From contig PAIY01000099.1 in assembly GCA_002704825.1 (NCBI GenBank), positions 1 through 64,000 of the forward strand: a stretch of 64,000 nucleotides of DNA, read 5' to 3'. Shown here one piece after another: positions 1 through 64,000 of this stretch. The position numbers were made by a program, and so were the translations under genes. Source of the DNA: Phycisphaeraceae bacterium (GTDB lineage: Bacteria; Planctomycetota; Phycisphaerae; Phycisphaerales; Phycisphaeraceae). Numbering within the stretch: position 1 is the first letter of the stretch; each line of letters starts with the position of its first letter. The notes beneath the pieces were generated by a model. That model worked only from the letters and a program-made list of their open reading frames with translations. It had not been told where the DNA came from and did no database searches.

Positions 1-19
1 AATCGAACCCCACATCCAG

Positions 20-50
20 GAGGAGCCCCACACAGGCTCCTCATTTTTTT
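20..50 (+). terminator. Rho-independent terminator
   Basis: An 8-bp perfect stem (20-27 with 35-42, 7-nt loop) is followed by A and seven T. It would end a + strand transcript that enters from before the window, so the first 20 bases belong to the 3' end of an unseen gene. Confidence 0.85.
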
Positions 51-87
51 ATTCCAACAACCATTCGCTTAAATGACAACTTACAAG

Positions 88-218
88 TCACGAAGTCACG
101 AAGAGCACGAAGGACACGAAGCTCAAGACAATCATTTTGTATTGATTACAGACAACGAACTCATTCATCTGTCTTTTTGCTTCTACTTCGTGAACTTCGT
201 GCTTCGTGTCTTCGTGGT
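88..218. repeat. CACGAAG heptamer inverted repeat
   Basis: The left arm has four CACGAAG units starting at 89, 97, 106 and 115. The right arm has four CTTCGTG units starting at 186, 195, 202 and 210. Unit spacing is 7-9 nt, and about 64 nt of unrelated sequence separates the arms. The transcript could form a long imperfect hairpin. No coding sequence is evident between the arms. It resembles the CACAGAG repeats at 41.4 and 42.5 kb in design but not in sequence. Confidence 0.85.
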
Positions 219-247
219 AAAGAACAAATAGACCGAAAGTCCAAATC

Positions 248-559
248 ATGCTTAACACAGATAATCTCACCATCTCTGATTTTCAACAGTTCATTCGTGA
301 CCGGTACTATGCCACCGACAAGGCGCGGGGTACGCCCAAGACGTACATGTGGTTTATCGAGGAAGTCGGCGAGTTGGCCACCGCTTTGCAGAAGTCCGTC
401 GGAGAAGGTGGCAATACCTCAGGCGGTGAGAATCTCGAAGAGGAATTTGCTGACGTCTTTGCATGGCTTTGCACGCTGGCCAACATCAATGACGTCGATC
501 TCACCGCGGCGATCCAACGCAAGTACGGCAAAGACGGCGGCCCCGAAGGCACCAAGTAA
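248..559 (+). CDS. MazG-like nucleotide pyrophosphohydrolase
   Basis: The 103-residue protein has the single all-alpha MazG fold size. The Mg2+-binding signature is visible as EEVGELATAL (around residue 35) followed by EEEFADVFAWL (around residue 64), the ExxE plus ExxD arrangement of the family. Such enzymes hydrolyse (d)NTPs to NMP and PPi in the cytoplasm, a house-cleaning role; the substrate cannot be read from sequence. The gene stands alone between the CACGAAG repeat and murG. No partner toxin gene is adjacent. The ATG at 248 is the first in frame and no strong Shine-Dalgarno is seen. Confidence 0.85.
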   Translation: MLNTDNLTISDFQQFIRDRYYATDKARGTPKTYMWFIEEVGELATALQKSVGEGGNTSGGENLEEEFADVFAWLCTLANINDVDLTAAIQRKYGKDGGPEGTK

Positions 560-599
560 CCCCCGCCCCGGGACCCGGCCCCCGGAAGTTTCCGATCCA

Positions 600-677
600 A
601 CCGCTTGCGGTTTAGAGCGACGTACGCATTTGAGCGATCCCCCTGATCAACCCATCACACGCTAAACCGCAAGCGGT
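600..677. repeat. Inverted repeat of ACCGCTTGCGGTTTAG
   Basis: The 16-nt arms at 600-615 and 662-677 are exact reverse complements, separated by 46 nt. Each arm also contains the dyad CCGCTTGCGG. A diverged single arm (AAACCGCTTGCGGCTTAGC) recurs at 26071-26089 just after another stop codon, so this is a dispersed repeat. The rest of the 560-769 gap shows no gene. Confidence 0.85.
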
Positions 678-769
678 CAATACGATCCGGTTAAAACACA
701 AAATCAAATGACATTTTTACTTCAACCGTCTCCTTACAGTCTGGGATTTAAGTACAATGTCATCCACTT

Positions 770-1876
770 ATGCCAAAGGGTCCATCCATCCTGTTCGCTG
801 GCGGCGGTTCAGGCGGCCATATTTTCCCGTCCATTGCCATTGCCCAACGTGTTGCCAAGATTCAAGCCGATGCGGGAATTCATTTCCTTGTTTCCAATCG
901 CGCAATCGACGCAACCGTGATGGGCAACCTGCCCTATGACTGGTCCCCGTCCCCGGCTCAACCTTTACCGCGACAACCGATGAAAGTCTTTGGCTTTATC
1001 AGGTCATGGAAAAAAGCACGCGCCCAGGCAAGGCAATTGATTGCTGACAACCAGGTCAAAGCGGTGTTGTGCGCAGGCGGTTTTGTCTCCGGCGCGGTGG
1101 CCGTCGAAGCGCGCAAAAAACGCGTCCCCGTCGTGCTGCTGAATCTCGATGCGACACCGGGCATTGCCAACAAGTGGCTGGCCAAGCGCGTGGATCATGT
1201 GTACACCGTCTACAAACAGGAAGACTGGCATCACGCTGAACATGTCGGACTGCCCTTGCGTAACGAAGCGATCGGCCCGGAAGACAAAGCCCAGGCACGC
1301 GTGGACATGGGACTCAACCCCACCCGTCGGACACTGTTAGTCGTCGGTGGCAGTCAGTCGGCCAAGTCACTTAACGAGATGATGCTGGAGATGGTGCACC
1401 TGTCTTCCACACAACAAGTCATGCGTCAATGGCAAATCCTGCACATCTCCGGCAATGAAGACGCTGAGCGTATGGAGTTGGCTTACCGCAACGCCAACAT
1501 TCAGGCCAAGGTCCTGCCGTTCACCCAGCAGATGGGGCTTGCATGGCGATGTGCCTCGGTTGCCATCAGTCGCAGCGGCGCCGGTTCGGTGGCGGAGGTT
1601 TGGCATAACGCGGTGCCTGCGATTTTCATGCCTTACCCGTATCACAAGGATCAGCATCAGGTCCACAACGCTCAACCACTGGTCGATGCCGGGGCCGCGT
1701 TGCTGTTGACGGATCATGTAGACGCGGTAAAAAATGCCCACCAGATCATCAACCCACTCACCGAATTGATGGTCAACAAGGTCTACCGCCAGAACATGGT
1801 CGACTGGCTGATCAAGACCAAACCAGCAGACGGCGCGGACATCATCGCCCGAGCCCTGCTGCGTCATTTGCGGTAA
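770..1876 (+). CDS. murG: UDP-GlcNAc:undecaprenyl-PP-MurNAc-peptide GlcNAc transferase MurG
   Basis: This GT28 glycosyltransferase of 368 residues (family norm about 355-370) adds GlcNAc to lipid I to make lipid II at the inner face of the cytoplasmic membrane. The N-terminal glycine-rich motif GGGSGGHIFP (residues 10-19) and the C-terminal donor-binding region SRSGAGSVAEVWHNAVP, followed by a PYPYHKDQHQ stretch, match the family. It is outside a dcw cluster and is followed by ispA and dxs, a lipid-carrier and isoprenoid neighbourhood. A TACAAT -10-like hexamer at 753-758 lies only 12 nt before the ATG and no Shine-Dalgarno is visible, so the mRNA may be nearly leaderless (inference). Confidence 0.9.
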   Translation: MPKGPSILFAGGGSGGHIFPSIAIAQRVAKIQADAGIHFLVSNRAIDATVMGNLPYDWSPSPAQPLPRQPMKVFGFIRSWKKARAQARQLIADNQVKAVLCAGGFVSGAVAVEARKKRVPVVLLNLDATPGIANKWLAKRVDHVYTVYKQEDWHHAEHVGLPLRNEAIGPEDKAQARVDMGLNPTRRTLLVVGGSQSAKSLNEMMLEMVHLSSTQQVMRQWQILHISGNEDAERMELAYRNANIQAKVLPFTQQMGLAWRCASVAISRSGAGSVAEVWHNAVPAIFMPYPYHKDQHQVHNAQPLVDAGAALLLTDHVDAVKNAHQIINPLTELMVNKVYRQNMVDWLIKTKPADGADIIARALLRHLR

Positions 1877-2076
1877 TCGTCTGTTATCCCAACCATGATG
1901 CTTTAATCAAAAGACCAACAAAGCCCTTGATAGACAGGGATTTGGACGGGTGATCATTGTTTAGCCCCCCATGAACCGGTATCATATGCCCACGTTTGGC
2001 AAACGGCGTCCCGTCGCACGGTTCACCTGATCCAAGCAGGTTAAAACTTGACTCCAACAAGGACAGACTGAGGCGA

Positions 2077-2970
2077 ATGAGTACCACTGTGCCCAATATT
2101 GATATCAAACAACTCACCGAGCCGGCGAGCGCGATTGAAGCGTACATGTCAGCTTATCTTGACGAACGTGCTTTACCAGAGAACCTGCGTGATGCAGCCA
2201 AGTACGCCCTGCTGGGTGGTGGCAAGCGGATGCGTCCGATTCTCGTCGCCCGTTGCTGCCAGGCTGTGGGTGGTAAACTCGAACAAGCGCTGCCTCCCGC
2301 CGCAGCCATCGAACTGATCCACTGCTTTAGCCTCGTCCACGATGACCTGCCTGCAATGGATGACGATGACCTGCGTCGCGGTCGCCCGACCCTTCATATC
2401 CAGACCAACGAAGCGATGGCCATCCTCACCGGTGATCTGCTGAACACGATGGCTTTTGAGTTGATCACCGAAAAGGTGGCTGATCCGAAGCTTGCCTGTC
2501 AATTGGTCAAGGAACTCTCGGTTGCGACCAATGACATGATTGCGGGTCAGGTTTATGACACGCTGCCCTGCTTCCCCGAAGGCTTATCCGACCTGGAAGA
2601 ATTGCAGTTGATTCACCACAACAAGACCGGCGCGCTGCTGCGTTGTGCATGTCGCATGGGAGCGATTGTCGGTGGTGCTGACGAAGAACAACTCGCTGCC
2701 ATCACCGATTATGCTGCTGCCATTGGCCTGATGTTCCAGGTGGTCGATGACCTGCTTGACGTCACCCAGACCACCGAACAACTGGGCAAGACCGCTGGCA
2801 AGGATTTGGTGCAAGGCAAACTCACCTACCCCAGCCTCATCGGGATTGATGCCACCAGGCAGCAAATCGTCGAACTGCAAAAACAGGCTCACGATGCCCT
2901 GGACAAACTCGATGTCCCCGACAGCAGCCTGCGTGATCTCTGTGACTTCATGGCCACGCGATCGAATTAA
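2077..2970 (+). CDS. ispA: Polyprenyl (farnesyl-type) diphosphate synthase
   Basis: This all-alpha trans-prenyltransferase condenses IPP with allylic diphosphates. The first aspartate-rich motif DDLPAMDDDDLRRGRPT and the second motif DDLLD, in FQVVDDLLDVTQ, are both intact. KxxGKD-type residues follow (LGKTAGKD). The start is placed at the ATG at 2077, preceded by GAGG, giving 297 residues, the usual IspA length; an in-frame ATG at 1996 would add 27 unconserved residues. Product length (C15 or C20) is not certain. It lies upstream of dxs, the common bacterial ispA-dxs order, but no xseB precedes it. Confidence 0.9.
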   Translation: MSTTVPNIDIKQLTEPASAIEAYMSAYLDERALPENLRDAAKYALLGGGKRMRPILVARCCQAVGGKLEQALPPAAAIELIHCFSLVHDDLPAMDDDDLRRGRPTLHIQTNEAMAILTGDLLNTMAFELITEKVADPKLACQLVKELSVATNDMIAGQVYDTLPCFPEGLSDLEELQLIHHNKTGALLRCACRMGAIVGGADEEQLAAITDYAAAIGLMFQVVDDLLDVTQTTEQLGKTAGKDLVQGKLTYPSLIGIDATRQQIVELQKQAHDALDKLDVPDSSLRDLCDFMATRSN

Positions 2971-2977
2971 GACAGAA

Positions 2978-3062
2978 GGGATTAGGGATTAGCACGAAGA
3001 CAAATGACATTCCCAAATTCAAATGCCTTGCCCCTAATCCCCAATCCCCAATCACGAATCCC
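2978..3062. repeat. GGATTAG-type tandem inverted repeat
   Basis: Just after the ispA stop, GGGATTAGGGATTAG (2978-2992) faces a complementary block of CTAATCCC/CAATCCC/GAATCCC units (3034-3062). The repeat unit is 7-8 nt. The transcript could form a loose hairpin between ispA and dxs. Confidence 0.7.
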
Positions 3063-3088
3063 TGACTAAAAAACGCACGGAAGCGCCC

Positions 3089-3119
3089 GTTTCAGGTTAC
3101 AATATTGACATCCTGAAAC
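3089..3119. promoter_or_regulatory. Dyad bracketing a -10-like element upstream of dxs
   Basis: GTTTCAGG (3089-3096) and CCTGAAAC (3112-3119) form a perfect 8-bp dyad with a 15-nt spacer. A TACAAT hexamer (3098-3103) lies inside the spacer, 43 nt before the dxs ATG. This looks like an operator over a promoter. No convincing -35 is visible, so the promoter assignment is tentative. Confidence 0.4.
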
Positions 3120-3146
3120 TCCGAAAGGTATCCAGAAGGAAAGACA

Positions 3147-5129
3147 ATGACCGCAACCTCGTCCGACAACATGGTCACTGAAGCCCAGGCAAACGATTTA
3201 CCCCTGCTTCGGGCCATCAAGACGCCAGCTGATCTCAAGAAGCTCTCCATTGATGAGCTGCCCCAACTGGCGCAGGAAATCCGCAATGCCATCTGCCATC
3301 AAGTTTCCAAGACCGGTGGCCATCTTGCTCCGAACCTCGGCGTGGTGGAACTGACCATCGCGATGCATTACGTCTTTGACTTTGCTTCCGACCGCCTGCT
3401 CTTTGATGTGGGTCACCAATGCTACCCGCACAAATTGCTCACCGGTCGCCTGGATTTGATGAGCAAGCTGCGAACCTCCGCGGGGATGTCCGGCTTCCCC
3501 GAACCCGCGGAATCCCCCTACGACCTGTTCTCCGTCGGACATGCCGGTACCGCAGTCTCCACCGCAGTGGGCATGGCACGCGGCGACAGCCTCAATGGTG
3601 AAGAAAACCGCAAAGTCGCCTGCCTCGTCGGTGACTCCTCCATCGTCAACGGCCTGTCCATGGAAGGCCTCAACAACGCAGGCACGCTCAAGCGTCAATT
3701 CCTCGTCGTGCTCAATGACAACGGCATGTCCATCGCCAAGCCGCAAGGTGCCATGGCAAGTTACTTCGACCGTGTCCGCGTCAACCACATGTACGGTGAT
3801 CTGAAAAAACGTGCTCACGAAGTCCTTCAACGCATCCCCGGCGGTTCAACACTCGAAGAGGCCTATCACCGCTTTGGTGAGATGGCCAAAGCTGCTGTCT
3901 GTCACGATCACATGTTCGAGCAGTTCGGCCTGGTTTGTCTTGGCCCCATTGATGGTCATGACCTGCCGACGCTTGTGGACATGCTCAACGAAGTCAAGGA
4001 CATCGACCGCCCCGTGCTGCTGCATGTCAAGACGATCAAGGGTAAAGGATTCAGCTTTACCGAAGGCGATGCCACCACGTTCCACAGCCCCAAGCCTTTC
4101 ACCGTCGAAGGCTGCCGCGTCGAAGTCAAATCCTCCGGCCGCTCGTTCACCAGTGCTTATGCAGACGGCATGATCGACCTGATGAAACAGGATGACAAGG
4201 TCACCGCCATCACCGCTGCCATGCCCGACGGCACGGGACTCACCAAGATCATGGCTGAGTTCCCCGATCGATCATTCGACACCGGTATCTGCGAATCACA
4301 TGCCATGGACATGGCAGCAGGCATGGCAAAGACCGGCTTAAAACCGTTCTTTGCTGTCTACTCCACGTTCAGTCAACGTGCCCTCGACCAGGTCTTCCAG
4401 GAAGTCTCACTGCAGGGCCTTCCCGTCCGCGTCTGCATGGACCGTGCAGGCTACGTCGGCGGTGACGGTGCAGTGCATCACGGCTTCATGGACATCAGCA
4501 TCTTCCGACTCTTCCCCAAGGCAGCGTTGCTTGCCCCCATGGACGAACCGACCCTCAAGGCTGGTCTTGCCTTCATGAAGGACTACAACGACGGCGCATC
4601 GTTCATCCGCTACCCGCGTGACAATGTCGCTGCCAACCCATTTGAAAGCGAGCTTGCGCCGTTTGAACTGGGTAAAGCCCATCGCATCCGTGAAGCCAAA
4701 GACGGTAAGCCCAGCGTTGCCATCCTCGCATTAGGCACCATGGCATACATCGCCAACACCGCCATCGACGAGTTGGAACAGCAAGGCTACAGCGTCGAAC
4801 TGTACGATGCCCGCTTTGCAACGCCGGTCGACATTGACCTGGTTCAATCGCTCACCGAACAAGGCATCAAGGTCATCACCGTCGAAGACCACACGCTCGT
4901 CGGCGGCTTTGGGACTGCAGTCCTCGAAGCTGCATCGGATCGCAATCTCGACACCCGTTTGATCAGCCGCATGGGCATGCCACAGAAATGGGTCCGCCCC
5001 GACAGCCGCAACAAACAGCTTGCAGAAAACGGTCTGGATGCCGTAGCCATCGCCCGCCGCGTCCGCGAAGTGCTCGACGATTCAACTGAATCCGTCACCA
5101 GCAAATCGCAGCAAGAAGCACAGGCGTAA
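3147..5129 (+). CDS. dxs: 1-deoxy-D-xylulose-5-phosphate synthase
   Basis: This thiamine-diphosphate enzyme condenses pyruvate and glyceraldehyde 3-phosphate, the first step of the MEP isoprenoid pathway. At 660 residues it is slightly longer than the usual ~620-640, with extra residues at both ends. GHQCYPHKLLTGR, LGPIDGHD and YSTFSQRALDQV plus DRAGYVGGDGAVHHG match the family. AAGGA stands 7 nt before the ATG. Two sites differ from textbook Dxs: the ThDP motif reads GDSSI rather than GDGA/S, keeping the metal-binding Asp, and GHSSTS reads GHAGTA. The gene is otherwise intact, so it is probably a lineage-specific variant. A strong terminator follows. Confidence 0.9.
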   Translation: MTATSSDNMVTEAQANDLPLLRAIKTPADLKKLSIDELPQLAQEIRNAICHQVSKTGGHLAPNLGVVELTIAMHYVFDFASDRLLFDVGHQCYPHKLLTGRLDLMSKLRTSAGMSGFPEPAESPYDLFSVGHAGTAVSTAVGMARGDSLNGEENRKVACLVGDSSIVNGLSMEGLNNAGTLKRQFLVVLNDNGMSIAKPQGAMASYFDRVRVNHMYGDLKKRAHEVLQRIPGGSTLEEAYHRFGEMAKAAVCHDHMFEQFGLVCLGPIDGHDLPTLVDMLNEVKDIDRPVLLHVKTIKGKGFSFTEGDATTFHSPKPFTVEGCRVEVKSSGRSFTSAYADGMIDLMKQDDKVTAITAAMPDGTGLTKIMAEFPDRSFDTGICESHAMDMAAGMAKTGLKPFFAVYSTFSQRALDQVFQEVSLQGLPVRVCMDRAGYVGGDGAVHHGFMDISIFRLFPKAALLAPMDEPTLKAGLAFMKDYNDGASFIRYPRDNVAANPFESELAPFELGKAHRIREAKDGKPSVAILALGTMAYIANTAIDELEQQGYSVELYDARFATPVDIDLVQSLTEQGIKVITVEDHTLVGGFGTAVLEAASDRNLDTRLISRMGMPQKWVRPDSRNKQLAENGLDAVAIARRVREVLDDSTESVTSKSQQEAQA

Positions 5130-5155
5130 GCAAACATCACAACAGACAAACAAAA

Positions 5156-5196
5156 ACGCGAGATGAATCACCAAGGTTCATCTCGCGTTTTTTTTT
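5156..5196 (+). terminator. Rho-independent terminator after dxs
   Basis: A 12-bp perfect stem (5156-5167 with 5177-5188, 9-nt loop) is followed by eight or more T. It closes the murG-ispA-dxs group. Confidence 0.95.
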
Positions 5197-5210
5197 GTTT
5201 CGTTTGTCAG

Positions 5211-5375
5211 CGACACGCAGTGTCGCAGCTATGAAAGATCACACTAAGAGCAATTCAGATCATTATTCTCCATTGCGTCTCTGATTCCGTCATTCCCGCG
5301 CAGGCGGGAATCCAGTGGCATGCAGTAGAAAATTGCAAATTCCACTGGACTCCCGCCTGCGCGGGAGTGACGGAA
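5211..5375. repeat. CGTCATTCCCGC-type inverted repeat, with a small CGACAC dyad
   Basis: Arms at 5285-5318 and 5342-5375 (34 nt each) are reverse complements with two substitutions, around a 23-nt loop. Each arm also contains the nested dyad CCCGCGCAGGCGGG. The same element occurs at 46918-47003. A short dyad CGACAC-GCA-GTGTCG precedes it at 5211-5225. The location between convergent transcripts (dxs and the deacetylase gene) fits a role in ending or protecting mRNA, but that is inference. Confidence 0.9.
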
Positions 5376-5426
5376 GTGGGCAATTGTATGTGCGTTTTGC
5401 TAAAAAACACAGCAACAATAGCTGCA

Positions 5427-6155
5427 TCACCGCGCCACTTCCGGCAGATCATCCATCCCCACACATGCGACATGCATTTGCTTGGCGAGTTTGAGGACTT
5501 CTTCGAGATACGCTGGATTCGTCACATGGCCCTGCTTGTCGGTTGCACTGATGTTGTGGCCGTAGAACGTCATGTGTTGACCGTTGTCTGCCAGGCGGGT
5601 GAGAATCTGCTGCCAGAGATCAAGGGGGATTTCCGGTTTGGGTTCACTGCGGGCGATGGTGTCCAGATGCATGCCGGGCATCATGCGTTGATTGGGTAAA
5701 TCATCAAGATCCAAAAACAAATGCTCAAAGCTGCCCATCACTGTACGATCCGTCTTGGCTGAGCCTGCGCGGAAGCGATCAAAGCGATCAAACAAACGGG
5801 CATTGGTCTTCTCGTCGTAGTTGTTAAACGCGTAGGCATAATTGGTGATGTCCCAACCGTGCGCGTCGTACCAATCGATGCAGGGTTTGACTTCGTCTTC
5901 CCAGAATTTTTCGACACCGTTTTCTTCGGTGTACTGCACCGGCCAGACATGCCGCCAACCGTGACAGCCGATGGTCTGCCCTGCTGCCATGAGTTGTTCG
6001 GCTTTGGTGATCTGTTCGTCGGTGAGTTTATCAAGGTTGTTTAAATAGAACGTAACCTTGGCGTCATACTTTTCCAACACCGGCAAAAAGGCGTGCCAAT
6101 TATCGATATGATAATCATCAAACGTCAGCAGAATACAAGGGGTGATCTGTGCCAT
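5427..6155 (-). CDS. NodB-type polysaccharide deacetylase family protein
   Basis: The 242-residue protein carries the NodB motif LTFDD (Asp13, Asp14) and the metal-binding GCHGWRH (His65, His69), the zinc triad of carbohydrate esterase family 4 enzymes. The family removes N- or O-acetyl groups from glycans, or in a subset hydrolyses other amides. There is no signal peptide, so it is probably cytoplasmic. GAGGA lies 5 nt before the ATG. It is the last gene after the IclR-SDR-RraA-SMP-30 set but is separated from it by a terminator-like hairpin, so it may be transcribed independently or by read-through. Confidence 0.8.
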   Translation of the reverse strand: MAQITPCILLTFDDYHIDNWHAFLPVLEKYDAKVTFYLNNLDKLTDEQITKAEQLMAAGQTIGCHGWRHVWPVQYTEENGVEKFWEDEVKPCIDWYDAHGWDITNYAYAFNNYDEKTNARLFDRFDRFRAGSAKTDRTVMGSFEHLFLDLDDLPNQRMMPGMHLDTIARSEPKPEIPLDLWQQILTRLADNGQHMTFYGHNISATDKQGHVTNPAYLEEVLKLAKQMHVACVGMDDLPEVAR

Positions 6156-6176
6156 GGAGTCCTCACATCAAGTTAT

Positions 6177-6212
6177 AAAAAAGCCGCGGCAAGTCGATCG
6201 ACTCACCGCGGT
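6177..6212 (-). terminator. Terminator between the SMP-30 and deacetylase genes
   Basis: On the minus strand a CCGCGG/CCGCGG outer stem with an inner AGTCGA/TCGACT dyad is followed by six T (A-run at 6177-6182). It lies in the 87-nt gap after the lactonase stop and may attenuate transcription into the deacetylase gene. Confidence 0.75.
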
Positions 6213-6242
6213 GTGTTGATTGTTCAGATTAGTTTAGCGATT

Positions 6243-7106
6243 TCAGACCGCGATGCGTGAGTTACATTCGGCTTTACCGGGGACATCACAGATCATGGTG
6301 AACATCCCCCCTGCATTTTCGCCAAACTCAGCGTCACCGGTTTCACCACCATAGCTGGTGATGACCATGCGTTTAAAATCATCACCTGCCCATGCGGTAC
6401 AACTGGGGCGTGCACAGGTTGTCTTGAAGCGATTGACTTCCTTGCCATCGGCATCAAACTCGATAACACAGTAACCACCCCAGATGGCTGAGAACACATG
6501 GCCTTGTGAATCGACGGTCATCCCATCAGGAACGCCCAGGTCTTTATCGATCTCTGCGAAGACCTGCTTGTTGGAGATTTCGCCGGTCGCCTGGTCGTAG
6601 TCATAGCGATAGATCTGACGAGCGGTTGAATCGGTGTGATACATCTGCTTGTTGTCGGGCGTAAAACCAAGTCCGTTGGAGATGCCCAGATCGGTGACAA
6701 CTTGATGCAGTGAGCCGTCAAGGTCAAGGCGATAGAGACTGCCGGGATGTTTGTCGGTGGGCATCGTGCCACAGAACACGCGACCACAGGGTGCAGCGAT
6801 CACATCATTGAAGCGACCATCCACTTCGCCAGGTACTTCGTCGATGATGGTTTTGACCACCTTGCCATCTGCCCACTGGACGATGTTGCCTTTATCACGA
6901 AAGAGAATAAGCGAGCCATCGGGTTGGATGGTGTAGCCGCCGACGGTGCGGTCTTCGTAGATTTTTTCGTGTTGCTCGGTTGCTGGATCATACGTGTGCA
7001 ACTGCCCGCGCGAGATGTCGGTCCAGTAGAGTTTCTTATGCAATGTATGCCAGATCGGGCCTTCGCCCAGGAAGTTATGTTGGTTGAACCAGAGTGCGAT
7101 GGACAT
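6243..7106 (-). CDS. SMP-30/gluconolactonase family protein
   Basis: The 287-residue six-bladed beta-propeller of the SMP-30/gluconolactonase/LRE family begins with NFLGEGPIWH, whose Glu is the usual divalent-metal ligand, followed by LYWTDI. Later motifs NDVIAAPCGRVFCGTM and GLGFTPDNKQMYHTDS are typical of the metal-binding face. The family hydrolyses sugar lactones to sugar acids. It sits 112 nt after the RraA-like gene, and with the SDR suggests oxidation of a sugar, lactone opening and further catabolism. There is no signal peptide. The exact lactone is unknown. Confidence 0.88.
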   Translation of the reverse strand: MSIALWFNQHNFLGEGPIWHTLHKKLYWTDISRGQLHTYDPATEQHEKIYEDRTVGGYTIQPDGSLILFRDKGNIVQWADGKVVKTIIDEVPGEVDGRFNDVIAAPCGRVFCGTMPTDKHPGSLYRLDLDGSLHQVVTDLGISNGLGFTPDNKQMYHTDSTARQIYRYDYDQATGEISNKQVFAEIDKDLGVPDGMTVDSQGHVFSAIWGGYCVIEFDADGKEVNRFKTTCARPSCTAWAGDDFKRMVITSYGGETGDAEFGENAGGMFTMICDVPGKAECNSRIAV

Positions 7107-7218
7107 ATCTCAAAGCCTTGTACTTAATGAAATGTGAAAGCGGCATTGTAGCGTCAAACACAAAAGTGTCTATTTTTCAAGCGTTTTATCACATGGTGCA
7201 AATTGCACGATATGGATT

Positions 7219-7938
7219 TTAGAAATAACCACCACGCGAATGAATCTCTTCAGCGGACATGCCAGCGGAGACCCATTCCTTGATTTCCTCTTCGTTCTTC
7301 TCAATGGCTTCAGCGCGGAGCAGCACTTCCACGGCGATCTTGCGTGGGATGACCATTGCGCCATCAATGTCGGCAAAGATGATATCGCCGGGCTTGATGA
7401 TGCAGTTACCCACCTGAATCGGAACCTGGTAGCCGGTCATCTTAGTGCGGGATAGCGCGCCGTTGGATGTGCGGTACTTGTACCAGATGGGGAACTTGAG
7501 ATTGAGAATGCCACGGGTGTCGCGGATACCGCCATCGACGATCGCACCTTTGGCACCGCGTTTCATGGAGGCCTGCGTCATGACTTCACCCCAATGCGAA
7601 GCTTCGTCATCACCATTGGCATTCCACACGCAGATGTGATTGGACTTGATCTCTTCGAGCATCTTCACACGGTGTTCCAGTTCGCCGGTGAGTGTCGGGT
7701 CTTTGCAACTGCGGATGGTAAAGGCAATGCCACAGCAGACCATTTCTTTTTCCAGCGGGTGAATCTCGGGTGGCAGCGCACAATTGACGATGCACATCTC
7801 ACGCATCACGTCATTGACCGCGCCGGTGTAGAGTTTTTCGTAACGCGCACACAACTCATCTTCGGGAATGGTCAGTTCGATGTCATCGACAAAATCACGA
7901 ATCTGTCGGAGTTTGTCGGTTTCCATTTTGTAGCTCAT
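7219..7938 (-). CDS. RraA-like (HMG/CHA aldolase fold) protein
   Basis: This 239-residue protein is of the RraA/dimethylmenaquinone methyltransferase-like fold. The motif GAKGAIVDGGIRDTRGI contains the G...R-D signature that in 4-hydroxy-4-methyl-2-oxoglutarate aldolases binds substrate and metal. Family members are either class II pyruvate aldolases or RNase E inhibitors; the catabolic neighbours favour an aldolase or decarboxylase on a sugar-acid intermediate. The ATG at 7938 is chosen because AAAGGA lies just upstream; a longer frame from 8007 adds 23 unconserved residues and would overlap the intergenic sequence. A perfect dyad GTGCAAATTGCAC (7196-7208) follows the stop. Confidence 0.82.
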   Translation of the reverse strand: MSYKMETDKLRQIRDFVDDIELTIPEDELCARYEKLYTGAVNDVMREMCIVNCALPPEIHPLEKEMVCCGIAFTIRSCKDPTLTGELEHRVKMLEEIKSNHICVWNANGDDEASHWGEVMTQASMKRGAKGAIVDGGIRDTRGILNLKFPIWYKYRTSNGALSRTKMTGYQVPIQVGNCIIKPGDIIFADIDGAMVIPRKIAVEVLLRAEAIEKNEEEIKEWVSAGMSAEEIHSRGGYF

Positions 7939-8013
7939 AGCCAATCCTTTTCTGTCTGAAGCGCGCAGAAATCGCGCCTTGTTTTCAAATATGAAATTTT
8001 CAGTCAAAGTCGA

Positions 8014-8775
8014 TCAGGGCAAACGCATGCCACCGTCGACCACCAGATCAATACCTGTAATGTAACTGCCAGCATCCGAACAGAGCATCAGCGCAGGTGG
8101 CACACATTCGTCTGCTTCTCCGCCTCGTCCCAGTGGAATCATACTCATGACTTTCTGGCGGTAGGCTTCATTGCTCAGCGCATCGGTGTTGCGATCGGTG
8201 AGGATCACGCCCGGCGCGAGATTGTTAATCGTTACGTTATGCGGCGCAAACTCCTTGGCTAACGCTCGCACCATCGTCTCCAATGCGGACTTGGTTGCGG
8301 CATAGGGAATCATCGCGCTGTGCGGGCGATGCTGCTGCACCGAACCAATCGTGAGAATGCGCCCCCACTTCTGCTGGATCATGTGCTTGGCAGCAAGCTG
8401 GATCATTTCAAACTCGCTGCGAAAATTGGCGATCACCTGCTGCTCAAATTTCTCGCGCGTGACCTGATCCCAATCCTGACGAAACTGCATCGACGCATTG
8501 AGAACCAGAATGTCCACCGGCCCGAGTTTACTTTCAACTTCACTGAGTATCTTCCGGGGGGCATCATCTACAAGCAGGTCACAGCGTACCGTGCAACTCT
8601 TGGGAATCTGTAACGCTACGGCATCGGCTTCTTCCTGGTGACCGACGTAGTGAATCGCAACAGACGCACCGCACTTGGCGAGCCCCAACGCGATGGCTTT
8701 GCCAATCCCGCGACTGGAGCCGGTGACCAATGCCACCTTCCCGGTTAAGTCATATCCAAATTCTGCAGCGTTCAT
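8014..8775 (-). CDS. SDR family NAD(P)-dependent oxidoreductase
   Basis: This 253-residue classical short-chain dehydrogenase has the nucleotide motif TGSSRGIGKA (residues 19-28), LNAS, the catalytic Ser145 and the YxxxK pair Tyr158/Lys162. It ends in GIDLVVDGGMRLP, the usual FabG-like tail. The likely role is oxidation of a sugar or sugar acid feeding the lactonase and RraA-like protein. Its ATG overlaps the stop of the IclR gene by 4 nt (ATGA), so the two are translationally coupled, and the next gene starts 75 nt downstream. Confidence 0.88.
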   Translation of the reverse strand: MNAAEFGYDLTGKVALVTGSSRGIGKAIALGLAKCGASVAIHYVGHQEEADAVALQIPKSCTVRCDLLVDDAPRKILSEVESKLGPVDILVLNASMQFRQDWDQVTREKFEQQVIANFRSEFEMIQLAAKHMIQQKWGRILTIGSVQQHRPHSAMIPYAATKSALETMVRALAKEFAPHNVTINNLAPGVILTDRNTDALSNEAYRQKVMSMIPLGRGGEADECVPPALMLCSDAGSYITGIDLVVDGGMRLP

Positions 8776-9557
8776 TTGAGTTCCACCGTCAATTCGTCAC
8801 GCTTGATCAATTGATTACAACGCGATGTCGCACGCAATAAAGCCTTGATGTGATCATCATTGGATTGGGCGTTCATGTCCTCAGGCAAACCGAGAATCGT
8901 CAACGCCGCGAGCATCTTGCCATGCCCGTCATACAAAGGTGAGGAGATGGTGTGCACCTGCGGGTGAAACTTGCCAAGGTCGGTGCAGTAATTGTTCTCA
9001 CGTACACTGATGATTCGCTTACGAACGTCCGACGGCTTCTGATGTTTCCAGGCTGCATCAGGTGACTGTTCGATGATGCGATCCACACGTGCGTCAGGCA
9101 AGATGCTCAGCAAGCAAGCACCGGATGAACCGTAAACCAGACTGAAACGAACACCCACCCGCCCCGACAGCGACATCGGCAACGGTGACTCCACGCGGTA
9201 AACCGTCACCGCATCATCCCCCTGTCTCACCGATAACTTGGCGGACAACCCCGTCTTGGCAACCAACTGCTCCACCACCGGGCAGATCGTGTCGATGAGC
9301 ACACGGTGATTCAAAAACGGCTCGACCATCGGCAAGAGCCCGTAACTCAACTCATACCCCACCCCGCCGGCACGCGGGCGCAGCCAATCGGCATCAACCA
9401 GCGTCTGCACAATGCGGTAACAGGTGGTATGAGCCACCCCCACCTCACGGGCCAACTCCGCGATGGAATAATTCTGCATCCCACCTGCAATGGCCTTGAG
9501 CACCGAGATCGACTTACTCAGTGCAGGAATGCTGTTCTGTTGCTTGGACGCAGCCAT
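8772..9557 (-). CDS. IclR family transcriptional regulator
   Basis: The 261-residue protein has an N-terminal winged helix (YSIAELAREVGVAHTTCYRIVQTL, about residues 30-53) and a C-terminal effector domain with the SLVYGSSGACLLS region and the late NYCTDLGKFHPQVHTISSPLYD segment of the IclR family. It heads the SDR-RraA-SMP-30 operon and probably controls it in response to a sugar-acid ligand. AGAGGA precedes the ATG. Palindromic candidate sites in the upstream region support autoregulation. Confidence 0.9.
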   Translation of the reverse strand: MAASKQQNSIPALSKSISVLKAIAGGMQNYSIAELAREVGVAHTTCYRIVQTLVDADWLRPRAGGVGYELSYGLLPMVEPFLNHRVLIDTICPVVEQLVAKTGLSAKLSVRQGDDAVTVYRVESPLPMSLSGRVGVRFSLVYGSSGACLLSILPDARVDRIIEQSPDAAWKHQKPSDVRKRIISVRENNYCTDLGKFHPQVHTISSPLYDGHGKMLAALTILGLPEDMNAQSNDDHIKALLRATSRCNQLIKRDELTVELK

Positions 9558-9564
9558 TTTCCTA

Positions 9565-9577
9565 TTCCTCTATGGAA
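9565..9577. promoter_or_regulatory. Candidate IclR site 1
   Basis: TTCCTCTATGGAA is a one-base-shorter variant of sites 2 and 3. On the minus strand it overlaps the Shine-Dalgarno of the iclR gene and lies downstream of the predicted start of transcription, a position suited to repression. Confidence 0.45.
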
Positions 9578-9599
9578 ATATTTTTCCCCGATTTGGACA

Positions 9600-9627
9600 A
9601 TACTAGATATCTGGTCATGAAAGTCAA
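9600..9627 (-). promoter_or_regulatory. Promoter of the iclR operon
   Basis: On the minus strand a TTGACT -35 (9622-9627) and a TAGTAT -10 (9600-9605) are separated by 16 nt. The predicted start lies near 9592, about 35 nt before the ATG. Confidence 0.55.
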
Positions 9628-9655
9628 CGGCGATTTTCAAATAGATCAATTTCCG

Positions 9656-9712
9656 TTCCTGTATAGGAATTGCAGGACGATTCGGCTTGAAACACACATT
9701 TCTATACAGGAA
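9656..9712. promoter_or_regulatory. Candidate IclR sites 2 and 3 (inverted pair)
   Basis: TTCCTGTATAGGAA (9656-9669) is a near-perfect palindrome. The same word with one change occurs in reverse orientation at 9699-9712. The shared extended word CGTTCCTGTATAGRAAT is 17 nt. The two copies flank about 30 nt between the divergent iclR and lacI genes, so both could be controlled. Confidence 0.6.
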
Positions 9713-9739
9713 CGAAATCAAAAATTCACAGCGCGACGA

Positions 9740-9804
9740 TTGACTCTCGGGAACCGTAGACCAACAATTACAACGATTTCGCACCTAATTACAACGATTT
9801 CGCA
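9740..9804 (+). promoter_or_regulatory. Promoter and 18-bp direct repeats before the lacI-type gene at 9821
   Basis: TTGACT (9740-9745), a 17-nt gap and AACAAT (9763-9768) form a plausible promoter. The 18-nt word AATTACAACGATTTCGCA occurs at 9766-9783 and 9787-9804, a 21-nt period (two helical turns) that places both on the same DNA face across the start of transcription. This fits an operator of the adjacent LacI-type protein. Confidence 0.5.
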
Positions 9805-9820
9805 AGGCAGTTATACGATC

Positions 9821-10933
9821 ATGGTCAATCAACGACAAATCGCTCAAGCCGCCCAGGTCAGTATCAGCACCGTGTCCAAAGCCTTAAGTGGTGGTGCCGA
9901 AACACAGCGGCTTCATCCTGATACGGTCCAACGGATCCACGAGGTGGCGATCAAGCTGGGTTACCAACCCAACGATCACGCCCGCGCTTTACGTTCCAAA
10001 CGTTCGGGGCTCATCGGGGTGTATTTCGGGTCGGGGCATCAAATCCAGGGACGCCCGGTGATCAGCGGTTACGTCCCAGCCCAAACACTCGATGGTATCG
10101 AAAAAGCAGTCGTGCACGCGGGATATGACCTGTTATTGATCAACTTCACGCACGCACTGGGGCATCCCAAACGGCTTGAAACGGTCCTGCTTCGCAAACA
10201 GCTCGATGGGCTGATCTGTATTGGTCTCTCGGAAACGCCGGAGATTTACGACCTGCTGATCAAGCGGCAACTCCCCACCGTTGCCATCGAAGATTTGCCC
10301 ACGGATCACCCAGCCCCGTCGGTCACCATGGATTGCTCGCAGGCCATCAGCGATGTGCTGGATCACCTCACGTCACTGGGCCATCGGCATATCGGATTCA
10401 TCGGCCCGTTACATGACAATGTCTCGCCATCGCAGGCGCTGCGACATGAAGAACTCGTCAAACAGCTTCGTCAACGTCAATTGCCCTGGTCGGATCAACA
10501 TTACATTGATAGCTCCAACACCAGCCAGGTCATTGCTCGTGAAGGTAACTTCTGTTTACAAGACGGCATTGCTGGCATGAAGCAATTGCTTGATCGCAAA
10601 ACACCCGTCACCGCGGTCATTGCCTATAACGATCTTGCTGCAGCGGGTGTCCTGCAGACGTTGGCGCAACGCAAGATTCAATGCCCGGATCAAATCAGCG
10701 TCGTGGGCTTTGGCAATTACGACATCGCCCAGTCACTCTGGCCGGACCTCACAACGATCCCCTACCCACTGGTTGAGATGGGGCAAACTGCAGGCAAGCA
10801 TCTGCTGGCACACCTTCAAGATTCCAAAGCCCCAACCACCATCCCCGTCACCACACTTACCATCAAGAGTCCGTTGGTCATTCGCCGTAGCAGCGGTCCT
10901 GTGAATTCAATTACTCAAAAGGAACAGGCATGA
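9821..10933 (+). CDS. LacI family transcriptional regulator
   Basis: A 370-residue LacI/GalR repressor. The N-terminal HTH ([20 protein letters not shown]) and hinge [13 protein letters not shown] are followed by a periplasmic-binding-protein-like sensor with [25 protein letters not shown] and [16 protein letters not shown]. The ATG at 9821 starts the HTH directly; an open frame extends 300 nt upstream but covers the operator region and is not conserved-looking. The gene overlaps the following pseudopilin gene by 4 nt (ATGA), so regulator and pseudopilin are co-translated. It probably senses a sugar released by the hydrolase encoded two genes on. Confidence 0.92.
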
Positions 10934-11664
10934 TCTCACATCATTCAATATCCAGCCGTGCATTTACACTCATTGAACTGTTGGTGGTCATCTCGATCAT
11001 TTCCATTCTCATTGCGATTCTCTTGCCAGCACTCGCTTCTGCACGATCGCAAGCCAAGGTGATGCTGTGTGCTTCGAATCTCAAACAGATCGGCGTTGCC
11101 TACGCCATTTACGAGACCGAAGAAGGCGTCCCATGCTATGGTGCGTCCAAGCTGGCGTTGGGTGATTTTTCACGTGGCTGGTTCAAAGATCGCAAAGACG
11201 GCGGCCTTCGTGACATCATCAACCCCGGCGTGAAAACTGCTGCGGATATCAGTGATGTGCTTTACTGTCCTGCCATGATTGATGCGGACACCAAAGTCAA
11301 CAGTGCCGGCTATGCCTTTAACCGACTCATGCGCCCGTGGGACGGATACCCCCTGCTTTTCCAAAAGATTCAAGACATCAAGCATCCGAGTAAAAGTGTT
11401 CTGATGGTTGATCGCTATTCGCGTAAACGCAAGGCCACCACAGGCACAACCGGCTTCTGGTACTACATCTCAGACTATGGTGCAGGCCTTTGGGATAACG
11501 AGCCGATGGACACCGCACACAAAAACAAACAGAACAATTTCCTGTGTTTCGATGGCCATGTAAAGTCGTTGAAAATTCAGGATGACCACAACATGACATC
11601 GGGCAATCTGATCAACGGTGTCACAGCCTATGGCCAGATTTTCGAATGGTACTCAGGTAACTGA
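10930..11664 (+). CDS. Type II/IV pseudopilin-like protein, H-Xn-DG type (1 of 4)
   Basis: The 244-residue protein begins with a class III (prepilin) leader: [14 protein letters not shown] with Glu at mature position 5, then a hydrophobic helix to about residue 35. The C-terminal half carries H-X10-DGHV (HKNKQ...CFDGHV), the signature of the large planctomycete and lentisphaeran pseudopilin family. Paired Cys residues are scattered through the globular part. It should be cleaved by a prepilin peptidase and placed in the inner membrane or a pseudopilus. It lies between the LacI gene (4-nt overlap) and a secreted glycosidase. No pilus assembly genes are nearby. Function is unknown. Confidence 0.88.
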
Positions 11665-11712
11665 CGCATCATTTTCACCCACGTTTTTATTTCAATTCGG
11701 AGTATTTTCAAC

Positions 11713-13149
11713 ATGCGATCATTCTCATTGATCCTGCTATTGTGCCTTGGCTTGACCTGTCATGCTGATGAAATGCCCGCGGTCTACGACGCTGCGGTCG
11801 CTGGCGACGACATCGTCAAAACCCCTGAAAAACCAGTCAATATCAACGTTAACTTCGACACCCCGCTCATTACCATCTCACCGGACTTCTATGGCATTAA
11901 CGTGCATCCGGTGCCGGCATCCGTTGCCTTTGCCAATCAGGATCTGGTTGCACAACTCAAGCCGGACGTGATCCGCATCATGGGCTCGCATCGCACACAT
12001 TGGTACCGTGATGCCAACAACAAATCCGTGCGTGTTGACAGCACCATCAGCCCAGCACAAGGTCAGTACGACTTCACCGAACTCGATGCGTTGGTCCAAG
12101 GCATTAAGGACGTTGGTGCCAAGCCATATCTGGCCATTGGTTTTGGTGCGCCCAAATGGCTCGCGGATTCAACCGGTTCCAAACGTCTTCGCCGTGTCGC
12201 CAAAAACCGTTTATCTGAATATGCCCAGTACATGGCCGATGTCATCAAGCATCTGAATGTGGACAAGGAATATAACATCCAATGGGTTACCATTGACAAT
12301 GAACCTGAAAATCTGCAATACCCGATCGAGGATTATGTCACACTCGTCACACTGGCTACCGCAGCAATCAAGTCGGTGGATCCTGCGATTCAAATCTGCG
12401 GGCCAGTGACAGGTTACGCGACATGGAAACAACCGGATGGTCGGAAGATCAGTTTTTCATCATCTTTGCAAATGCTCAAAGACGCAGGCATGGATTACGA
12501 CGGCATTGATTGGCATATCTATGCAACCAACCCCGCACTCGTCTTCAAGACCGTCGACATCGTTAAAAAAATCTACCCCGATAAACCGCTGATCATCAGT
12601 GAACTCAACCGGGATTGGCGCTATGCAGGCCAGGCAGGTCAACTCTCAGCCCAACGCAACACCGGGTGGTATTCCGTTGCATGGCTTGCCCACTGCTATG
12701 ATGAACTTCAGCAGATGGGTGTCAGTCAGATGCACTATTTCTGCCTGGGCAACAGCTTTTTCGGACTCATTGACTATCACCACACGAAGGTGCATCCCAA
12801 CTATCACCTTTTCAAACTCATGACCACGCAACTGGGACGCCAACGTGTCAAAGCAACCAGCAGCGATCCGGCAATCGGCGTGATTGCCACCAACGATCAT
12901 CATCAGTCATCCGTACTGATTTACAATCGTGCCCAGGAAGCTGTCACGGTCTCCTGTCCCATCGCCGCCCAAGGCAACGTGCAATGTTGGACACTGGATG
13001 AAGAATGGTATCAGACCCATCATGCCATCAAGAATGGGAGAACCACACAACTCAGTCCAACCACACAATTAGCCAAGACGAACACATGGACCATTCCCGC
13101 CCGAGGCGTGATGGTGATCAATGGTTTTACCACGCAAAAGCTTGAATAG
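11713..13149 (+). CDS. Secreted clan GH-A glycoside hydrolase
   Basis: The 478-residue protein has a signal peptide (cut near residue 18, LTCHADE) and a (beta/alpha)8 barrel. The acid/base Glu197 sits in IDNEPEN, the NEP motif of clan GH-A, and the probable nucleophile Glu297 in LIISELNR. The order GINVHP, APKWL, NEP, HIY, SEL resembles GH39 and GH30-like enzymes (beta-xylosidase, glucuronoxylanase and relatives), but the family cannot be fixed by eye. A C-terminal beta-domain follows the barrel. GGAG is 10 nt before the ATG. It is the third gene of the LacI-pseudopilin-hydrolase unit. Confidence 0.8.
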   Translation: MRSFSLILLLCLGLTCHADEMPAVYDAAVAGDDIVKTPEKPVNINVNFDTPLITISPDFYGINVHPVPASVAFANQDLVAQLKPDVIRIMGSHRTHWYRDANNKSVRVDSTISPAQGQYDFTELDALVQGIKDVGAKPYLAIGFGAPKWLADSTGSKRLRRVAKNRLSEYAQYMADVIKHLNVDKEYNIQWVTIDNEPENLQYPIEDYVTLVTLATAAIKSVDPAIQICGPVTGYATWKQPDGRKISFSSSLQMLKDAGMDYDGIDWHIYATNPALVFKTVDIVKKIYPDKPLIISELNRDWRYAGQAGQLSAQRNTGWYSVAWLAHCYDELQQMGVSQMHYFCLGNSFFGLIDYHHTKVHPNYHLFKLMTTQLGRQRVKATSSDPAIGVIATNDHHQSSVLIYNRAQEAVTVSCPIAAQGNVQCWTLDEEWYQTHHAIKNGRTTQLSPTTQLAKTNTWTIPARGVMVINGFTTQKLE

Positions 13150-13153
13150 TGGC

Positions 13154-13189
13154 AAAAAAACAGGCATCGAAATCGCTTCGATGCCTGTT
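13154..13189 (-). terminator. Terminator for the minus-strand GH2 gene
   Basis: A 13-bp perfect stem (13159-13171 with 13177-13189, 5-nt loop) is followed on the minus strand by seven T (A-run 13154-13160). It lies between convergent genes. The + strand side has no T-run, so it mainly serves the GH2 transcript. Confidence 0.88.
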
Positions 13190-13214
13190 GAAAATTCAGT
13201 AATCAATCCGGAGT

Positions 13215-14936
13215 TTATCGTTTGATCTTGCGGGCCTTGGTGAACAATTCCTTGACCTTGGCATAGGCAAGCTTTGGCCGGCGGTATTCATCGACGATGC
13301 CCTTGTTATTGTTGCAACGCGGGCGCGTCTTCCACGGGCCGCACTGGTCGATGCCGAACTGTGTCGTACGCACATCACAGAACTGCCAGATGACCGAGCC
13401 GAGAATGTCCGTGTTGTTCAGATAGGCATTCAGACATTGTTCCAAGGCAACGACCTGGTACTCCTCGGTCCAGCGTTCGCACTTGGGATGACGGTAGCCA
13501 TAAATCGCACCTGCACCAAACTCCGAAACGATGATCGGTTTGCCCTTGCCACCAGTCTTCTCCGACGCGTTAAGCCACTTGATCATCTTGCGGACACCTT
13601 CGTCAGGATCACAATCGCCATACCAGTTGTCATAACGATTCCATGAAACGATTTCCGCATATTTGTACGCAAGGTCTTTGTCATGGAACATCGACGCGTA
13701 GGTCACCGGGCGGCTGGGGTCGAGTTTCTTGAGCATGTTCAAAATGCGACCATGTTCCTTGGCACCGGACTTGGTGTAGCTTTGACATTCGTTCAAGCAG
13801 CCCCACATGATGATGCTGGGGTGATTGAAATGCCATTGGACCATCTCCTGCGTGGAGCCATCAATTTGATCCTTGTACGCAGGATGATCAAAACTCACCG
13901 AGCGTGCGTGATGTTCTTCCCATACGAAAATGCCCATCTCATCACAGAGATCAAGCACGCGCATGTCATTGGGATAGTGGCAGGTTCGCAGGAAATTCGC
14001 ACCGGTGTCCTGCAGCAAAGCCATGTCCTGGGCGATGGCAGACATCGGTAAAGCACAGCCATAGTTGGCATGATCTTCATGACGGTTAAAGCCGAACAGG
14101 TGCAGCGGCTTGCCGTTGAGAAGCAGCTTCTTGCCCCGAACTTTGACTTCACGGAAACCAAAGCGTTCGGAAAGGTCATCACCAATCGTGCCATACACAT
14201 CAATCAACTGAGCGGTCAGCGTGTAAAGATTGGGGTTGGCATCATCCCAGACTTTCACATCCTTGCAGGTTTGCGTGTGGGTCACAGTTTTGCTTTGTCC
14301 GCCGCGGAGTTTGACTTCGCCAAGCTCAACCACTTGCCCGTCCAGGTCATACTGGAGCATGGCATTGACCGCATCATCACCAAGATTACTCACCGTGATC
14401 GCCACATCAAGCAACCAGCTTTTGCCTTTGGCGGTGGTGGTGATTTTCAGATCACTGATGTAAAGCGTGTCGATGAACTGCTGCTCGACGGGGCGTGTGA
14501 TCCCGCCATAGGTGTAGTAGTCATTTTCGATATGCAAAGCCGAGTGATCACCGAAGCTGTTATCCACTTCGACGACGACTTCACAGGACGTCTTGTCCGA
14601 CGGCTCGATGATCATGTCAAACGGCGTAAAGGCATCATAGTGATGCTGCATGAGCACGCCATCGACATAGACATCCGCCGTATGCGAGACACCGCCAAAG
14701 ACCAGCCGCGTTGACAAACCGGGGATCGATTCAATCGTCCGACGGAAGTACGCCTTGCCACGATAGGTCTCCAGGCCCGGGAGCGTTTCCCATGCCAGGG
14801 GCACGACAACCTTGCGGTTATAGCTCTTGGGTAAACCGTTCTTGTTGAGCTTGGCATCATCGGCGGTGATGAAATCCCAAACGCCATCAAGGGATTGGGC
14901 GAAGCGGATATGGTGTTGATTAAAGGCTCGCAACAT
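13215..14936 (-). CDS. GH2 family beta-glycosidase (beta-glucuronidase-like)
   Basis: The 573-residue protein has an N-terminal jelly-roll (FRRTI... VYVDGVLM), an Ig-like middle domain and a TIM barrel. The acid/base Glu383 lies in GCLNECQS and the nucleophile Glu472 in IIVSEFGAG. GFNRHEDH and LRTCHYPNDMRVLDLCDEMG are strongly GH2. Length and motif wording are closest to beta-glucuronidases (about 600 residues) rather than LacZ (about 1000). There is no signal peptide, so it should act on imported oligosaccharides. AGGAGA precedes the ATG by 9 nt. It lies last in the long minus-strand carbohydrate array. Confidence 0.87.
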   Translation of the reverse strand: MLRAFNQHHIRFAQSLDGVWDFITADDAKLNKNGLPKSYNRKVVVPLAWETLPGLETYRGKAYFRRTIESIPGLSTRLVFGGVSHTADVYVDGVLMQHHYDAFTPFDMIIEPSDKTSCEVVVEVDNSFGDHSALHIENDYYTYGGITRPVEQQFIDTLYISDLKITTTAKGKSWLLDVAITVSNLGDDAVNAMLQYDLDGQVVELGEVKLRGGQSKTVTHTQTCKDVKVWDDANPNLYTLTAQLIDVYGTIGDDLSERFGFREVKVRGKKLLLNGKPLHLFGFNRHEDHANYGCALPMSAIAQDMALLQDTGANFLRTCHYPNDMRVLDLCDEMGIFVWEEHHARSVSFDHPAYKDQIDGSTQEMVQWHFNHPSIIMWGCLNECQSYTKSGAKEHGRILNMLKKLDPSRPVTYASMFHDKDLAYKYAEIVSWNRYDNWYGDCDPDEGVRKMIKWLNASEKTGGKGKPIIVSEFGAGAIYGYRHPKCERWTEEYQVVALEQCLNAYLNNTDILGSVIWQFCDVRTTQFGIDQCGPWKTRPRCNNNKGIVDEYRRPKLAYAKVKELFTKARKIKR

Positions 14937-15038
14937 GCGCAGTGTCTCCTGGGCTTGAAATAGGAAACACCATATTCGTTTCGGTACGAACGATTGTCAA
15001 CTCCAACCCGTCATCAAGCGATGATAAACGTCATGTTA

Positions 15039-16751
15039 TCAGTTGATCGTGTTGTTCTTGACGATCACATTGATCGCGTTATCCACGTCAATGGGCTTGG
15101 TGACTTGATAGCCCTGCTTGCTGCCAGCGTCGGGCAGCGGGTTGGGCAGCACGTCAGTGAGTTGGTTGCCGGTGACGGTCACGTCCTTGGCGCAGCGGAT
15201 GAAAATGCCAGCCAGCGGGGTCCGGGTGATTTTGTTATTCGTGATGCGCAGATTCGTGTTATGCATCGGCATGGGTAGCGTGGGGTCTTCACTGCGGAAA
15301 AAGATACTGATCGCGCCCATGGTATAGCTGTTGGCATCGTAGGTGTTGGTCCCCTGTCCAACATCGATGAGTGTGTTGTTGGAAATCGTCACGTCATCGG
15401 CCCAACCGGCTTCACGCCAATATGCATACTCCGGTCCAACGGAAATGCCCACGGACTTGAGGCGTTCAAAGCGATTATTGGTAATGATGCCATCCCCACT
15501 CATGATCCGCAGACCGCGTGCACGGTGATCATGGAAGTGGTTGTTTGATATTTCATACTTGCGTGCTGACGTCTCGGGGATGTCCACATACACAGCATCC
15601 AGATGATCAATCGGCTCGGTCAAGGTAATGCGATACATTGATGCCTTGTGTCCGCCATGCGACCACGTCCTGCGCGCCCATGCCAACTGTTCTTCGTCAG
15701 CCGGTCCGTCATAACCAAACGTCTTGATCTTACAGTCTGCAAGGATGGCAAAGTTCTTCTCAGCGAGCAGTCGAACCTCATCACCGGGCTCGATGATCCA
15801 ATCGAAATTCTCCTGCCCATAGGGACGTCCCACCAGAATCTCCGTGCTGGAGACCTGCTTGAAAATCGGGAATGTCACGCCATGGAAATTAATCGCATCA
15901 TCACCCATGTGGGAAAATTCGTTATTGCGAACAATCGGGCCGTGACGCATGTAGGCAAAGTTCAAACCATCCGCCGCGGTGGACATCAAGCGCGGTTGCG
16001 TTGCCCCTTCAGGTGTCGGGCCGGGTGTGATTTTGCAGTTGATGATCTGGTTCTGTCCACGGGTAAAGCGAGACGAAAAGCCAAGCCCTGCGGTGGTGTA
16101 AATCGTGATGCCATCAAGAATGATCGTGTCCGTCTTGTTCAGTTCAATCCCCGAACGACGACGGATATTAAACACCACGCGATCCCCGACGGTCACCTGT
16201 TTATTCAAAGGTACTGCCGAGAGCGCGACACCTGTCGAATCCGTCAACGCCTTGACCGAACTCAAATAGACATCAGGCACGCCGGGTTTAAGTCGCAGTT
16301 GCTCCTTCTCGTAAACATGAAACCGCTTGACGACATAATCACCGGTAAAACGCGGGTATCCGTCGTGGATTTGAAAATGCAGTTGCTGCCCATCGTCGGA
16401 GACCTGCGTAATCGTTGCCTGTGTGAACGGCAAGGGATCCATATCCAGCGTCAAACCACGCACGGTCACATGTTCACTGAGTTGGATCTTGAGCATGGGC
16501 ACGTTGACGTTCGTACCAATGATCGTGGTCTGCGAAGCATCAACCGTCAGGTGTTTGGCATTGAGTATGATCAACGCTTCATCACTGACTTCGTACCGAC
16601 CTGCCGGTAACGTGATCTTGCTTTGACCTTGTGCAATCGCCTGGTTAATCACCTGTTGCAACACCGCGACATCCGCAGCACGTGTTGGCAAAACAAGCGT
16701 GCAACACAAGGTAAGAACGTTCAGAGCAAAATGACTGGAAAACAAATTCAT
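15039..16751 (-). CDS. Secreted right-handed parallel beta-helix protein
   Basis: The 570-residue protein has a signal peptide (to about residue 25, TRAADVAV) and then repeated NN-x-hydrophobic coils typical of parallel beta-helices, such as ISNNTLIDV, ITNNKITRT and VTGNQLTDV. Pectate lyases, alginate lyases, GH28/GH110-like enzymes and glycan epimerases share the fold; no family-specific catalytic motif is recognised. The ATG at 16751 is chosen because it opens a signal peptide. It overlaps the stop of the upstream beta-helix gene by 4 nt (ATGA), so the two are translationally coupled and may act together. Confidence 0.75.
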   Translation of the reverse strand: MNLFSSHFALNVLTLCCTLVLPTRAADVAVLQQVINQAIAQGQSKITLPAGRYEVSDEALIILNAKHLTVDASQTTIIGTNVNVPMLKIQLSEHVTVRGLTLDMDPLPFTQATITQVSDDGQQLHFQIHDGYPRFTGDYVVKRFHVYEKEQLRLKPGVPDVYLSSVKALTDSTGVALSAVPLNKQVTVGDRVVFNIRRRSGIELNKTDTIILDGITIYTTAGLGFSSRFTRGQNQIINCKITPGPTPEGATQPRLMSTAADGLNFAYMRHGPIVRNNEFSHMGDDAINFHGVTFPIFKQVSSTEILVGRPYGQENFDWIIEPGDEVRLLAEKNFAILADCKIKTFGYDGPADEEQLAWARRTWSHGGHKASMYRITLTEPIDHLDAVYVDIPETSARKYEISNNHFHDHRARGLRIMSGDGIITNNRFERLKSVGISVGPEYAYWREAGWADDVTISNNTLIDVGQGTNTYDANSYTMGAISIFFRSEDPTLPMPMHNTNLRITNNKITRTPLAGIFIRCAKDVTVTGNQLTDVLPNPLPDAGSKQGYQVTKPIDVDNAINVIVKNNTIN

Positions 16752-17992
16752 GGTTGGATATCCAAAAAAGTCGAACTCAAAAACCATTGGGGTAACAACT
16801 TGTCATAGGCCAATGTCGCAGGCTCAAAATGCGCGGTGTCCGCCGGAACGTGATCGCATTTGCCGGTCCCGTAAAGTATGGGTTCAACCGGCACGTTCTT
16901 GCGATCTAAGACCTGGTTGATCAACAGGTGACTATCATTAAGCACGCGCATGTTGGGTTGGGATTTTTCGGTGGTCCCTGATGTGTCAGCAATCACATGC
17001 TGCAGGATGCCCTGAGCGCCACCTTCCAAAGAGACATTCTGACCACCATTGTGATAAAGCTGACAGCGGGTCAACGTCAACAACGAGCCATGTACTGCCA
17101 CGACGCCACGGTCTGCATTGTGTTCACTGACACATTCGGTCAAGCGCATGATCCCCTCTTCATGCGGGGAAAAACCGTCATCACCGTTGTGTGCAGCGTA
17201 GCAGTTGGAAAAGCTGCCGATCCCCAAACGATGAACACCGAAGGCATCGTTGCCGTTGTTGACACCTGCAACGCGTGTGCAGTTGATGCTGCTTTGGCGG
17301 GTGGTATCCAAACCATTCCAACCGTTCTCTGAAAGCAGACAATCGGTGAGTTGGATAATGCCTGCAAAACCATACACGCCGGTGTTGCGTGCCCCACGGA
17401 TGTGAATGTTACTTGCAATAACATGGCCATAAGCAGCAAGAATCCCCATGTGTGCATCGGGAATCATGATGTTGGTTGAGGGATCTGCATTGGTGAAGGG
17501 ACGGAGGGTGATCGTGTCATTGCTGCTGTGATACGTGCCAGGGGTTGCAGCAACTTGCTCCACATTCTCGACACGTTTGAGAGACTTCCAACTTTGATTC
17601 ACTGCATTGGAATCCGCTTCAAACAAGGCAATGAGTTCGCGGGGTTGTTTGAGCGTGAAGACTTTTTCGCCGGACTTTTCGTAGCCGGACTTGGGGGTGG
17701 CAAACTGGAAAATGGTTGCAGGGCCGGTGTCAGTCAACGTGCCGGCGATCTCAAGCTGTCGATCACTGACTTTGATACCTTCCTTAAACAGGTAGACACC
17801 GGGGCCGACTTCGATGCGTGAGACTTTGCTATCGCGTGCGCTGGCGACGATTTTTGAACCTGCAGCCAATTGCTGCTGGGCAGTCGCGTTGTCAGGCAGT
17901 GCGATGTGTACGGTCAAACCGGCAAAGGCATGTCCTGCCAATGCAAGCGAGAAGAATGAAAACAGTGATAAAAACAGGGATTTTTTGAACAT
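16748..17992 (-). CDS. Secreted beta-helix (pectate-lyase-superfamily-like) protein
   Basis: The 414-residue protein has a clear signal peptide (MFKKSLFLSLFSFFSLALAG, cut after HAFA) and short repeated coils such as GARNTGVYGFAGIIQLTDC, LSENGWNG and HNGDDGFSPHEEG, typical of right-handed parallel beta-helices with asparagine and cysteine ladders. The start at 17992 leaves 88 nt to the pseudopilin stop; an open frame to 18166 would overlap that gene and precede the signal peptide. The activity is not identifiable; lyase or isomerase on an acidic polysaccharide is a guess from context. Confidence 0.75.
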   Translation of the reverse strand: MFKKSLFLSLFSFFSLALAGHAFAGLTVHIALPDNATAQQQLAAGSKIVASARDSKVSRIEVGPGVYLFKEGIKVSDRQLEIAGTLTDTGPATIFQFATPKSGYEKSGEKVFTLKQPRELIALFEADSNAVNQSWKSLKRVENVEQVAATPGTYHSSNDTITLRPFTNADPSTNIMIPDAHMGILAAYGHVIASNIHIRGARNTGVYGFAGIIQLTDCLLSENGWNGLDTTRQSSINCTRVAGVNNGNDAFGVHRLGIGSFSNCYAAHNGDDGFSPHEEGIMRLTECVSEHNADRGVVAVHGSLLTLTRCQLYHNGGQNVSLEGGAQGILQHVIADTSGTTEKSQPNMRVLNDSHLLINQVLDRKNVPVEPILYGTGKCDHVPADTAHFEPATLAYDKLLPQWFLSSTFLDIQP

Positions 17993-18080
17993 CTTAATCC
18001 ATTTCTGTCGCTGGACCCGTGACATGACTGCACATGATCGCAGATGAATACCAATTGACGATGCAAAGGTAAATGCGAGA

Positions 18081-18761
18081 TTATTTCTTGTGTGCACGCC
18101 AACGAACATGTTCATCGTTGGTACCAGGCATGACAGTAAGAACGGTGCTGACATGACCATCAACAAACTGGACGTTGTTCTTCATGTCCGTATTGGCATG
18201 CCATGAGTTGGAATGCTGGTGGCTGTCCCAACCGGTATTGATGCCTGCATACATGGGCATGTCACCGACACAGATGGTACGTGAAGGTTCAACAACATTA
18301 CTCCATCGCGAGACATAGCTGTAGGACGATGACTGCATGAGATAGACATTGGCTGCGTAGCTTGAACCCATGCGCTGCCAGGCAAATTGCGTTGCCAGGC
18401 CGATAGCATTGTTCGTGTTATCCAACGGGCATTGGTAAATCTTTTCGTTGGTGATATAGCTGTACATGAAACGTTCTTCGGGCAACACCAGTCCTGGCTG
18501 GAGCATGCCGATGGGATCGTACCCGCCCCACTCCATGAAGCCGCGAGAAAGTCCGGGCATGCGATCCTTGTAATCGTTTTGATAAATCATCCAATAGACA
18601 CCAATGCCTTTGAGATTCGACAGGCATTGTGCGTTACGTGCCGCCTTGCGTGCATTGGCCAAAGCCGGCAGCAGGATTGAAATCAACAGCGCGATAATGC
18701 TGATGACAACCAGCAACTCAATGAGCGTGAATGCGGACAAACGTTTTGCGGGCAACTTCAT
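18081..18761 (-). CDS. Type II/IV pseudopilin-like protein, H-Xn-DG type (2 of 4)
   Basis: This 226-residue protein has the prepilin leader [20 protein letters not shown] starting at residue 10. Its globular domain ends in [17 protein letters not shown] (H-X12-DGHV). The ATG at 18761 has AAGGAG 9-10 nt upstream; an in-frame ATG at 18791 lacks one. It follows the 1182-residue hydrolase-like gene by 26 nt and precedes the two beta-helix genes by 88 nt. In each unit the pseudopilin stands directly ahead of a secreted polysaccharide-active gene. Confidence 0.88.
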
Positions 18762-18787
18762 GACCGACTCCTTGGTATGGACTTGCT

Positions 18788-21700
18788 TCATTGCCAGATA
18801 CGCGATGACGCCAAGCGTTGGAACGATGTGTAAACCTCATCGACTGACAAAGGACGACTCATCAATGTCAGACGGACCAATAGTCCCTTGTAGAAGGACT
18901 TTTCATGCACACCATCAATCTCACGAATCACCGTTTTCAGGGCCGGGCTGATGGTGTCCTTATCGACAATCACACTACGTGGTAAAGCCGGTCCGCCAAT
19001 GACGAACATCTCCGTGGAACGTCGCCCAAAACAGGGCGCCTGACTTTCAAGCTGTCCGTTGAGATAAAGCTTTAATTGCGAACCGTCGTAGACCACGATG
19101 ACCTGATACAGTTCGTTAGCTTTGAGGGGTTGTCTGGATCGCACTTCCACTGAGGGATTGGGATGAACACGTTCCTGTGGCAGGCGACGTGCGACAAGAT
19201 AACCCTGTGTGTCGATAATCAAGGTTGCCTGCGAACCACGTTGCACACAGAGAATCTGCTCACGATTCACCACGTCCGGCCGGAAGACCACTTCCATCGC
19301 CATCGGGCCGACAGGCAATGCAGTGAGTTCGGTGTAGAAACGTTGACGGCCGTTTAGGTGCATCACATCCAACTGACCGGGCAGTAGGACATAGTCCACC
19401 TTGCCGTTACTTGGAGCTGCATCCAAAGGCATCTGACGTTGCGTGCGATCGATGAACTTCGTCGCATCCTGTTTGTAACGCGGGGAGAAGACCCACTGTG
19501 CAGAAACATCCTCCGCGGCATACTCCGGCAAGGCATATACCGTCGGGGACCATGCCACCGTGCCATCATCAAACTGAGCCTGAGCGATGTAGTAATTGTT
19601 CCCTTCCGCCCAGTCGTCTTGCCGGACATCCACCATGGTTGAAGCATTGAGGATGGAACCTTCGGTGATGTCCACACCGTGATAGCCAAACGACGGCACA
19701 CGCCAGGCACCTTCCTCTTTGAGTGTTCCAGCAAAGCGAACCAGGTTGCTGTTACCTGCAACACTCACATGTGTCTTTTCCGGGTCGGCACCATGAACCT
19801 GTAATTTCAGATCAACGAGGCTTTCATGTTTGGCAACACCGTCGGTAACACCATTGACTTGAATGGTGACGCTTTTATCTGCTGAAGCGAGTTTATGCAG
19901 CGGGACCAGGTAATAGAGTTCATCGCCGTACATGTTGCCATCAATCATGGCAATGTCGGGAATGTGGTGATAGGTTTTCCTGGCCTTCTCACCGATAAAC
20001 TGGAGTTTGACTTTGACGGTGCGAGTTTGCTTTTTGGTGACCTTGCCATCCCATTGCCAAAGCCATGTATCGACCTGGGTCAGATCGCGTGTGTCACTGG
20101 TCGCGGTTGCCAGTTGTTTGCCCTGGTCATCGGTGAGTGTGATTTGCCACTGACCTTTTTTTGCACCTTGACTGGTAGGTAAACTCAGGACGCGGAAGCG
20201 AACAGGTTCATTGCCATGCGAGACTTTGAAATAGGAAAGGATCGCATGGGGTTCGTTGGTCTTACCTTGAAGTGGCGGTTTGTTGAAATATTGATTGAGA
20301 TAGTATTTGCCAATCTCCAGCTGACTGGTTGACAGGCTAAAGGAGTTGGCGAACTGGGTGGCCTCATTGTAGTCATTCCACGTGGTTGCATGGATAAATG
20401 CCGGATCATATTGCAGGGCTTTTTCCCAGCTTTTGACGACGATTTCCGTACCCCGATGTGATATCCAATTCTTGTTGTAGGGTCGGGCGCTTAAGTATCC
20501 GGGGCGCACGGTTGCCCCGATCACCGGCGGATTTTTCAGCGGTGCAAAACACTCGCGGAACTTGGGGGGCAGGTCCAGTGATACTTCAAGCAGTGAAGCA
20601 CTGAAGGTGTAAATCGCGTCGATGGTCTTGCCATACGGCCGCCATTCGTCGTAATCAAAAGTCCCGTAAATCGCAGTCTGAATCGATCCCAGGTCGCCGA
20701 AGATAAACGGATCCCAACCGTAGGCAGCGAGGATGTCACGGACTTCCAGCCAATAGGCGGGGTCGTTGTGGTTCACGCGATAAATCCCAAAGACCGGGCG
20801 TCCCTGGAACTTGAGCCAATTGGGATGATTGGCATACTGCTCCATGAGATAAATCATGGCATGGGCAGTGAACGACGCATCGACTTCGACACGCCCTTCC
20901 TTGTTGATCTTGTCCTTGGATTTCTGGGCCTGCTTGGAATAGGTACCGACTTCCAGGAAGGGGCAGATATAAAAGTCATCAAGCTTTTCGTCAGCAGTGG
21001 CGTTGAGCCATTCGCGGAGCATGTGATACTGACGCACCACGCGGTAGTCTGCAAAAAACGTGAAGTCCACTGCTGCAACATTCCAGCCTGTTTCATGCAT
21101 CAACCGTACATCACGATGGACATTGTCCACCGGCGGGGTCACAGGGAAATCATGGGTCGCATTGATCAGTGATGGCAAAAACGTATCCGGGGGTAACCAC
21201 CCCAGCACGTTCTGCATCGCCACCTTGGGGATTGCCTGCTGACGGTCAACCTGATGACGTTGCGTTAAGCCAACTGCCTGCCAACCGGTGTCGTTGACCT
21301 TGACGGAAGTCGGTGCGATCGTCACATCAGTTGCATCACAAGGCACCATGCCAAGCAGTTGCTCATTGAAACGGACGAAACAGAATGGACCGAGTTGCGT
21401 TAACTGGATTTGAATCTGATCACCATGGCGTTTGAGAATCTGATCAGCCGGATACTTGGCGTAGGTTTTGGACTTCTCACCAAACCTGCCACGCAGGGTG
21501 ATGTATCCCGACCATTCGATTTCAAAATGGCTATCCGATGTCGAGTCGAATGTGACCTTGGGACGCGCATTGCCGTTGTCCACGGGCAGGGTCAGTGTCC
21601 GGACACGGTGGACAGGCTTGAAGTTTGGATTGGCCAGTGAATCGGTTGGCGGTGTGACTGAAACTTTGGCTTGTGGTTTGGACGCCGGGCCGTGGGTGAT

Positions 21701-22336
21701 GGACGTTGCCATACCGTTACCGACGACGCGGCGCATCTGCATGTCCACACTGATAAAACCGCCCTTTTTCGCGTCTGCTTCGTAGGGGAAGGTCAACTTG
21801 CCGGAGATTTGTTGATCGTTGAGATAGATTTCGACTTCATCTTTTTCCTTGACGAAGGTGAAGGTTGCAGGCAATTTGAACTTGATGGACTTGCGGACTT
21901 TGAACTGGCCTTTGGTATCCAGACGAACCAGGTCACCCGTTTGGTCGGAGTAGATCGCAACGCCACAGGCAGTGGTGTCGCTGGAGTTGAACATGATGAC
22001 GGTGCGTTTGAATTCATCACTTGCGGTTTGGACTTTGTCGACGGTGACCTGATAGCTGGTCTTGTTCAGATCAATGGATTGATCGAGCGTATAACGATTG
22101 GTGAAGTAGTTGGACTTGGCGAGTTTTTTACCCGCGATGGCATTAAGCCACAAACCCGCGTTATCAGTGGTTCCGACCTGGATTGCTGCCTGTTCGGAGT
22201 CGGGTTGGAGTGTTAACTGCGGTTCAGACGCGGCAATGCTTTTGCCCTGCTCATCAAGCCATGTCTGAGCTGAGAGTTGTGCGGTTAATAGTCCTGCAAC
22301 GAGCAGAGACAGTGTTAGGAGACGTGCTGCAAACAT
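18788..22336 (-). CDS. Large secreted GH71/GH99-like multidomain protein with LamG tail
   Basis: The 1182-residue protein has a signal peptide (to about residue 23, TAQLSAQT). About residues 24-230 form a beta-rich LamG/jelly-roll region. A barrel of about residues 385-690 contains [29 protein letters not shown] and [12 protein letters not shown]; the WNDYxE wording recalls GH71 alpha-1,3-glucanases and GH99-like mannanases. Ig-like beta-domains follow. The last ~200 residues form a concanavalin-like LamG domain with [22 protein letters not shown] lies before the ATG at 22336. It is most likely an exported polysaccharide hydrolase with glycan-binding modules; the specificity is unknown. Confidence 0.7.
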
Positions 22337-22398
22337 GCATTTTCCTTCGTGATGATTGCGATAAACCAAGCGTAAGATTCAAACAGGTGACAAACCAG

Positions 22399-23055
22399 TT
22401 ACTGGCCGGACCAGAAAGTGTCCGTGGAGGTTACAGGCAAGGCTTCACGTGTCGCTTCGACGTGACCGTCCCCCATGAGCATGTTCACCGAAGCGACATG
22501 ACGGTAATCGATATTGTGCGTTGCCCACAGATCAATGGAGAGAATCTGTTCGGATGCATCAGAGTTTGTGCCTTCGTAGTAGATGTCCGGCGCGTAGAGT
22601 GCCTTGGAGGGTTTGAAGACTTCGAGGGTGGTATGCCAGGGCGTATTCCAGTTTGAGAAGCGGAAGAGACGTGCGTTTAAGCCGTAGTTACCGCCCTGCC
22701 CATTTCGCATGGCGCGGTAGTCAGGGCAGACGGCAAGCCACTTGTTATGGTCTTTGACATAGCCCATGTAAAAATGCATGAACGATTTGTAGTTCTGCGA
22801 ATTGAGTGACCAGATATTGCCATACTCCAGGGATGGTTCCTTAAGCGGTGGCAAGTACTCTTCAAAGTCATTGGTGTACATGACAACCAACAAACCGATT
22901 TGTTTGAGTTGTGCTTTGCACTGAGCGCTGCGTGCGGTTTTACGTGCATTGGCCAAGGCTGGTAAGAGGATGGCAATGAGCAATGAGATGATGCTGATGA
23001 CTACCAGCAGTTCGATGAGTGTGAAACCTGATGCGCGTTTGGGAAGCGATGTCAT
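22399..23055 (-). CDS. Type II/IV pseudopilin-like protein, H-Xn-DG type (3 of 4)
   Basis: The 218-residue protein has the prepilin leader [20 protein letters not shown] starting near residue 10, and H-X9-DGHV ([14 protein letters not shown]) near the C-terminus, the canonical spacing. AAGGAGA precedes the ATG at 23055; an upstream ATG at 23121 lies inside the LacI gene and lacks such a signal. It is between the LacI regulator (32 nt) and the large GH71/GH99-like gene (62 nt), reproducing the regulator-pseudopilin-enzyme order. Confidence 0.88.
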
Positions 23056-23087
23056 GCCGGTCTCCTTGGGTGCAAAACGAGTCGTGA

Positions 23088-24137
23088 TTAGTCTTGAGGC
23101 GGTGCCACGGTGTCTTGCCAAACCATGTTGGCAGCGACAAGTGAACTGGAGTTGGCCACATCACGACCGGCCAAGCGCTGTTCGAGAATGTACAAAGCCT
23201 GATGCACGATTTTGGGATAGTCGGGCTGAATGTGTGCCATGCAGGGATAACTGCGTTCGGCTTCGGCCTGAGTACCAAAACCGATGACACTCAACTGATG
23301 GGGCACATCCAACTGTAACTGCTGAGCAACGCTGACCACGGCACGGGCGACGCCCATCCCCTTGCAGATCACTGCAGTGGGACGATCCGATTCTGCCAGA
23401 CAAGTACGGGCCCACTCGGCGGTTTTGTGCATCCCATCACGTCGCGGCATCATCGGGATGTAATGCACCCACTGCGATTTGGTGTCCATGGGAAAATCCA
23501 GACACGCCCGTTCAAAGCCGTGAAGACCTTCCTCATTACTGTCAAAGGAAACGTCACCATGCAAAAATGCGATCCGGCGATGGCCCAGGGCAACCAGATG
23601 CTGAGCAACCTGATAGACGTTCTGCTCACTGTTGTCTTTGACGAAGTACGCAGCAGACTCACCGACACTCACCCACGGGCGCGTGTTCTCATGCTCAAGC
23701 CAATGGGCAAAGGGTTGATCGCAATACCCCACCACCAAAGCGCCATCGACCATGCCCCCTGAGAAGTAGGCAGGCGGGATAAAATCATCATCAGGATTGA
23801 CGGCCTCTTTTGCAAATTCAATGTGGTAGCGAATATCGCGTTCTTCACAGGCCTGAATGAAACTCGAGACAATCGGGCCGTGGAAACCCGAGTCCATCAA
23901 GTCCGTGAGATTCACGCCACACACGATCATGCCCAGGTGTCCGGTGCGGTTGGAGCGGAGCATTTGAGCCGCCAAACGTGGACGGTAACTCATTTTTTTG
24001 GCGACACTTAAAATATGCTCACGCTTTTCATCACTGATCCGACCCGTGCCATGCAAGGCCGCGGAGACGGCGGTATGCGACACCCCTGCCTGGGCGGCAA
24101 TGTCCTTGAGTGTGACATTTGAAGATTTGCGACTCAC
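23088..24137 (-). CDS. LacI family transcriptional regulator
   Basis: The 349-residue regulator has the [26 protein letters not shown], hinge [17 protein letters not shown] and a sugar-binding domain with [24 protein letters not shown] and [14 protein letters not shown]. It starts at GTG (24137) with GAGGAG 5 nt upstream. It is the first gene of the 13-24 kb minus-strand array and the likely regulator of it. A strong promoter with an overlapping dyad lies upstream. Confidence 0.92.
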
Positions 24138-24158
24138 AGGAACTCCTCAACTGATTTC

Positions 24159-24174
24159 ACGTTTGCGGATTCGT
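24159..24174. promoter_or_regulatory. LacI-type operator candidate
   Basis: ACGTTTGCGGATTCGT has dyad symmetry ACGnnTnCGnAnnCGT around a central CG, the LacI-family pattern. It covers the predicted start of transcription of the adjacent minus-strand regulator gene, so autorepression is likely. Confidence 0.5.
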
Positions 24175-24181
24175 TAAAGCA

Positions 24182-24211
24182 ACTATAGGAGCCCAACTCC
24201 CCACAAGTCAA
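24182..24211 (-). promoter_or_regulatory. Promoter of the minus-strand LacI/CAZyme array
   Basis: On the minus strand a TTGACT -35 (24206-24211) and a TATAGT -10 (24182-24187) are separated by 18 nt. The predicted start lies near 24175, 38 nt before the GTG start codon. Confidence 0.7.
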
Positions 24212-24333
24212 CCCAACGCCCGAAATTTCCTGTTATCCTTTGGGGAATCGGTGGCCACGTCAGCCACACGCACGACAAAACACAGAGGTCAGCCACCCGC
24301 CAACCTCGCTTATGCAACACAAGGAATCAAACC

Positions 24334-24618
24334 ATGGCAAGAGCCGTCGCCAGTCACATTCTCGTCTCCACCCAGGTCGAAGCACAGGATCTCAAAGCAC
24401 AGATCGAAGAAGGCGCCAAGTTTGCCGACCTGGCCAAGCAACACTCCCAATGCCCCTCCGGCCGTGATGGTGGTAATCTCGGTGAGTTCGGCCAGGGTGA
24501 CATGGTCCCCGAATTCGACGTAGTAGTCTTCGGCGACCTGCCCGTCGGTCAGTGTTCCGAACCGGTCAAAACCCAGTTCGGCTACCACCTGCTGATCGTC
24601 GACAAGCGCATCGGCTAA
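24334..24618 (+). CDS. Parvulin-type peptidyl-prolyl isomerase
   Basis: The 94-residue protein is a stand-alone PpiC/parvulin domain: SHILVST, FADLAKQHSQCPSGRDGGNLGEFGQGDMVPEF (the conserved core of the fold; residues about 30-62) and the C-terminal FGYHLLIVDKR. It has no signal peptide, so it is a cytoplasmic proline isomerase like E. coli PpiC. AAGGA precedes the ATG. It is a monocistronic gene. The following 271 nt hold no gene, only a 12-bp palindrome TTTGGTACCAAA at 24719-24730 and a loose dyad TGGGACA/TGTCCCA at 24808-24843. Confidence 0.92.
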   Translation: MARAVASHILVSTQVEAQDLKAQIEEGAKFADLAKQHSQCPSGRDGGNLGEFGQGDMVPEFDVVVFGDLPVGQCSEPVKTQFGYHLLIVDKRIG

Positions 24619-24889
24619 CCCCCGGCTCCCCGGAAGTCATCCCGAAAGCTCCCCCGGAAATTCCCCGGATGTCCCCCGGATGTCCGCACAATCGGCCCCA
24701 AACCCCGTGTTGGTTCATTTTGGTACCAAATGGGAACTCCGACGGGAACTTTCAAGCAATTCACCACAAAATGGAAGTCCAGGCGACTTCCTTTTTTCAT
24801 GCGCGTTTGGGACAAGTCTAGAACTGAATTTGACTCTGTCCCATCAGGCTCGAAAATGACACGCTTGAAAACTTTCAGGATGCTCAACC

Positions 24890-26071
24890 ATGTCCATACC
24901 CAACGATCTACCCGCCAATCACCAACCCCATCCCAATCTCAAGCGGGTGACGCCTGATGATGGCAAGCACTACTTTTTCGGATACTACGAAAAATTCCCG
25001 TGGGACCAATCACACCAACGGCTCTTAGCCAACTGCGCGACGTTTCGTGATCGACGCCCGACGGTGAGTGATCCATTGCAGGTGGGTTATGTGGATTTGA
25101 CAGACAACAACACCATCTACAAACCGCTAGCCCAGACCACCTGCTGGAATTGGCAACAGGGTTGCATGCTCCAATGGTTCGACAACCAATCCATCATTCA
25201 CAACATTCACACGCCTGACAAAAACTTTGCATCACAGATCGTCGACCTGCAAGGCAGAATCGTCGAACACTTTGATCACCCCATTTACGATCTGTCGCCC
25301 AATCGTGATCGTGCCTACTCCCTGAACTTTGCACGACTCACCGACCTGCGCCCGGGCTATGGCTATGTTGGCCAACCTGATCCGCATGCACAGATCAATG
25401 CACCATCGGACGATGGTGTCTTCCTGTTTGAGACCGGCTCGCGCAGCAAGCCCCAGTTGATCATCAGCACCGCGGACCTGGCCAAACAAATCGGTGATCC
25501 GCAGGCAGAGCACAAACACTGGGTCAATCACATACAAGTCTCACGCACCGGTAAACGCTTTGCTTTCCTGCATCGCTGGAAACAGCAATTGGGCAATCTC
25601 TGGTGGCGGACCCGCATGGTCGTTGCCAACCACGATGGCAGTGACTACCGCAGTCTCATCGCCCACGACAATGTCTCACACTACGACTGGCTTGATGATG
25701 ACACCATCGTCGCATGGTGCATCGGTGAAGACGGCCAACAAGGCTATTGGCTCTACGATGCATCAGGCAGGAACCAACCGACCAAACTCGAACACCCCAC
25801 CTTCACCGGCGATGGACATTGCACTTTCAGTCCCGATGGCAAGTGGATGCTCAGCGACACCTATCCTGACAGCCAGGGATGTCGAGCGCTATTTCTCTAC
25901 CGACTGGCAGATGGACATCGCGTTGAACTGGGCAGCTACTACTCACCCTCACCGTCCGATATTGAAATCCGATGCGACCTGCACCCACGCTGGTCACGGG
26001 ATGGCAAGCAAGTCTGCATCGACTCAGTTCATGACGGTTTTAGAGGCGTTTACGTCTTACCTGTCTCATAA
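24890..26071 (+). CDS. TolB/PL22-like beta-propeller protein
   Basis: The 393-residue protein has repeated propeller-blade motifs: LSPNRDRAYSLNF, VSRTGKRFAFLHR, TFSPDGKWMLSDT and LHPRWSRDGKQVCIDS. Near the N-terminus HYFFGYYEKFPWD resembles the opening of oligogalacturonate-lyase-like propellers. There is no signal peptide, so it is probably cytoplasmic. Its His-rich middle (AEHKHWVNHIQVS) could bind metal, as in PL22 lyases, but this is inference. The gene is monocistronic. A copy of the CCGCTTGCGG repeat starts right after the stop. Confidence 0.6.
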   Translation: MSIPNDLPANHQPHPNLKRVTPDDGKHYFFGYYEKFPWDQSHQRLLANCATFRDRRPTVSDPLQVGYVDLTDNNTIYKPLAQTTCWNWQQGCMLQWFDNQSIIHNIHTPDKNFASQIVDLQGRIVEHFDHPIYDLSPNRDRAYSLNFARLTDLRPGYGYVGQPDPHAQINAPSDDGVFLFETGSRSKPQLIISTADLAKQIGDPQAEHKHWVNHIQVSRTGKRFAFLHRWKQQLGNLWWRTRMVVANHDGSDYRSLIAHDNVSHYDWLDDDTIVAWCIGEDGQQGYWLYDASGRNQPTKLEHPTFTGDGHCTFSPDGKWMLSDTYPDSQGCRALFLYRLADGHRVELGSYYSPSPSDIEIRCDLHPRWSRDGKQVCIDSVHDGFRGVYVLPVS

Positions 26072-26089
26072 AACCGCTTGCGGCTTAGC
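26071..26089. repeat. Single CCGCTTGCGG repeat copy
   Basis: AAACCGCTTGCGGCTTAGC starts at the stop codon region of the beta-propeller gene. It matches one arm of the inverted repeat at 600-677 apart from one substitution. Confidence 0.6.
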
Positions 26090-26177
26090 AGTGCTCTCGG
26101 CAACACATTTCACAAATCCAATCACCTTTGGGAACAAAACTGGCCTTGGCATGGTTTGTATCCGATGATAGGATTGT

Positions 26178-26432
26178 ATGCGTATGCGGCTATTATCTGT
26201 CATCCTGCCCCTGCTCGTCATCACAGCGGTGTTCATCGCCCCGCTGCAGCTGGGTTGTTGCATGTCCGAAAAAGCAACTCCCAAACAGGATGTTCAGGAG
26301 CAAACCCCATCCTCCTGCTGCAAAATGCAGATGACCATGCCAGTCTCCGACTCATCACGTCATTCGGACCAACCGCTTTCCCCTGTCAGCCCCAACGCAG
26401 TGATTGCCCTCACTGCACACACACTGCCATGA
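26178..26432 (+). CDS. Small secreted Cys/Met-rich protein, putative metal-binding
   Basis: The 84-residue ORF has an N-terminal hydrophobic segment (residues 4-25) followed by GCCMSEK and later SSCCKMQMTMP. The two Cys-Cys pairs near Met residues suggest soft-metal (copper or silver) binding in the periplasm. It lies ahead of cusCBA on the same strand. I do not recognise a family. The second Cys pair and position make it a plausible accessory of the efflux locus, but no homology is claimed. Confidence 0.5.
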   Translation: MRMRLLSVILPLLVITAVFIAPLQLGCCMSEKATPKQDVQEQTPSSCCKMQMTMPVSDSSRHSDQPLSPVSPNAVIALTAHTLP

Positions 26433-26638
26433 GCCATCAAGGTTGTGACTCAGACCTGTTGGTCATCAACCAGCAAGTCGATATGCCATCGCAAGCACAA
26501 TGCATGATGTTGGCCCTTAACACCATCTCCCCCGATCAAATTCTGACGCATCCCTCGCACAGTGATGCAAGCCTTGATCCCATCTCACCAGCAACGGCGC
26601 GCACACTCTGCGCCCAGCACTGTCTCTTGACCGTTTAA
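26429..26638 (+). CDS. Possible small ORF overlapping the Cys/Met-rich gene
   Basis: A 69-residue frame starts at an ATG that overlaps the previous stop by 4 nt (ATGA). It contains three Cys and several Met and His (SHQGCDSDLL, QAQCMMLAL, ARTLCAQHC). It could be a coupled second protein or the displaced C-terminus of a frameshifted single gene. No family is recognised, so this call is weak. Confidence 0.3.
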   Translation: MSHQGCDSDLLVINQQVDMPSQAQCMMLALNTISPDQILTHPSHSDASLDPISPATARTLCAQHCLLTV

Positions 26639-26749
26639 TTTCCTGATAACACGTCCGACTGTCTGCCCTGCCCAATCACACGGATGCAGGTTGGTTGTGT
26701 CGTTGGTCCGCAAATGATTCGCGTGACCGCTTCTTATCAGGATTAAACC

Positions 26750-28138
26750 ATGTTCCGATTCACTGCTCTCAGTAGTTTGTTACTCGCATTATCGTTATCG
26801 GGCTGTCAATCACCGTTGGACGATTCCCTCTACACCCAATGGGAAAATGACCAGCAAACCGCGGTCGCTCAAACCATCACCCAACAGCAGCAGCAAGCCA
26901 AGGCAATGTCCGAGACGTTGCCTGAACCTGCCACACTCGATCAACTCATCGCCTATGCCCAAAAGCATCACCCGGCAATCCAGGCTGCAAGCTTTCGCAT
27001 CGAGCAGGCCGAACATGGCATCATCCTTGCCAAAAGTCTGGACGACCCCATACTCACCATCAGCCCCGTCGGTAACATGGCGCAAACCGCTGATGGCGAG
27101 GTCACGGCCATGGCATCGATCAGCCAACGCCTGCCCATCTCCGGCAGACTGACTGCCCAAAGCGAAGCAGCCAAAGAACAGGTCCAAATTGCATCACAAC
27201 AACATCGCCAAACGCAACTGGCTTTAACACGCGATGTGAAGCAGGCGTACTGGAATCTGCAACTGGCGAACCAGACATTGGCCGTCTACGAATCACAGAA
27301 GCAGTTGATGCATCAAGTCCACGAGTCCGCCGATGCCTCCTACCGTGCCGGTCGCGCTGCACAACAGGACCTGCTGCGACTCAACGTGGAGATCAGCGCG
27401 TTGGACAATCGCATCATTGCAACGCAGCAGCAAAGACGCTCTGCCATCGCACGGATTAACAGTCTGCTGAATCGCCCTGTCGATGCACCATTGACATTGG
27501 CAGACACCGAAGCTTCACCGGTGGATTTACAGACCGCAGACACCTGGCAAAAGCAGGCGATCAATCACTCACCGCAGTTGCAGCAGATTCACCATGCCAT
27601 CGCCCAGGCGCGCAAGCAACTCAAGCTTGCGCATCTCAAGCGTATCCCCGACTTGACCGTCATGCTCAACTATGCAGCGGTGTCGGATCATGGCACGTCC
27701 ATGGCAGCCAACGGTGACGATCAACTCTATGCCGGCATCGGGATCAATCTCCCCATCTGGCAGGAAAAACTCCAAGCCGGCGAAAAGCAGGCTCTCGCGC
27801 GCATCCGTGAATTACTCAGTGAGTTGATTGCTAAGCACAACCAGTTGCAGTTTGCCATCGCGGACATGTATCAGCGTGTTGATGCCCAGCAGAAACAGGA
27901 CACACTTTACCGCGACACCATTCTCCCCCAGGCCAGGCAGGTCCTCGACAGTTCGCGTGTCCAGTACCGATCCGGTCGCGGTCCATTTGCGGACTTGATT
28001 GACAACTGGCAAAAACTGCTTGAACTGCAACTCATGTCCCATCGCAATCACACCCAGCTTCAGCAGGACTACGCACAGCTTCAATTTCTGGCAGCAGGCA
28101 AGGTCCAACCTGATGTCAACAAGCCCAACGCAGACTGA
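26750..28138 (+). CDS. cusC: TolC/CusC-type outer-membrane efflux lipoprotein
   Basis: The 462-residue outer-membrane factor has a lipoprotein signal (LALSLSGC, Cys19) and the long coiled-coil helical duplication of OEP proteins: two halves each with (H)PAIQAAxxR- and SPQLQQIHHAIAQARKQLKLA-like segments. It would form the outer-membrane channel of a tripartite metal-efflux pump with the next two genes. It is 66 nt before cusB. Confidence 0.88.
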   Translation: MFRFTALSSLLLALSLSGCQSPLDDSLYTQWENDQQTAVAQTITQQQQQAKAMSETLPEPATLDQLIAYAQKHHPAIQAASFRIEQAEHGIILAKSLDDPILTISPVGNMAQTADGEVTAMASISQRLPISGRLTAQSEAAKEQVQIASQQHRQTQLALTRDVKQAYWNLQLANQTLAVYESQKQLMHQVHESADASYRAGRAAQQDLLRLNVEISALDNRIIATQQQRRSAIARINSLLNRPVDAPLTLADTEASPVDLQTADTWQKQAINHSPQLQQIHHAIAQARKQLKLAHLKRIPDLTVMLNYAAVSDHGTSMAANGDDQLYAGIGINLPIWQEKLQAGEKQALARIRELLSELIAKHNQLQFAIADMYQRVDAQQKQDTLYRDTILPQARQVLDSSRVQYRSGRGPFADLIDNWQKLLELQLMSHRNHTQLQQDYAQLQFLAAGKVQPDVNKPNAD

Positions 28139-28204
28139 CGTTTTGCCCTTGTTTTAAAGTCTATTTCAACATCCAACTTTTTCACACAGACAAGAGTGTG
28201 CAAC

Positions 28205-30502
28205 ATGAACACCGAACAAGACAACAGGAAAATCCCCAAGAGCATCTCCATCAAGTGGCTGCTCATATTGGTGATCGTATTTCTTTTGGCCATCTCCGCC
28301 GGCGTGTACTTTGCCAAACCGATCAATGCGACGGTTGCCAAACTCACCCCGACTTCGCAAACAGATGACCATGATCATCAAGCCGGTGACGCCACCTATT
28401 ACACCTGTGGCATGCATCCATGGATCATCCTCCCCAAGGCCGGCACGTGCCCGATTTGTCAGATGGACTTAACCCCGCTGGACCCCGCCAAATTTTCAGG
28501 GGAAGTCTCCATCGATCCTGTCATCGTGCAGAACATGGGTATTCGCACGCAAACAATCACACGCGGCCCGTTGGTTAAAACCATCAACACCGTCGGCACG
28601 GTCGCCTACAACGAAACCCTACTGCGTGATGTGAATATCAAAATTGCCGGATGGGTCGAAAAGCTTCATGTCGATTACCTTGGCGCCCAGGTCAAGCAAG
28701 GCGATGCCCTGTTTGATCTCTACTCCCCCGAACTCTACGCTGCCCAACAGGAATACCTCATCGCCCACCGTGCCAATGGCGACAAGGACAACCCCCTGCT
28801 TGAGTCGGCGCGAACGAGACTGCAATACTTTGACATCACCGACCAGCAGATCGCCAATCTCCAGGCATCGGAAAAACCCAGTAAAACACTGAGTATTCAG
28901 AGTCCTTACAGTGGCGTGGTCATTGCCAAGCATGTCAACGAAGGCATGAAACTCGATGCTGGCATGCAGGTCTTTCGCATTGCAGATCTCTCGAAAATAT
29001 GGGTCATTGTCACACTGTACGAATACCAATTGCCCTACATCCAGACCGGCAACAAAGTCACCATGAGCCTGCCCTATATCCCCGGCCACACCTTTGAAGG
29101 CTCCGTGGTGTACATCTACCCATACCTTGATACCAAGACCCGCGAAGTGCAGGTGCGCTTGGAGTTCGAAAATCCGGATGGCCTGCTCAAGCCAGGCATG
29201 TTCGCCAACGTGACGCTTGAAAACAAGCTGGCATCGGATCGCATTCTCGCGCCCCGTGAAGCCATCATCGACACCGGCGAGAGACAGGTCGCTTTCGTCG
29301 CCCTGGGGAATGGTCGTTTTCAACCGCGTGATGTGATGACAGGCATTCAAACACAAAACGATGAAGTCGAAATCCTCCAGGGCTTATCCGAAGGTGAAAA
29401 CGTCGTGACCTCCGGCCAGTTCCTCATTGACTCGGAAGCCAAAATCCGTGCCTCACTGGCGCGAATGCTTGATCCCCAATCAGAGAAAAATCCCGAAAAA
29501 CAGGCACAAAACGTGCTCTCCAGCCTGATCCCGTCTTTGGCAAACGCCATCAATGACGTGCTTAAAACCTATCTGTCAATCGGTGATCAATTGGCAGCCG
29601 ACTCAACCAGTCAGGTGACCGATCAAGCCCAGAAACTTGCAAAGCAAATCGACACATTAACCGCGCAGACCATTTCCGGCCATGAACATTTCTGGCATGA
29701 GCATCCGCAGATCATGGATGCCAAAACCGCTGCCATCCAAATCTCAAACGCAAAGGAGATCAAAACCATGCGACAACACTTTGCCATCCTCAGCATCAAC
29801 CTTGCTGCCCTGATTCAACTCACCGGCGTTCCGGCCACCTTCGCTGGCACGCTTGACCAATTGCATTGCCCGATGTTCCGCGATGATCAAGGCGGTAGTC
29901 ACTGGATGCAGGCAAGTGGTGATGTGCGTAATCCCTACTTCGGTGCTTCCATGCTCAAATGCTTTGACACGCAGGACACACTTCCCGTCACGCCGATCTC
30001 TGATTCGACGGTTCCTGCAGCGACCACGCAACCTGCGGAGAAGGAACATGCCATGTCGCATGATCCAGCAACCCTCGTCACTCACATCACCGACAGTTAC
30101 CTTGCGATCCAACACCAACTGACGCTTGAAACACTGGACGAGGTTGCCAAACCGCTTAAGAAATTAAACAACTCTGCGGACATGCTCGCCAAACATGTTG
30201 ATGAAAAATTAGCTCAGTCCGTCAAAGCGGTCTCGGAAGCAGCAGCCATCAAGACGACGGATATCAAAGCGTTTCGCGATGCCTTTGCCCCGCTGTCGGA
30301 TGCGATGACTGCGATGCTCAAGCAGCTTCCCGATGATCTCAAACCGGACCGCAACGTTTATTTGACGTATTGCCCGATGGTCAAAAAGCACTGGTTACAA
30401 GGCAAAAAAGAAGTCCGCAATCCATACGCACCCTACATGCTCGCTTGCGGCAGCATCAAGGAGCAGTTGCTCAAGTCAGACGATAAGGAGTCTGAAAAAT
30501 GA
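28205..30502 (+). CDS. cusB: CusB-type RND periplasmic adaptor with tandem C-terminal metal-binding-like domains
   Basis: The 765-residue protein is far longer than typical CusB (about 400). Residues 18-37 form a membrane anchor. Residues 65-92 are a heavy-metal-binding domain (YTCGMHP ... CPICQMDLTPL). The membrane-fusion core with lipoyl and barrel domains spans about 95-430. Two homologous C-terminal units follow, each a helical region ending in CPM-x-W-x-Q-x-VRNPY-x-ML-C, resembling the DUF3347 type seen next to Cus proteins. AAGAG 8 nt before supports the ATG at 28205 over GTG 28196. The stop overlaps cusA by 4 nt. Confidence 0.88.
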   Translation: MNTEQDNRKIPKSISIKWLLILVIVFLLAISAGVYFAKPINATVAKLTPTSQTDDHDHQAGDATYYTCGMHPWIILPKAGTCPICQMDLTPLDPAKFSGEVSIDPVIVQNMGIRTQTITRGPLVKTINTVGTVAYNETLLRDVNIKIAGWVEKLHVDYLGAQVKQGDALFDLYSPELYAAQQEYLIAHRANGDKDNPLLESARTRLQYFDITDQQIANLQASEKPSKTLSIQSPYSGVVIAKHVNEGMKLDAGMQVFRIADLSKIWVIVTLYEYQLPYIQTGNKVTMSLPYIPGHTFEGSVVYIYPYLDTKTREVQVRLEFENPDGLLKPGMFANVTLENKLASDRILAPREAIIDTGERQVAFVALGNGRFQPRDVMTGIQTQNDEVEILQGLSEGENVVTSGQFLIDSEAKIRASLARMLDPQSEKNPEKQAQNVLSSLIPSLANAINDVLKTYLSIGDQLAADSTSQVTDQAQKLAKQIDTLTAQTISGHEHFWHEHPQIMDAKTAAIQISNAKEIKTMRQHFAILSINLAALIQLTGVPATFAGTLDQLHCPMFRDDQGGSHWMQASGDVRNPYFGASMLKCFDTQDTLPVTPISDSTVPAATTQPAEKEHAMSHDPATLVTHITDSYLAIQHQLTLETLDEVAKPLKKLNNSADMLAKHVDEKLAQSVKAVSEAAAIKTTDIKAFRDAFAPLSDAMTAMLKQLPDDLKPDRNVYLTYCPMVKKHWLQGKKEVRNPYAPYMLACGSIKEQLLKSDDKESEK

Positions 30503-33500
30503 TTGCCCGATTGATTCGCTGGTGTGTGAACAATCGCATGATGGTCGTCCTGCTCACAGGCTTTGCCCTGCTGGCAGGTGTCTGGTCCATGCGCCATATC
30601 ACCATTGATGCGATCCCTGACTTATCTGATGTGCAGGTGATTATCCGTACCGAGTATCCGGGGCAGGCGCCGCGCATTGTCCAGGATCAGGTGACCTACC
30701 CGTTGACCACGGCCATGCTCGCGGTCCCGCAAGCCAAGGTCGTCCGTGGGTATTCCATGTTCGGCACGAGTTTCGTCTACATCATTTTTGAAGATGGGAC
30801 CGATCTGTACTGGGCGCGTAGTCGTGTGTTGGAACAACTCAACTTTGTCTCCAATCAACTGCCTAACACCGTCACGCCGCAACTTGGCCCCGATGCCACC
30901 GCAGTCGGTTGGATCTATCAGTACACGCTGCATACCGGCAAGTACTGCAAGACACATCCCAACGGACTTTGGCATGATTCGGTGTCCGACACATGGCACG
31001 CCAAACCCAAGGATGCTCCAGCTGATGTTCAAAATCGCCTGACCCATCAGCGGACTTTTGCGGATCGTGATGATTGCCCATTGGATCACACCAAGCTTGT
31101 CCAACCCCAAATTGATCTGGCTCAACTGCGATCGCTACAGGACTGGTATCTGCGTTATGAACTCACCGCAGTGGACGGCGTGAGCGAAGTCGCACCCGTC
31201 GGTGGCTTCGTCAAGCAGTATCAAGTCGTCGTCGACCCTGCCAAGCTGCTGGCGATGTATATCCCTTTAAACAAGGTCAAAATGGCGATCCGCAATGCCA
31301 ACCTGGATGTCGGTGGCAAACTCATTGAGATGAGTGAAACCGAATACATGGTCCGCGGCATTGGGTATCTGGGTTCAACAACGGACAGCGATACCAACCG
31401 AACGGCACAGGTTTTGGCGGACTTGTCGCAGATTGCACTGGGTGCCAACGATGCTGGCAAACCAATCTATCTTAGTGATGTGGCGCAACTGCAAATCGGC
31501 CCGGAGATTCGCCGCGGTATTGCTGAATCCAACGGTGAAGGTGAAACCGTCGGCGGCATCGTGATCATGCGTTACGGTGAGAATGCACAGAAAACCATCG
31601 AACGTGTCAAAGCCAAAATGCAGTCACTTCAGGCTGGTTTACCTGCTGGTGTTTCAGTCGAAGTAGCGTACGACCGCAGTGACTTGATCGAGCGTGCGGT
31701 GGGAACGGTGTATCACACCTTGCTTGAAGAGATCATGGTTGTGGGTTTGGTGATCGTGCTGTTCCTGCTTCATGCACGCAGCGCTTTGGTCGCTGCGTTC
31801 GTCTTGCCGACTGGTGTGCTGGTGACGATTGCGGTGATGTATCTGCTGGACATCAATGCCAACATCATGAGTCTTGGCGGGATTGCAATCTCCATTGGTG
31901 TGATGGTGGACAGCAGCATCGTCATGGTGGAGAACGCGCACAAACACCTTGAAAACAGGGATAAAAACACCAGTCGCGTTGAAGCGATCGGCGATGCTGC
32001 TGCGGAAGTCGGACCGACTTTGTTTTTCAGTCTGCTGATTATCACGGTAAGTTTCCTGCCGATCTTTGTGCTTGGTGAACAGTCAGGGCGCATGTTCCGG
32101 CCGTTAGCTTTTACCAAGACGTTTGCGATGACGGCCGCGGCGATATTGGCGATTACGATCATCCCGGTGTTGATGGTGTACCTGATATCCGACCGCGTCT
32201 TGCCGGAGTCCTGGAGTAAGGCGAAACGTTATTCGGTTTATGGCTTGGTGATGCTCATCCCTGCGATGGTGTTGGCGGTGATGCCGTTACCGACGTTGGC
32301 AGATTATCGCGTTTGGTTGTGTGTCGGCTGGGTGGTGATCTCGGGATTGATCTTACTCCCGCAGAAAATTCATGCAGAGCAAAGCAACCCGGTGAGCCGG
32401 ATATTGCAGAAGGCGTATGAACCGTTTTTCATTTTCTCGATGCAGTATCGCTGGCTGATGTTGATTGGCGGTGCGTTGGTCATTGGCGTGACGATCTACC
32501 CGTTTAAGCAGTTGGGCAGTGAGTTCATGCCACCGCTTGAGGAAGGTGACCTGCTGTACATGCCGACGACGGACCCGGGGATCAGCATGAGTAAAATCCG
32601 CGAGTTATTGCAGCAGACGGACAAGCTCATCACGCAGTTCCCGGAAGTCGCCAACGTGTTTGGTAAAGCCGGTCGTGCGGAGACGGCAACGGACCCTGCG
32701 CCGCCGAGCATGCTGGAGACGACGATTATTCTGCATCGCGACAAGCGTAAATGGCGGACAAGGCCGGTGCGCCGGTTTTATGATTCATGGCCGGCGTTCC
32801 TGGCTGTGATCCCGCAGAAAATCTGGCCTAACACACGTTACATCACCACGGATGAGTTGGTGTATGGGTATCAATTGCCCACGTCGTCGGGAGAGCATCT
32901 GCATGTGCCGGGGCTTAATGATGTGCTTCAATTCCCAGGGTTAACCAATGCATGGACCATGCCGATTCGCACGCGTATTGACATGCTCTCCACGGGAATC
33001 AAGACGCCGGTGGGTATCAAGGTGATGGGGCCGGATCTTGGGAAACTGGCTGAATTATCCGAGCAGATTGCAACGACCATCAAGACCGACCCACGCACGC
33101 AGGCCAACACGGTCAGTGCGTTCTCGGAAAAAAGTGTTGGCGGGAATTACTTTGACATCAAGATCAACCGTCAGCATATCGCACGCTATGCGCTGTCAAT
33201 CAGTGATGTGCAGGATGTGATCATGAGTGCGATTGGCGGGATGAATATCACCTGGACCGTTGAGGGGCTGGAGCGATACCCGGTGAGTCTGCGGTATCCG
33301 TCGGAGTTGCGGGATAACGTTGAGAAACTCAAGCAGACGCTTGTGCCGACATCATCGGGGACGCAGGTTCCGTTAGGTCAATTGGCGGAGATTTCGATCC
33401 ACAAAGGTCCGCCGATGATCAAGAGTGAAAACGCGCGACTCACGGCATGGGTGTTCGTGGACATCTCAGGAATGGACGTGGGTAGCTATGTGACAATGGC

Positions 33501-34113
33501 CAAGGATGTCATAGGGCAACAGATCCAATTGCCCGAGGGATACAACATCGTCTGGTCCGGTCAGTATGAGTACATGCAGGCTGCGCGGCAGCGACTGATG
33601 ATGGTGATCCCGGTTGCGGGTGTTTTGATTTTGTTACTACTTTATCTGGCAACCAAAAGTTGGGTAAAAGTCTGTATTGTGCTTTTGGCGATTCCGTTTA
33701 GTCTTGTTGGGGCGGTCTGGTTGTTGTGGGCTTTGGACTACAACTTATCGATTGCCGTCTGGGTCGGCGTGATCGCGCTGGCAGGATTGGATGCCGAGAC
33801 CGGGTTGGTGATGCTGCTGTACCTGGAGAACAGTTTTGATCGCTTCAAGCGTGAGAACCGAATGAATGACCGGGTGGACCTTTGGCATGCGATTCATGAT
33901 GGTGCGGTCCAGCGTATCCGCCCCAAGACGATGACGGTGGTGACGACGTTTATCGGGTTACTGCCACTGCTCTGGGCATCGGGCGCCGGTGCGGACACGA
34001 TGCGACGATTGGCGGCACCAATGATTGGCGGCCTGGGGACGAGTTTCATCATGGAGTTACTGTTGTACCCGGTGATTTTTTATCTGCTCAAATGCCGTCA
34101 GATCAAACGGTGA
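30499..34113 (+). CDS. cusA: CusA-type heavy-metal RND efflux permease
   Basis: The 1204-residue inner-membrane pump uses proton motive force to expel Cu/Ag-type cations. ITIDAIPDLSDVQVIIRTEYPG and GVMVDSSIVMVENAHKHLE are diagnostic of the HME-RND subfamily; the latter carries the proton-relay Asp. It is about 155 residues longer than E. coli CusA. One insertion (about residues 148-205) in the porter domain holds CKTHPNGLWHD and DDCPLDH; another (about 595-650) adds two extra hydrophobic segments. The ATG overlaps the cusB stop by 4 nt. A terminator follows. Confidence 0.93.
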   Translation: MIARLIRWCVNNRMMVVLLTGFALLAGVWSMRHITIDAIPDLSDVQVIIRTEYPGQAPRIVQDQVTYPLTTAMLAVPQAKVVRGYSMFGTSFVYIIFEDGTDLYWARSRVLEQLNFVSNQLPNTVTPQLGPDATAVGWIYQYTLHTGKYCKTHPNGLWHDSVSDTWHAKPKDAPADVQNRLTHQRTFADRDDCPLDHTKLVQPQIDLAQLRSLQDWYLRYELTAVDGVSEVAPVGGFVKQYQVVVDPAKLLAMYIPLNKVKMAIRNANLDVGGKLIEMSETEYMVRGIGYLGSTTDSDTNRTAQVLADLSQIALGANDAGKPIYLSDVAQLQIGPEIRRGIAESNGEGETVGGIVIMRYGENAQKTIERVKAKMQSLQAGLPAGVSVEVAYDRSDLIERAVGTVYHTLLEEIMVVGLVIVLFLLHARSALVAAFVLPTGVLVTIAVMYLLDINANIMSLGGIAISIGVMVDSSIVMVENAHKHLENRDKNTSRVEAIGDAAAEVGPTLFFSLLIITVSFLPIFVLGEQSGRMFRPLAFTKTFAMTAAAILAITIIPVLMVYLISDRVLPESWSKAKRYSVYGLVMLIPAMVLAVMPLPTLADYRVWLCVGWVVISGLILLPQKIHAEQSNPVSRILQKAYEPFFIFSMQYRWLMLIGGALVIGVTIYPFKQLGSEFMPPLEEGDLLYMPTTDPGISMSKIRELLQQTDKLITQFPEVANVFGKAGRAETATDPAPPSMLETTIILHRDKRKWRTRPVRRFYDSWPAFLAVIPQKIWPNTRYITTDELVYGYQLPTSSGEHLHVPGLNDVLQFPGLTNAWTMPIRTRIDMLSTGIKTPVGIKVMGPDLGKLAELSEQIATTIKTDPRTQANTVSAFSEKSVGGNYFDIKINRQHIARYALSISDVQDVIMSAIGGMNITWTVEGLERYPVSLRYPSELRDNVEKLKQTLVPTSSGTQVPLGQLAEISIHKGPPMIKSENARLTAWVFVDISGMDVGSYVTMAKDVIGQQIQLPEGYNIVWSGQYEYMQAARQRLMMVIPVAGVLILLLLYLATKSWVKVCIVLLAIPFSLVGAVWLLWALDYNLSIAVWVGVIALAGLDAETGLVMLLYLENSFDRFKRENRMNDRVDLWHAIHDGAVQRIRPKTMTVVTTFIGLLPLLWASGAGADTMRRLAAPMIGGLGTSFIMELLLYPVIFYLLKCRQIKR

Positions 34114-34165
34114 ACATGACAAATCCCTACCGTTGATCTGGTTAACCCCACCAGATCGACATGTG

Positions 34166-34203
34166 CACGCTGCGGTCCCCATTGGCCGCAGCGTGTCTTT
34201 TTT
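34166..34203 (+). terminator. Rho-independent terminator after cusA
   Basis: A 10-bp perfect stem (34166-34175 with 34186-34195, 10-nt loop) is followed by TCTTTTTTA. It closes the metal-efflux operon. Confidence 0.93.
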
Positions 34204-34216
34204 ATTACTGACCCCT

Positions 34217-34270
34217 TGACTCCCGAAACGTTTAGGCTACAGTTACCTAAAGACAGCCGAAACGTTTTGG
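34217..34270 (+). promoter_or_regulatory. Promoter with twin LacI-type operators
   Basis: CCGAAACGTTTAGG (34223-34236) and CCGAAACGTTTTGG (34257-34270) are near-identical palindromes with a central ACGT and centres 34 bp apart. The first lies inside the spacer of a promoter-like pair, TTGACT (34217-34222) and TACAGT (34238-34243), with a short 15-nt spacer. The second lies downstream of the predicted start. This arrangement predicts strong repression by the LacI-type protein encoded next. Confidence 0.75.
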
Positions 34271-34306
34271 TTGCGGTAAATATTGAAATTTATCCATAGA
34301 GTCACC

Positions 34307-35299
34307 ATGAAAATCACGCTCAAGCAAATAGCCAAGCAGAGCGGTGTTTCCATGCCAACGGTCAGCGAGATTCTCAACGACAAAGGCGTGTACTCCGAGC
34401 AGACACGCAAGAAGGTTCTGGCGGTGGCACGCGATCTTGGGTATCGCCCCAACGCCTCGGCAAGGGCGATGCAGTCGGGCAAGTTCAACACGGTGACCTG
34501 GTTAAGCAGTACGCATGCCGGCGCTCGATTCATGACCAGTCCGTTACTCGATGGCGTGTTGCATTCACTGGATGCCAAGCAGATGCAGCTGCACATCGCT
34601 CGTGTCAATGACAACAAACTCACCGACCCGGACTACCTGCCCAGCGCGCTGCGTCACTTGAGTTGCGATGGCCTGATCATTGATTACACCAAGGACATCC
34701 CGCCGCGCTTCTGGGAGTTGGTTCAAGAAACGCGCTTGCCTGCCGTATGGATCAACACCAAGCAAAAGTATGATTCGGTGTATCCGGATGATGTCGCTGC
34801 GACCCGAGATATGACTCAGGTGCTACTTGCAATGGGACATCAGGAAATCGGATACTTAACGCCGCCGATCATCAATGATCACTACTCGTATGCGGATCGC
34901 TGCCTGGGATATCGTCAAGCCATGGAGGTTGCCGGTCTCAAAACCCATGTCGTCGAGCATGGCAGAATCCCCGGTTCACAACTCCGTCAAGCTGTCTGCG
35001 AACTGGTCAAAGCAAACGCCAACCTCACCGCGTGGCTCAGTTACAGTGACACCGTTGCAGTTCACATCTGCCATGTCTTGGAACAAATGGGACACGTGGT
35101 CGGCGAAACCCATCATGTCTCAACAGTCGGTGCAGCTATTTCATTGCAACTCCAATACCTTGAACATTATCCCATTCTCCACACGCCGCACATCTGGGAA
35201 ACTGTCGGGCAGCAGGCTGTTGAACTGCTTCTTAAAAAAATCAAAAATCCCAAAACACGTCAAACATCCAAAGCAGTACATGTCCCCTATCAACTGTAA
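34307..35299 (+). CDS. LacI family transcriptional regulator
   Basis: The 330-residue regulator has the HTH ITLKQIAKQSGVSMPTVSEILND, hinge LGYRPNASARAMQSG and a sugar-binding core with GLIIDYTKDIP and MGHQEIGYLTPP. The ATG at 34307 opens the HTH; an in-frame TTG at 34283 would add 8 residues. It leads a second LacI-pseudopilin-hydrolase unit (34 nt to the pseudopilin). Two operator-like palindromes lie 37-84 nt upstream. Confidence 0.92.
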   Translation: MKITLKQIAKQSGVSMPTVSEILNDKGVYSEQTRKKVLAVARDLGYRPNASARAMQSGKFNTVTWLSSTHAGARFMTSPLLDGVLHSLDAKQMQLHIARVNDNKLTDPDYLPSALRHLSCDGLIIDYTKDIPPRFWELVQETRLPAVWINTKQKYDSVYPDDVAATRDMTQVLLAMGHQEIGYLTPPIINDHYSYADRCLGYRQAMEVAGLKTHVVEHGRIPGSQLRQAVCELVKANANLTAWLSYSDTVAVHICHVLEQMGHVVGETHHVSTVGAAISLQLQYLEHYPILHTPHIWETVGQQAVELLLKKIKNPKTRQTSKAVHVPYQL

Positions 35300-35333
35300 A
35301 TCATCTCACTGGTGAAATTCTCTGGAGACACCC

Positions 35334-36047
35334 ATGAAACGTCAACATGCCTTTACACTCATTGAATTACTGGTGGTCATATCCATCATTTCCCTGCTCG
35401 TTGCCATTCTCCTGCCTGCGTTGGGATCAGCACGCAAAAGCGCCCAAGGCATCCAGTGTCAATCCAACATGCGGCAGATCATGATGGTGGTGTTCACCTA
35501 TACGTCTGACCACAAGGATGTCGTCCCCTATCATCGAAATATTACCTCGAATGATACGTCCAACATCTGGTACGGCATTGCCCAGCATATGTCTGAAGCC
35601 GGATACCTGCCCAATAAAACAGACAAAAACAGTGATCCGCAAGTCGGCGATGTCAGCACGCTGAACACGCTGTGGGTCTGCCCTGCAAACATCAATCCCC
35701 CTTTCACCGAAGATAGTGGTATTCTCCGCTACTTTTTCTATCGCAAGAATTATTACATCTCCTCAGATCAAAGCAGTATCACATGGGCAGCAGCGTCCGG
35801 CCCGGGATGGTGGAACGAAAAGTACGTCCTCAGTCGCATGAGCCTTGCAGCTGATCCGACCAATACCTACTTCCACTACGACTATCAGGACAACACAAAA
35901 GTCACCTCCTATCTTTCCGGTGGTGGCTCACACACCCGGGGTGGTGGCCCGCATCTCAGCGACACCATCAACGTTTCATTCCTGGATGGTCATGTGATCA
36001 ACAGCCCCATTTTCGACACGGCCAGTTGGCTTCACGAAAACCCATAA
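35334..36047 (+). CDS. Type II/IV pseudopilin-like protein, H-Xn-DG type (4 of 4)
   Basis: The 237-residue protein has a very short leader and the prepilin motif [20 protein letters not shown] from residue 6, with a C-terminal H-X10-DGHV (HLSDTINVSFLDGHV). CTGGAGA precedes the ATG. It lies between the LacI gene and a secreted GH-A hydrolase (41 nt). The N-terminal 40 residues are nearly the same in all four copies; the globular domains differ strongly. Confidence 0.88.
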   Translation: MKRQHAFTLIELLVVISIISLLVAILLPALGSARKSAQGIQCQSNMRQIMMVVFTYTSDHKDVVPYHRNITSNDTSNIWYGIAQHMSEAGYLPNKTDKNSDPQVGDVSTLNTLWVCPANINPPFTEDSGILRYFFYRKNYYISSDQSSITWAAASGPGWWNEKYVLSRMSLAADPTNTYFHYDYQDNTKVTSYLSGGGSHTRGGGPHLSDTINVSFLDGHVINSPIFDTASWLHENP

Positions 36048-36088
36048 GACAACATGCAGCTCAATATCACAAACACCACGGAGTTCCC

Positions 36089-38320
36089 ATGCGTCATACG
36101 TTTATCGCCTATTGTTTGTCACTGCTTTTATCCAGCATTCTGACGCAAACAGTCCTTGCTGATTCAAGCAATGCATTGCCCAGGTTGCCGGACCAAAGCA
36201 CCGTGCTCTTTGCCAACCAATCGCATACCGTCACCGATGGCAAGGCATGGTTAACCCAAACCACCATGGGGCATCACAACTATCACATGCATGGTCCGTC
36301 GACACTGCAGTTTAACCTGTCCGAAATGAAGCTGGAACCGGGCACCTACCGCCTGGGTCTCATCACCCGCACGGGAACGACCTGGCGTGATTCACGCAAC
36401 CAGATCAAGCAATATCGCATCAAGCTCATCACCGCCGACAAACAAGCCATCGAACTGGGAACCCCCAGTCTGCTTAACGAAAAACAAAACCCACCCATCC
36501 GCGAATCAGGCAAGGAAAACGCCTACGCCAACTGGTTCGGCACCGTCGTCTTACCCAATGCCTCTGAACTCAACGGCAAGGAGATACTTGAAGTGACCAA
36601 TCTCGCAGGCCATGGCGGTGTCATCGCAATCTGGGCAGACACCAACCTCACCAACACCGCATCCGCAACCTTGCTGAAGATGCAAACCCCTGCCAAACAC
36701 AATGCCTTTATCCTCGGCCAAACACCAACTGTTGAAGTTTCCTTAACCCAACCCGCAGCATCAGGTGATCAAGATGCGCTGCTCAAACTTCAGCGATATG
36801 ACATGATCACCAAGACAACCGATCAAACAGTCTTGCCCGTCAAGTTACTCGCTGGACAAACCATTCACATCAAGCACCCATACCCAACCACGCCGGGTCT
36901 CTACCGTGTCACCGCTGCATTGGTCGACTCGGCAGACAGCCCCATCACAGCGGACACTGTCGCCGTCGAACAACTCTATGCATGCACCCCTACCAAGTGG
37001 GCAAAAGACCTGCCGGATGATTGGCCCCTGGCAGCACATGTTGATCGCCGTGTCGTTGCCCTCCCCGGTTTCAAGCACTTCCGCTATTTCGCTCACTGGT
37101 CACGCATTCACACCGCGCCCGGTGTCTACCACTGGGAACACTTCGACGAAAAATACAACGAAGTCAAGAACATCGGCGGGAAGTTGATGATCGCCTACGA
37201 CGGCTCACCCATCTGGACATCCAGCCGTGGCAAGGCAGGCATGGCTTGGGTCAAAAACGCGACCGCTTACCCGCCCGATGATATGACCGTTCTGGAAGAT
37301 TACATCGCTGCCATGGTCAGCCGCTATGACGATGCCCAAGGCACGATTGATTCCCTGGAACTCAACAACGAACCCAACACCAAAGCCCGTTGGCAAGGTA
37401 CGCCCGAGCAATACGTCCAAACCGCAAAAGCCTTTAAAAATGGAATCAAACGGGCCACCCCCTCCCATCCGATCAAGGTCGTCGGCCCAGCCATCAGTGC
37501 AGGAGACCATCGCACAACCACACGAAAACTCTTCAATGCCGGCCTGCTTGATTATGTCGATGCCGTCTCTGCTCACTGGTACGAAGAGATCATGAGCTTC
37601 GAATCACAAACCCCCATCAACAATCTCATCCGACATGTCACCATGCTCAAGGATCCGATGGAAAAACTCGGCAAAGACCTGCCAATGATCAACAGTGAAT
37701 GTGGCATTGGTTTTCGCGCACGGATGGACGGCGAGATTCTTGATCAGGACACCATCAATGCTGCTGACCAAGCAGACGAAAGCTGGAACCGGGAAGAAAA
37801 ATGGCTCATCGGCCCCAAGTGGCGCCGCGTCAGTGAATATCGTGCAGCAGCAACCTATGTCGCGGGCACGGTCATGCTGATGAATTACAAGGTCAGCCCG
37901 ACGTACTACTTCAGTCATTTCGACTTCATGGAGGATGACGCCCCGTCTCTGCCGTGGGTTTCCATCGGCCAACTCGGTTACCATCTCAATGGCGTGGACT
38001 ATCACACGATCAAGCCGCTTGATGCACATGTCATCGGTTCAGCAGAAAAAGACGGTGATCCCAAAGCATTGGCTTATCTGCTGGGTAACCCCGGTGAAAA
38101 ACAACTCATCGTCGCGTGGAGTTTCCTCAGTGACACCACCATGGGCCGTTCCAAACACTGGCAAGCCTGGCTCAACCCCGTCGACATTCAAATCACCACC
38201 GACATCAAGCAGGCAACTGCAAGTGATCTCTACGGCCGAAAGTCATGGCAACTGCAAAACACCGTTGGCAAGTTCAAGCTGAAGGTTGGCGAAGAACCGG
38301 TGTTTATCACGGTGAAATAA
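36089..38320 (+). CDS. Secreted clan GH-A glycoside hydrolase with N-terminal beta-domains
   Basis: The 743-residue protein has a signal peptide (to about residue 24, TVLADSS), a beta-sandwich N-terminal region of about 300 residues and a barrel from about 320. The acid/base Glu428 lies in LELNNEPNT and the nucleophile candidate Glu537 in MINSECGIG. FRYFAHWSRI and GVYHWEHFD resemble GH39/GH5-like enzymes. The ATG at 36089, with GGAG upstream, opens the signal peptide; a longer frame from 36026 overlaps the pseudopilin gene. It completes the second regulator-pseudopilin-enzyme unit. Confidence 0.8.
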   Translation: MRHTFIAYCLSLLLSSILTQTVLADSSNALPRLPDQSTVLFANQSHTVTDGKAWLTQTTMGHHNYHMHGPSTLQFNLSEMKLEPGTYRLGLITRTGTTWRDSRNQIKQYRIKLITADKQAIELGTPSLLNEKQNPPIRESGKENAYANWFGTVVLPNASELNGKEILEVTNLAGHGGVIAIWADTNLTNTASATLLKMQTPAKHNAFILGQTPTVEVSLTQPAASGDQDALLKLQRYDMITKTTDQTVLPVKLLAGQTIHIKHPYPTTPGLYRVTAALVDSADSPITADTVAVEQLYACTPTKWAKDLPDDWPLAAHVDRRVVALPGFKHFRYFAHWSRIHTAPGVYHWEHFDEKYNEVKNIGGKLMIAYDGSPIWTSSRGKAGMAWVKNATAYPPDDMTVLEDYIAAMVSRYDDAQGTIDSLELNNEPNTKARWQGTPEQYVQTAKAFKNGIKRATPSHPIKVVGPAISAGDHRTTTRKLFNAGLLDYVDAVSAHWYEEIMSFESQTPINNLIRHVTMLKDPMEKLGKDLPMINSECGIGFRARMDGEILDQDTINAADQADESWNREEKWLIGPKWRRVSEYRAAATYVAGTVMLMNYKVSPTYYFSHFDFMEDDAPSLPWVSIGQLGYHLNGVDYHTIKPLDAHVIGSAEKDGDPKALAYLLGNPGEKQLIVAWSFLSDTTMGRSKHWQAWLNPVDIQITTDIKQATASDLYGRKSWQLQNTVGKFKLKVGEEPVFITVK

Positions 38321-38388
38321 ACCGTTTTCAAGCACCTTGCTTTTCACGTCATACCAATCCCATTTATCACTCGTGCGTTTGAATTCAC

Positions 38389-38464
38389 TGAGCACCGGGT
38401 GTCAACCCGGTGCCCCTTGGATAAACGTATGCACAACGGGCACCGGGTTGACACCCGGTGCTCA
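38389..38464. repeat. Perfect 27-bp inverted repeat built on CACCGGGTGTCAACCCGGTG
   Basis: Arms at 38389-38415 and 38438-38464 are exact reverse complements separated by 22 nt. Each arm is itself nearly palindromic (ACCGGGT..ACCCGGT), so several alternative hairpins can form. It lies in the 312-nt gap between the convergent GH-A hydrolase and galM genes. No gene is seen in that gap. Confidence 0.92.
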
Positions 38465-38572
38465 ACTTTGAAAATGACGTGCATAACCCCCACGCGCGGA
38501 AATGACGAAATGAGATTCACAAGACGAACATACATGTCAATTGTTGAAAATCTGATTTACCACACAACCAAC

Positions 38573-38613
38573 AAAAAAAAACGCAGCCCATCATTGCGAT
38601 GAGCTGCGTTTTT
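38573..38613. terminator. Bidirectional terminator
   Basis: The stem ACGCAGC (38581-38587) with GCTGCGT (38603-38609) is extended inward by an imperfect CATCA/CGATG pairing and flanked by eight A on the left and five T on the right. It can end both the + strand hydrolase transcript and the minus-strand galM transcript. Confidence 0.85.
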
Positions 38614-38632
38614 GATTGTTGATTCTGGTGAC

Positions 38633-39697
38633 TTATTTTTCCACACCAAACTGGTACACCGTCTTGGTGTTGTAGGTTTCGTCGGGCTTGAGGATGATGT
38701 CGTGGAAGCCGGGGGTGTTGTGACTGTTGGGGAACTGCTGGGTCTCCAGGCAGAGTCCGCCGCATTTCACATAGGGTTTGCCGGCTTTGCCCATCAGGCG
38801 TCCGTCCAGGAAGTTGCCGGTGTAAAACTGGATGGCTGGTTCCTGCGTGTAGACTTCCAGCACGCGCCCGGATTCAGGTTCGATGACGCGTGAAGCGAGC
38901 ATCAATTCATCGTCTGCCAGATCATCACGGTTGAGTTGATAACAGTGATCGTAACCCAGCGTGGTCTTGAACTGTGGATGCTCATCATTCCAATCCTGAC
39001 GAACTGTTTTGGGTTGACGGAAATCGAAGATGCTGCCTTCAACGGGGACAATCTGGCCGTTGGGAATCTGACGCACGGTTACAGGCAAGTACTCATCCGC
39101 ATCAATCATCACCACGTGGTCGAGCACATCACCATTGCCTTCACCCTTGAGATTGAAGTAGGCATGGTTGGTGAGCATCACCGGCGTTGCCTTATCCGTA
39201 AAGGCTTCGTATTCCATCGAAAGACCATTGGAGTCTGTGAGTGTGTAGGTGACTGCGACATCGAGATTGCCCGGGTAATGTTCTTCGGTGTCCGGGCTGC
39301 AGTAGGTCAGACGAAGCGATTTAAAACCATTGCCAACGCGTGTCTCAGCATCCCAGACGACGGCATTAAATCCGGTCTTGCCACCATGCAGGTGATTGAC
39401 ACCATCGTTGGCATTGAGTTCGTATTCAACACCATCAAGTGTGAACTTGCTGTCGGCGGTGCGGTTGGCAACACGACCGATGATCGCCCCGAAGTACGGC
39501 TTGTCCACCGCGTTGAGATAGCGGTCAAGTTTCTTGTAACCCAGCGTCACGTCTTCAAGCTTGCCGTTACGGTCAGGCACCATGATGCTGGTGATAATCC
39601 CGCCGAAATTGGTAATGCTCACGGACATCCCCGAAGCGTTGGTCAGCGTGAATAAACGAATATTGGAAAAGGCATCAAAGTCTGCAATCTGTGGCAT
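38633..39697 (-). CDS. galM: Aldose 1-epimerase (galactose mutarotase-like)
   Basis: The 354-residue cytoplasmic enzyme interconverts alpha and beta anomers of hexoses or pentoses. FGAIIGRVANR binds substrate; NHAYFNLKG contains the catalytic His; the catalytic Glu lies in the late LCLETQQFPNS region; EPAIQFYTGNFLDG is also diagnostic. It is the usual length. It is followed upstream by xylulokinase (68 nt gap, same strand), so the pair may handle xylose or a related pentose released by the hydrolases. Confidence 0.92.
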   Translation of the reverse strand: MPQIADFDAFSNIRLFTLTNASGMSVSITNFGGIITSIMVPDRNGKLEDVTLGYKKLDRYLNAVDKPYFGAIIGRVANRTADSKFTLDGVEYELNANDGVNHLHGGKTGFNAVVWDAETRVGNGFKSLRLTYCSPDTEEHYPGNLDVAVTYTLTDSNGLSMEYEAFTDKATPVMLTNHAYFNLKGEGNGDVLDHVVMIDADEYLPVTVRQIPNGQIVPVEGSIFDFRQPKTVRQDWNDEHPQFKTTLGYDHCYQLNRDDLADDELMLASRVIEPESGRVLEVYTQEPAIQFYTGNFLDGRLMGKAGKPYVKCGGLCLETQQFPNSHNTPGFHDIILKPDETYNTKTVYQFGVEK

Positions 39698-39765
39698 GTG
39701 GTATTCCTTGTCAATGAATCCACAGATTGTATCAAGACCTCAGCGTCCTGCTAGCATCGCCAGAC

Positions 39766-41292
39766 TCACAGGCTGGCGATCTGCTCATACATCGGTTCCA
39801 ACGCAGCATAGAGATTACGGTACTGCTTGTGATACTGCTGATACAGCTTGGCGGTCTTGCGGTTGGGCTTGCGCTTTTCAGTCTCGGAAATGGCTTGTTG
39901 ACAGGCCTGTTTCACGGATGACCAGACCCCGGTGCCGACACCTGCAAGCAATGCAACACCGTAGGCTGGGCCTTCCTGAGTGTTGATGGTGACCACGGGC
40001 GTGTTGTAGATATCCGCCTGGAGTTGACGCCAGAAGTCGCTGCGTGCCCCACCGCCGGAGAGGCGCACGGACTGGGTTGCGATGCCCATTTGCTGCATGA
40101 TGTTCAAGGCGTCCGCCATGCCGAAGGTCACGCCTTCAAGCAGACTGCGGATCATGGCACTGCGGTCATGACGGGCGGTGAGTCCAATCCAGCCGCCGCG
40201 TGCATTGGGGTTGGCATAGGGGCATCTTTCACCGGTGAGATACGGCAGGAAAAACAGGCCTTCGCTGCCGGGTTGAGCTTGTTGGGCTTGCTGGATGAGT
40301 AGCGTGTAGGGATCGACTTTTTTCTTTTTGGCCTTCGCGACTTCGACGTCTGCCATGTGATTGCGGAACCATTGGAATGAGCCGCCTGCACTGAGCATGC
40401 ACCCAAAGACGCACCATTCGTTTTCGACCGCTGAGCACATGGTATGCACGCGACCGTCCCTGTCATACACTGGCTGTGAAGCATGGGCATACATCACGCC
40501 ACTGGTCCCCAACGTTGCTGAGACGATGCCTGCCTGGACGATGCCGTTACCCACAGCACCCGCCGGTTGATCACCACTGCCACCAACGACGGGAATGTCT
40601 TTGACGAGTCCCATGGCTTTGGCAGCGGTGGCCGTGAGTTTGCCGGTGACGATGTGCGATTCGTAGCAGTTGGGCATGAGTGACGAATCAATGCCGAGCT
40701 TGCTCATTAGTCCCGTATGCCACTTGCGTTTTTTCACATCCAGTAACAGTGTCCCCGACGCATCGCCGACTTCCGTTGCATACTCACCGGTCATGCACAG
40801 GCGGATGTAATCCTTGGGGAGCAGGATGTGTTTGGTTTTGGCGTAAACCTTGGGTTCGTTCTCGCGGACCCAGAGAATTTTCGGTGCGGTAAAGCCGGTG
40901 AGTGCGGGATTACCCACCATGTTGATGAGCTTGCGTTTGCCCCCTGCGAGCTTGGTGATGGCATCGCATTGGGCTTGTGTGCGTTGGTCATTCCACAGTA
41001 GTGCAGGGCGCAGTGGCTTGGTGTCATCTGCCAGGAACACCGAGCCATGCATCTGTCCTGAGAGTCCGATGCCGGTCACTTGTGATGGTTTGACTTTGGC
41101 TTTCTTGATGACGGCTTTGGTGGCTTTGCAGGTCGCGTCCCACCACTGAACCGGAGACTGTTCCGACCAGCCGGGGTTGGGCGATTCAACGGTGTGTTCT
41201 GCCATGGCGGTAGCAATGACCTTGCCAGCGTGGTCACAGATAAGCGTCTTGGTCCCGGACGTGCCGATATCAATCCCGAGCAGATAAGCCAT
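39766..41292 (-). CDS. xylB: Xylulokinase
   Basis: The 508-residue FGGY-family kinase phosphorylates D-xylulose to D-xylulose 5-phosphate. [15 protein letters not shown] (phosphate-binding), [10 protein letters not shown] and LLWNDQRT are the XylB-type signature; [17 protein letters not shown] lies in the FGGY C-terminal half. AAGGAGA is 9 nt before the ATG. No xylose isomerase is in the window. The C-terminal end overlaps a small hairpin (39756-39780) without a T-run. Confidence 0.9.
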
Positions 41293-41376
41293 GATGTTGT
41301 CTCCTTGTGATGGAGCATTGTAGGCAATCGGGCCCTATTTGTCATTTAGTATTACAAATTAACTCACAATTGATCT

Positions 41377-41487
41377 CAATGGCTGAACCACAGAGTCACA
41401 GAGGCACAGAGCCTGAATAAGGAAGAGAGAAAAGCTCTTGTATTTTGACTTTCTCTGTGCCTCTGTGACTCTGTGGTTCAGCCATTG
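41377..41487. repeat. CACAGAG inverted repeat, copy A
   Basis: Two 35-nt arms (41377-41411 and 41453-41487) are perfect reverse complements. Each arm contains three CACAGAG units with an 8-nt period. The spacer is 41 nt. It lies between the divergent xylB and oppB-like genes. Confidence 0.92.
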
Positions 41488-41545
41488 ACTTAAAACGTCT
41501 CTGGGTTCATAAAATGTCTCAAACCAAAAACCGTACAATGTCAGC

Positions 41546-42469
41546 ATGTTCCGATTCATTGCATGGCGATTGATTCAGCTGCCGGTGATTTTGCTGGTGA
41601 TCTTTGGCGTGACGTTCACGTTGGCATGGTTACTACCGGGCAACCCGCTGGAGAATCCGGACAAACCAGTGAAGCCGGAGATCGCCGAGGCCATGCTCAA
41701 GCAGTACAACCTGGATAGTCCGTGGTCGTTTCTGCGAAGTTACTCGGTGAATGTGCTGACCAAAGGTGACCTGGGACCTTCGCTGGTTTACGAGGATCAA
41801 ACGGTCAACCAAATCATCGGCAGCGGTTTACCAGTGAGTGTGCAGGTCGGCATTACAGCATTGATCCTAGCGCTAATCATCGGCGTGGGGACGGGCTTGA
41901 TCAGTGCGATGAAACCCGGCTCGCTGTGGGACATGAGTTCGCTGGGGATCGCGGTGATCGGGATCAGCTTGCCGACGTTTGTGACGGCATCGGTGTTGAT
42001 GATCGTCTTCGCGGGGATGCTCAAGTGGCTGCCGGTTCAAGGTTGGGATTCCTGGCAGCACATGGTTCTGCCATCGCTTGCGTTGTGTGCCATGCCCGGA
42101 GCATACATTGCCCGACTCACGCGCATGGGGTTGGCGGACGTGATGCAAAGTGACTTCATCCGCACCGCCCGTGCCAAGGGATTGTCGAAAAACAAGGCGT
42201 TGGTCAAGCATGCGATGAAGGTGGCCTTCCTGCCGGTCTTGAGCTTTCTTGGCCCTGCCTCGGCTGCAACGATGACCGGTTCATTCGTGGTCGAAAAAGT
42301 CTTCAACCTGCCCGGACTTGGCGTGCACTTTGTGGATGCAGTTTGGAATAAAGATCAATTCCTGATCCTGGGCGTTGTGCTGGTGTTCTCGACGATGTTG
42401 GTGCTGATGAACCTGCTGGTGGATGTGGCCTACGCGTGGGTCGATCCGCGGATTGAATTGGTGAAGTGA
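41546..42469 (+). CDS. ABC transporter permease, OppB/DppB family (lone subunit)
   Basis: The 307-residue protein has an N-terminal RLIQLPVILLVIFGVTFTLAWLLPGNP segment (first membrane helix, with the family PG-N-P motif; about residues 8-34), six membrane segments and the EAA loop ADVMQSDFIRTARAKGLSKNKA that contacts an ATPase. It is one half of a peptide- or nickel-type ABC importer, but no OppC, ATPase or binding-protein gene is adjacent, which is unusual. Copies of the CACAGAG repeat flank it on both sides. Partners may lie elsewhere, or the gene may be an orphan. Confidence 0.88.
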   Translation: MFRFIAWRLIQLPVILLVIFGVTFTLAWLLPGNPLENPDKPVKPEIAEAMLKQYNLDSPWSFLRSYSVNVLTKGDLGPSLVYEDQTVNQIIGSGLPVSVQVGITALILALIIGVGTGLISAMKPGSLWDMSSLGIAVIGISLPTFVTASVLMIVFAGMLKWLPVQGWDSWQHMVLPSLALCAMPGAYIARLTRMGLADVMQSDFIRTARAKGLSKNKALVKHAMKVAFLPVLSFLGPASAATMTGSFVVEKVFNLPGLGVHFVDAVWNKDQFLILGVVLVFSTMLVLMNLLVDVAYAWVDPRIELVK

Positions 42470-42501
42470 GTTTTAAAATGTGAATACCTGTCATTTTTGT
42501 C

Positions 42502-42591
42502 TTAACCACAGAGACACAGAGGCACAGAGAAATACAAAACAAGAGCATTCTCTGACTTTCGGGCTCTGTGTCTCTGTGACTCTGTGGTTAA
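42502..42591. repeat. CACAGAG inverted repeat, copy B
   Basis: Arms 42502-42529 and 42564-42591 (28 nt each) hold three CACAGAG or CTCTGTG units with an 8-nt period and differ from each other only at a few spacer positions. The element lies between convergent genes (oppB-like and lgt). Confidence 0.9.
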
Positions 42592-42640
42592 AATTTAAAC
42601 GTTGAAACGCAGTATTGCTTTCAAAAAACCAAAGGCAAAC

Positions 42641-43633
42641 TCACTTGAGCCAACCACCCATCGGCTCAACCTTACGCTTGGCAGCAAAAACTACCATCCC
42701 CAGACCAAATGCAAAGAGGACGAAACTCAGCCATTGGCCACGGGATAAGCCCCATGTCAGACCGATGCCATAGTCCGGCTCGCGGAAGAACTCGGCAATG
42801 ACGCGGAAGACGGCATAGAGTGTGCAGAACCAGCCGGAGACCACCAGCGGTTTGCGGGGTTTACGCCAGATGATCACGAGAATGATCCAAAGCAGTAACC
42901 CTTCAAGTAATGCCTGATAGATTTGAGACGGGTGCCGTGGCGTCACCCAATCGCGGGCAATCTCCAACGCCTTTTCATTGTGATTCTGAACCTGCTTGAT
43001 GAACCAGTGGACATAGTGATACATCCCCTGATTGACCACGTGATCCGGGGCAGGCAGTTCGCGGGAGACTTGCGTGAGCAGGCCGTTGTCCCACGTCTCC
43101 ATTTCCTGCGGGAACTTCACAGCCAGGGCAAAGTCCGGGTCGCAAGGCCTGCCATAGAGTTCACCATTGACGAAGTTGGCAATGCGGCCGAAGAACACGC
43201 CAATCGGTGCGGTCATCGCACACAGATCAAGCAGATGCGAAAGCGAATGTTTGCGACGGTAGCTGTAGTACCAGCAGGCGATGATCAGGCCGATGATCCC
43301 GCCATGCGAAGCCATCCCGCCCTTGTTGATCGCAAGCACATCCCAGAACGGCATGGAATCCGTAAAGCGAAACAACATATCCGGGCTGTAAAACAGGACA
43401 TACCCCAGACGCCCCCCGACCACCAAACCAATGGCAGGCACGATCACGAAGTCCGCAGGTTCCTTGGGTTGCAAGCTCGAATGTCCGACGCTGACAATCC
43501 GACGAATCTGCAGGTAGGCAAGCAAAAAGCCAAACAGGTATGAGAGTCCGTACCAACGGATCGGCCCGTCTTCCCAGAGCATGATCGCGTACGGATCAAT
43601 GTCATGAACATAAGCAGCAAGCATGTGGAGCAT
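42641..43633 (-). CDS. lgt: Prolipoprotein diacylglyceryl transferase
   Basis: This 330-residue integral membrane enzyme transfers diacylglycerol from phosphatidylglycerol to the lipobox Cys of prolipoproteins. SHGGIIG and the signature RIANFVNGELYGRP are present, with about seven membrane segments. The region between them carries an insertion (MYHYVHWFIKQVQNHNEK) that makes the protein longer than E. coli Lgt (291). A second ATG (43624) may be the start. It serves lipoproteins such as CusC and the parvulin lipoprotein encoded nearby. Confidence 0.92.
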   Translation of the reverse strand: MLHMLAAYVHDIDPYAIMLWEDGPIRWYGLSYLFGFLLAYLQIRRIVSVGHSSLQPKEPADFVIVPAIGLVVGGRLGYVLFYSPDMLFRFTDSMPFWDVLAINKGGMASHGGIIGLIIACWYYSYRRKHSLSHLLDLCAMTAPIGVFFGRIANFVNGELYGRPCDPDFALAVKFPQEMETWDNGLLTQVSRELPAPDHVVNQGMYHYVHWFIKQVQNHNEKALEIARDWVTPRHPSQIYQALLEGLLLWIILVIIWRKPRKPLVVSGWFCTLYAVFRVIAEFFREPDYGIGLTWGLSRGQWLSFVLFAFGLGMVVFAAKRKVEPMGGWLK

Positions 43634-43801
43634 GATGGAAATTGTAGTGACTTTTGCGTAGCTTGCTTATTTGAAACTCATGTCGTACAACAACAACGTG
43701 CTTCTGCAGAATGTGCCCCAACTCAGAAGTTAAATTTGAGCTTCGCTCAATCCCCCGTTGGCACAACGCGGCTCGCCTGAGTTGATGTTTCTAACTGAGA
43801 T

Positions 43802-46258
43802 TTAACGACGGCCGCGGCCTTTGCGGTGTTTCTTCTTTTTGCTGCCACCGACGCTGTCTTTCTTTTTCAGACGTTTGATGTTCATCGACTGCTGATGTGC
43901 CTCGCGAGCGCCCTTGGGTTGCTTGCGTTTTGTCTTGTCGGGTGTCGGGGCATGCTTGGGTTTGTTGCCACCCTTGTTTTCCACGATCACCAGATCAAGC
44001 ATGCGGGCAGCCGGATCAACACGGGCGATGCGGATGACAAATTGATCACCGATGGCAATGACGCGGCCGGAGCGTTGGGCAACCAGTTGACCGGTATTGC
44101 GGTTCAAACGCCAGAGTTCACCGTGACGTGATTTACCGCCACCGGGCAGGTCCGCGGTGCGAATGAAGCCGTCGACGAGATACTTGTCGATCTGCATGAA
44201 CACGCCGGAGTTAGTCACGCCGGTGACGGTGCCTTCAAAGTCATCGCCCAGGTGTTCAGCGAGCAACTGGAGCACAAGGAAGTATCGCAGTTGGCGTTCG
44301 GCAGCTTCGGAGTTTCTTTCGGTTGCTGAGCAGTGTTTACCGATCTCACCGAGTTTGACTTCGTCAGGCACGCGTTTGTCATCGAGCATGCCCTGGACGG
44401 TTTTCTTCTTGTTCTTGCCACCATCACCATCGCCCTTGGCCTGGAGATAGGCATCAATCGCGCGGTGGACCACCAGGTCGGGATAACGTCGGATCGGGCT
44501 GGTAAAGTGCGTGTAATGCTCCGATGCCAAAGCAAAGTGTCCGATGGGCATGGGGGCGTATTCAGCTTTGGAGAGTGTCTTGAGAACGGCAAAGTGGACG
44601 GCTTGTTCGGCAGGCTTACCACGCACGGAGTTAAGCAGTTCCTGCAACTCACTGCGCGTCGGCTGAGATGGAATGTTGTAACCTGCAACGCGAGCGAACT
44701 GCCGCAGTTCATCAATGTCAAACGAACTGGGGTCAGGATGCACACGACGGATCATCGGGATATCCAAGCCATCAAACAACTCGGCGGTCACCTCGTTGGC
44801 TTCGACCATGAACATCTCAATAATGCGATGGGTAAAGGCATCGTCTTCACGTTGTGCATCAATGACGCGCCCCGAATCATCGTAGACCAGATCCACATCG
44901 GGCAAACCCAACTCGATCATGCCACTGGCGCGACGGCGTTGGAGAATCAGCTTGGCCAACTCATCAAAAAGCTTAAGCGTCGGCATGGTTAACTTCGGAT
45001 ACTTCGGCTCGGTCCTGGCGTGCTTGATCGCTTCCTTGAGATCACTTTCGATGAGTGCCTGCGCTTCGAGATAAGTCAGACGTTTATCCGACTGGATCAC
45101 CGCATTGCACACGCGAAAACCAAGACGTTTCCCCTCTTCGTCATAGCGAATGATTGCGGTCTTGGTGAAACGGGGTACGGCTTCCTGCAGCGAACAAACA
45201 CCGTTGGAAAGCAGCTCGGGAAGCATCGGGATGACCTTGCGTGGCAGGTACGTGCTGTTGCCGCGAAGGTAGGCTTCGTCATCAAGCTTGGTCCCCATCG
45301 GCACGAAGTGACTCACGTCAGCAATGTGCACGCCCAACTCATACACCGCCCCATCGCCCTGCGGCGAATCGAACTTCGAGAGGCTGATCGCATCGTCATA
45401 GTCCTTGGCGTCCGGCGGGTCGATGGTCAGCGTAAAGACATCACGCAAGTCTTCGCGCGTTGCTGGCAGATTCTCAGGATCAAACGACTTGGCAGCTTCA
45501 CGTGCCTGTTCCATGACCTGTTTATCAAACTTCTCTTCCAAGCCAAATGCACGCATCACCGCAGTGGTTTCGACATCCGGCTCCCCCGTCTCACCGAGCA
45601 CATCGACGATGACACCTTCAGCCAGGTAACGCTCGGTCGGATACTGCGTGAGTTCAATGACGACCTTGTCGTTGGCGGCAGCGTTCTTGGCATGCGGGTC
45701 ACGGATGATGACCGGTTCGGGGAGAATCTTGCCATCAACTTTCACCAGCCATTGACTTCCCTGTTTGAAGAGACAGCCGACGTACTGTTTATCAGAGCGT
45801 TGGATGATTTCGACAATGCGCCCGATGTAAGGTGATTTGCCATCACCACGACTGCGGCGTGGGATGACCTTGGCACGGACGCGATCACCGGTCATGCCCC
45901 CAAGCGTGTTGCCTTGTGGGATGAACAGGTCGCCGTGGCCGGTACGTTTATCGGGATCAGGCTGGAGAAAACCAAAGCCACGTTCGTTAAGACGGAATGT
46001 GCCGATGACTTCGCGTCCCATGGGAGGCAGACAGATGCTGTTGGCAGCACCGTGGACGACCTGCCCTGAATCAAGCAGGTTGGTGACCGCTTCACGGAAG
46101 GTATCCTGGTCATTTGATTCGACACCCAGCGCTTTAGCCAGGAGATGGACCTGTGTGGGTTGATAGCGTTGATCGGAGACATGTTCGAGAATTTGTTTTT
46201 CAAGCCGCTCTGACATAATGGATTGGGCCTTGTGTTTTAGCTGTTTTAATGTGGTCAT
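43802..46258 (-). CDS. rnr: Ribonuclease R
   Basis: The 818-residue 3'-5' exoribonuclease of the RNB family has the order: N-terminal winged-helix region, two cold-shock domains (EVIGTFRLNERGFGFLQ), RNB catalytic domain with the Mg2+ motif IDPPDAKDYDDA (about residues 278-290), and an S1 domain (about 670-745, GTVTGVTNSGVFMQ). It ends in a Lys/Arg-rich tail with KKKKHRKGRGRR, as in other RNase R proteins, where the tail aids RNA unwinding. An alternative ATG at 46216 would drop 14 residues. Confidence 0.93.
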   Translation of the reverse strand: MTTLKQLKHKAQSIMSERLEKQILEHVSDQRYQPTQVHLLAKALGVESNDQDTFREAVTNLLDSGQVVHGAANSICLPPMGREVIGTFRLNERGFGFLQPDPDKRTGHGDLFIPQGNTLGGMTGDRVRAKVIPRRSRGDGKSPYIGRIVEIIQRSDKQYVGCLFKQGSQWLVKVDGKILPEPVIIRDPHAKNAAANDKVVIELTQYPTERYLAEGVIVDVLGETGEPDVETTAVMRAFGLEEKFDKQVMEQAREAAKSFDPENLPATREDLRDVFTLTIDPPDAKDYDDAISLSKFDSPQGDGAVYELGVHIADVSHFVPMGTKLDDEAYLRGNSTYLPRKVIPMLPELLSNGVCSLQEAVPRFTKTAIIRYDEEGKRLGFRVCNAVIQSDKRLTYLEAQALIESDLKEAIKHARTEPKYPKLTMPTLKLFDELAKLILQRRRASGMIELGLPDVDLVYDDSGRVIDAQREDDAFTHRIIEMFMVEANEVTAELFDGLDIPMIRRVHPDPSSFDIDELRQFARVAGYNIPSQPTRSELQELLNSVRGKPAEQAVHFAVLKTLSKAEYAPMPIGHFALASEHYTHFTSPIRRYPDLVVHRAIDAYLQAKGDGDGGKNKKKTVQGMLDDKRVPDEVKLGEIGKHCSATERNSEAAERQLRYFLVLQLLAEHLGDDFEGTVTGVTNSGVFMQIDKYLVDGFIRTADLPGGGKSRHGELWRLNRNTGQLVAQRSGRVIAIGDQFVIRIARVDPAARMLDLVIVENKGGNKPKHAPTPDKTKRKQPKGAREAHQQSMNIKRLKKKDSVGGSKKKKHRKGRGRR

Positions 46259-46427
46259 GGTACCCCAAACTGGCAGGCGATGTCAGGATCAATGGGCATG
46301 ATGCGTAATAAACGTTATGCTGATTGGGATAGAAGCGGGATGCAGCAGGTATCCCAGTCTTGGCTTTGCTCAGCCTCGGGCTTGGGTGAAGCGTATGAAA
46401 CAAGCCGTAAAAAGATAAGGACAGACC

Positions 46428-46832
46428 ATGGCCACCAAGCAGGAAATCATCGATGCCGCCAAGAAACTGGGCAAACTCATTGCCGAGAACTCGGTGGGCG
46501 AAAAACTCGAAGCCGCGATCAAGAGACTCGAAGAGGACATGGAAGCCCAGCGTGCCATGAACGACTATCAGCGTTTCATTCAGACGTTGTCTGAGAAGGA
46601 AGCTGCGGGTAAGCCCATTGAAGTCGAAGAGAAGCAGAAGCTTCAAACACTGCAGAACGCGGTGGTTCACAGCCTGACGCTGCAGCAGTTTCAGATGGCG
46701 CAGATGGACTATCTTGATCTGATGCGTGAAGTCGACCAGGTGATCAGCGCCCAATCCACGGGGCAGCAGGCCGTCGCCGATGCCGCTCAACCGGCGCCGG
46801 CACAAAGTCCGTTGATTAACCCGAGCCTGTAA
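46428..46832 (+). CDS. YlbF/YmcA family protein
   Basis: The 134-residue helical protein resembles the Com_YlbF family: KKLGKLIAENSVGEKLEAA and YQRFIQTLSEKEAAGKPIEVEE, followed by a long helix and an Ala/Pro-rich tail. In Bacillus subtilis the family is part of the Y-complex that guides RNase Y mRNA processing; in planctomycetes the role is unknown. Its divergent neighbour is RNase R, which makes an RNA-related role attractive but unproven. AGGACAG stands before the ATG. Confidence 0.8.
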   Translation: MATKQEIIDAAKKLGKLIAENSVGEKLEAAIKRLEEDMEAQRAMNDYQRFIQTLSEKEAAGKPIEVEEKQKLQTLQNAVVHSLTLQQFQMAQMDYLDLMREVDQVISAQSTGQQAVADAAQPAPAQSPLINPSL

Positions 46833-46917
46833 GGCATCAGCGACATACCCCCCCGGAAGTGTCGCAGCGATTTCAAACGACATGACAGAACGACTCTCAT
46901 CAACTTTTGCCTTTATC

Positions 46918-47003
46918 CGTCACTCCAGCGAAGGCGGGAGTCCAGTGGAACTTGCAAAGCGTCAACAGAATGCCACTGGATTCCCGCCTGCGCGGGAATG
47001 ACG
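46918..47003. repeat. CGTCAYTCC-type inverted repeat, second copy
   Basis: Arms 46918-46948 and 46973-47003 (31 nt) belong to the same family as 5285-5375: both contain CGTCAYTCC...GGCGGGARTCCAGTGG. The arms differ from each other at a few positions. It is preceded by an AGCGACA/TGTCGC dyad near 46840-46870. Confidence 0.9.
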
Positions 47004-47065
47004 AAACAATGGGTTCGTATCAATTCCCGATTTCACGACACCACACAGACAAGCAACACACCAAT

Positions 47066-47114
47066 AAAAAAACGCGTCGATGAATGGAGCATTCGTCGAC
47101 GCGTTTTATTTTTT
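47066..47114. terminator. Bidirectional terminator between the YlbF-family and HEAT-repeat genes
   Basis: A 17-bp stem (47069-47085 with 47091-47107, one G-T pair, 5-nt loop) is flanked by a seven-A run on the left and a T-rich run on the right. It serves convergent transcripts. Confidence 0.9.
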
Positions 47115-47129
47115 CAGGTTGGCTTGATC

Positions 47130-48188
47130 TTACCGGGCGGTCGGCACAGCCAGATCACGCTGGGAGATGTTAAACGGCGCACCTTGAAGCATGGTACCCC
47201 ACTCCGTCGAACGTAGATGTAAGGCCGTCCATGAACTGTTACGGATGTTCGGCGACATGTCGTTCTGTGGCAGGGTGTTTTCAGAAACCTGCATCACACG
47301 GGTGCTGATCCAACGCAGAATCTGTTCTGAGAGCAGGATCATGCTGGTGTACTGGTTTTGCAGGGATTGATGCACACGGCCCTGGTCGAGCGCTCGGCTG
47401 CAATGAAGCATGAACCGAAACGCGGCACGGGCGAACTGCTTGGCAATCTGCAAGGTGATTTCCTGACCGCCTGCCTGCTCGGTGACGATATTCTTAAACA
47501 GAATTCTCATTGCATCGTAATCGGCTTTGAGCGTGATGGTCGGGTTGCCATGATGCACATTCACATGTTCGTTAAGCGCAAAAAGCATCGTGCTTCGGGC
47601 CTGAGGGATGGTTAACTGACTCATGCTCCCGAGAATCTGCTCGATGACCACCTGATCCGGCTCATTGAAAAACACATTCTGCAAGAGTGTCAGAATCATC
47701 ACCTGTGAAGGATTGTCGAGTTTGGCACCAAGCTTGCCAGCAGCCTGGGCTGCCAGATAACGGATCGCCGGGTTGGTGTCCGCCAAACCTGCCTGGACAA
47801 TCGGAATCGCCGACTTGTCTGAAAGATCCGCCAGACAAAGCATGGCATTGAAACGAACAATCATGCGCTGCGACTGAATGAGTTTTTCGGGAATCTTTTC
47901 AATCAACGTCGATGAATAGGCCGCAGCAAAGACTTTGGACTTGGAAGGATGTCGCAGTGGCGAGACCAATTGATCACGCGCTGCGGAGACTTCCGGGTCC
48001 GGGCTGGTGAGCATTTTCTGAATCCAGAAATTGGCATACTCATCAAGCTTGAGCTGTTGGGCACCATCGAGTGTCGACGGGGTTGAAATCAAATCGGTGT
48101 CGAGTTTGAGCTGTTGTGCATTGGCGTTGATGCCGGTGAGGACAACCGTCAAAACAATGATGATCGCAGAGAACATTCGCAAGTTCAT
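47130..48188 (-). CDS. Secreted HEAT-repeat protein
   Basis: The 352-residue protein has a signal peptide (FSAIIIVLTVVLTGINANA, cut after ANA) and helical repeats; RYLAAQAAGKLG at about residues 140-155 is a clear HEAT unit and VRFNAMLCLADLSD another. HEAT arrays bind protein partners; no catalytic motif is seen. The ATG at 48188 is preferred because GGAGG lies 9 nt upstream; the ATG at 48194 is only 3 nt from it. It is divergent from the SNF2 gene, with 277 nt between them that hold no recognised gene. Confidence 0.75.
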   Translation of the reverse strand: MNLRMFSAIIIVLTVVLTGINANAQQLKLDTDLISTPSTLDGAQQLKLDEYANFWIQKMLTSPDPEVSAARDQLVSPLRHPSKSKVFAAAYSSTLIEKIPEKLIQSQRMIVRFNAMLCLADLSDKSAIPIVQAGLADTNPAIRYLAAQAAGKLGAKLDNPSQVMILTLLQNVFFNEPDQVVIEQILGSMSQLTIPQARSTMLFALNEHVNVHHGNPTITLKADYDAMRILFKNIVTEQAGGQEITLQIAKQFARAAFRFMLHCSRALDQGRVHQSLQNQYTSMILLSEQILRWISTRVMQVSENTLPQNDMSPNIRNSSWTALHLRSTEWGTMLQGAPFNISQRDLAVPTAR

Positions 48189-48465
48189 GAACATGAACCT
48201 CCGTGCTAGTTGGGAGGGATTGGGGAAAATCTACTCAAACCTTATCACTCAGAAGGTTTACTGTCAAACAACTGACTCCCGCCAAATCCGCATAAACCTT
48301 TACATTTCAAGCGGTAGAGTCGAACCAGAAAGATCGGAGCAACATTGGCCCGCCTTGCAGAAACAACTTTTGGTGGTATGCTTGGTGATTCGGCGTGGCG
48401 TTGGGGTGATTCACTGAGTCGCCCCGCTGCCGATGGCCTGATTTCGATATCCCGCGGAGAGACTT

Positions 48466-51400
48466 ATGTCCTGGTTATTGGCATGGCAGCCATACTTCAG
48501 CCCCAAAATGCGAATGACGGGGCGTGCGCATCAAACCAACAACCGTGTTCAACGGGTGCCGGTGGAAAACGGCACGCTGGCACAGTTTGTCATCACCGAT
48601 GAACAAAGCGAAACCTTCGAAGTCGAACTGGCTCCAGGAGGCTCGGGTAATCGCGTCGCCGTCGGCTGCACCTGTGATCAATGCGAAGAAGCCGGCATGT
48701 GTGAACACATCTACGGCGCACTGGTTGAACTCTCCGAATATCCCGAAGGCCGTGATGACGATCACACCCGCGTGGAAAATATCCGCCCGTCATCCCCCAA
48801 AGCTCGTAAACGCGAACGCTCCAAAATCAACGTGATCACACGCACCGAACCGGTCTGGGCCACACGCCTAAGTCACCTGCGTGTCGGGTCACTCTCCGGC
48901 GATGCTGCCCAATCGCATCTGCCCGTGCAGCGTCAGGTCTGCTACATCCTCCAACCGGAAGCGTCCTTCCGACACAACAGCGCGGTGATCGAACTGCGTT
49001 TCCGTCAGCCGACGCGCGACGGTTGGTCTGCCCCCAAACAATTTAAAGTCAGTGAACAGATCATCCACACACTCACCGAACCCGAAGACAAGCAGCTTTG
49101 CTCGCTGCTGATGGGGGGTTCGCATCCGGTGGAGGATGACTGGTCCAGCCGTTCGTCATCGCGCGCGATTTCGCGGTCGCAGTGTGTGTTCGTGCTTCCC
49201 CAGGGAGGTCGCCAACTGCTGCTTGCAAGGATGATCCGAACCGGCCGCTGTCTGCTTGCTGCTGAGGGGAACAATCTCCTGCCGCTGAGTTGGGATGCCG
49301 ATGATCCCGATGTCATGCAGACTTCCTCACCGCGTCCGCCTTGGGCGTTGTGGTTGGTTGGCAATCTTTCTGAAGACGAACAAAAAGTCGGCTTTGAGTT
49401 GGAACTGCGTCGTCAAGGTCACACCATGCCTGCCGACAAGCCGGATCTGATTCTTTCAGGCCACGACGGGATTGTGGTCTACGACAACATGGTCGCCCCA
49501 TTTTATGATCACGGCGCCAGCCAGTGGATCAATCAGTATCGCGATGAACTGGGTCGGCACGAATCGGTTGAAAAACTCGAAGTGCCCATGGATGACCTCT
49601 CGCGTTTCCTGGATCGACTGTACAAGTTGCCCCAGATTCCCGAAGTCGATTTGCCGGATGATGTCGGTTGGACCGAGCAGCGCATTCGCCCGGAACAGAA
49701 CATCGAGATCTTCAGCCCCGCAGCGACCACGGAAAACTCCAAGCAACTCAAAGGCACACTCACCGCCCGTCCCTGGTTTTCCTATGGCAATGCTCGCGTG
49801 AATCCCTCGCAGCCCGGCCGCTTTGTCACCGACTCTCCCGCCCCACCCCCGCCGGCAGAGGAGTCCGACGAAGAGCAAAGCAGCGACGAACAAAACGCTC
49901 AGCAAAACACCGCTGACGAAACAACGAACACAGACACGCAAGCCACAACGGAAACTGAAAATCAAACCGTCGAGGCGTTAAATGACGAAGCATCAACCGA
50001 TGCTCAACAGGATGAGCAATCGCAGGACAACACACCAGCGTCTGACAACACCGAGGATGTTGGTGACAATGGTGATGATGACGCCAGCGACACATTGACG
50101 ACGCAGAACCTTGTCCGTCGTGACATTCGGTTTGAACATGATTGCCTGGCGTGGCTGTTGACCATCGGCATGAAGCAGAATCCGTCAAACCCCGGCGAAC
50201 TGCTGAGTTTCCCCGCCAAAAGCCTGCCCAACATTGTCTCGGAATTGCTTGCACATGGTTGGGGTGTCACCGCTGACCAGCGCGTCGTCCGCCAATCCGG
50301 CCCAGCACGCCTGTCGGTCTCCTCGGGGATCGACTGGTTTGAACTGCGCGGCAGCGTCAAGTTCGAAACTGAAAACGGGACCGAAGAAATCGCCCTGCCC
50401 CAACTGCTTGCTGCTGCACGCACAGGCCGCACGATGATCCAACTCTCCGACGGATCACACGGTCTGCTTCCAGACGAATGGCTTAACGAGCATGGCCTGC
50501 TGACCACCATCGGTGAGTTGCAGGACGATCACCTGCGATTCAAGTCCAACCAGGCTGCGATCCTTGATGGTTTGTTGCGCAAGCAGGAACTGGTGAGTGT
50601 CGACGAAGCCTTTGCCCAGGCCCGCCAGAAACTCCGCGAGTTTGATGGCATCAAGCCCCTTGAAACCACCGAAAACTTCCACGGTGAGCTTCGCCCCTAC
50701 CAGGCTGAAGCGCTGGGTTGGTTCGACTTCCTTCGCCAATTCGGCATGGGCGGTATTCTTGCTGACGACATGGGTCTGGGTAAAACCGTTCAGGTGTTGG
50801 CATTGCTTGCATCGCGCGTCTGGCTTCGCAAGCAACAGGAACAGGCCAGCGGTATCCCCAAACAACCGGTACTCATCGTTGCCCCGCGATCGGTGGTGTT
50901 TAACTGGATTGATGAAGCCGAGCGCTTCACGCCGGAACTGCGCGTGCTTGCCTATGCTGGTAACGAACGTGAAAAACTCCGCGAACAGTTCAAGGATCAC
51001 GACCTGATCGTCACCAGCTTTGGCTTGATGCGTCGCGATATCACCGAACTGCGCAACTGCCCGTTTGACTATGTGGTGCTCGACGAAGCGCAGGCGATCA
51101 AGAATCCGTCCAGCCAATCCGCCAAGGCAGCGCGCTTACTCAACACGCAACACCGCCTTGCCTTGACGGGTACACCGGTGGAAAACCACCTGGGTGATCT
51201 GTGGTCCATCTTCGAATTCCTCAACCCCGGCTTCCTGGGTTCATCGCTTCGCTTCGGTCAACTGGTCCGTGGTGATATAGGTTCGAAGTCTTCGGCCAAG
51301 CCGACGATGAGTAACCGTGGTGTCGAGAAACCCAAGACGAATGTGGCCAATCAGATTGCTGACGCCCTGCGCCCGTTTATTCTCCGCCGAACCAAGAAGC

Positions 51401-52173
51401 AGGTGCTCAAGGATCTGCCCGACAAGACCGAACAGACCATCGTCTGCGAAATGGAACCGCAGCAGCGCAAACTCTACGACGAATTGCGTCTGCATTACCG
51501 CAACTCCCTGCTGGGGTCCAAGAGCGGCCTGCCCACCGATGGCAGCGAAGGTTCGGTCCCCGCATCCAGCGGTGGTTCAGCGATGATGGTGCTCGAAGCC
51601 CTGCTGCGTTTGCGTCAGGCATCCTGTCACCCGGGCCTGATCGACCCCAACCGTCGCGGCGAACCGTCCGCCAAACTCGAAGCGCTCATCGAAATGGTGC
51701 TCGAATTGGCGGAGGAAGGTCACAAGGCATTGATCTTCAGCCAATTCGTCGAAATGCTTTCGATTGTCCGCAGCCGTCTTGAAGAGCATGGCATTGTCTA
51801 CGAGTATCTCGACGGTCAGACACGTGACCGCAAACGTCGCGTCCAGCGTTTCCAGGATGATCCGGATTGTCCCGTCTTCCTGATCAGTCTCAAGGCCGGT
51901 GGTCTGGGTCTGAACCTCACGGCAGCGGAGTATGTGTTTATTCTCGACCCGTGGTGGAATCCTGCAGTTGAACAGCAGGCCATCGACCGAACGCACCGTA
52001 TCGGTCAGACGCGTCACGTGTTTGCATATCGCATGATCTGTCAGAACACCGTGGAGCAGCGCATCGCCGAGTTGCAGGATCGCAAACGCCAGTTGGCTGA
52101 CGCCATTGTCGGCGGTGATCAATCACCGTTGCGTAATCTCTCGCGTGAGGATCTGGAACGTCTTCTAAGTTAA
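48466..52173 (+). CDS. SWIM zinc finger and SNF2-type DEAD/H ATPase
   Basis: The 1235-residue protein has an N-terminal SWIM finger (CTCDQCEEAGMCEH, about residues 68-81), a central non-catalytic region, an acidic Glu/Gln/Thr/Asp-rich linker (about residues 465-545), and a C-terminal SNF2 motor. Motif I is ADDMGLGKT (about 765), motif II DEAQ (about 871) and motifs V-VI lie in GGLGLNLTAAE and QAIDRTHRIGQ. It is a bacterial RapA/HepA-like SNF2 ATPase that should remodel nucleic acid-protein complexes. GGAGAG precedes the ATG. Confidence 0.9.
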   Translation: MSWLLAWQPYFSPKMRMTGRAHQTNNRVQRVPVENGTLAQFVITDEQSETFEVELAPGGSGNRVAVGCTCDQCEEAGMCEHIYGALVELSEYPEGRDDDHTRVENIRPSSPKARKRERSKINVITRTEPVWATRLSHLRVGSLSGDAAQSHLPVQRQVCYILQPEASFRHNSAVIELRFRQPTRDGWSAPKQFKVSEQIIHTLTEPEDKQLCSLLMGGSHPVEDDWSSRSSSRAISRSQCVFVLPQGGRQLLLARMIRTGRCLLAAEGNNLLPLSWDADDPDVMQTSSPRPPWALWLVGNLSEDEQKVGFELELRRQGHTMPADKPDLILSGHDGIVVYDNMVAPFYDHGASQWINQYRDELGRHESVEKLEVPMDDLSRFLDRLYKLPQIPEVDLPDDVGWTEQRIRPEQNIEIFSPAATTENSKQLKGTLTARPWFSYGNARVNPSQPGRFVTDSPAPPPPAEESDEEQSSDEQNAQQNTADETTNTDTQATTETENQTVEALNDEASTDAQQDEQSQDNTPASDNTEDVGDNGDDDASDTLTTQNLVRRDIRFEHDCLAWLLTIGMKQNPSNPGELLSFPAKSLPNIVSELLAHGWGVTADQRVVRQSGPARLSVSSGIDWFELRGSVKFETENGTEEIALPQLLAAARTGRTMIQLSDGSHGLLPDEWLNEHGLLTTIGELQDDHLRFKSNQAAILDGLLRKQELVSVDEAFAQARQKLREFDGIKPLETTENFHGELRPYQAEALGWFDFLRQFGMGGILADDMGLGKTVQVLALLASRVWLRKQQEQASGIPKQPVLIVAPRSVVFNWIDEAERFTPELRVLAYAGNEREKLREQFKDHDLIVTSFGLMRRDITELRNCPFDYVVLDEAQAIKNPSSQSAKAARLLNTQHRLALTGTPVENHLGDLWSIFEFLNPGFLGSSLRFGQLVRGDIGSKSSAKPTMSNRGVEKPKTNVANQIADALRPFILRRTKKQVLKDLPDKTEQTIVCEMEPQQRKLYDELRLHYRNSLLGSKSGLPTDGSEGSVPASSGGSAMMVLEALLRLRQASCHPGLIDPNRRGEPSAKLEALIEMVLELAEEGHKALIFSQFVEMLSIVRSRLEEHGIVYEYLDGQTRDRKRRVQRFQDDPDCPVFLISLKAGGLGLNLTAAEYVFILDPWWNPAVEQQAIDRTHRIGQTRHVFAYRMICQNTVEQRIAELQDRKRQLADAIVGGDQSPLRNLSREDLERLLS

Positions 52174-52226
52174 TCGTCTAAAACAAACACGAGGCGAATT
52201 GCCGCGTGATCTGAAGGGACTTAAAA

Positions 52227-53438
52227 TTGTCGGCCATGAAACACACCTCGATGATATGCGTCCTGACGGGTTGTCTGCTCACAGCGGTGGGCTGTCAATC
52301 CAACAACAAGTCCGCCAAAGTTGATGGCCCCGCCAAGCCTGCCAAAACCGAATCGGTGAAGCTGTCCACGTCGGACTTTGTGCAAACCGAAAGTGAACAG
52401 GCCAGCGCGCCGGTCACCAATCCGACGATTGTCCAGGAAGCAACCAGCGACGACGAGAAAACACTCAACACTTCCAAGGCCGAAGCCGCCACATTCTTTG
52501 TTGCTGGCATGGTTGGTCAGGTCAATGGTCGAGCAATCTATGCTCGCAGTATTTTCAAGGATGTCCACGAACGTTTAACCGACCTTGGCACACGCCTGCC
52601 TGCCCCCCAATTCCGTCAGCAGGCCAGTGCCATGCTTCAGGGGCGACTTAAGCAGATCGTCATGGATGCCTTGATTCTGGGTGAAGCGGAAAACCAACTC
52701 ACCGAGCAAAACCAGATGGGCCTGCTTCATTATCTCAAAGAATTTCGTAAAGAACTCATCCGAGAAGAAGGTATCGGTTCAGCTGAACGAGCGAACCTTG
52801 AAAGTCTCCGCAAAACAGGGATGACCCTGGAACAGCGCGTCAGTGAAAAGCGTAACCAGGTCGTCGTTCAGAACTATCTCAAAGCCAAACTCTGGCCGAA
52901 GATCAACGTCAGTCGCAAGGACATTGAACGCTATTACCGCGATCACTATGAAGACTTCAACCCCCCTGCCGGCCGCACGATTCACATGATCCGTACGCAT
53001 GATGACAACGTGGCCAACCAGATCGACAAGGAACTTCAAAAGGGTCGCAGCTTCCTGGACATCGCAGGTGACAATGTGCTTAACCCACGCGACTGGGAAA
53101 AGAAGGGTTTGTTCGGCAAAGGCATCAAGGGTGAACCCTTTGGCAACGATGCACTCAACGAAGCCACGCTCAAGCTTGCTGCTGGCGGGCACTCACCGCG
53201 CATGAAAGTCGGCTCCATGTACACATGGGTCTACGTCGACACCATCAGTCACGGTGAATCCAAATCGCTTAAGGAAGTCCAACTGGATATCGAACGCATC
53301 CTCAAGCAGCAGCAATACAACCGCTACACCGAGGAATACCAGAAGCGACTTCTGGATGAAGGCAGCTACAACGATCTGGTTGAAATGCACAATCGCCTGC
53401 TGAACATCTGCATGAGCGTCTACGCAGGCCAGTCATGA
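52227..53438 (+). CDS. Parvulin-like PpiC lipoprotein
   Basis: The 403-residue lipoprotein (lipobox AVGC near residue 23) has a SurA-like helical N-terminal half and a parvulin-type domain at about residues 250-345 (GRTIHMIRTHDDNVANQI, FLDIAGDN, ...GGHSPRMKVGSMYTWVYV). It is likely a periplasmic chaperone or prolyl isomerase. AAGGGA lies 7 nt before TTG 52227 and 16 nt before ATG 52236; spacing favours TTG, although ATG cannot be excluded. Its stop overlaps the next start by 4 nt. Confidence 0.78.
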   Translation: MSAMKHTSMICVLTGCLLTAVGCQSNNKSAKVDGPAKPAKTESVKLSTSDFVQTESEQASAPVTNPTIVQEATSDDEKTLNTSKAEAATFFVAGMVGQVNGRAIYARSIFKDVHERLTDLGTRLPAPQFRQQASAMLQGRLKQIVMDALILGEAENQLTEQNQMGLLHYLKEFRKELIREEGIGSAERANLESLRKTGMTLEQRVSEKRNQVVVQNYLKAKLWPKINVSRKDIERYYRDHYEDFNPPAGRTIHMIRTHDDNVANQIDKELQKGRSFLDIAGDNVLNPRDWEKKGLFGKGIKGEPFGNDALNEATLKLAAGGHSPRMKVGSMYTWVYVDTISHGESKSLKEVQLDIERILKQQQYNRYTEEYQKRLLDEGSYNDLVEMHNRLLNICMSVYAGQS

Positions 53439-53842
53439 TTCGGCAACTTTGGCGAAAACTCACGCAACCCAAGCCCCGATCCATTGGGCAGCGTGGTGAG
53501 CAACTTGCTGCAGATCACCTCAAGCAAAGCGGCTATCGGATTCTCGAACGCAATCTCAAAACCAAACAAGGTGAATTGGATATCGTTGCGCTCAGTGCGG
53601 ACCAGAAAACCGTGGTGTTCGTGGAAGTCAAAACCTCAGTCGAGACGGATGCCTATCATCTGCCTGAGTTCCGGGTGGATCATCGCAAACAACGCCAACT
53701 CGTGAAGCTTGCAGCCTACTGGTGTCGTCGCGCCAAACTCGAAAATCTGATGATCCGTTTTGATGTCATCGGCGTGAGTTTCCCATCTGGCAAAGAACCA
53801 CAGATTCGACATATTGAAGGTGCGTTTGAATCTCACGTGTGA
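53435..53842 (+). CDS. YraN/UPF0102 family protein
   Basis: The 135-residue protein has the restriction-endonuclease-like fold motif RNLKTKQGELDIVALSADQKTVVFVEVK (about residues 36-63), the E-x-D-(x)n-E-V-K catalytic-like core of the family. The biochemical role of YraN is not settled; a DNA- or RNA-related nuclease function has been suggested. It is coupled to the parvulin lipoprotein by ATGA. Confidence 0.9.
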   Translation: MIRQLWRKLTQPKPRSIGQRGEQLAADHLKQSGYRILERNLKTKQGELDIVALSADQKTVVFVEVKTSVETDAYHLPEFRVDHRKQRQLVKLAAYWCRRAKLENLMIRFDVIGVSFPSGKEPQIRHIEGAFESHV

Positions 53843-53853
53843 ATCATCCATTC

Positions 53854-53895
53854 AAAAAAACACCTCAACGTTGAGCATTGAGGTGTTTTCATTTT
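53854..53895. terminator. Bidirectional terminator between the yraN-type gene and cheR
   Basis: A 12-bp stem (53857-53868 with 53878-53889, 9-nt loop) is flanked by seven A and a T-rich tract. It is between convergent genes. Confidence 0.9.
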
Positions 53896-53914
53896 CGTGA
53901 CATGGACTGGTGTG

Positions 53915-54769
53915 TTATTTCCTGCGATACATCGACGCACCGATGCGGGTGAACTGTTTGAGCTGTGGCCCCTGGATACTCTCTGCGTGGCCGATCATAA
54001 ACAGGCCACCGGGTTTGAGGAGTCGCAGAACCTGATCGATGATTTTGCTGCGAACATGATTGTCGAAATAAATCATCACATTACGGCAGAAAATGGCGTC
54101 CATCGGCCCCTTCATCGCATAGGGGGCTTCGGTCAAGTTCAAACGGGCAAAGGTGATCATGCGACGTAAATCAGGACTGACCTGTTGCATGCCTGTGGAT
54201 CGGTCGAGTTTGAAATAGCGATTGCGTTCCTCAACAGGAATCGGCTTGATGGCTTCGGTGGGATATTGGCCGACTTTGCAGATCGAAAGCATCTTGGTGG
54301 AGATGTCGGTTGCAAGAATTTTGGCATCGACTTCATTGTGACCAGCCAGGTTCAAGGCGCGTCGGATCACGATGGCCAAGGTGTAGGGTTCCTGGCCGGA
54401 TGAACTGGCTGCCGACCAGATACGCAGTCGTTTTTGGCCGGCGCGAACCCACTGATCGACCGCTTTCAGGAGTTCTTCAAAGTGATGCGGTTCACGGAAA
54501 AACGCGGTCACATTGGTTGAGACGACATTGATCAACTCAACCCATTCATCTTCCTGAGCCTCATTGACCAGAAAATCAAGGTAGTCGGCAAAGCTGCTGA
54601 GCGAAAGGTCTCGCAGACGTTTGCGGATACGGGCGCTGAGCATGGTCCGCTTGGTATCGCGTAAGGTGATGCCACAGCGATCATAGATCATGGAACGTAA
54701 CTTGTTGAACGTGGTCGTATCCATGGGACCACTGTCCTGTATCAAACCCAATCCCGCTTGTATTGCCAT
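53915..54769 (-). CDS. cheR: Chemotaxis protein methyltransferase CheR
   Basis: The 284-residue SAM-dependent methyltransferase methylates Glu residues of chemoreceptors. VSTNVTAFFREPHHF, WSAASSSGQEPYTLA (SAM loop), ILATDIS and RNVMIYFD are the CheR signatures. GGAG lies 8 nt before the ATG at 54769. It is the last gene of the che operon, 94 nt after the haem-type receptor gene. No CheB, CheA or CheY is in this operon. Confidence 0.93.
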   Translation of the reverse strand: MAIQAGLGLIQDSGPMDTTTFNKLRSMIYDRCGITLRDTKRTMLSARIRKRLRDLSLSSFADYLDFLVNEAQEDEWVELINVVSTNVTAFFREPHHFEELLKAVDQWVRAGQKRLRIWSAASSSGQEPYTLAIVIRRALNLAGHNEVDAKILATDISTKMLSICKVGQYPTEAIKPIPVEERNRYFKLDRSTGMQQVSPDLRRMITFARLNLTEAPYAMKGPMDAIFCRNVMIYFDNHVRSKIIDQVLRLLKPGGLFMIGHAESIQGPQLKQFTRIGASMYRRK

Positions 54770-54863
54770 CGTAAAAACTCCAGGTTATGGGAAACCGGCT
54801 GCGACCTTTTCAGATCACAGCCGGTTGGTTGATGAATGTTATTCAGCTTGATGCATGGTTGAT

Positions 54864-56597
54864 TTAGAACTCAGAGAAATCGTCATCGTCATCCAGCGGA
54901 ATCACCTGCTGAGCGTGTGCCTTGGCCGGTTGAGCTTGCTTACGCGGTGCCGGCTTGGACTGATGTGAAACAGCAGGCGTCTTCACCGGTTTGACTCTTG
55001 TTTTGGCACGATGATTACTGCTGCCTTCACCGAAGACGGTGGCGACCAATTCGTTGACCATGCAGTTCAGATCCTCTGCCTGGGCGCTGAGTTCCTGACT
55101 GGCGGCGGCGGACTCTTCACTGCTGGCCGCGTTGGCCTGAGTGACCTGGTCCATCTGTCCCACGGCCTTGGTGATCTGATCAATGCCATCGGCCTGCTCG
55201 GTACTGGCGGAGGAGACCTGATTGATCAGCTGGGTCACGCGTGAGACGGCATCGTCAATCTGTGAAAGTGACGCTTCGGCTTCTGAGGCCACATCCACAC
55301 CTTGATCGGCATTGCGACAGGCGTCTTCGATCAACTGGGCCGTTGACTTGGAGGCTTCGGCACTGCGTTGAGCAAGGCTGCGGACTTCTTCAGCAACCAC
55401 CGCGAATCCCTTGCCAGCTTCACCGGCGCGGGCGGCTTCGACAGCAGCGTTCAAGGCAAGCAGGTTGGTCTGGAAGGCGATCTCATCAATCGTCTTGAGA
55501 ATGCTCGCTGTCTGGTCGGACGAACTCTTGATCTTGCTGATCGTCTGAGTCAGACGTTGCATGGCTTCGTTACCCTTAACCGACACCTGTCGCGCTTCTT
55601 CTGCCATGGTGTTGGCTTCCTGAGCGTTTTGAGCATTCTGTCGGACGGTGGCATTCATCTGTTCCAGTGAAGCACTGGTTTCTTCAAGACTCGATGCCTG
55701 TTCCGAAGCACCTTCTGCCATGGCCTGGCTGGAGCCGGAGACCTGACCGGATGCCTGGGAAACCTGGTCTGCACCACTTTCCATGCGATCGATAATCCGA
55801 CGCAGGGGCAAGCCCAGGACGCGATGGGTCAAGCCGATCAAGCTGACCACAGCCAAAGTCAACAAACCAATCATCCAGATGGCACTGGACTTGGTGAAGC
55901 TTGCCACCTGATTGTCAACCAGCGACATGGGCATCGCCACTTCGAAAGCACCATGCATATCACCGACCTTCCAGCCTTCCATGGGAAATCCAAGTACGTC
56001 AAGGCCGTCCTGATCCGGATCGTACTTGCCACGCGGCTGACCATGGCAACTCATGCAGTCTTCGGTGAGTTTGATGGAACGAAAGTAGTGAAGTGTGTTG
56101 GTCTGCTCATCAATACGGTAAACGGCTTCGTCGCCACCCTTCTTGATCTGATCTTCAAGATCCTGGAGCAAGGTAGCGCGAAATGAGCCGGGCTGCGGTT
56201 CATTGGCTTTATTACGGGCCTCAAAAGCGAGCACCTTAAAGTCCAACCCTTCACGTTTGGCAGCTTTTTCGGCAGCCAACCAACCGGCGACAACCGGGAT
56301 GGACTGGAATGCATTGGTGGCCTTGTAGTCACCTTTGTTCTTGCGAACCGTTTGCATTTCTTCAACGATGGATTTGTTGTCGAAGAGATTGAGATTATTC
56401 ATCTTGGCAACGTGATTCTTGGTTTCATCAGCCACCGCGGTGAATGATGCAGCCCGGTCAGCCATGGCATGTGTGATGTTATCACGATACTTGCTGATGA
56501 ACACGTAATTGATGACGACTGCAACCAGCAGCATCAACACAATCACGGTCAAAACAATTTTTGAGGTGACACCCATCGATTTGAAAAGTTGAAGCAT
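54864..56597 (-). CDS. Methyl-accepting chemotaxis protein with c-type haem sensor domain
   Basis: The 577-residue receptor has TM1 (about residues 13-33), a periplasmic domain with a CxxCH haem motif (CMSCH, residues 181-185) in the Tll0287/DUF3365 style, TM2 (about 236-258) and a long cytoplasmic coiled coil. The tip [20 protein letters not shown] and the flanking methylation helices are typical. The C-terminus ends [11 protein letters not shown]. The haem suggests redox, O2 or NO sensing. It is 127 nt after the larger receptor gene. Confidence 0.9.
55060..55730 (-). repeat. Near-identical signalling-domain DNA, copy 1
   Basis: The DNA coding for the receptor signalling domain here is nearly the same as 56930-57600 in the neighbouring receptor, with long runs identical even at third codon positions. 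This suggests recent duplication or gene conversion. Confidence 0.8.
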
Positions 56598-56724
56598 GAC
56601 TGAATCCTGTTCTATATGACTCGTTTATGTTTCAGAGTCCGGCGGTGTATTCAGACCGTCCACACGGTCATGTCTTGAAATGGGTCGTGTCACCTTTCGA
56701 TGACACGACCACAGGTTGTTATTT

Positions 56725-59412
56725 TCAGAAATCACTCATGTCATCATCGTCATCCAGCGGAATCACAGTGGATGCTTGAGACTTTGAGCTTGCATGTGAA
56801 GCTGCCACTTTTCTGGGCTTGGGTGCATGTGACTTGGTCACTTTGGCAGGTGTTGAACGCATGCTGCGATTGACCTTGCGCTGACCCATCACCATGCCTA
56901 CCAACTCATCGACCATGCTGTTGAGTTCTTCGGCCTGGGCACTGAGTTCTTCACTGGCTGCAGCGGACTCTTCACTGTTGGCAGCATTGGCCTGAGTGAC
57001 CTGGTCCATCTGACTCACAGCCTTGGTCACCTGATCAATGCCATCGGCCTGCTCGTTGCTGGCAGAGGAGACTTCGTTGATCAGTTCGGTCACCTTGGTC
57101 ACCGCTGCATCAATCTGGGTCAGTGACGCTTCGGCTTCTGAAGCCACGTCCACACCTTGATCGGCATTGCGACAGGCGTCTTCAATCAATTGAGCCGTTG
57201 ACTTGGATGCTTCGGCACTGCGTTGAGCAAGGCTGCGGACTTCTTCAGCGACCACCGCGAATCCCTTGCCAGCTTCACCTGCGCGGGCGGCTTCGACAGC
57301 AGCGTTCAAGGCAAGCAGGTTCGTCTGGAAGGCGATCTCATCAATTGTCTTGAGAATGCTTGCTGTCTGGTCGGAGGAATCCTTGATCTTGCTGATCGTC
57401 TGCGTCAGTCGCTTCATGGCTTCATTGCCCTTGACCGACATGCTGCGGGCTTCTTCAGCCATGCTGTTGGCAGACTGTGCGTTTTGAGCATTCTGACGGA
57501 CGGTGGCATTCATTTGTTCCAGTGAAGCACTGGTTTCTTCAAGACTCGATGCCTGTTCCGAAGCGCCTTCTGCCATGGATTGGCTGGAACTTGAAACCTG
57601 GTCAGATGCCTGCGAAACCTGCGAGGCACCGTTTTCCATACCATCAATAATGCGACGCAACGGACGGATGATGCCTGAGGCAATGAAGAAGGCCAGGACG
57701 CTGCCGATGATGATGGTGAGGATCGCACCCGTGGAAGTGAGCACACTGGAGGAATTGATCTGAGCAAGCATTTTTTCCTGTTGCCCTTCGCCAAGATGTT
57801 GACATTCATCAACAAAGTCCTTGACCGCTGTCACGAGACGCCCTTCGGACGTATACTTTTCGCCCATCAGTTCGCCCCACTGATCGACTGACTTCTGATA
57901 GTCAACCGCCAGTTTTTTCAGATCGTCAACGGTTTTCTTGTCACGGGGATCAAGGAGTTTTTCAACCAGTCCATCACAAAGCTCCAGAATCTTTGCCACG
58001 GATTCGTGGTTTTTATCCAGGTAAGCTGTATCCTGGTGCATCATAAAATTCATTTCATGGCGACGAGCGATACCCGCCTGAATGATCAGTTCGCCAGCCG
58101 TATCTGAAGTCCACTGTTTGCGCTGTTCATCTGCAAGCAAAGTCTTCTTCAGTTCAACCAATTCTTTTTGCTGCTCTGTTTGAAATGTGTCGCATTGGGC
58201 AAAGAAGACGTTGGCATGCTCGATCATCTTTGATTCGGTTTGACTCTTACTATCAAACAGCGATGCCCACTTCTTGAAAATCTGTTCGTATTGTTGCAGA
58301 TCGTCTGTCAATTCCCTGACACGTTCACGGTCGACTTCCTCTTTGAGAGAATTCAAGAGCTTCGTGCATTGGTTGTTAAGTTGTGCAACCGTCTGCAGAA
58401 GTTTCTTGTTGCTTGCCTCATCCTGCTTGACCATGTAATCCTTTTCAAGGATACGGCATTCCTTGGCCAATTGGATCATGGTTTCAGCCGTCTGCACCTG
58501 GGTTAGCTTGGTCTGAATCACCTGTTGTTGGACTTGTCCGGATTTGACCAGTTCGGTAATCTCAGATGCTTGTTCATGGGCCAGTTTTTCGCAAGTGTCC
58601 TGGAATTTATCGGCAATGGCATCAAGTTCTTTGCTCAATTTGTCCTGGGCACTGTCGTATTCCTGCCAGGTTCCAAGGCCCTGCTTGTATTGCATGGCAT
58701 GGTTCTTGAGTTCAGCGATCAGCTGCTGGTCCTTGGGGTCTTTCAGGGCGGCGATCAGTTGATCAGCAGCATCAGCAATCTGTTTAACGGTCTGATCATT
58801 CTGCTGAAGGTATTGTGCCTCTTTGGTCTGCATGTACTTGATGACTTCAACGCGGCAGGTCTTGGAAAGCGTGCGTAGTTCAGCAGCCAATTCCACCGTC
58901 AGGAGTTTGTCTTCCTGATCTTTGCGGGACTTGTCTTTTAACTGAGCCAATTCAGCTTTCTCTTCTGCTCCCAGTTCATCACATTCCGTGATGAAGTTCT
59001 GGGCCAGGGAGGCCATGCGATCTTCGGCCTGAGACTGTTGATTATCGAGTTGGACCCAATGCGCCAGAGCATCCTGATACTTCTTGGCTTGATCCTTGGC
59101 CTGCATGATGCCTGCGCGGTCCGTCGGATCCATGAATTTATCGTGTGTGATCTGGATCTGTTCGTGAATTTCCTTGAGCACCTTGGCGTTTTCATCCAGA
59201 TCCGATTGCTGCCCTTTACGCATGTAAAGCAGATTGAGAACACGGGCATCCTTGGCCATATTCACCAGTCGATTGGTATCACTGGCCTTGTCGGTGATCT
59301 GCTGAATTTTGTCGACAGCATTAAAGCCGATGTATCCCAGAATGCCGGTGAGGATCAGAACCACTGCAAAGCCTGACGCGATTTTCTTTCCTACAGTCAT
59401 TTTCCCAAACAT
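56725..59412 (-). CDS. Methyl-accepting chemotaxis protein with four tandem helical modules
   Basis: The 895-residue receptor has TM1 (about residues 12-31) and TM2 (about 562-582), with a ~530-residue ligand-side region made of four repeats of about 131 residues. Each has a (Y/F)M start (63, 193, 326, 456), a conserved Trp (119, 249, 382, 512) and a Cys exactly 25 residues later (144, 274, 407, 537). They look like HBM-type helical bundles in tandem. The cytoplasmic part has the [20 protein letters not shown] tip and ends [11 protein letters not shown]. It is 47 nt after cheW. Confidence 0.9.
56930..57600 (-). repeat. Near-identical signalling-domain DNA, copy 2
   Basis: Partner of 55060-55730. 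The two copies lie in the same orientation about 1.9 kb apart, so unequal recombination could fuse or delete the receptors. Confidence 0.8.
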
Positions 59413-59459
59413 GATGATAGTTCCCTTAACGGAAGTGAATTGATTGTGTATCCCAAACG

Positions 59460-60002
59460 TTATGCTGCGACTGCAGGTGTGTTACCTGCATTATTCCCAG
59501 CCGTTTTGACGAGTTCATTTAAGTCCATTGCTGAAAGGACACGCTGAATGTCGAGTAACATGACCACGCGTTGACTGATCTTGGCCACACCGCAGATGTA
59601 GTTCATACTCATATCTGCACCGATGCTCGGCAGGTTGTCGATCTGGTCTTCCTGAATGTCAAGCACTTCGTCGACTTCATCAACCAGGATGCCGATCTGA
59701 ATGACCTGATCTTCGTAGTTCATCTCCACGACGATAATGCAGGTGACTTCGGTGTCTTTCTGTGCCTTCATGCCAAACTTCTGACGCAGATCGACCACTG
59801 GGATGATCCGGCCACGCAGGTTGATCACACCACGGACATACTCAGGCGTTCTGGGGACATGGGTGATGTCCATGAGTCCGATGATTTCACGGACCGCAAG
59901 CAGCGAGACACCGTACTGTTCCTGGCTCAGATGAAACGTCAGATACTTTCCGACCAGGTCACGAACATTGGTTTGAGTGATTGTTTTTTCCTGTTCCGAC
60001 AT
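59460..60002 (-). CDS. cheW: Chemotaxis coupling protein CheW
   Basis: The 180-residue protein has the CheW fold: [48 protein letters not shown] and a C-terminal region with [18 protein letters not shown]. It couples receptors to the CheA kinase. It is the first gene of the operon cheW-mcp-mcp-cheR. A tail of about 20 residues (Asn/Ala-rich) follows the fold. Confidence 0.93.
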
Positions 60003-60372
60003 GTTGCCCTCCCTGTCAATGGGCTTGGCGTTTGACGCCTAATTGGGTTGAACTGAATCTGGACCGCTAACTGGTTGTTGTCATGACAAGACGACACAAG
60101 CCCCGCTCTGCACCCATGCAGCCGGGGTTGACTAATATCTATTTGAAACAGATCTCCAAGTGATTCTTAAAAAAATGCATTGGCACATGCCACCGGTCAA
60201 TCTCCGTAGAACAGAGACTGCTCCCAAAAGTGTCCATGCCCGGAACACCCGCCGGTGTAGTTCATCGGTTGTAAAGTGGAGTTACTTAATATTGTCGATC
60301 TTGTTTTTCAAGATTGAGATATCAGACGTTGATCATGACAAAAAAAATTTGGTTACAATACAGGTCAATGCC
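60003..60372. other. Intergenic region upstream of cheW and tRNA-Arg
   Basis: This 370-nt gap holds a stable two-tier hairpin at 60099-60129 (AGCCCCG/CGGGGTT outer and CTGCA/TGCAG inner stems), about 100 nt before the cheW ATG, probably in the che mRNA leader or promoter. No ORF of significance is present. The tRNA promoter lies at its right end. Confidence 0.5.
60329..60359 (+). promoter_or_regulatory. Promoter of tRNA-Arg
   Basis: A TACAAT -10 (60354-60359) lies 13 nt before the tRNA 5' end. A TTGATC -35-like hexamer (60329-60334) stands 19 nt upstream, a wider gap than usual, across an A-rich tract. Confidence 0.45.
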
Positions 60373-60446
60373 GCGCTCGTAGCTCAGTTGGATAGAGCAG
60401 CGCTTTCCTAAAGCGCAGGTCACAGGTTCGAACCCTGTCGGGCGTA
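60373..60446 (+). tRNA. tRNA-Arg (anticodon CCU)
   Basis: All cloverleaf parts fit: acceptor GCGCTCG with CGGGCGT (two G-T pairs), TA at 8-9, D stem GCTC/GAGC, anticodon stem GCGCT/AGCGC with loop TTCCTAA (anticodon CCT, Arg AGG), T stem ACAGG/CCTGT with TTCGAAC loop, and discriminator A. No CCA is encoded. It is a single gene. Confidence 0.95.
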
Positions 60447-60745
60447 TTATCCTTTTACTGGTTTTTACGTTGATACAATCTTCAATACGACCAACAGTCC
60501 AAGCCGCGTTTGTATCGGACATGATTGTTGAATCATGCGCGTTATGGTTCTGTCAAACTTGGGCAAGCGTCTTGTGCTGATCTTCATTCATTAGGCCGGC
60601 CAGGATGCACGAAACCGAGGGCATTCACCCAATTCTGCAAAACTTGAATGAATGTCCAGCTTGCCAGTTAATTGTTGGTTATCTGGATCAAGTTCATCCA
60701 CGATTTGGCCGATTCATGCATCATGGGTATGCCAGGGAGCTTTCA

Positions 60746-61195
60746 ATGAATGATAAACCGCTTGTTTTAATTGCAGATGACGATCCGGACATGATTAACC
60801 AGATGAAGCTGGTGTTTAAACCCGTGATGGATCAGGTTCAGTTGATCGTAGCAATCAACGGGTTGGAAGCTGTCAGAAAATGCAGCTCGGAAAAACCCAA
60901 TCTGCTTTTACTGGATCATGGCATGCCGGGTCTGGACGGTTTCACAGCATGTCAGATGATTCGGAATATGAATCCTGATCACGATATGGATATCTGGTTC
61001 ATTACCGGACTCGTGGCTGAAGATGACATGCCGTTGGCGATGGAAGTGGGCGCGGATTGCCTGATTCAAAAGCCGATCAACATCCCCCATCTACGTCACA
61101 TGCTCGTTACCCATCTTGGTCTGGAGATCCCCGAAGACGCATCCAGCGTGATTGATCTGACCGATGATGACGACGAAGCATCCGATGCAGCCTGA
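60746..61195 (+). CDS. Single-domain response regulator (CheY-like)
   Basis: The 149-residue receiver domain has the acidic pocket ADDDP (Asp11-13), the phospho-acceptor Asp57 in LLLLDHGMPGLDG, Thr88 and Lys109. There is no output domain; a tail with DLTDDDDEASDAA follows. GGGAG is 7 nt before ATG 60746; a frame opening at 60605 would add 47 residues without such a signal. Lying after the che operon and tRNA, it may serve the receptors or an unlinked kinase. The preceding gap (60447-60745) has no other gene. Confidence 0.88.
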   Translation: MNDKPLVLIADDDPDMINQMKLVFKPVMDQVQLIVAINGLEAVRKCSSEKPNLLLLDHGMPGLDGFTACQMIRNMNPDHDMDIWFITGLVAEDDMPLAMEVGADCLIQKPINIPHLRHMLVTHLGLEIPEDASSVIDLTDDDDEASDAA

Positions 61196-61350
61196 GTGAA
61201 AACATCACAGGTTTGTATTCCCAATCTTCAATCTGATCCCCATTGACACGAATCTGAGCGTTATGCTCATTGCACGTTATCCATAGGGCAGAGTAGCATA
61301 TGCGTTTTGCGATGGCTGGCGGATGTCGGCCTTTTTGTGGATGAGCATCG

Positions 61351-62589
61351 TTGTCGAACCTGAGTGAAAAACCCAATCAACGTCGCTGGCGGGAGATGAT
61401 TTTCCTGGCCATGCTTGCGGCATGCCCCCCGCTTTCGACGGACATGTACCTGCCGGCCATCCCCACGATTGCTGAGTCTTGGCAAGTTGCGTTGAGTACG
61501 GTGAACCTGTCACTGGTGCTGTGGTTTGTCGGGTTTAGCATTGCGTTGCTGATCAGTGGGCCGTTATCGGACCGACATGGTCGCAAGCCCGTGTTAATGG
61601 GTGGGCTGGTGCTCTTTACCCTGGCATCATTGGGTAGTGCAGTGAGTTTGAATGTGACCATGCTCATTACCTGTCGCATCCTCCAGGGGATTGGTGCAGG
61701 CGGGCCGTCTGCGATGTGTCTTGCGATTTGCCGGGATCGGTATGAAGGTCTTGAACGCAAGAAGGTGCTGGCGACGGTGAGTGTGTTACTGACCTTGGCC
61801 CCCATGCTCTCGCCCTCCATCGGTACGTTGATGCTCAGCCAATTCCAATGGCAAGCCATCTTCATTCTCCAGGCCGGCTTTGGTGTGCTACTCATTATTC
61901 TGAGTCTGTTTCAACATGAATCGGCGGCGCAGCTCATCGACACCCCCCTGCTCAAACTGATGGGACGGTATGGCAAACTCACCAGCAATCGCAACTACAT
62001 CCGAAGCACCATCGCTTTGGGCATACTCATCGGTCCGTATCTTGGCTACGTTGCGATCGCACCGATTGTCTATATCAAACTGTATGGACTTTCCGAAGGC
62101 TGGTTCAGCTTCTTCTTTGCCTTCAATGCGATCCTGTACATGATCGGTGCCATGTGCAGCACGCGCATCAGCCATCATGTTGGCGATCACCGATTGCTTA
62201 CCGCCTGCATCCTCGGCACGGTTGTTGGTGGCATCGGCATCATCAGCGTCGGACACTTATCGCCATGGGCTTTTGCTCTGACAATGGGCCTGATTACCAG
62301 CTGTTTTGGGATGACCCGCCCCATCAGTCAGCACATCATTCTCGAACAGGTTCAAACCGATGTCGGGGCAGCGTCATCCATGCTTGTGTTCTTCCAGTTC
62401 ATCGTCGGAGCCATCTGCATGACGTTGGCAGGACTGGGGTGGCCGTCACCGATCAGCGCGTTCGGCATCATGGCGGTGAGTTTTGCAATCGTGGTCATCA
62501 TCCTGTGGCTGGCGATCAAAAAGCAACTGCTCAATCACGAAAACCTTGAACCGGAAAATCAGGAACCGCCGAAAATCGAGGCGTGTTAA
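61351..62589 (+). CDS. Bcr/CflA-type MFS drug exporter
   Basis: The 412-residue protein has 12 predicted membrane segments. CPPLSTDMYLPAIPTI at the first helix and GPLSDRHGRKPVLMGG in the 2-3 loop are strongly Bcr/CflA-like. The start is taken as TTG 61351, since no ATG in frame gives a full first helix; RBS is weak. The stop overlaps the stop of the convergent lipase-like gene by 4 nt (TTAA), so neither has room for a separate terminator. Confidence 0.88.
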   Translation: MSNLSEKPNQRRWREMIFLAMLAACPPLSTDMYLPAIPTIAESWQVALSTVNLSLVLWFVGFSIALLISGPLSDRHGRKPVLMGGLVLFTLASLGSAVSLNVTMLITCRILQGIGAGGPSAMCLAICRDRYEGLERKKVLATVSVLLTLAPMLSPSIGTLMLSQFQWQAIFILQAGFGVLLIILSLFQHESAAQLIDTPLLKLMGRYGKLTSNRNYIRSTIALGILIGPYLGYVAIAPIVYIKLYGLSEGWFSFFFAFNAILYMIGAMCSTRISHHVGDHRLLTACILGTVVGGIGIISVGHLSPWAFALTMGLITSCFGMTRPISQHIILEQVQTDVGAASSMLVFFQFIVGAICMTLAGLGWPSPISAFGIMAVSFAIVVIILWLAIKKQLLNHENLEPENQEPPKIEAC

Positions 62590-63908
62590 TCCTGCTTGAC
62601 TTGAGGTAGTTGATCCTTCAAACGATCCAGAATGATGGGGATAGAAGGCGGCTGTTTGGTTGTGCTGATCACGGGAATCGTCCGCAGCATTGAACGGTGA
62701 TTGGCTTGTACAACCACTTCATCGGAGACACCCTCCAGATGTGCCGACGCCATCGAAACACAGCCGTCCCCAATCCCATTGGTCAACTGCTCGATGGCTT
62801 TGCTGAACTTCTGATCATTCTGACCGCCGTTGAGTAAATCCGCACACTTGGTTTCAAAGTCGCGGACTTCATTCATATCAACGGGGCTGGCATTGCCAAT
62901 GATACAGGTGATGGTCAGACCTTGCGGATTGGGGCGTGCGTTGAGTGTGGTGAGAAATTCACTGTTGGGCAGCAGGTCAATTTTCGCTTCGCCTGCACCA
63001 TCGAACACCGCGCCGAACAACAGGCCATCTCCTGAAAAGGCGCGAACGATTTGATCGCGTATCTCGCCAACGAATTGGAAATGGGCAAGTGGGGAACCGT
63101 GATGCGGTGTGCCCACGGTGATCAGGCGATTGGCTTGCGGATAGCCGGTGTATTTCGTGTTGGTCAAAACTTCACGACTGACCAACCCACCCATGCTGTG
63201 AGCAACAAGACTCATGGATTTGATGCCGGTCGTGGGCAACTTGGCAAGATGCCCCGCAAAGAGATCCGCACTGTCGGTGATGGGTTGATCATTGGGATAA
63301 ACAAACACGAGAACGGTGTGTCCAGCCTGCTGCAAGGCGGGGATCAGTTCGTCCCAGATGTCCCCCGGTTCATCCAGACCATGCACCAGAATCACCACGC
63401 GATCCATTTGAAATTCATTGGGTAAGGGTGCTAACACGCCTTCAGGACGCAGTGACCAGAGGCCATTCTGGGCATAGGCCTGGCTTGCCAGATCAGGGAA
63501 CCAGTTTTCCATTTTCTCCCTGAATTCATGGCGAATCTGCTTGTTTTTCTGACGCATGGCAAGACGATCCACACGCATGACCAATAGCGCATCGGTCGTT
63601 TCAAACGACACCACACCATCAGTAAGTTCACCAAGTGTTTCAAGCTTGAGTTCACCAATCGGCCCGGTCACCGGGATCTTCATATCCGCGCAGCGACGAC
63701 GAACCATCTGGCTTTGAATGTCCAGCCAATCGAACAACTGGCCCAGCAGTTCACCGAGATTCACATCGCCTGAATCCAAAGGCAAACGCACTTCACTCAC
63801 CAATGGGTTGTCATTTTTCGACGAAGTCGTTTGCGCCACAACAGAAAACGTTGTGATGAACATCACACTAATGGTTAACCATATCGTGATGGCGTTAAAT
63901 TGTTGCAT
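62586..63908 (-). CDS. Secreted lipase-like alpha/beta hydrolase
   Basis: The 440-residue protein has a signal peptide (to about residue 27, SVVAQTTSS), then an N-terminal region of about 130 residues, then an alpha/beta-hydrolase fold. VHGLDEPGD forms the oxyanion loop, the nucleophile Ser238 lies in VAHSMGGLVS, and TVGTPHHGSPLA follows, as in bacterial triacylglycerol lipases and PGAP1-like proteins. The ATG at 63908 opens the signal peptide; an in-frame ATG at 63947 adds 13 residues. Substrate unknown. The 92 nt from 63909 to the window end are not recognised. Confidence 0.82.
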   Translation of the reverse strand: MQQFNAITIWLTISVMFITTFSVVAQTTSSKNDNPLVSEVRLPLDSGDVNLGELLGQLFDWLDIQSQMVRRRCADMKIPVTGPIGELKLETLGELTDGVVSFETTDALLVMRVDRLAMRQKNKQIRHEFREKMENWFPDLASQAYAQNGLWSLRPEGVLAPLPNEFQMDRVVILVHGLDEPGDIWDELIPALQQAGHTVLVFVYPNDQPITDSADLFAGHLAKLPTTGIKSMSLVAHSMGGLVSREVLTNTKYTGYPQANRLITVGTPHHGSPLAHFQFVGEIRDQIVRAFSGDGLLFGAVFDGAGEAKIDLLPNSEFLTTLNARPNPQGLTITCIIGNASPVDMNEVRDFETKCADLLNGGQNDQKFSKAIEQLTNGIGDGCVSMASAHLEGVSDEVVVQANHRSMLRTIPVISTTKQPPSIPIILDRLKDQLPQVKQD

Positions 63909-64000
63909 GTCTTTACCTGTTGTCTGAATGCTTGCATGCTGACACATTCGTTCAGCAACGTCACCCGTGAATTGTTAACGTATTATCATACCGTAATCAG

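Follow-up and report, generated by a model that had tools for sequence, protein, structure and literature searches.

A predicted haem c chemoreceptor without HAMP, built as a sensor/output chimera and probably linked to an F7-like chemosensory system in a Phycisphaeraceae bacterium

The domain family PF11845 was defined as sCache_heme in a 2026 preprint, in which the CxxCH motif is given as conserved in 99% of members and MCP fusions are included (PMC12889525). According to the available portions of that preprint, a stand-alone member with an axial Cys behaved as a redox protein, and NO was bound tightly by a signalling-type member lacking this Cys, with which oxygen gave no stable complex. 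The Geobacter domains GSU0582 and GSU0935 were interpreted as redox sensors although they also bind NO, in the sections of the report at hand (PMC8396549). The available parts of a study of F7 systems describe the function of the stage 1-2 F7 operon with Aer2 as unclear, state that many species with an Aer2-type F7 drive the motor through F6, leaving the role of F7 unclear, and speculate that a swap involving the sensor of a 40H-type receptor led to the E. coli-like receptors (PMC7184735). HAMP-less histidine kinases are known (PMC8199190, in part), and two MCPs lacking both HAMP and a ligand domain are listed for one genome in an excerpt of PMC6956133.

The window, by which we mean the whole 64,000-nucleotide stretch analyzed, belongs to a 6.4 Mb assembly of 268 contigs that is 89% complete (G000); by the haem receptor protein, its closest relatives are Planctomycetes bacterium syqfu and Phycisphaerales UBA7800. 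The receptor gene lies in a minus-strand operon in the order CheW, HBM receptor, haem receptor and CheR, with gaps of 47, 127 and 94 bases, and no terminator-like site was found on the minus strand in these three gaps. A scan for sigma-70 promoters was uninformative, as it returned 4 sites, fewer than in shuffled sequence (mean 6.0). The original prediction of an operon with CheW and CheR but no CheA was borne out: both genes are present, and there is no CheA among the proteins examined at positions 48000-64000. The features are as follows.

54864..56597, minus strand: predicted haem c chemoreceptor, 577 aa, with sCache_heme input, two TM helices, no HAMP, a 36H Aer2-like output and an acidic C-terminal tail
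56493..56561, minus strand: TM1, residues 13-35, by hydropathy
55890..56492, minus strand: periplasmic PF11845/sCache_heme sensor, residues 36-236
56043..56057, minus strand: CMSCH, putative c-haem attachment motif, residues 181-185; His185 is the presumed proximal ligand
56412..56414, minus strand: His62 in the first sensor helix, kept in 61 of 72 sensors; candidate distal ligand or pocket residue, as a lead only
56298..56300, minus strand: Ile100, at the position of the Cys that Tll0287-type stand-alone domains conserve
55827..55883, minus strand: TM2, residues 239-257, by hydropathy
55749..55808, minus strand: HAMP-less junction, 20 aa, nearly identical in the neighbouring HBM receptor
55053..55748, minus strand: 36H signalling domain; over 223 aa it shares 91% identity with its counterpart in the neighbouring receptor
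54867..54905, minus strand: C-terminal tail, 13 aa, whose last five residues, DFSEF, match the tether pattern x-[HFYW]-x-x-[HFYW] from the literature
56725..59412, minus strand: neighbouring receptor, 895 aa, with HBM input, the same HAMP-less 36H output and a tail ending in DMSDF
59460..60002, minus strand: CheW
53915..54769, minus strand: CheR, best solved match Salmonella CheR
60605..61195, plus strand: divergent response regulator, which also adjoins the operon in G001 and G003

The acidic end of the divergent response regulator (VIDLTDDDDEASDAA) resembles the acidic stretch of the receptor tails; this protein has a counterpart in G001 and a shorter one in G003. G003 also encodes a third receptor, with CZB zinc-binding repeats (L081, 6224-8569), that has the same HAMP-less output as the window pair. 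Because HBM, haem and, in G003, CZB receptors share one output, the operon looks like a site at which inputs are swapped while the output stays fixed.

The periplasmic region had been predicted to be a Tll0287/DUF3365-like domain with a c-type haem attachment site at CMSCH, and both assignments hold. Pfam places a Tll0287-like domain at residues 44-223 (E 6.5e-19; PF11845, 69.2 bits, curated cut-off 24.1) and MCPsignal at residues 330-486. CMSCH is presumed to be periplasmic because it is located between the two hydrophobic segments. C181, C184 and H185 are present in 72 of 72 aligned sensors, 71 of which have no cysteine beyond the motif. Absence of CxxCH from close orthologues, which would speak against haem attachment, was not observed: both orthologues found within the genus have the motif, as do 78 of 79 related loci; the exception (L119) gave only an 88-aa frame at the match. 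An AF2 model of the sensor, built from a 16-sequence alignment (A1), reached a pLDDT of 88.6 and has the Cache-type fold of sCache_heme. Its best structural match was Tll0287 (5B82; Foldseek E 2.5e-7), which also headed a structure comparison with a Z of 12.2, followed by 8.1 and then by chemoreceptor and kinase sensor domains at about 6-8. The insert typical of sCache_heme is represented by model helix 144-150, which holds CxxCH between strands 133-141 and 179-188. A profile search returned 5B82 and a chance-level cytochrome c7-like entry.

The sensor domain of the window receptor is thus a likely haem-binding domain by conservation and fold. That CMSCH is instead a relic or chance motif in a domain without haem is very improbable given the 72/72 conservation, the rarity of CxxCH in shuffles of the region between the hydrophobic segments (18 of 100,000), the Tll0287-like fold and the presence of cytochrome c maturation genes, ResB and a Cytochrom_C_asm protein, in the genome. 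Conservation together with intact reading frames likewise led us to reject the chance-motif and pseudogene readings of the gene. PF11845 was found in 71 of 199 sampled Planctomycetota genomes; this genome encodes three such proteins, namely the window receptor, a receptor on contig C29 (597 aa, HAMP present, longer signalling domain) and a stand-alone protein on contig C46. The latter (L032, G000:C46) is lipoprotein-like, has 214 aa and a Cys after LLMTG, and shows no evident axial Cys. The surrounding C46 cluster, at 2941-12196, encodes ResB, a Cytochrom_C_asm protein, a CBB3-type cytochrome, a multihaem cytochrome, a NirB-like protein and a globin, the last with a weak match to flavohaemoprotein.

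Alignment with Tll0287-type stand-alone domains placed their conserved Cys, probably the axial Cys, on Ile100/Pro101 of the window protein. Since the window sensor lacks an axial Cys and is fused to an MCP, we assign it to the signalling type of sCache_heme; absence of the axial Cys and fusion to a signalling module are the traits of Cluster 2 in the available text of PMC12889525. NO is the likeliest signal and redox the main rival. NO is ranked first because the sensor has no axial Cys and the genome encodes a NorB-like protein, which has NorB cytochrome c-like and COX1 domains by Pfam and no NCBIfam match; with this chain encoded, the cell is likely to meet NO. As the ligand of the window receptor itself, NO is proposed by analogy with one signalling-type protein in the portions of PMC12889525 at hand. 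Oxygen, which the original prediction had also considered, is weakened as a candidate by the same analogy, given that this protein formed no stable complex with it.

A redox sensor, in which the haem switches its distal ligation with oxidation state and reports the supply of electron acceptors, appears possible but clearly the less probable reading. GSU0582 and GSU0935 are c-haem MCP domains with a redox-linked ligand change (PMC8396549, in part), and the GSU0935 structure, 3B42, is among the Foldseek matches of the sensor model (rank 4, E 0.011). His62, kept in 61 of 72 sensors, could act as the distal ligand, but its replacement in the other 11 means that it is not an invariant ligand, and Met66 of the window protein is Met in only 8 of the 72. 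His62 as the sixth ligand of a bis-His haem was kept only as a lead because of the same replacements, in spite of its position in the first helix.

Sensor and output of the receptor have different closest kin. The window sensor is 59% identical to the C29 sensor and 46-53% identical to other full-length relatives outside the genus. In a sensor tree of 72 rows (the window, C29 and 70 of the 79 loci, L119 and eight frames running off contigs being left out), it falls in a six-row clade with C29 and its orthologues, L093 and L094 among them (SH-aLRT 100). The window output, by comparison, shares 91% identity with the operon neighbour's and 33% with that of C29, from which a 28-residue gap also separates it. 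This gap fits four heptads and suggests the class names 36H for the window and 40H for C29. Consistent with 36H, the window output shows no net length difference to the Tsr structures 1qu7 and 8c5v and aligns with E. coli Tar over 191 aa without a gap. In the output tree, from which L168 and PilJ_C109 were dropped for want of a hairpin pattern, the rows nearest to the window are the two orthologues and three HBM receptors. Forcing the sensor grouping onto the output data was rejected (p-AU 1.9e-35, with quick trees and groups named after the trees had been seen). Judged by its sequence, the receptor is a chimera with a sensor from the haem-receptor kin of C29 and an output from the operon neighbour; the direction of the swap would be that of a sensor moving onto a resident output.

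No Pfam HAMP was detected after TM2 in the window receptor. The receptors of the window, G001 and G003 lack about 43 residues at exactly the position that HAMP occupies in the remaining 14 haem receptors of the first alignment. Accordingly, the distance from CxxCH to the hairpin is 195 residues in the window, L091 and L092, against a range of 234-238 in the remaining 16 36H haem receptors for which it was measured, a difference of 39-43 residues. At the sequence level this is a clean loss of HAMP that, among the haem receptors compared, occurs only in this genus. Because the junction of the neighbouring receptor is nearly identical and equally HAMP-less, the part taken from that receptor in the swap apparently starts around PLRRII and runs on through the output. 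A transmembrane chemoreceptor that naturally lacks HAMP, while its sisters have it, offers a way to study what this domain contributes.

The missing kinase had been expected to be encoded elsewhere, and three CheA matches were indeed found genome-wide, all on other contigs. Cluster A, on C107, is complete, with CheY, CheA, CheR, CheW, a 40H-like MCP and CheB. Cluster B, on C51, has CheY and CheA_B and, divergently, HK, RR, CheD, CheY2, CheX and CheB; the 17 kb examined there yielded no CheW, CheR or MCP. Cluster B thus misses exactly what the window operon has (CheW, MCPs and CheR), and the absent kinase is most probably CheA_B, to which we infer that the window receptor is coupled. CheA_B itself (L027, 7005-9875, G000:C51) has a long N-terminal region before an Hpt domain at 298-397, and two Hpt stretches were reported.

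Co-occurrence of the two halves points the same way. A CheA_B-like CheA and 36H receptors are found together in 7 of 61 genomes and each alone in one (p 1.4e-7, or 5.8e-5 with the genus collapsed, related genomes not being independent), with limits set after the scores had been seen (CheA best match of at least 441 bits; 36H at least 200 bits over the output). The two exceptions, G005 with a 36H receptor and no CheA_B-like CheA and G021 with the reverse, are assemblies 83% and 82% complete. G001 is a single contig that carries one half near 1.87 Mb and the other near 7.07 Mb, which shows the split to be genuine in that genome; in G027 the window-type and B-type halves adjoin. One gene run in G047 encodes a CheA closest to CheA_B, CheW, a haem 36H receptor, CheR, CheY2 and CheB, with one extra frame and a CheD detected by tblastn, and L131, L153, L159 and L161 combine a CheA closest to CheA_B with CheW and a 36H haem receptor.

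Among the 79 named loci, 20 haem receptors are 36H and 52 are 40H-like. Che genes, for the most part of the window/B type, are found close to each of the six 36H haem receptors whose IP...F tail is readable; L136 has no CheA in reach, and L091 and L092, from the split genus, have CheW and CheR only. The 12 tailless ones with readable ends have no che genes within the fetched flanks. This association of tail and che operon (p 5.4e-5, the kinship of rows being uncorrected) leaves out L161 and L116, which run off contigs; the tail rule found 5 of 79 automatically, and L131 (IPMETDDVLASF) was added by eye. Only 3 of the 52 40H-like haem receptors are near che genes, which are of A type. Five Verrucomicrobiota haem receptors (L146, L160, L165, L167 and L169) have another output class and lie near CheW, CheB and CheR, three of them also with CheA in reach.

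The receptor might alternatively join the main array and signal through CheA_A or CheA_C, which we regard as improbable. The genome does have three CheA genes, and most of its 17 MCP matches over the cut-off, a count that includes the window's two, belong to the longer output class. That class differs from the window output by the 28-residue gap, however, and the tailed 36H haem receptors stand mostly beside window/B-type che genes while the three 40H-like ones near che genes stand beside A-type genes.

Together, the window operon and C51 resemble an F7 system in their gene content and best matches. The NCBIfam profile for Vibrio Aer2 was the top match of both window receptors and aligned to its last residue, covering output and tail only; the NCBIfam matches of all four window proteins are below the curated cut-offs, and the tailed haem receptor of G047 matches E. 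coli MCP II best and Aer2 fifth. The E. coli F7 components CheA, CheW, CheR, CheB, CheY and Tar each (6/6) aligned best with the window/C51 set, ahead of cluster A and the 40H-like output. E. coli CheA aligned with CheA_B in one piece (375 bits, 36% over 642) and with CheA_A in two (307 and 64 bits, 43% identity over 416 aa); this comparison is ambiguous, so that CheA alone does not settle the F class. CheD, which belongs to the F7-type gene list, is present on C51. G019, a genome of the same family, has a gene run of MCP, two frames, CheW, CheR, CheD, CheY2, CheX and CheB, with CheA on another contig. Its receptor covers Aer2 positions 36-765 of 804 (683 bits, below the cut-off of 1200), and its PAS domain matches solved Aer2 PAS domains and keeps the FH-NPA stretch and the tryptophan of the WTD of 3VOL, which we take to be haem-pocket residues; this Aer2-like receptor is predicted to bind haem. 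On the sensor tree the tailed haem receptors do not form one clade (p-AU 0.007, again from quick trees with groups named after the trees had been seen) and require at least three changes, gain and loss being indistinguishable.

Of the two pentapeptide patterns described, xWxxF for 36H and xF/YxxF/Y for 34H (PMC2577667), DFSEF fits the latter and not the 36H pattern. It fits the general form x-[HFYW]-x-x-[HFYW], which DLSDF of G003 and DMSDF of the neighbouring receptor do not. Receptor families with ligand domains other than TarH are stated to be devoid of pentapeptides in the available part of PMC7390727. Aligned by eye with Salmonella CheR, the operon CheR has a loop two residues shorter and keeps only G194 of Q182, R187, G188, G190, G194 and R197. 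With one of six peptide-contact residues kept, tethering through DFSEF is doubtful, and a simple role in holding CheR was rejected for it; the tail may instead serve to dock CheB or CheD, or CheR by some other route. The cluster A CheR matches P. aeruginosa CheR1 best, a short-loop CheR (PMC3062574, in part).

A flagellar output of the pathway is plausible, because FliG is encoded in the genome and the CheY beside CheA_B (CheY1) is 72% identical to the cluster A CheY. The competing view, that the pathway is not flagellar and serves another output like the stage 1-2 Aer2-type F7 systems, has a chance only slightly short of even. It gains from the Aer2-like receptor output and from cluster A, which, with a full che set and a 40H-like receptor, could drive the motor by itself; it loses from the presence of FliG and from the similarity of the two CheY proteins, which suggests a shared target. 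The counterparts of CheY1 of cluster B in G001 and G003 are 98% and 97% identical to it.

Taken together, we moderately favour a model in which a transmembrane haem c chemoreceptor, a C29-kin sensor on the operon's 36H output, feeds an F7-like array, from NO (redox second) through TM2 and the 36H bundle to CheA_B. The haem would be held covalently at CMSCH in the periplasmic sCache_heme domain. Lacking an axial cysteine, its iron would be open to a small ligand, most likely NO, and with HAMP missing the change would pass from TM2 straight into the 36H signalling bundle. The bundle would alter CheA_B on C51 through the operon's CheW, and the receptor would be adapted by the CheR of the window operon and the CheB and CheD on C51. 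The gene would have originated when the input and TM2 of a C29-related (40H-like) haem receptor were joined to the operon's own 36H output.

What seems new here is the wiring, the haem domain itself being already known as sCache_heme. The genome holds relatives of both parents of the chimera, and the locus shows a swap of the form speculated on in the cited part of PMC7184735, in another phylum and alongside a surviving relative of the donor. The two haem receptors, 59% identical in their sensors but unequal in output length, also allow a clean test of array entry. If the tailed haem receptors represent gains, recruitment of a haem sensor took place repeatedly; this suggests what signal the F7-like system reads and makes the point testable. 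More tentatively, F7-type systems may be a haem-gas (NO) or redox pathway whose input was exchanged more than once with haem kept, as cytoplasmic b-haem PAS (Aer2) in some lineages, probably including G019, and as periplasmic c-haem sCache in others; the window would then be a 40H-to-36H receptor swap as speculated for E. coli, with HAMP lost and TM2 driving the bundle directly. Such a history is possible rather than probable.

Compared with known systems, the window receptor shares with the sCache_heme family the domain, CxxCH, the MCP fusion and the lack of an axial Cys seen in the tested signalling type; it differs in being HAMP-less, HAMP being among the associated domains in the Figure 2 legend of PMC12889525. 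A term search for 'planctomyc' found nothing in the main text of that preprint, and its available portions mention no HAMP-less 36H chimera and no connection with F7. With Tll0287 (5B82) the receptor shares fold and CxxCH, but Tll0287 is a stand-alone protein with an axial Cys and the window sensor has none. GSU0582 and GSU0935 of Geobacter sulfurreducens (3B47, 3B42) likewise carry a periplasmic c-haem domain on an MCP; they differ by HAMP and a distal Met (Met60), and no F7-like partner operon is described for them in the parts of PMC8396549 considered. Aer2/McpB with F7 (Che2) resembles the present system in its 36H output, tether-like C-terminal extension, CheW, CheR, CheD and CheB partners and haem-based input, as far as the excerpts of PMC7184735 and PMC7698151 go. 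According to the same excerpts, Aer2 combines PAS with several HAMP domains and is located mostly in the cytoplasm, whereas the window input is a predicted periplasmic c-haem domain without HAMP, and relative to F7 (Che2) the present gene set has CheX and CheY2 added and is split in two.

Follow-up and report, generated by a model that had tools for sequence, protein, structure and literature searches.

The window (the whole 64,000-nucleotide stretch of DNA that was analysed) encodes an 895-amino-acid (aa) methyl-accepting chemotaxis protein (MCP) which, on its predicted model, is probably a transmembrane chemoreceptor with each limb of an HBM sensor doubled: modules M1 and M2 would run up, the chain would turn once at residues 292–295, and M3 and M4 would run down, giving four stacked four-helix bundles. 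The predicted sensing rod is roughly double the best-known type in length. Computation demonstrates the repeats, their HBM homology, their conservation and a set of turn signals located at the array centre. More interesting than the fourfold repeat itself is the rule that the chain appears to turn exactly at the array's midpoint.

A four-module receptor and its neighbourhood

The receptor and the same-strand genes around it comprise the following features, in window coordinates.

59460–60002 (minus strand): CheW, lying upstream in the same orientation (PF01584, E 2e-37)
56725–59412 (minus strand): MCP of 895 aa whose ligand-binding region has four modules (open reading frame; PF00015 and two HBM stretches)
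59326–59382 (minus strand): first transmembrane segment (TM1), residues about 11–29; hydrophobic segment seen in the sequence, at the start of predicted helix 7–66
58933–59325 (minus strand): M1, residues 30–160, with W119 and C144, predicted ascending limb (module profile 32–159, E 1e-32; AF2 helices)
58543–58932 (minus strand): M2, residues 161–290, with W249 and C274, predicted ascending limb, first helix continuous with M1 (profile 161–288, E 2e-33; continuous helix 96–196)
58528–58539 (minus strand): predicted distal turn, residues 292–295, at the array centre, where the paralogue carries its CZB insertion (sole AF2 helix break between modules; longest joint, with Gly)
58144–58542 (minus strand): M3, residues 291–423, with W382 and C407, predicted descending limb (profile 295–422, E 1e-34)
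57754–58143 (minus strand): M4, residues 424–553, with W512 and C537, predicted descending limb (profile 426–552, E 1.5e-38; continuous helix 359–459)
57679–57744 (minus strand): second transmembrane segment (TM2), residues 557–578 (AF2 helix 557–578, low pLDDT)
56995–57465 (minus strand): MCP signalling domain, residues 650–806 (PF00015, E 1e-44; Tsr-type PDB match)
56728–56766 (minus strand): acidic C-terminal tail (by sequence; many related receptors end alike in IP(L/M/F)...F)
54864–56597 (minus strand): second MCP, with a Tll0287-like domain containing CMSCH (PF11845, E 6.5e-19; PF00015)
53915–54769 (minus strand): CheR methyltransferase (PF01739, E 4e-56)

The sequence-only reading had called this protein a chemoreceptor, an identity borne out by the Pfam match of its signalling domain (PF00015, E 1.1e-44). 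Its same-strand neighbours encode CheW, a second receptor and CheR, and it probably works with this CheW and CheR; the whole genome holds about 17 receptors. A HAMP domain between TM2 and the signalling domain is usual in MCPs, though not universal. None was matched there by Pfam up to E 1, and the genus receptors have a short linker from TM2 to the signalling domain (57613–57680 in the window) instead of a full HAMP. The relatives G071 and G665 do possess HAMP, unlike the window receptor. The CMSCH motif in the Tll0287-like domain of the second receptor (54864–56597) likely marks a c-type haem sensor. The acidic tail with its IP(L/M/F)...F ending, common among related receptors, may be a tether for CheR, CheB or CheD, like NWETF.

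Four repeats of ∼131 residues had been described in the ligand-binding region, with Trp at positions 119, 249, 382 and 512 and, 25 residues beyond each of them, a Cys (144, 274, 407 and 537). Both descriptions hold: the repeats align pairwise 13–18 s.d. above shuffled controls, and the positions are exact. These four pairs (119/144, 249/274, 382/407 and 512/537) are the only ones at that spacing in the protein, and when the ligand-binding region was shuffled, at least four W–C pairs at any single spacing up to 60 occurred once in 100,000 shuffles. The module bounds lie at about 31–160, 161–290, 291–423 and 424–553; the region also contains Cys at 186, 319, 349 and 479 and a fifth Trp at 434, and its self-match at 263 residues is stronger than that at 130 residues. 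The pattern is kept in orthologues, whose loss of it would have spoken against the repeat: the two orthologues found within the genus, one of them 46% identical, retain all four pairs, as does a paralogue of 27% identity. The four-module W/C feature is real and conserved.

Module pairing, predicted fold and arrays in relatives

Profile comparisons relate the module to the HBM family. Pfam HBM (PF16591) scores 57.7 bits in total against a cut-off of 29.8, with two stretches (M1+M2 and M3+M4) each over the cut-off. A single-module profile searched against the PDB matches two stretches of McpS (E 4e-11), two stretches of the ancestral PcpI (E 1e-17), and one stretch of 9smy, a 158-residue domain (E 8e-9). 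Since McpS and PcpI are matched twice and 9smy once, one module corresponds, judged by sequence homology, to half an HBM, which gives the window protein double the usual count; because each module is homologous to half an HBM, Pfam scores two HBMs. The array had been read as four HBM-like units, of which the four HBM-like helical repeats stand; they are not four HBM domains, as one HBM comprises two modules (Pfam ‘HBM x2’). The body of papers searched contained none describing tandem HBM domains.

The AF2 model was built from a shallow alignment of four sequences and has a mean pLDDT of 82 and a pTM of 0.51; rod-shaped proteins tend toward low pTM. Helices are predicted at 7–66, 69–92, 96–196, 199–222 and 226–291 and, after a break, at 296–329, 332–355, 359–459, 462–485 and 489–554. 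The M1/M2 and M3/M4 joints fall inside the unbroken helices 96–196 and 359–459, and 292–295 is the single break between modules. With the outer joints unbroken and M2/M3 alone broken, the model puts two modules up and two down; M1 would lie beside M4, and M2 beside M3. McpS aligns to model residues 170–417, i.e., M2+M3 (Z 20.8, 2.6 Å over 235 residues), and TorS to the same stretch. Since the McpS fold falls on M2+M3, four four-helix bundles would be stacked along the rod. The earlier reading had proposed structure prediction and profile comparison with HBM; carried out, these supported the HBM-like repeats, but not the number of HBMs that it implied.

The counterpoint to this up-up-down-down fold is that Pfam pairs the modules as M1+M2 and M3+M4. 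In an alternative reading, which we consider unlikely, the protein has two ordinary tandem HBMs, each pair folding back on itself and the two standing side by side near the membrane. Exactly these pairs exceed the Pfam cut-off, the 263-residue self-match is the strongest, and the paralogue's CZB between the two HBMs would follow from simple concatenation. However, no helix break is predicted at either joint within a pair, even with M3+M4 folded alone, a model that remains extended and superposes on McpS at an rmsd as high as 39 Å; and the McpS alignment covers the middle pair and neither Pfam pair. Arrays in relatives (below) likewise argue against the tandem arrangement: their outer joints are fixed or stepped by 7 or 11 residues, loops and Gly/Pro residues sit at the centre, and relatives with three or five modules are not divisible into HBM pairs.

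The search for arrays covered relatives, the order, the class, the phylum and two families, and full proteins were scanned with the module profile; the genus relatives, Planctomycetes bacterium syqfu and Phycisphaerales bacterium UBA7800, were found by an alignment query. Across Planctomycetota relatives, receptors carry two, three (G071, G381, G665 and G771), four (the genus, its paralogue, G338, G410, G386, G492 and G583) or five (G401 and G505) modules. The fourfold repeat is therefore less isolated than had been thought. What stands of the claim that it is unusual is that it has twice the usual number of modules; the relatives with three and five modules, and the alignment of McpZ to most of the model, make it less singular. 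In M3 of the four-module G338 receptor (L083), part of the C/D segment is present a second time (+24 residues), which may reflect duplication of part of a module.

Several features of these arrays, separate in kind from the AF2 prediction, mark the centre: joint lengths, insertions and deletions, Gly/Pro residues and CZB positions. All 9 of 9 four-module receptors have two outer joints of the same length and a longer one at the centre; these are related sequences and not statistically independent. Of 34 outer joints, 31 measure 23, 16 (−7) or 12 (−11) aa; length changes by 7 or 11 residues are expected where the helix is continuous. A Gly or Pro is present in nearly every centre joint (18 of 19) but in 11 of 34 outer ones. 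These sequences are again related and not statistically independent, so that Fisher values for such comparisons serve as no more than a guide. In odd-numbered arrays the turn signal shifts into the middle module, which has a C/D segment of 19–23 residues (6/6), whereas the segment is 17 residues long in 66 of 72 other modules and longer in 6 of 72. All five CZB domains found in arrays (the G000 paralogue, G081, G333, G515 and G615) are central, and low-complexity loops are likewise at the array centre. The exceptions are the two-module proteins G435, G440, G454 and G515b, whose M1 has three extra residues inserted in C/D, and G381, whose joints are irregular. A heptad-register check of the long helices was mildly informative and was left out of the evidence.

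These observations suggest a ‘telescoping’ sensor family, an idea for which we see the balance as roughly even: a ∼130-residue module present one to five times, a turn at the exact centre, and a rod tip that offers a docking place for domains such as CZB. Even arrays would turn between the two middle modules and odd arrays inside the middle module, and the four-helix-bundle sensor, HBM and the longer rods would form a single series. If the centre-turn rule is true, domain databases mispair the modules of long HBM receptors, stepwise evolution of receptor length has a simple account, and nature provides a series of two, three, four and five bundles, some bearing a tip domain and some not, in which to study how a signal is carried along a rod to the membrane.

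As for mechanism, we infer by analogy with McpS-type receptors and TorS relatives that the doubled-limb receptor acts as a dimer, and that one or more of its bundles respond to a small molecule or to a binding protein carrying its ligand. Helix movement would then pass through TM2 and the shortened linker to the Tsr-like signalling domain.

Several receptors of the genus and order show other architectures. The paralogue (L015:1689-4763, on contig C200 of G000) carries a zinc-binding CZB domain between M2 and M3, apparently in the periplasm, and has W/C pairs in all four modules; it is the genome's one match in a PF13682 search, and Pfam finds no CZB in the window protein. A kinship between W-x24-C and the W...C of CZB was considered and rejected as coincidence: some CZBs have a 25-residue spacing, but the modules lack the CZB His and have no PF13682 match. 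The syqfu copy of the paralogue (L016:4855-6807) has an in-frame deletion of CZB, M3, M4 and TM2 that joins M2 to the signalling domain, and is possibly inactive. Adjoining the UBA7800 orthologue is a receptor (L018:8224-10569) in which three CZB domains replace the usual ligand-binding region. Chemoreceptors of about 1000–1085 aa from the same order (L021, L023, L030, L032, L034 and L045) have a beta-carbonic anhydrase before an HBM-type region and an MCP domain; Pfam confirms the fusion in L023 and L032, and the other four are assigned by sequence motif alone.

The tryptophan and cysteine columns

Within the genus and the paralogue, the only invariant module columns are R28, Y83, W90 and C115 (18/18 modules). 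Outside the genus, Y83 and R28 are near-universal, the W90 column is Y, W or F in 45 of 63 modules, and the C115 column holds Ala in 25, Cys in 21, Val in 6, Ser in 4 and other residues in 7 of the 63. Ala or Cys in most modules and mainly Val, Ser or Thr in the rest is the pattern that a small core residue would show. The substitutions suggest that the Trp serves as an aromatic and the Cys as a small residue packed in the bundle core, a role that we infer from the sequences.

The cysteines had been proposed as possible ligands of metal or haem, which would put one such site in each module. Strict conservation of the Cys within the genus would suit such a site, and designed haem-binding four-helix bundles appear among the structural matches, although this shows common shape only. 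The proposal was rejected and is very improbable: the modules lack the ligands, with no His or second Cys conserved at the same position in all of them and no CxxCH; Ala replaces the Cys in many relatives; and Trp and Cys, on one predicted continuous helix, would be about 37 Å apart (25 × 1.5 Å).

Cross-module disulphides, also raised before, would be compatible with the stacked rod: the D-helix C144 and C274 would bond the B-helix C479 and C349 of the opposite limb and report oxidation. C144/C479 and C274/C349 would lie level in the stacked model, reckoned at 1.5 Å per residue. Throughout the genus and in the paralogue, each of the four modules has its Cys, and outside the genus Cys is about forty-fold enriched at the C115 column (21/63 versus a 0.8% background). 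Moreover, a B-column Cys is accompanied by a D-column Cys in the partner module in 13 of 15 cases. Co-occurrence within the same module is nearly equal (12/15), however, which does not tell partner from self, and shared ancestry may therefore explain the pairing. Furthermore, helices B and D should sit diagonally across a four-helix bundle, at a distance usually too great for such a bond, C407 and C537 are without such a partner, and many relatives have Ala at the site. We regard such a redox switch as quite improbable, and core packing in the doubled-limb rod as the preferred role.

Comparison with known helical sensors

McpS (PDB 2yfa/2yfb; PF16591) contains the same module twice, and its two stacked four-helix bundles are reproduced by M2+M3 of the predicted model (Z 20.8). 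Where McpS has two modules and two bundles, the window protein has four modules across its ligand-binding region and, on the predicted model, as many bundles. Each module's Arg (R57, R187, R320 and R450) aligns onto an Arg that reportedly contacts ligand in McpS; neither the W nor the C is seen in the McpS alignment. The TorS sensor domain (PDB 3o1j and 3i9w) likewise shares the fold of the M2+M3 part (Z 16–17), but belongs to a histidine kinase, is HBM-sized, and has a partner binding protein, TorT.

The periplasmic domain of McpZ from Sinorhizobium meliloti (PDB 8f7n), reportedly a three-module helical fold, is a long helical rod of which 360 of 364 residues align to model residues 43–544 (Z 17.8). 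It differs in length (364 residues versus about 525 here), superposes at an rmsd of 10.3 Å, and has no sequence match to the module profile. The source for this domain is Salar et al. 2023 (Proteins 91:1394), as cited in PMC7617929.

CZB (PF13682) receptors offer a last comparison. Helicobacter pylori TlpD is a cytosolic CZB receptor (PMC6715182). The paralogue and four relatives bear a CZB at the array centre, whereas the window protein is without one, and the relatives' CZB, lying between TM1 and TM2, would be periplasmic. Such a CZB at the rod tip would mean that an established zinc/redox sensor lies beyond the cell membrane.
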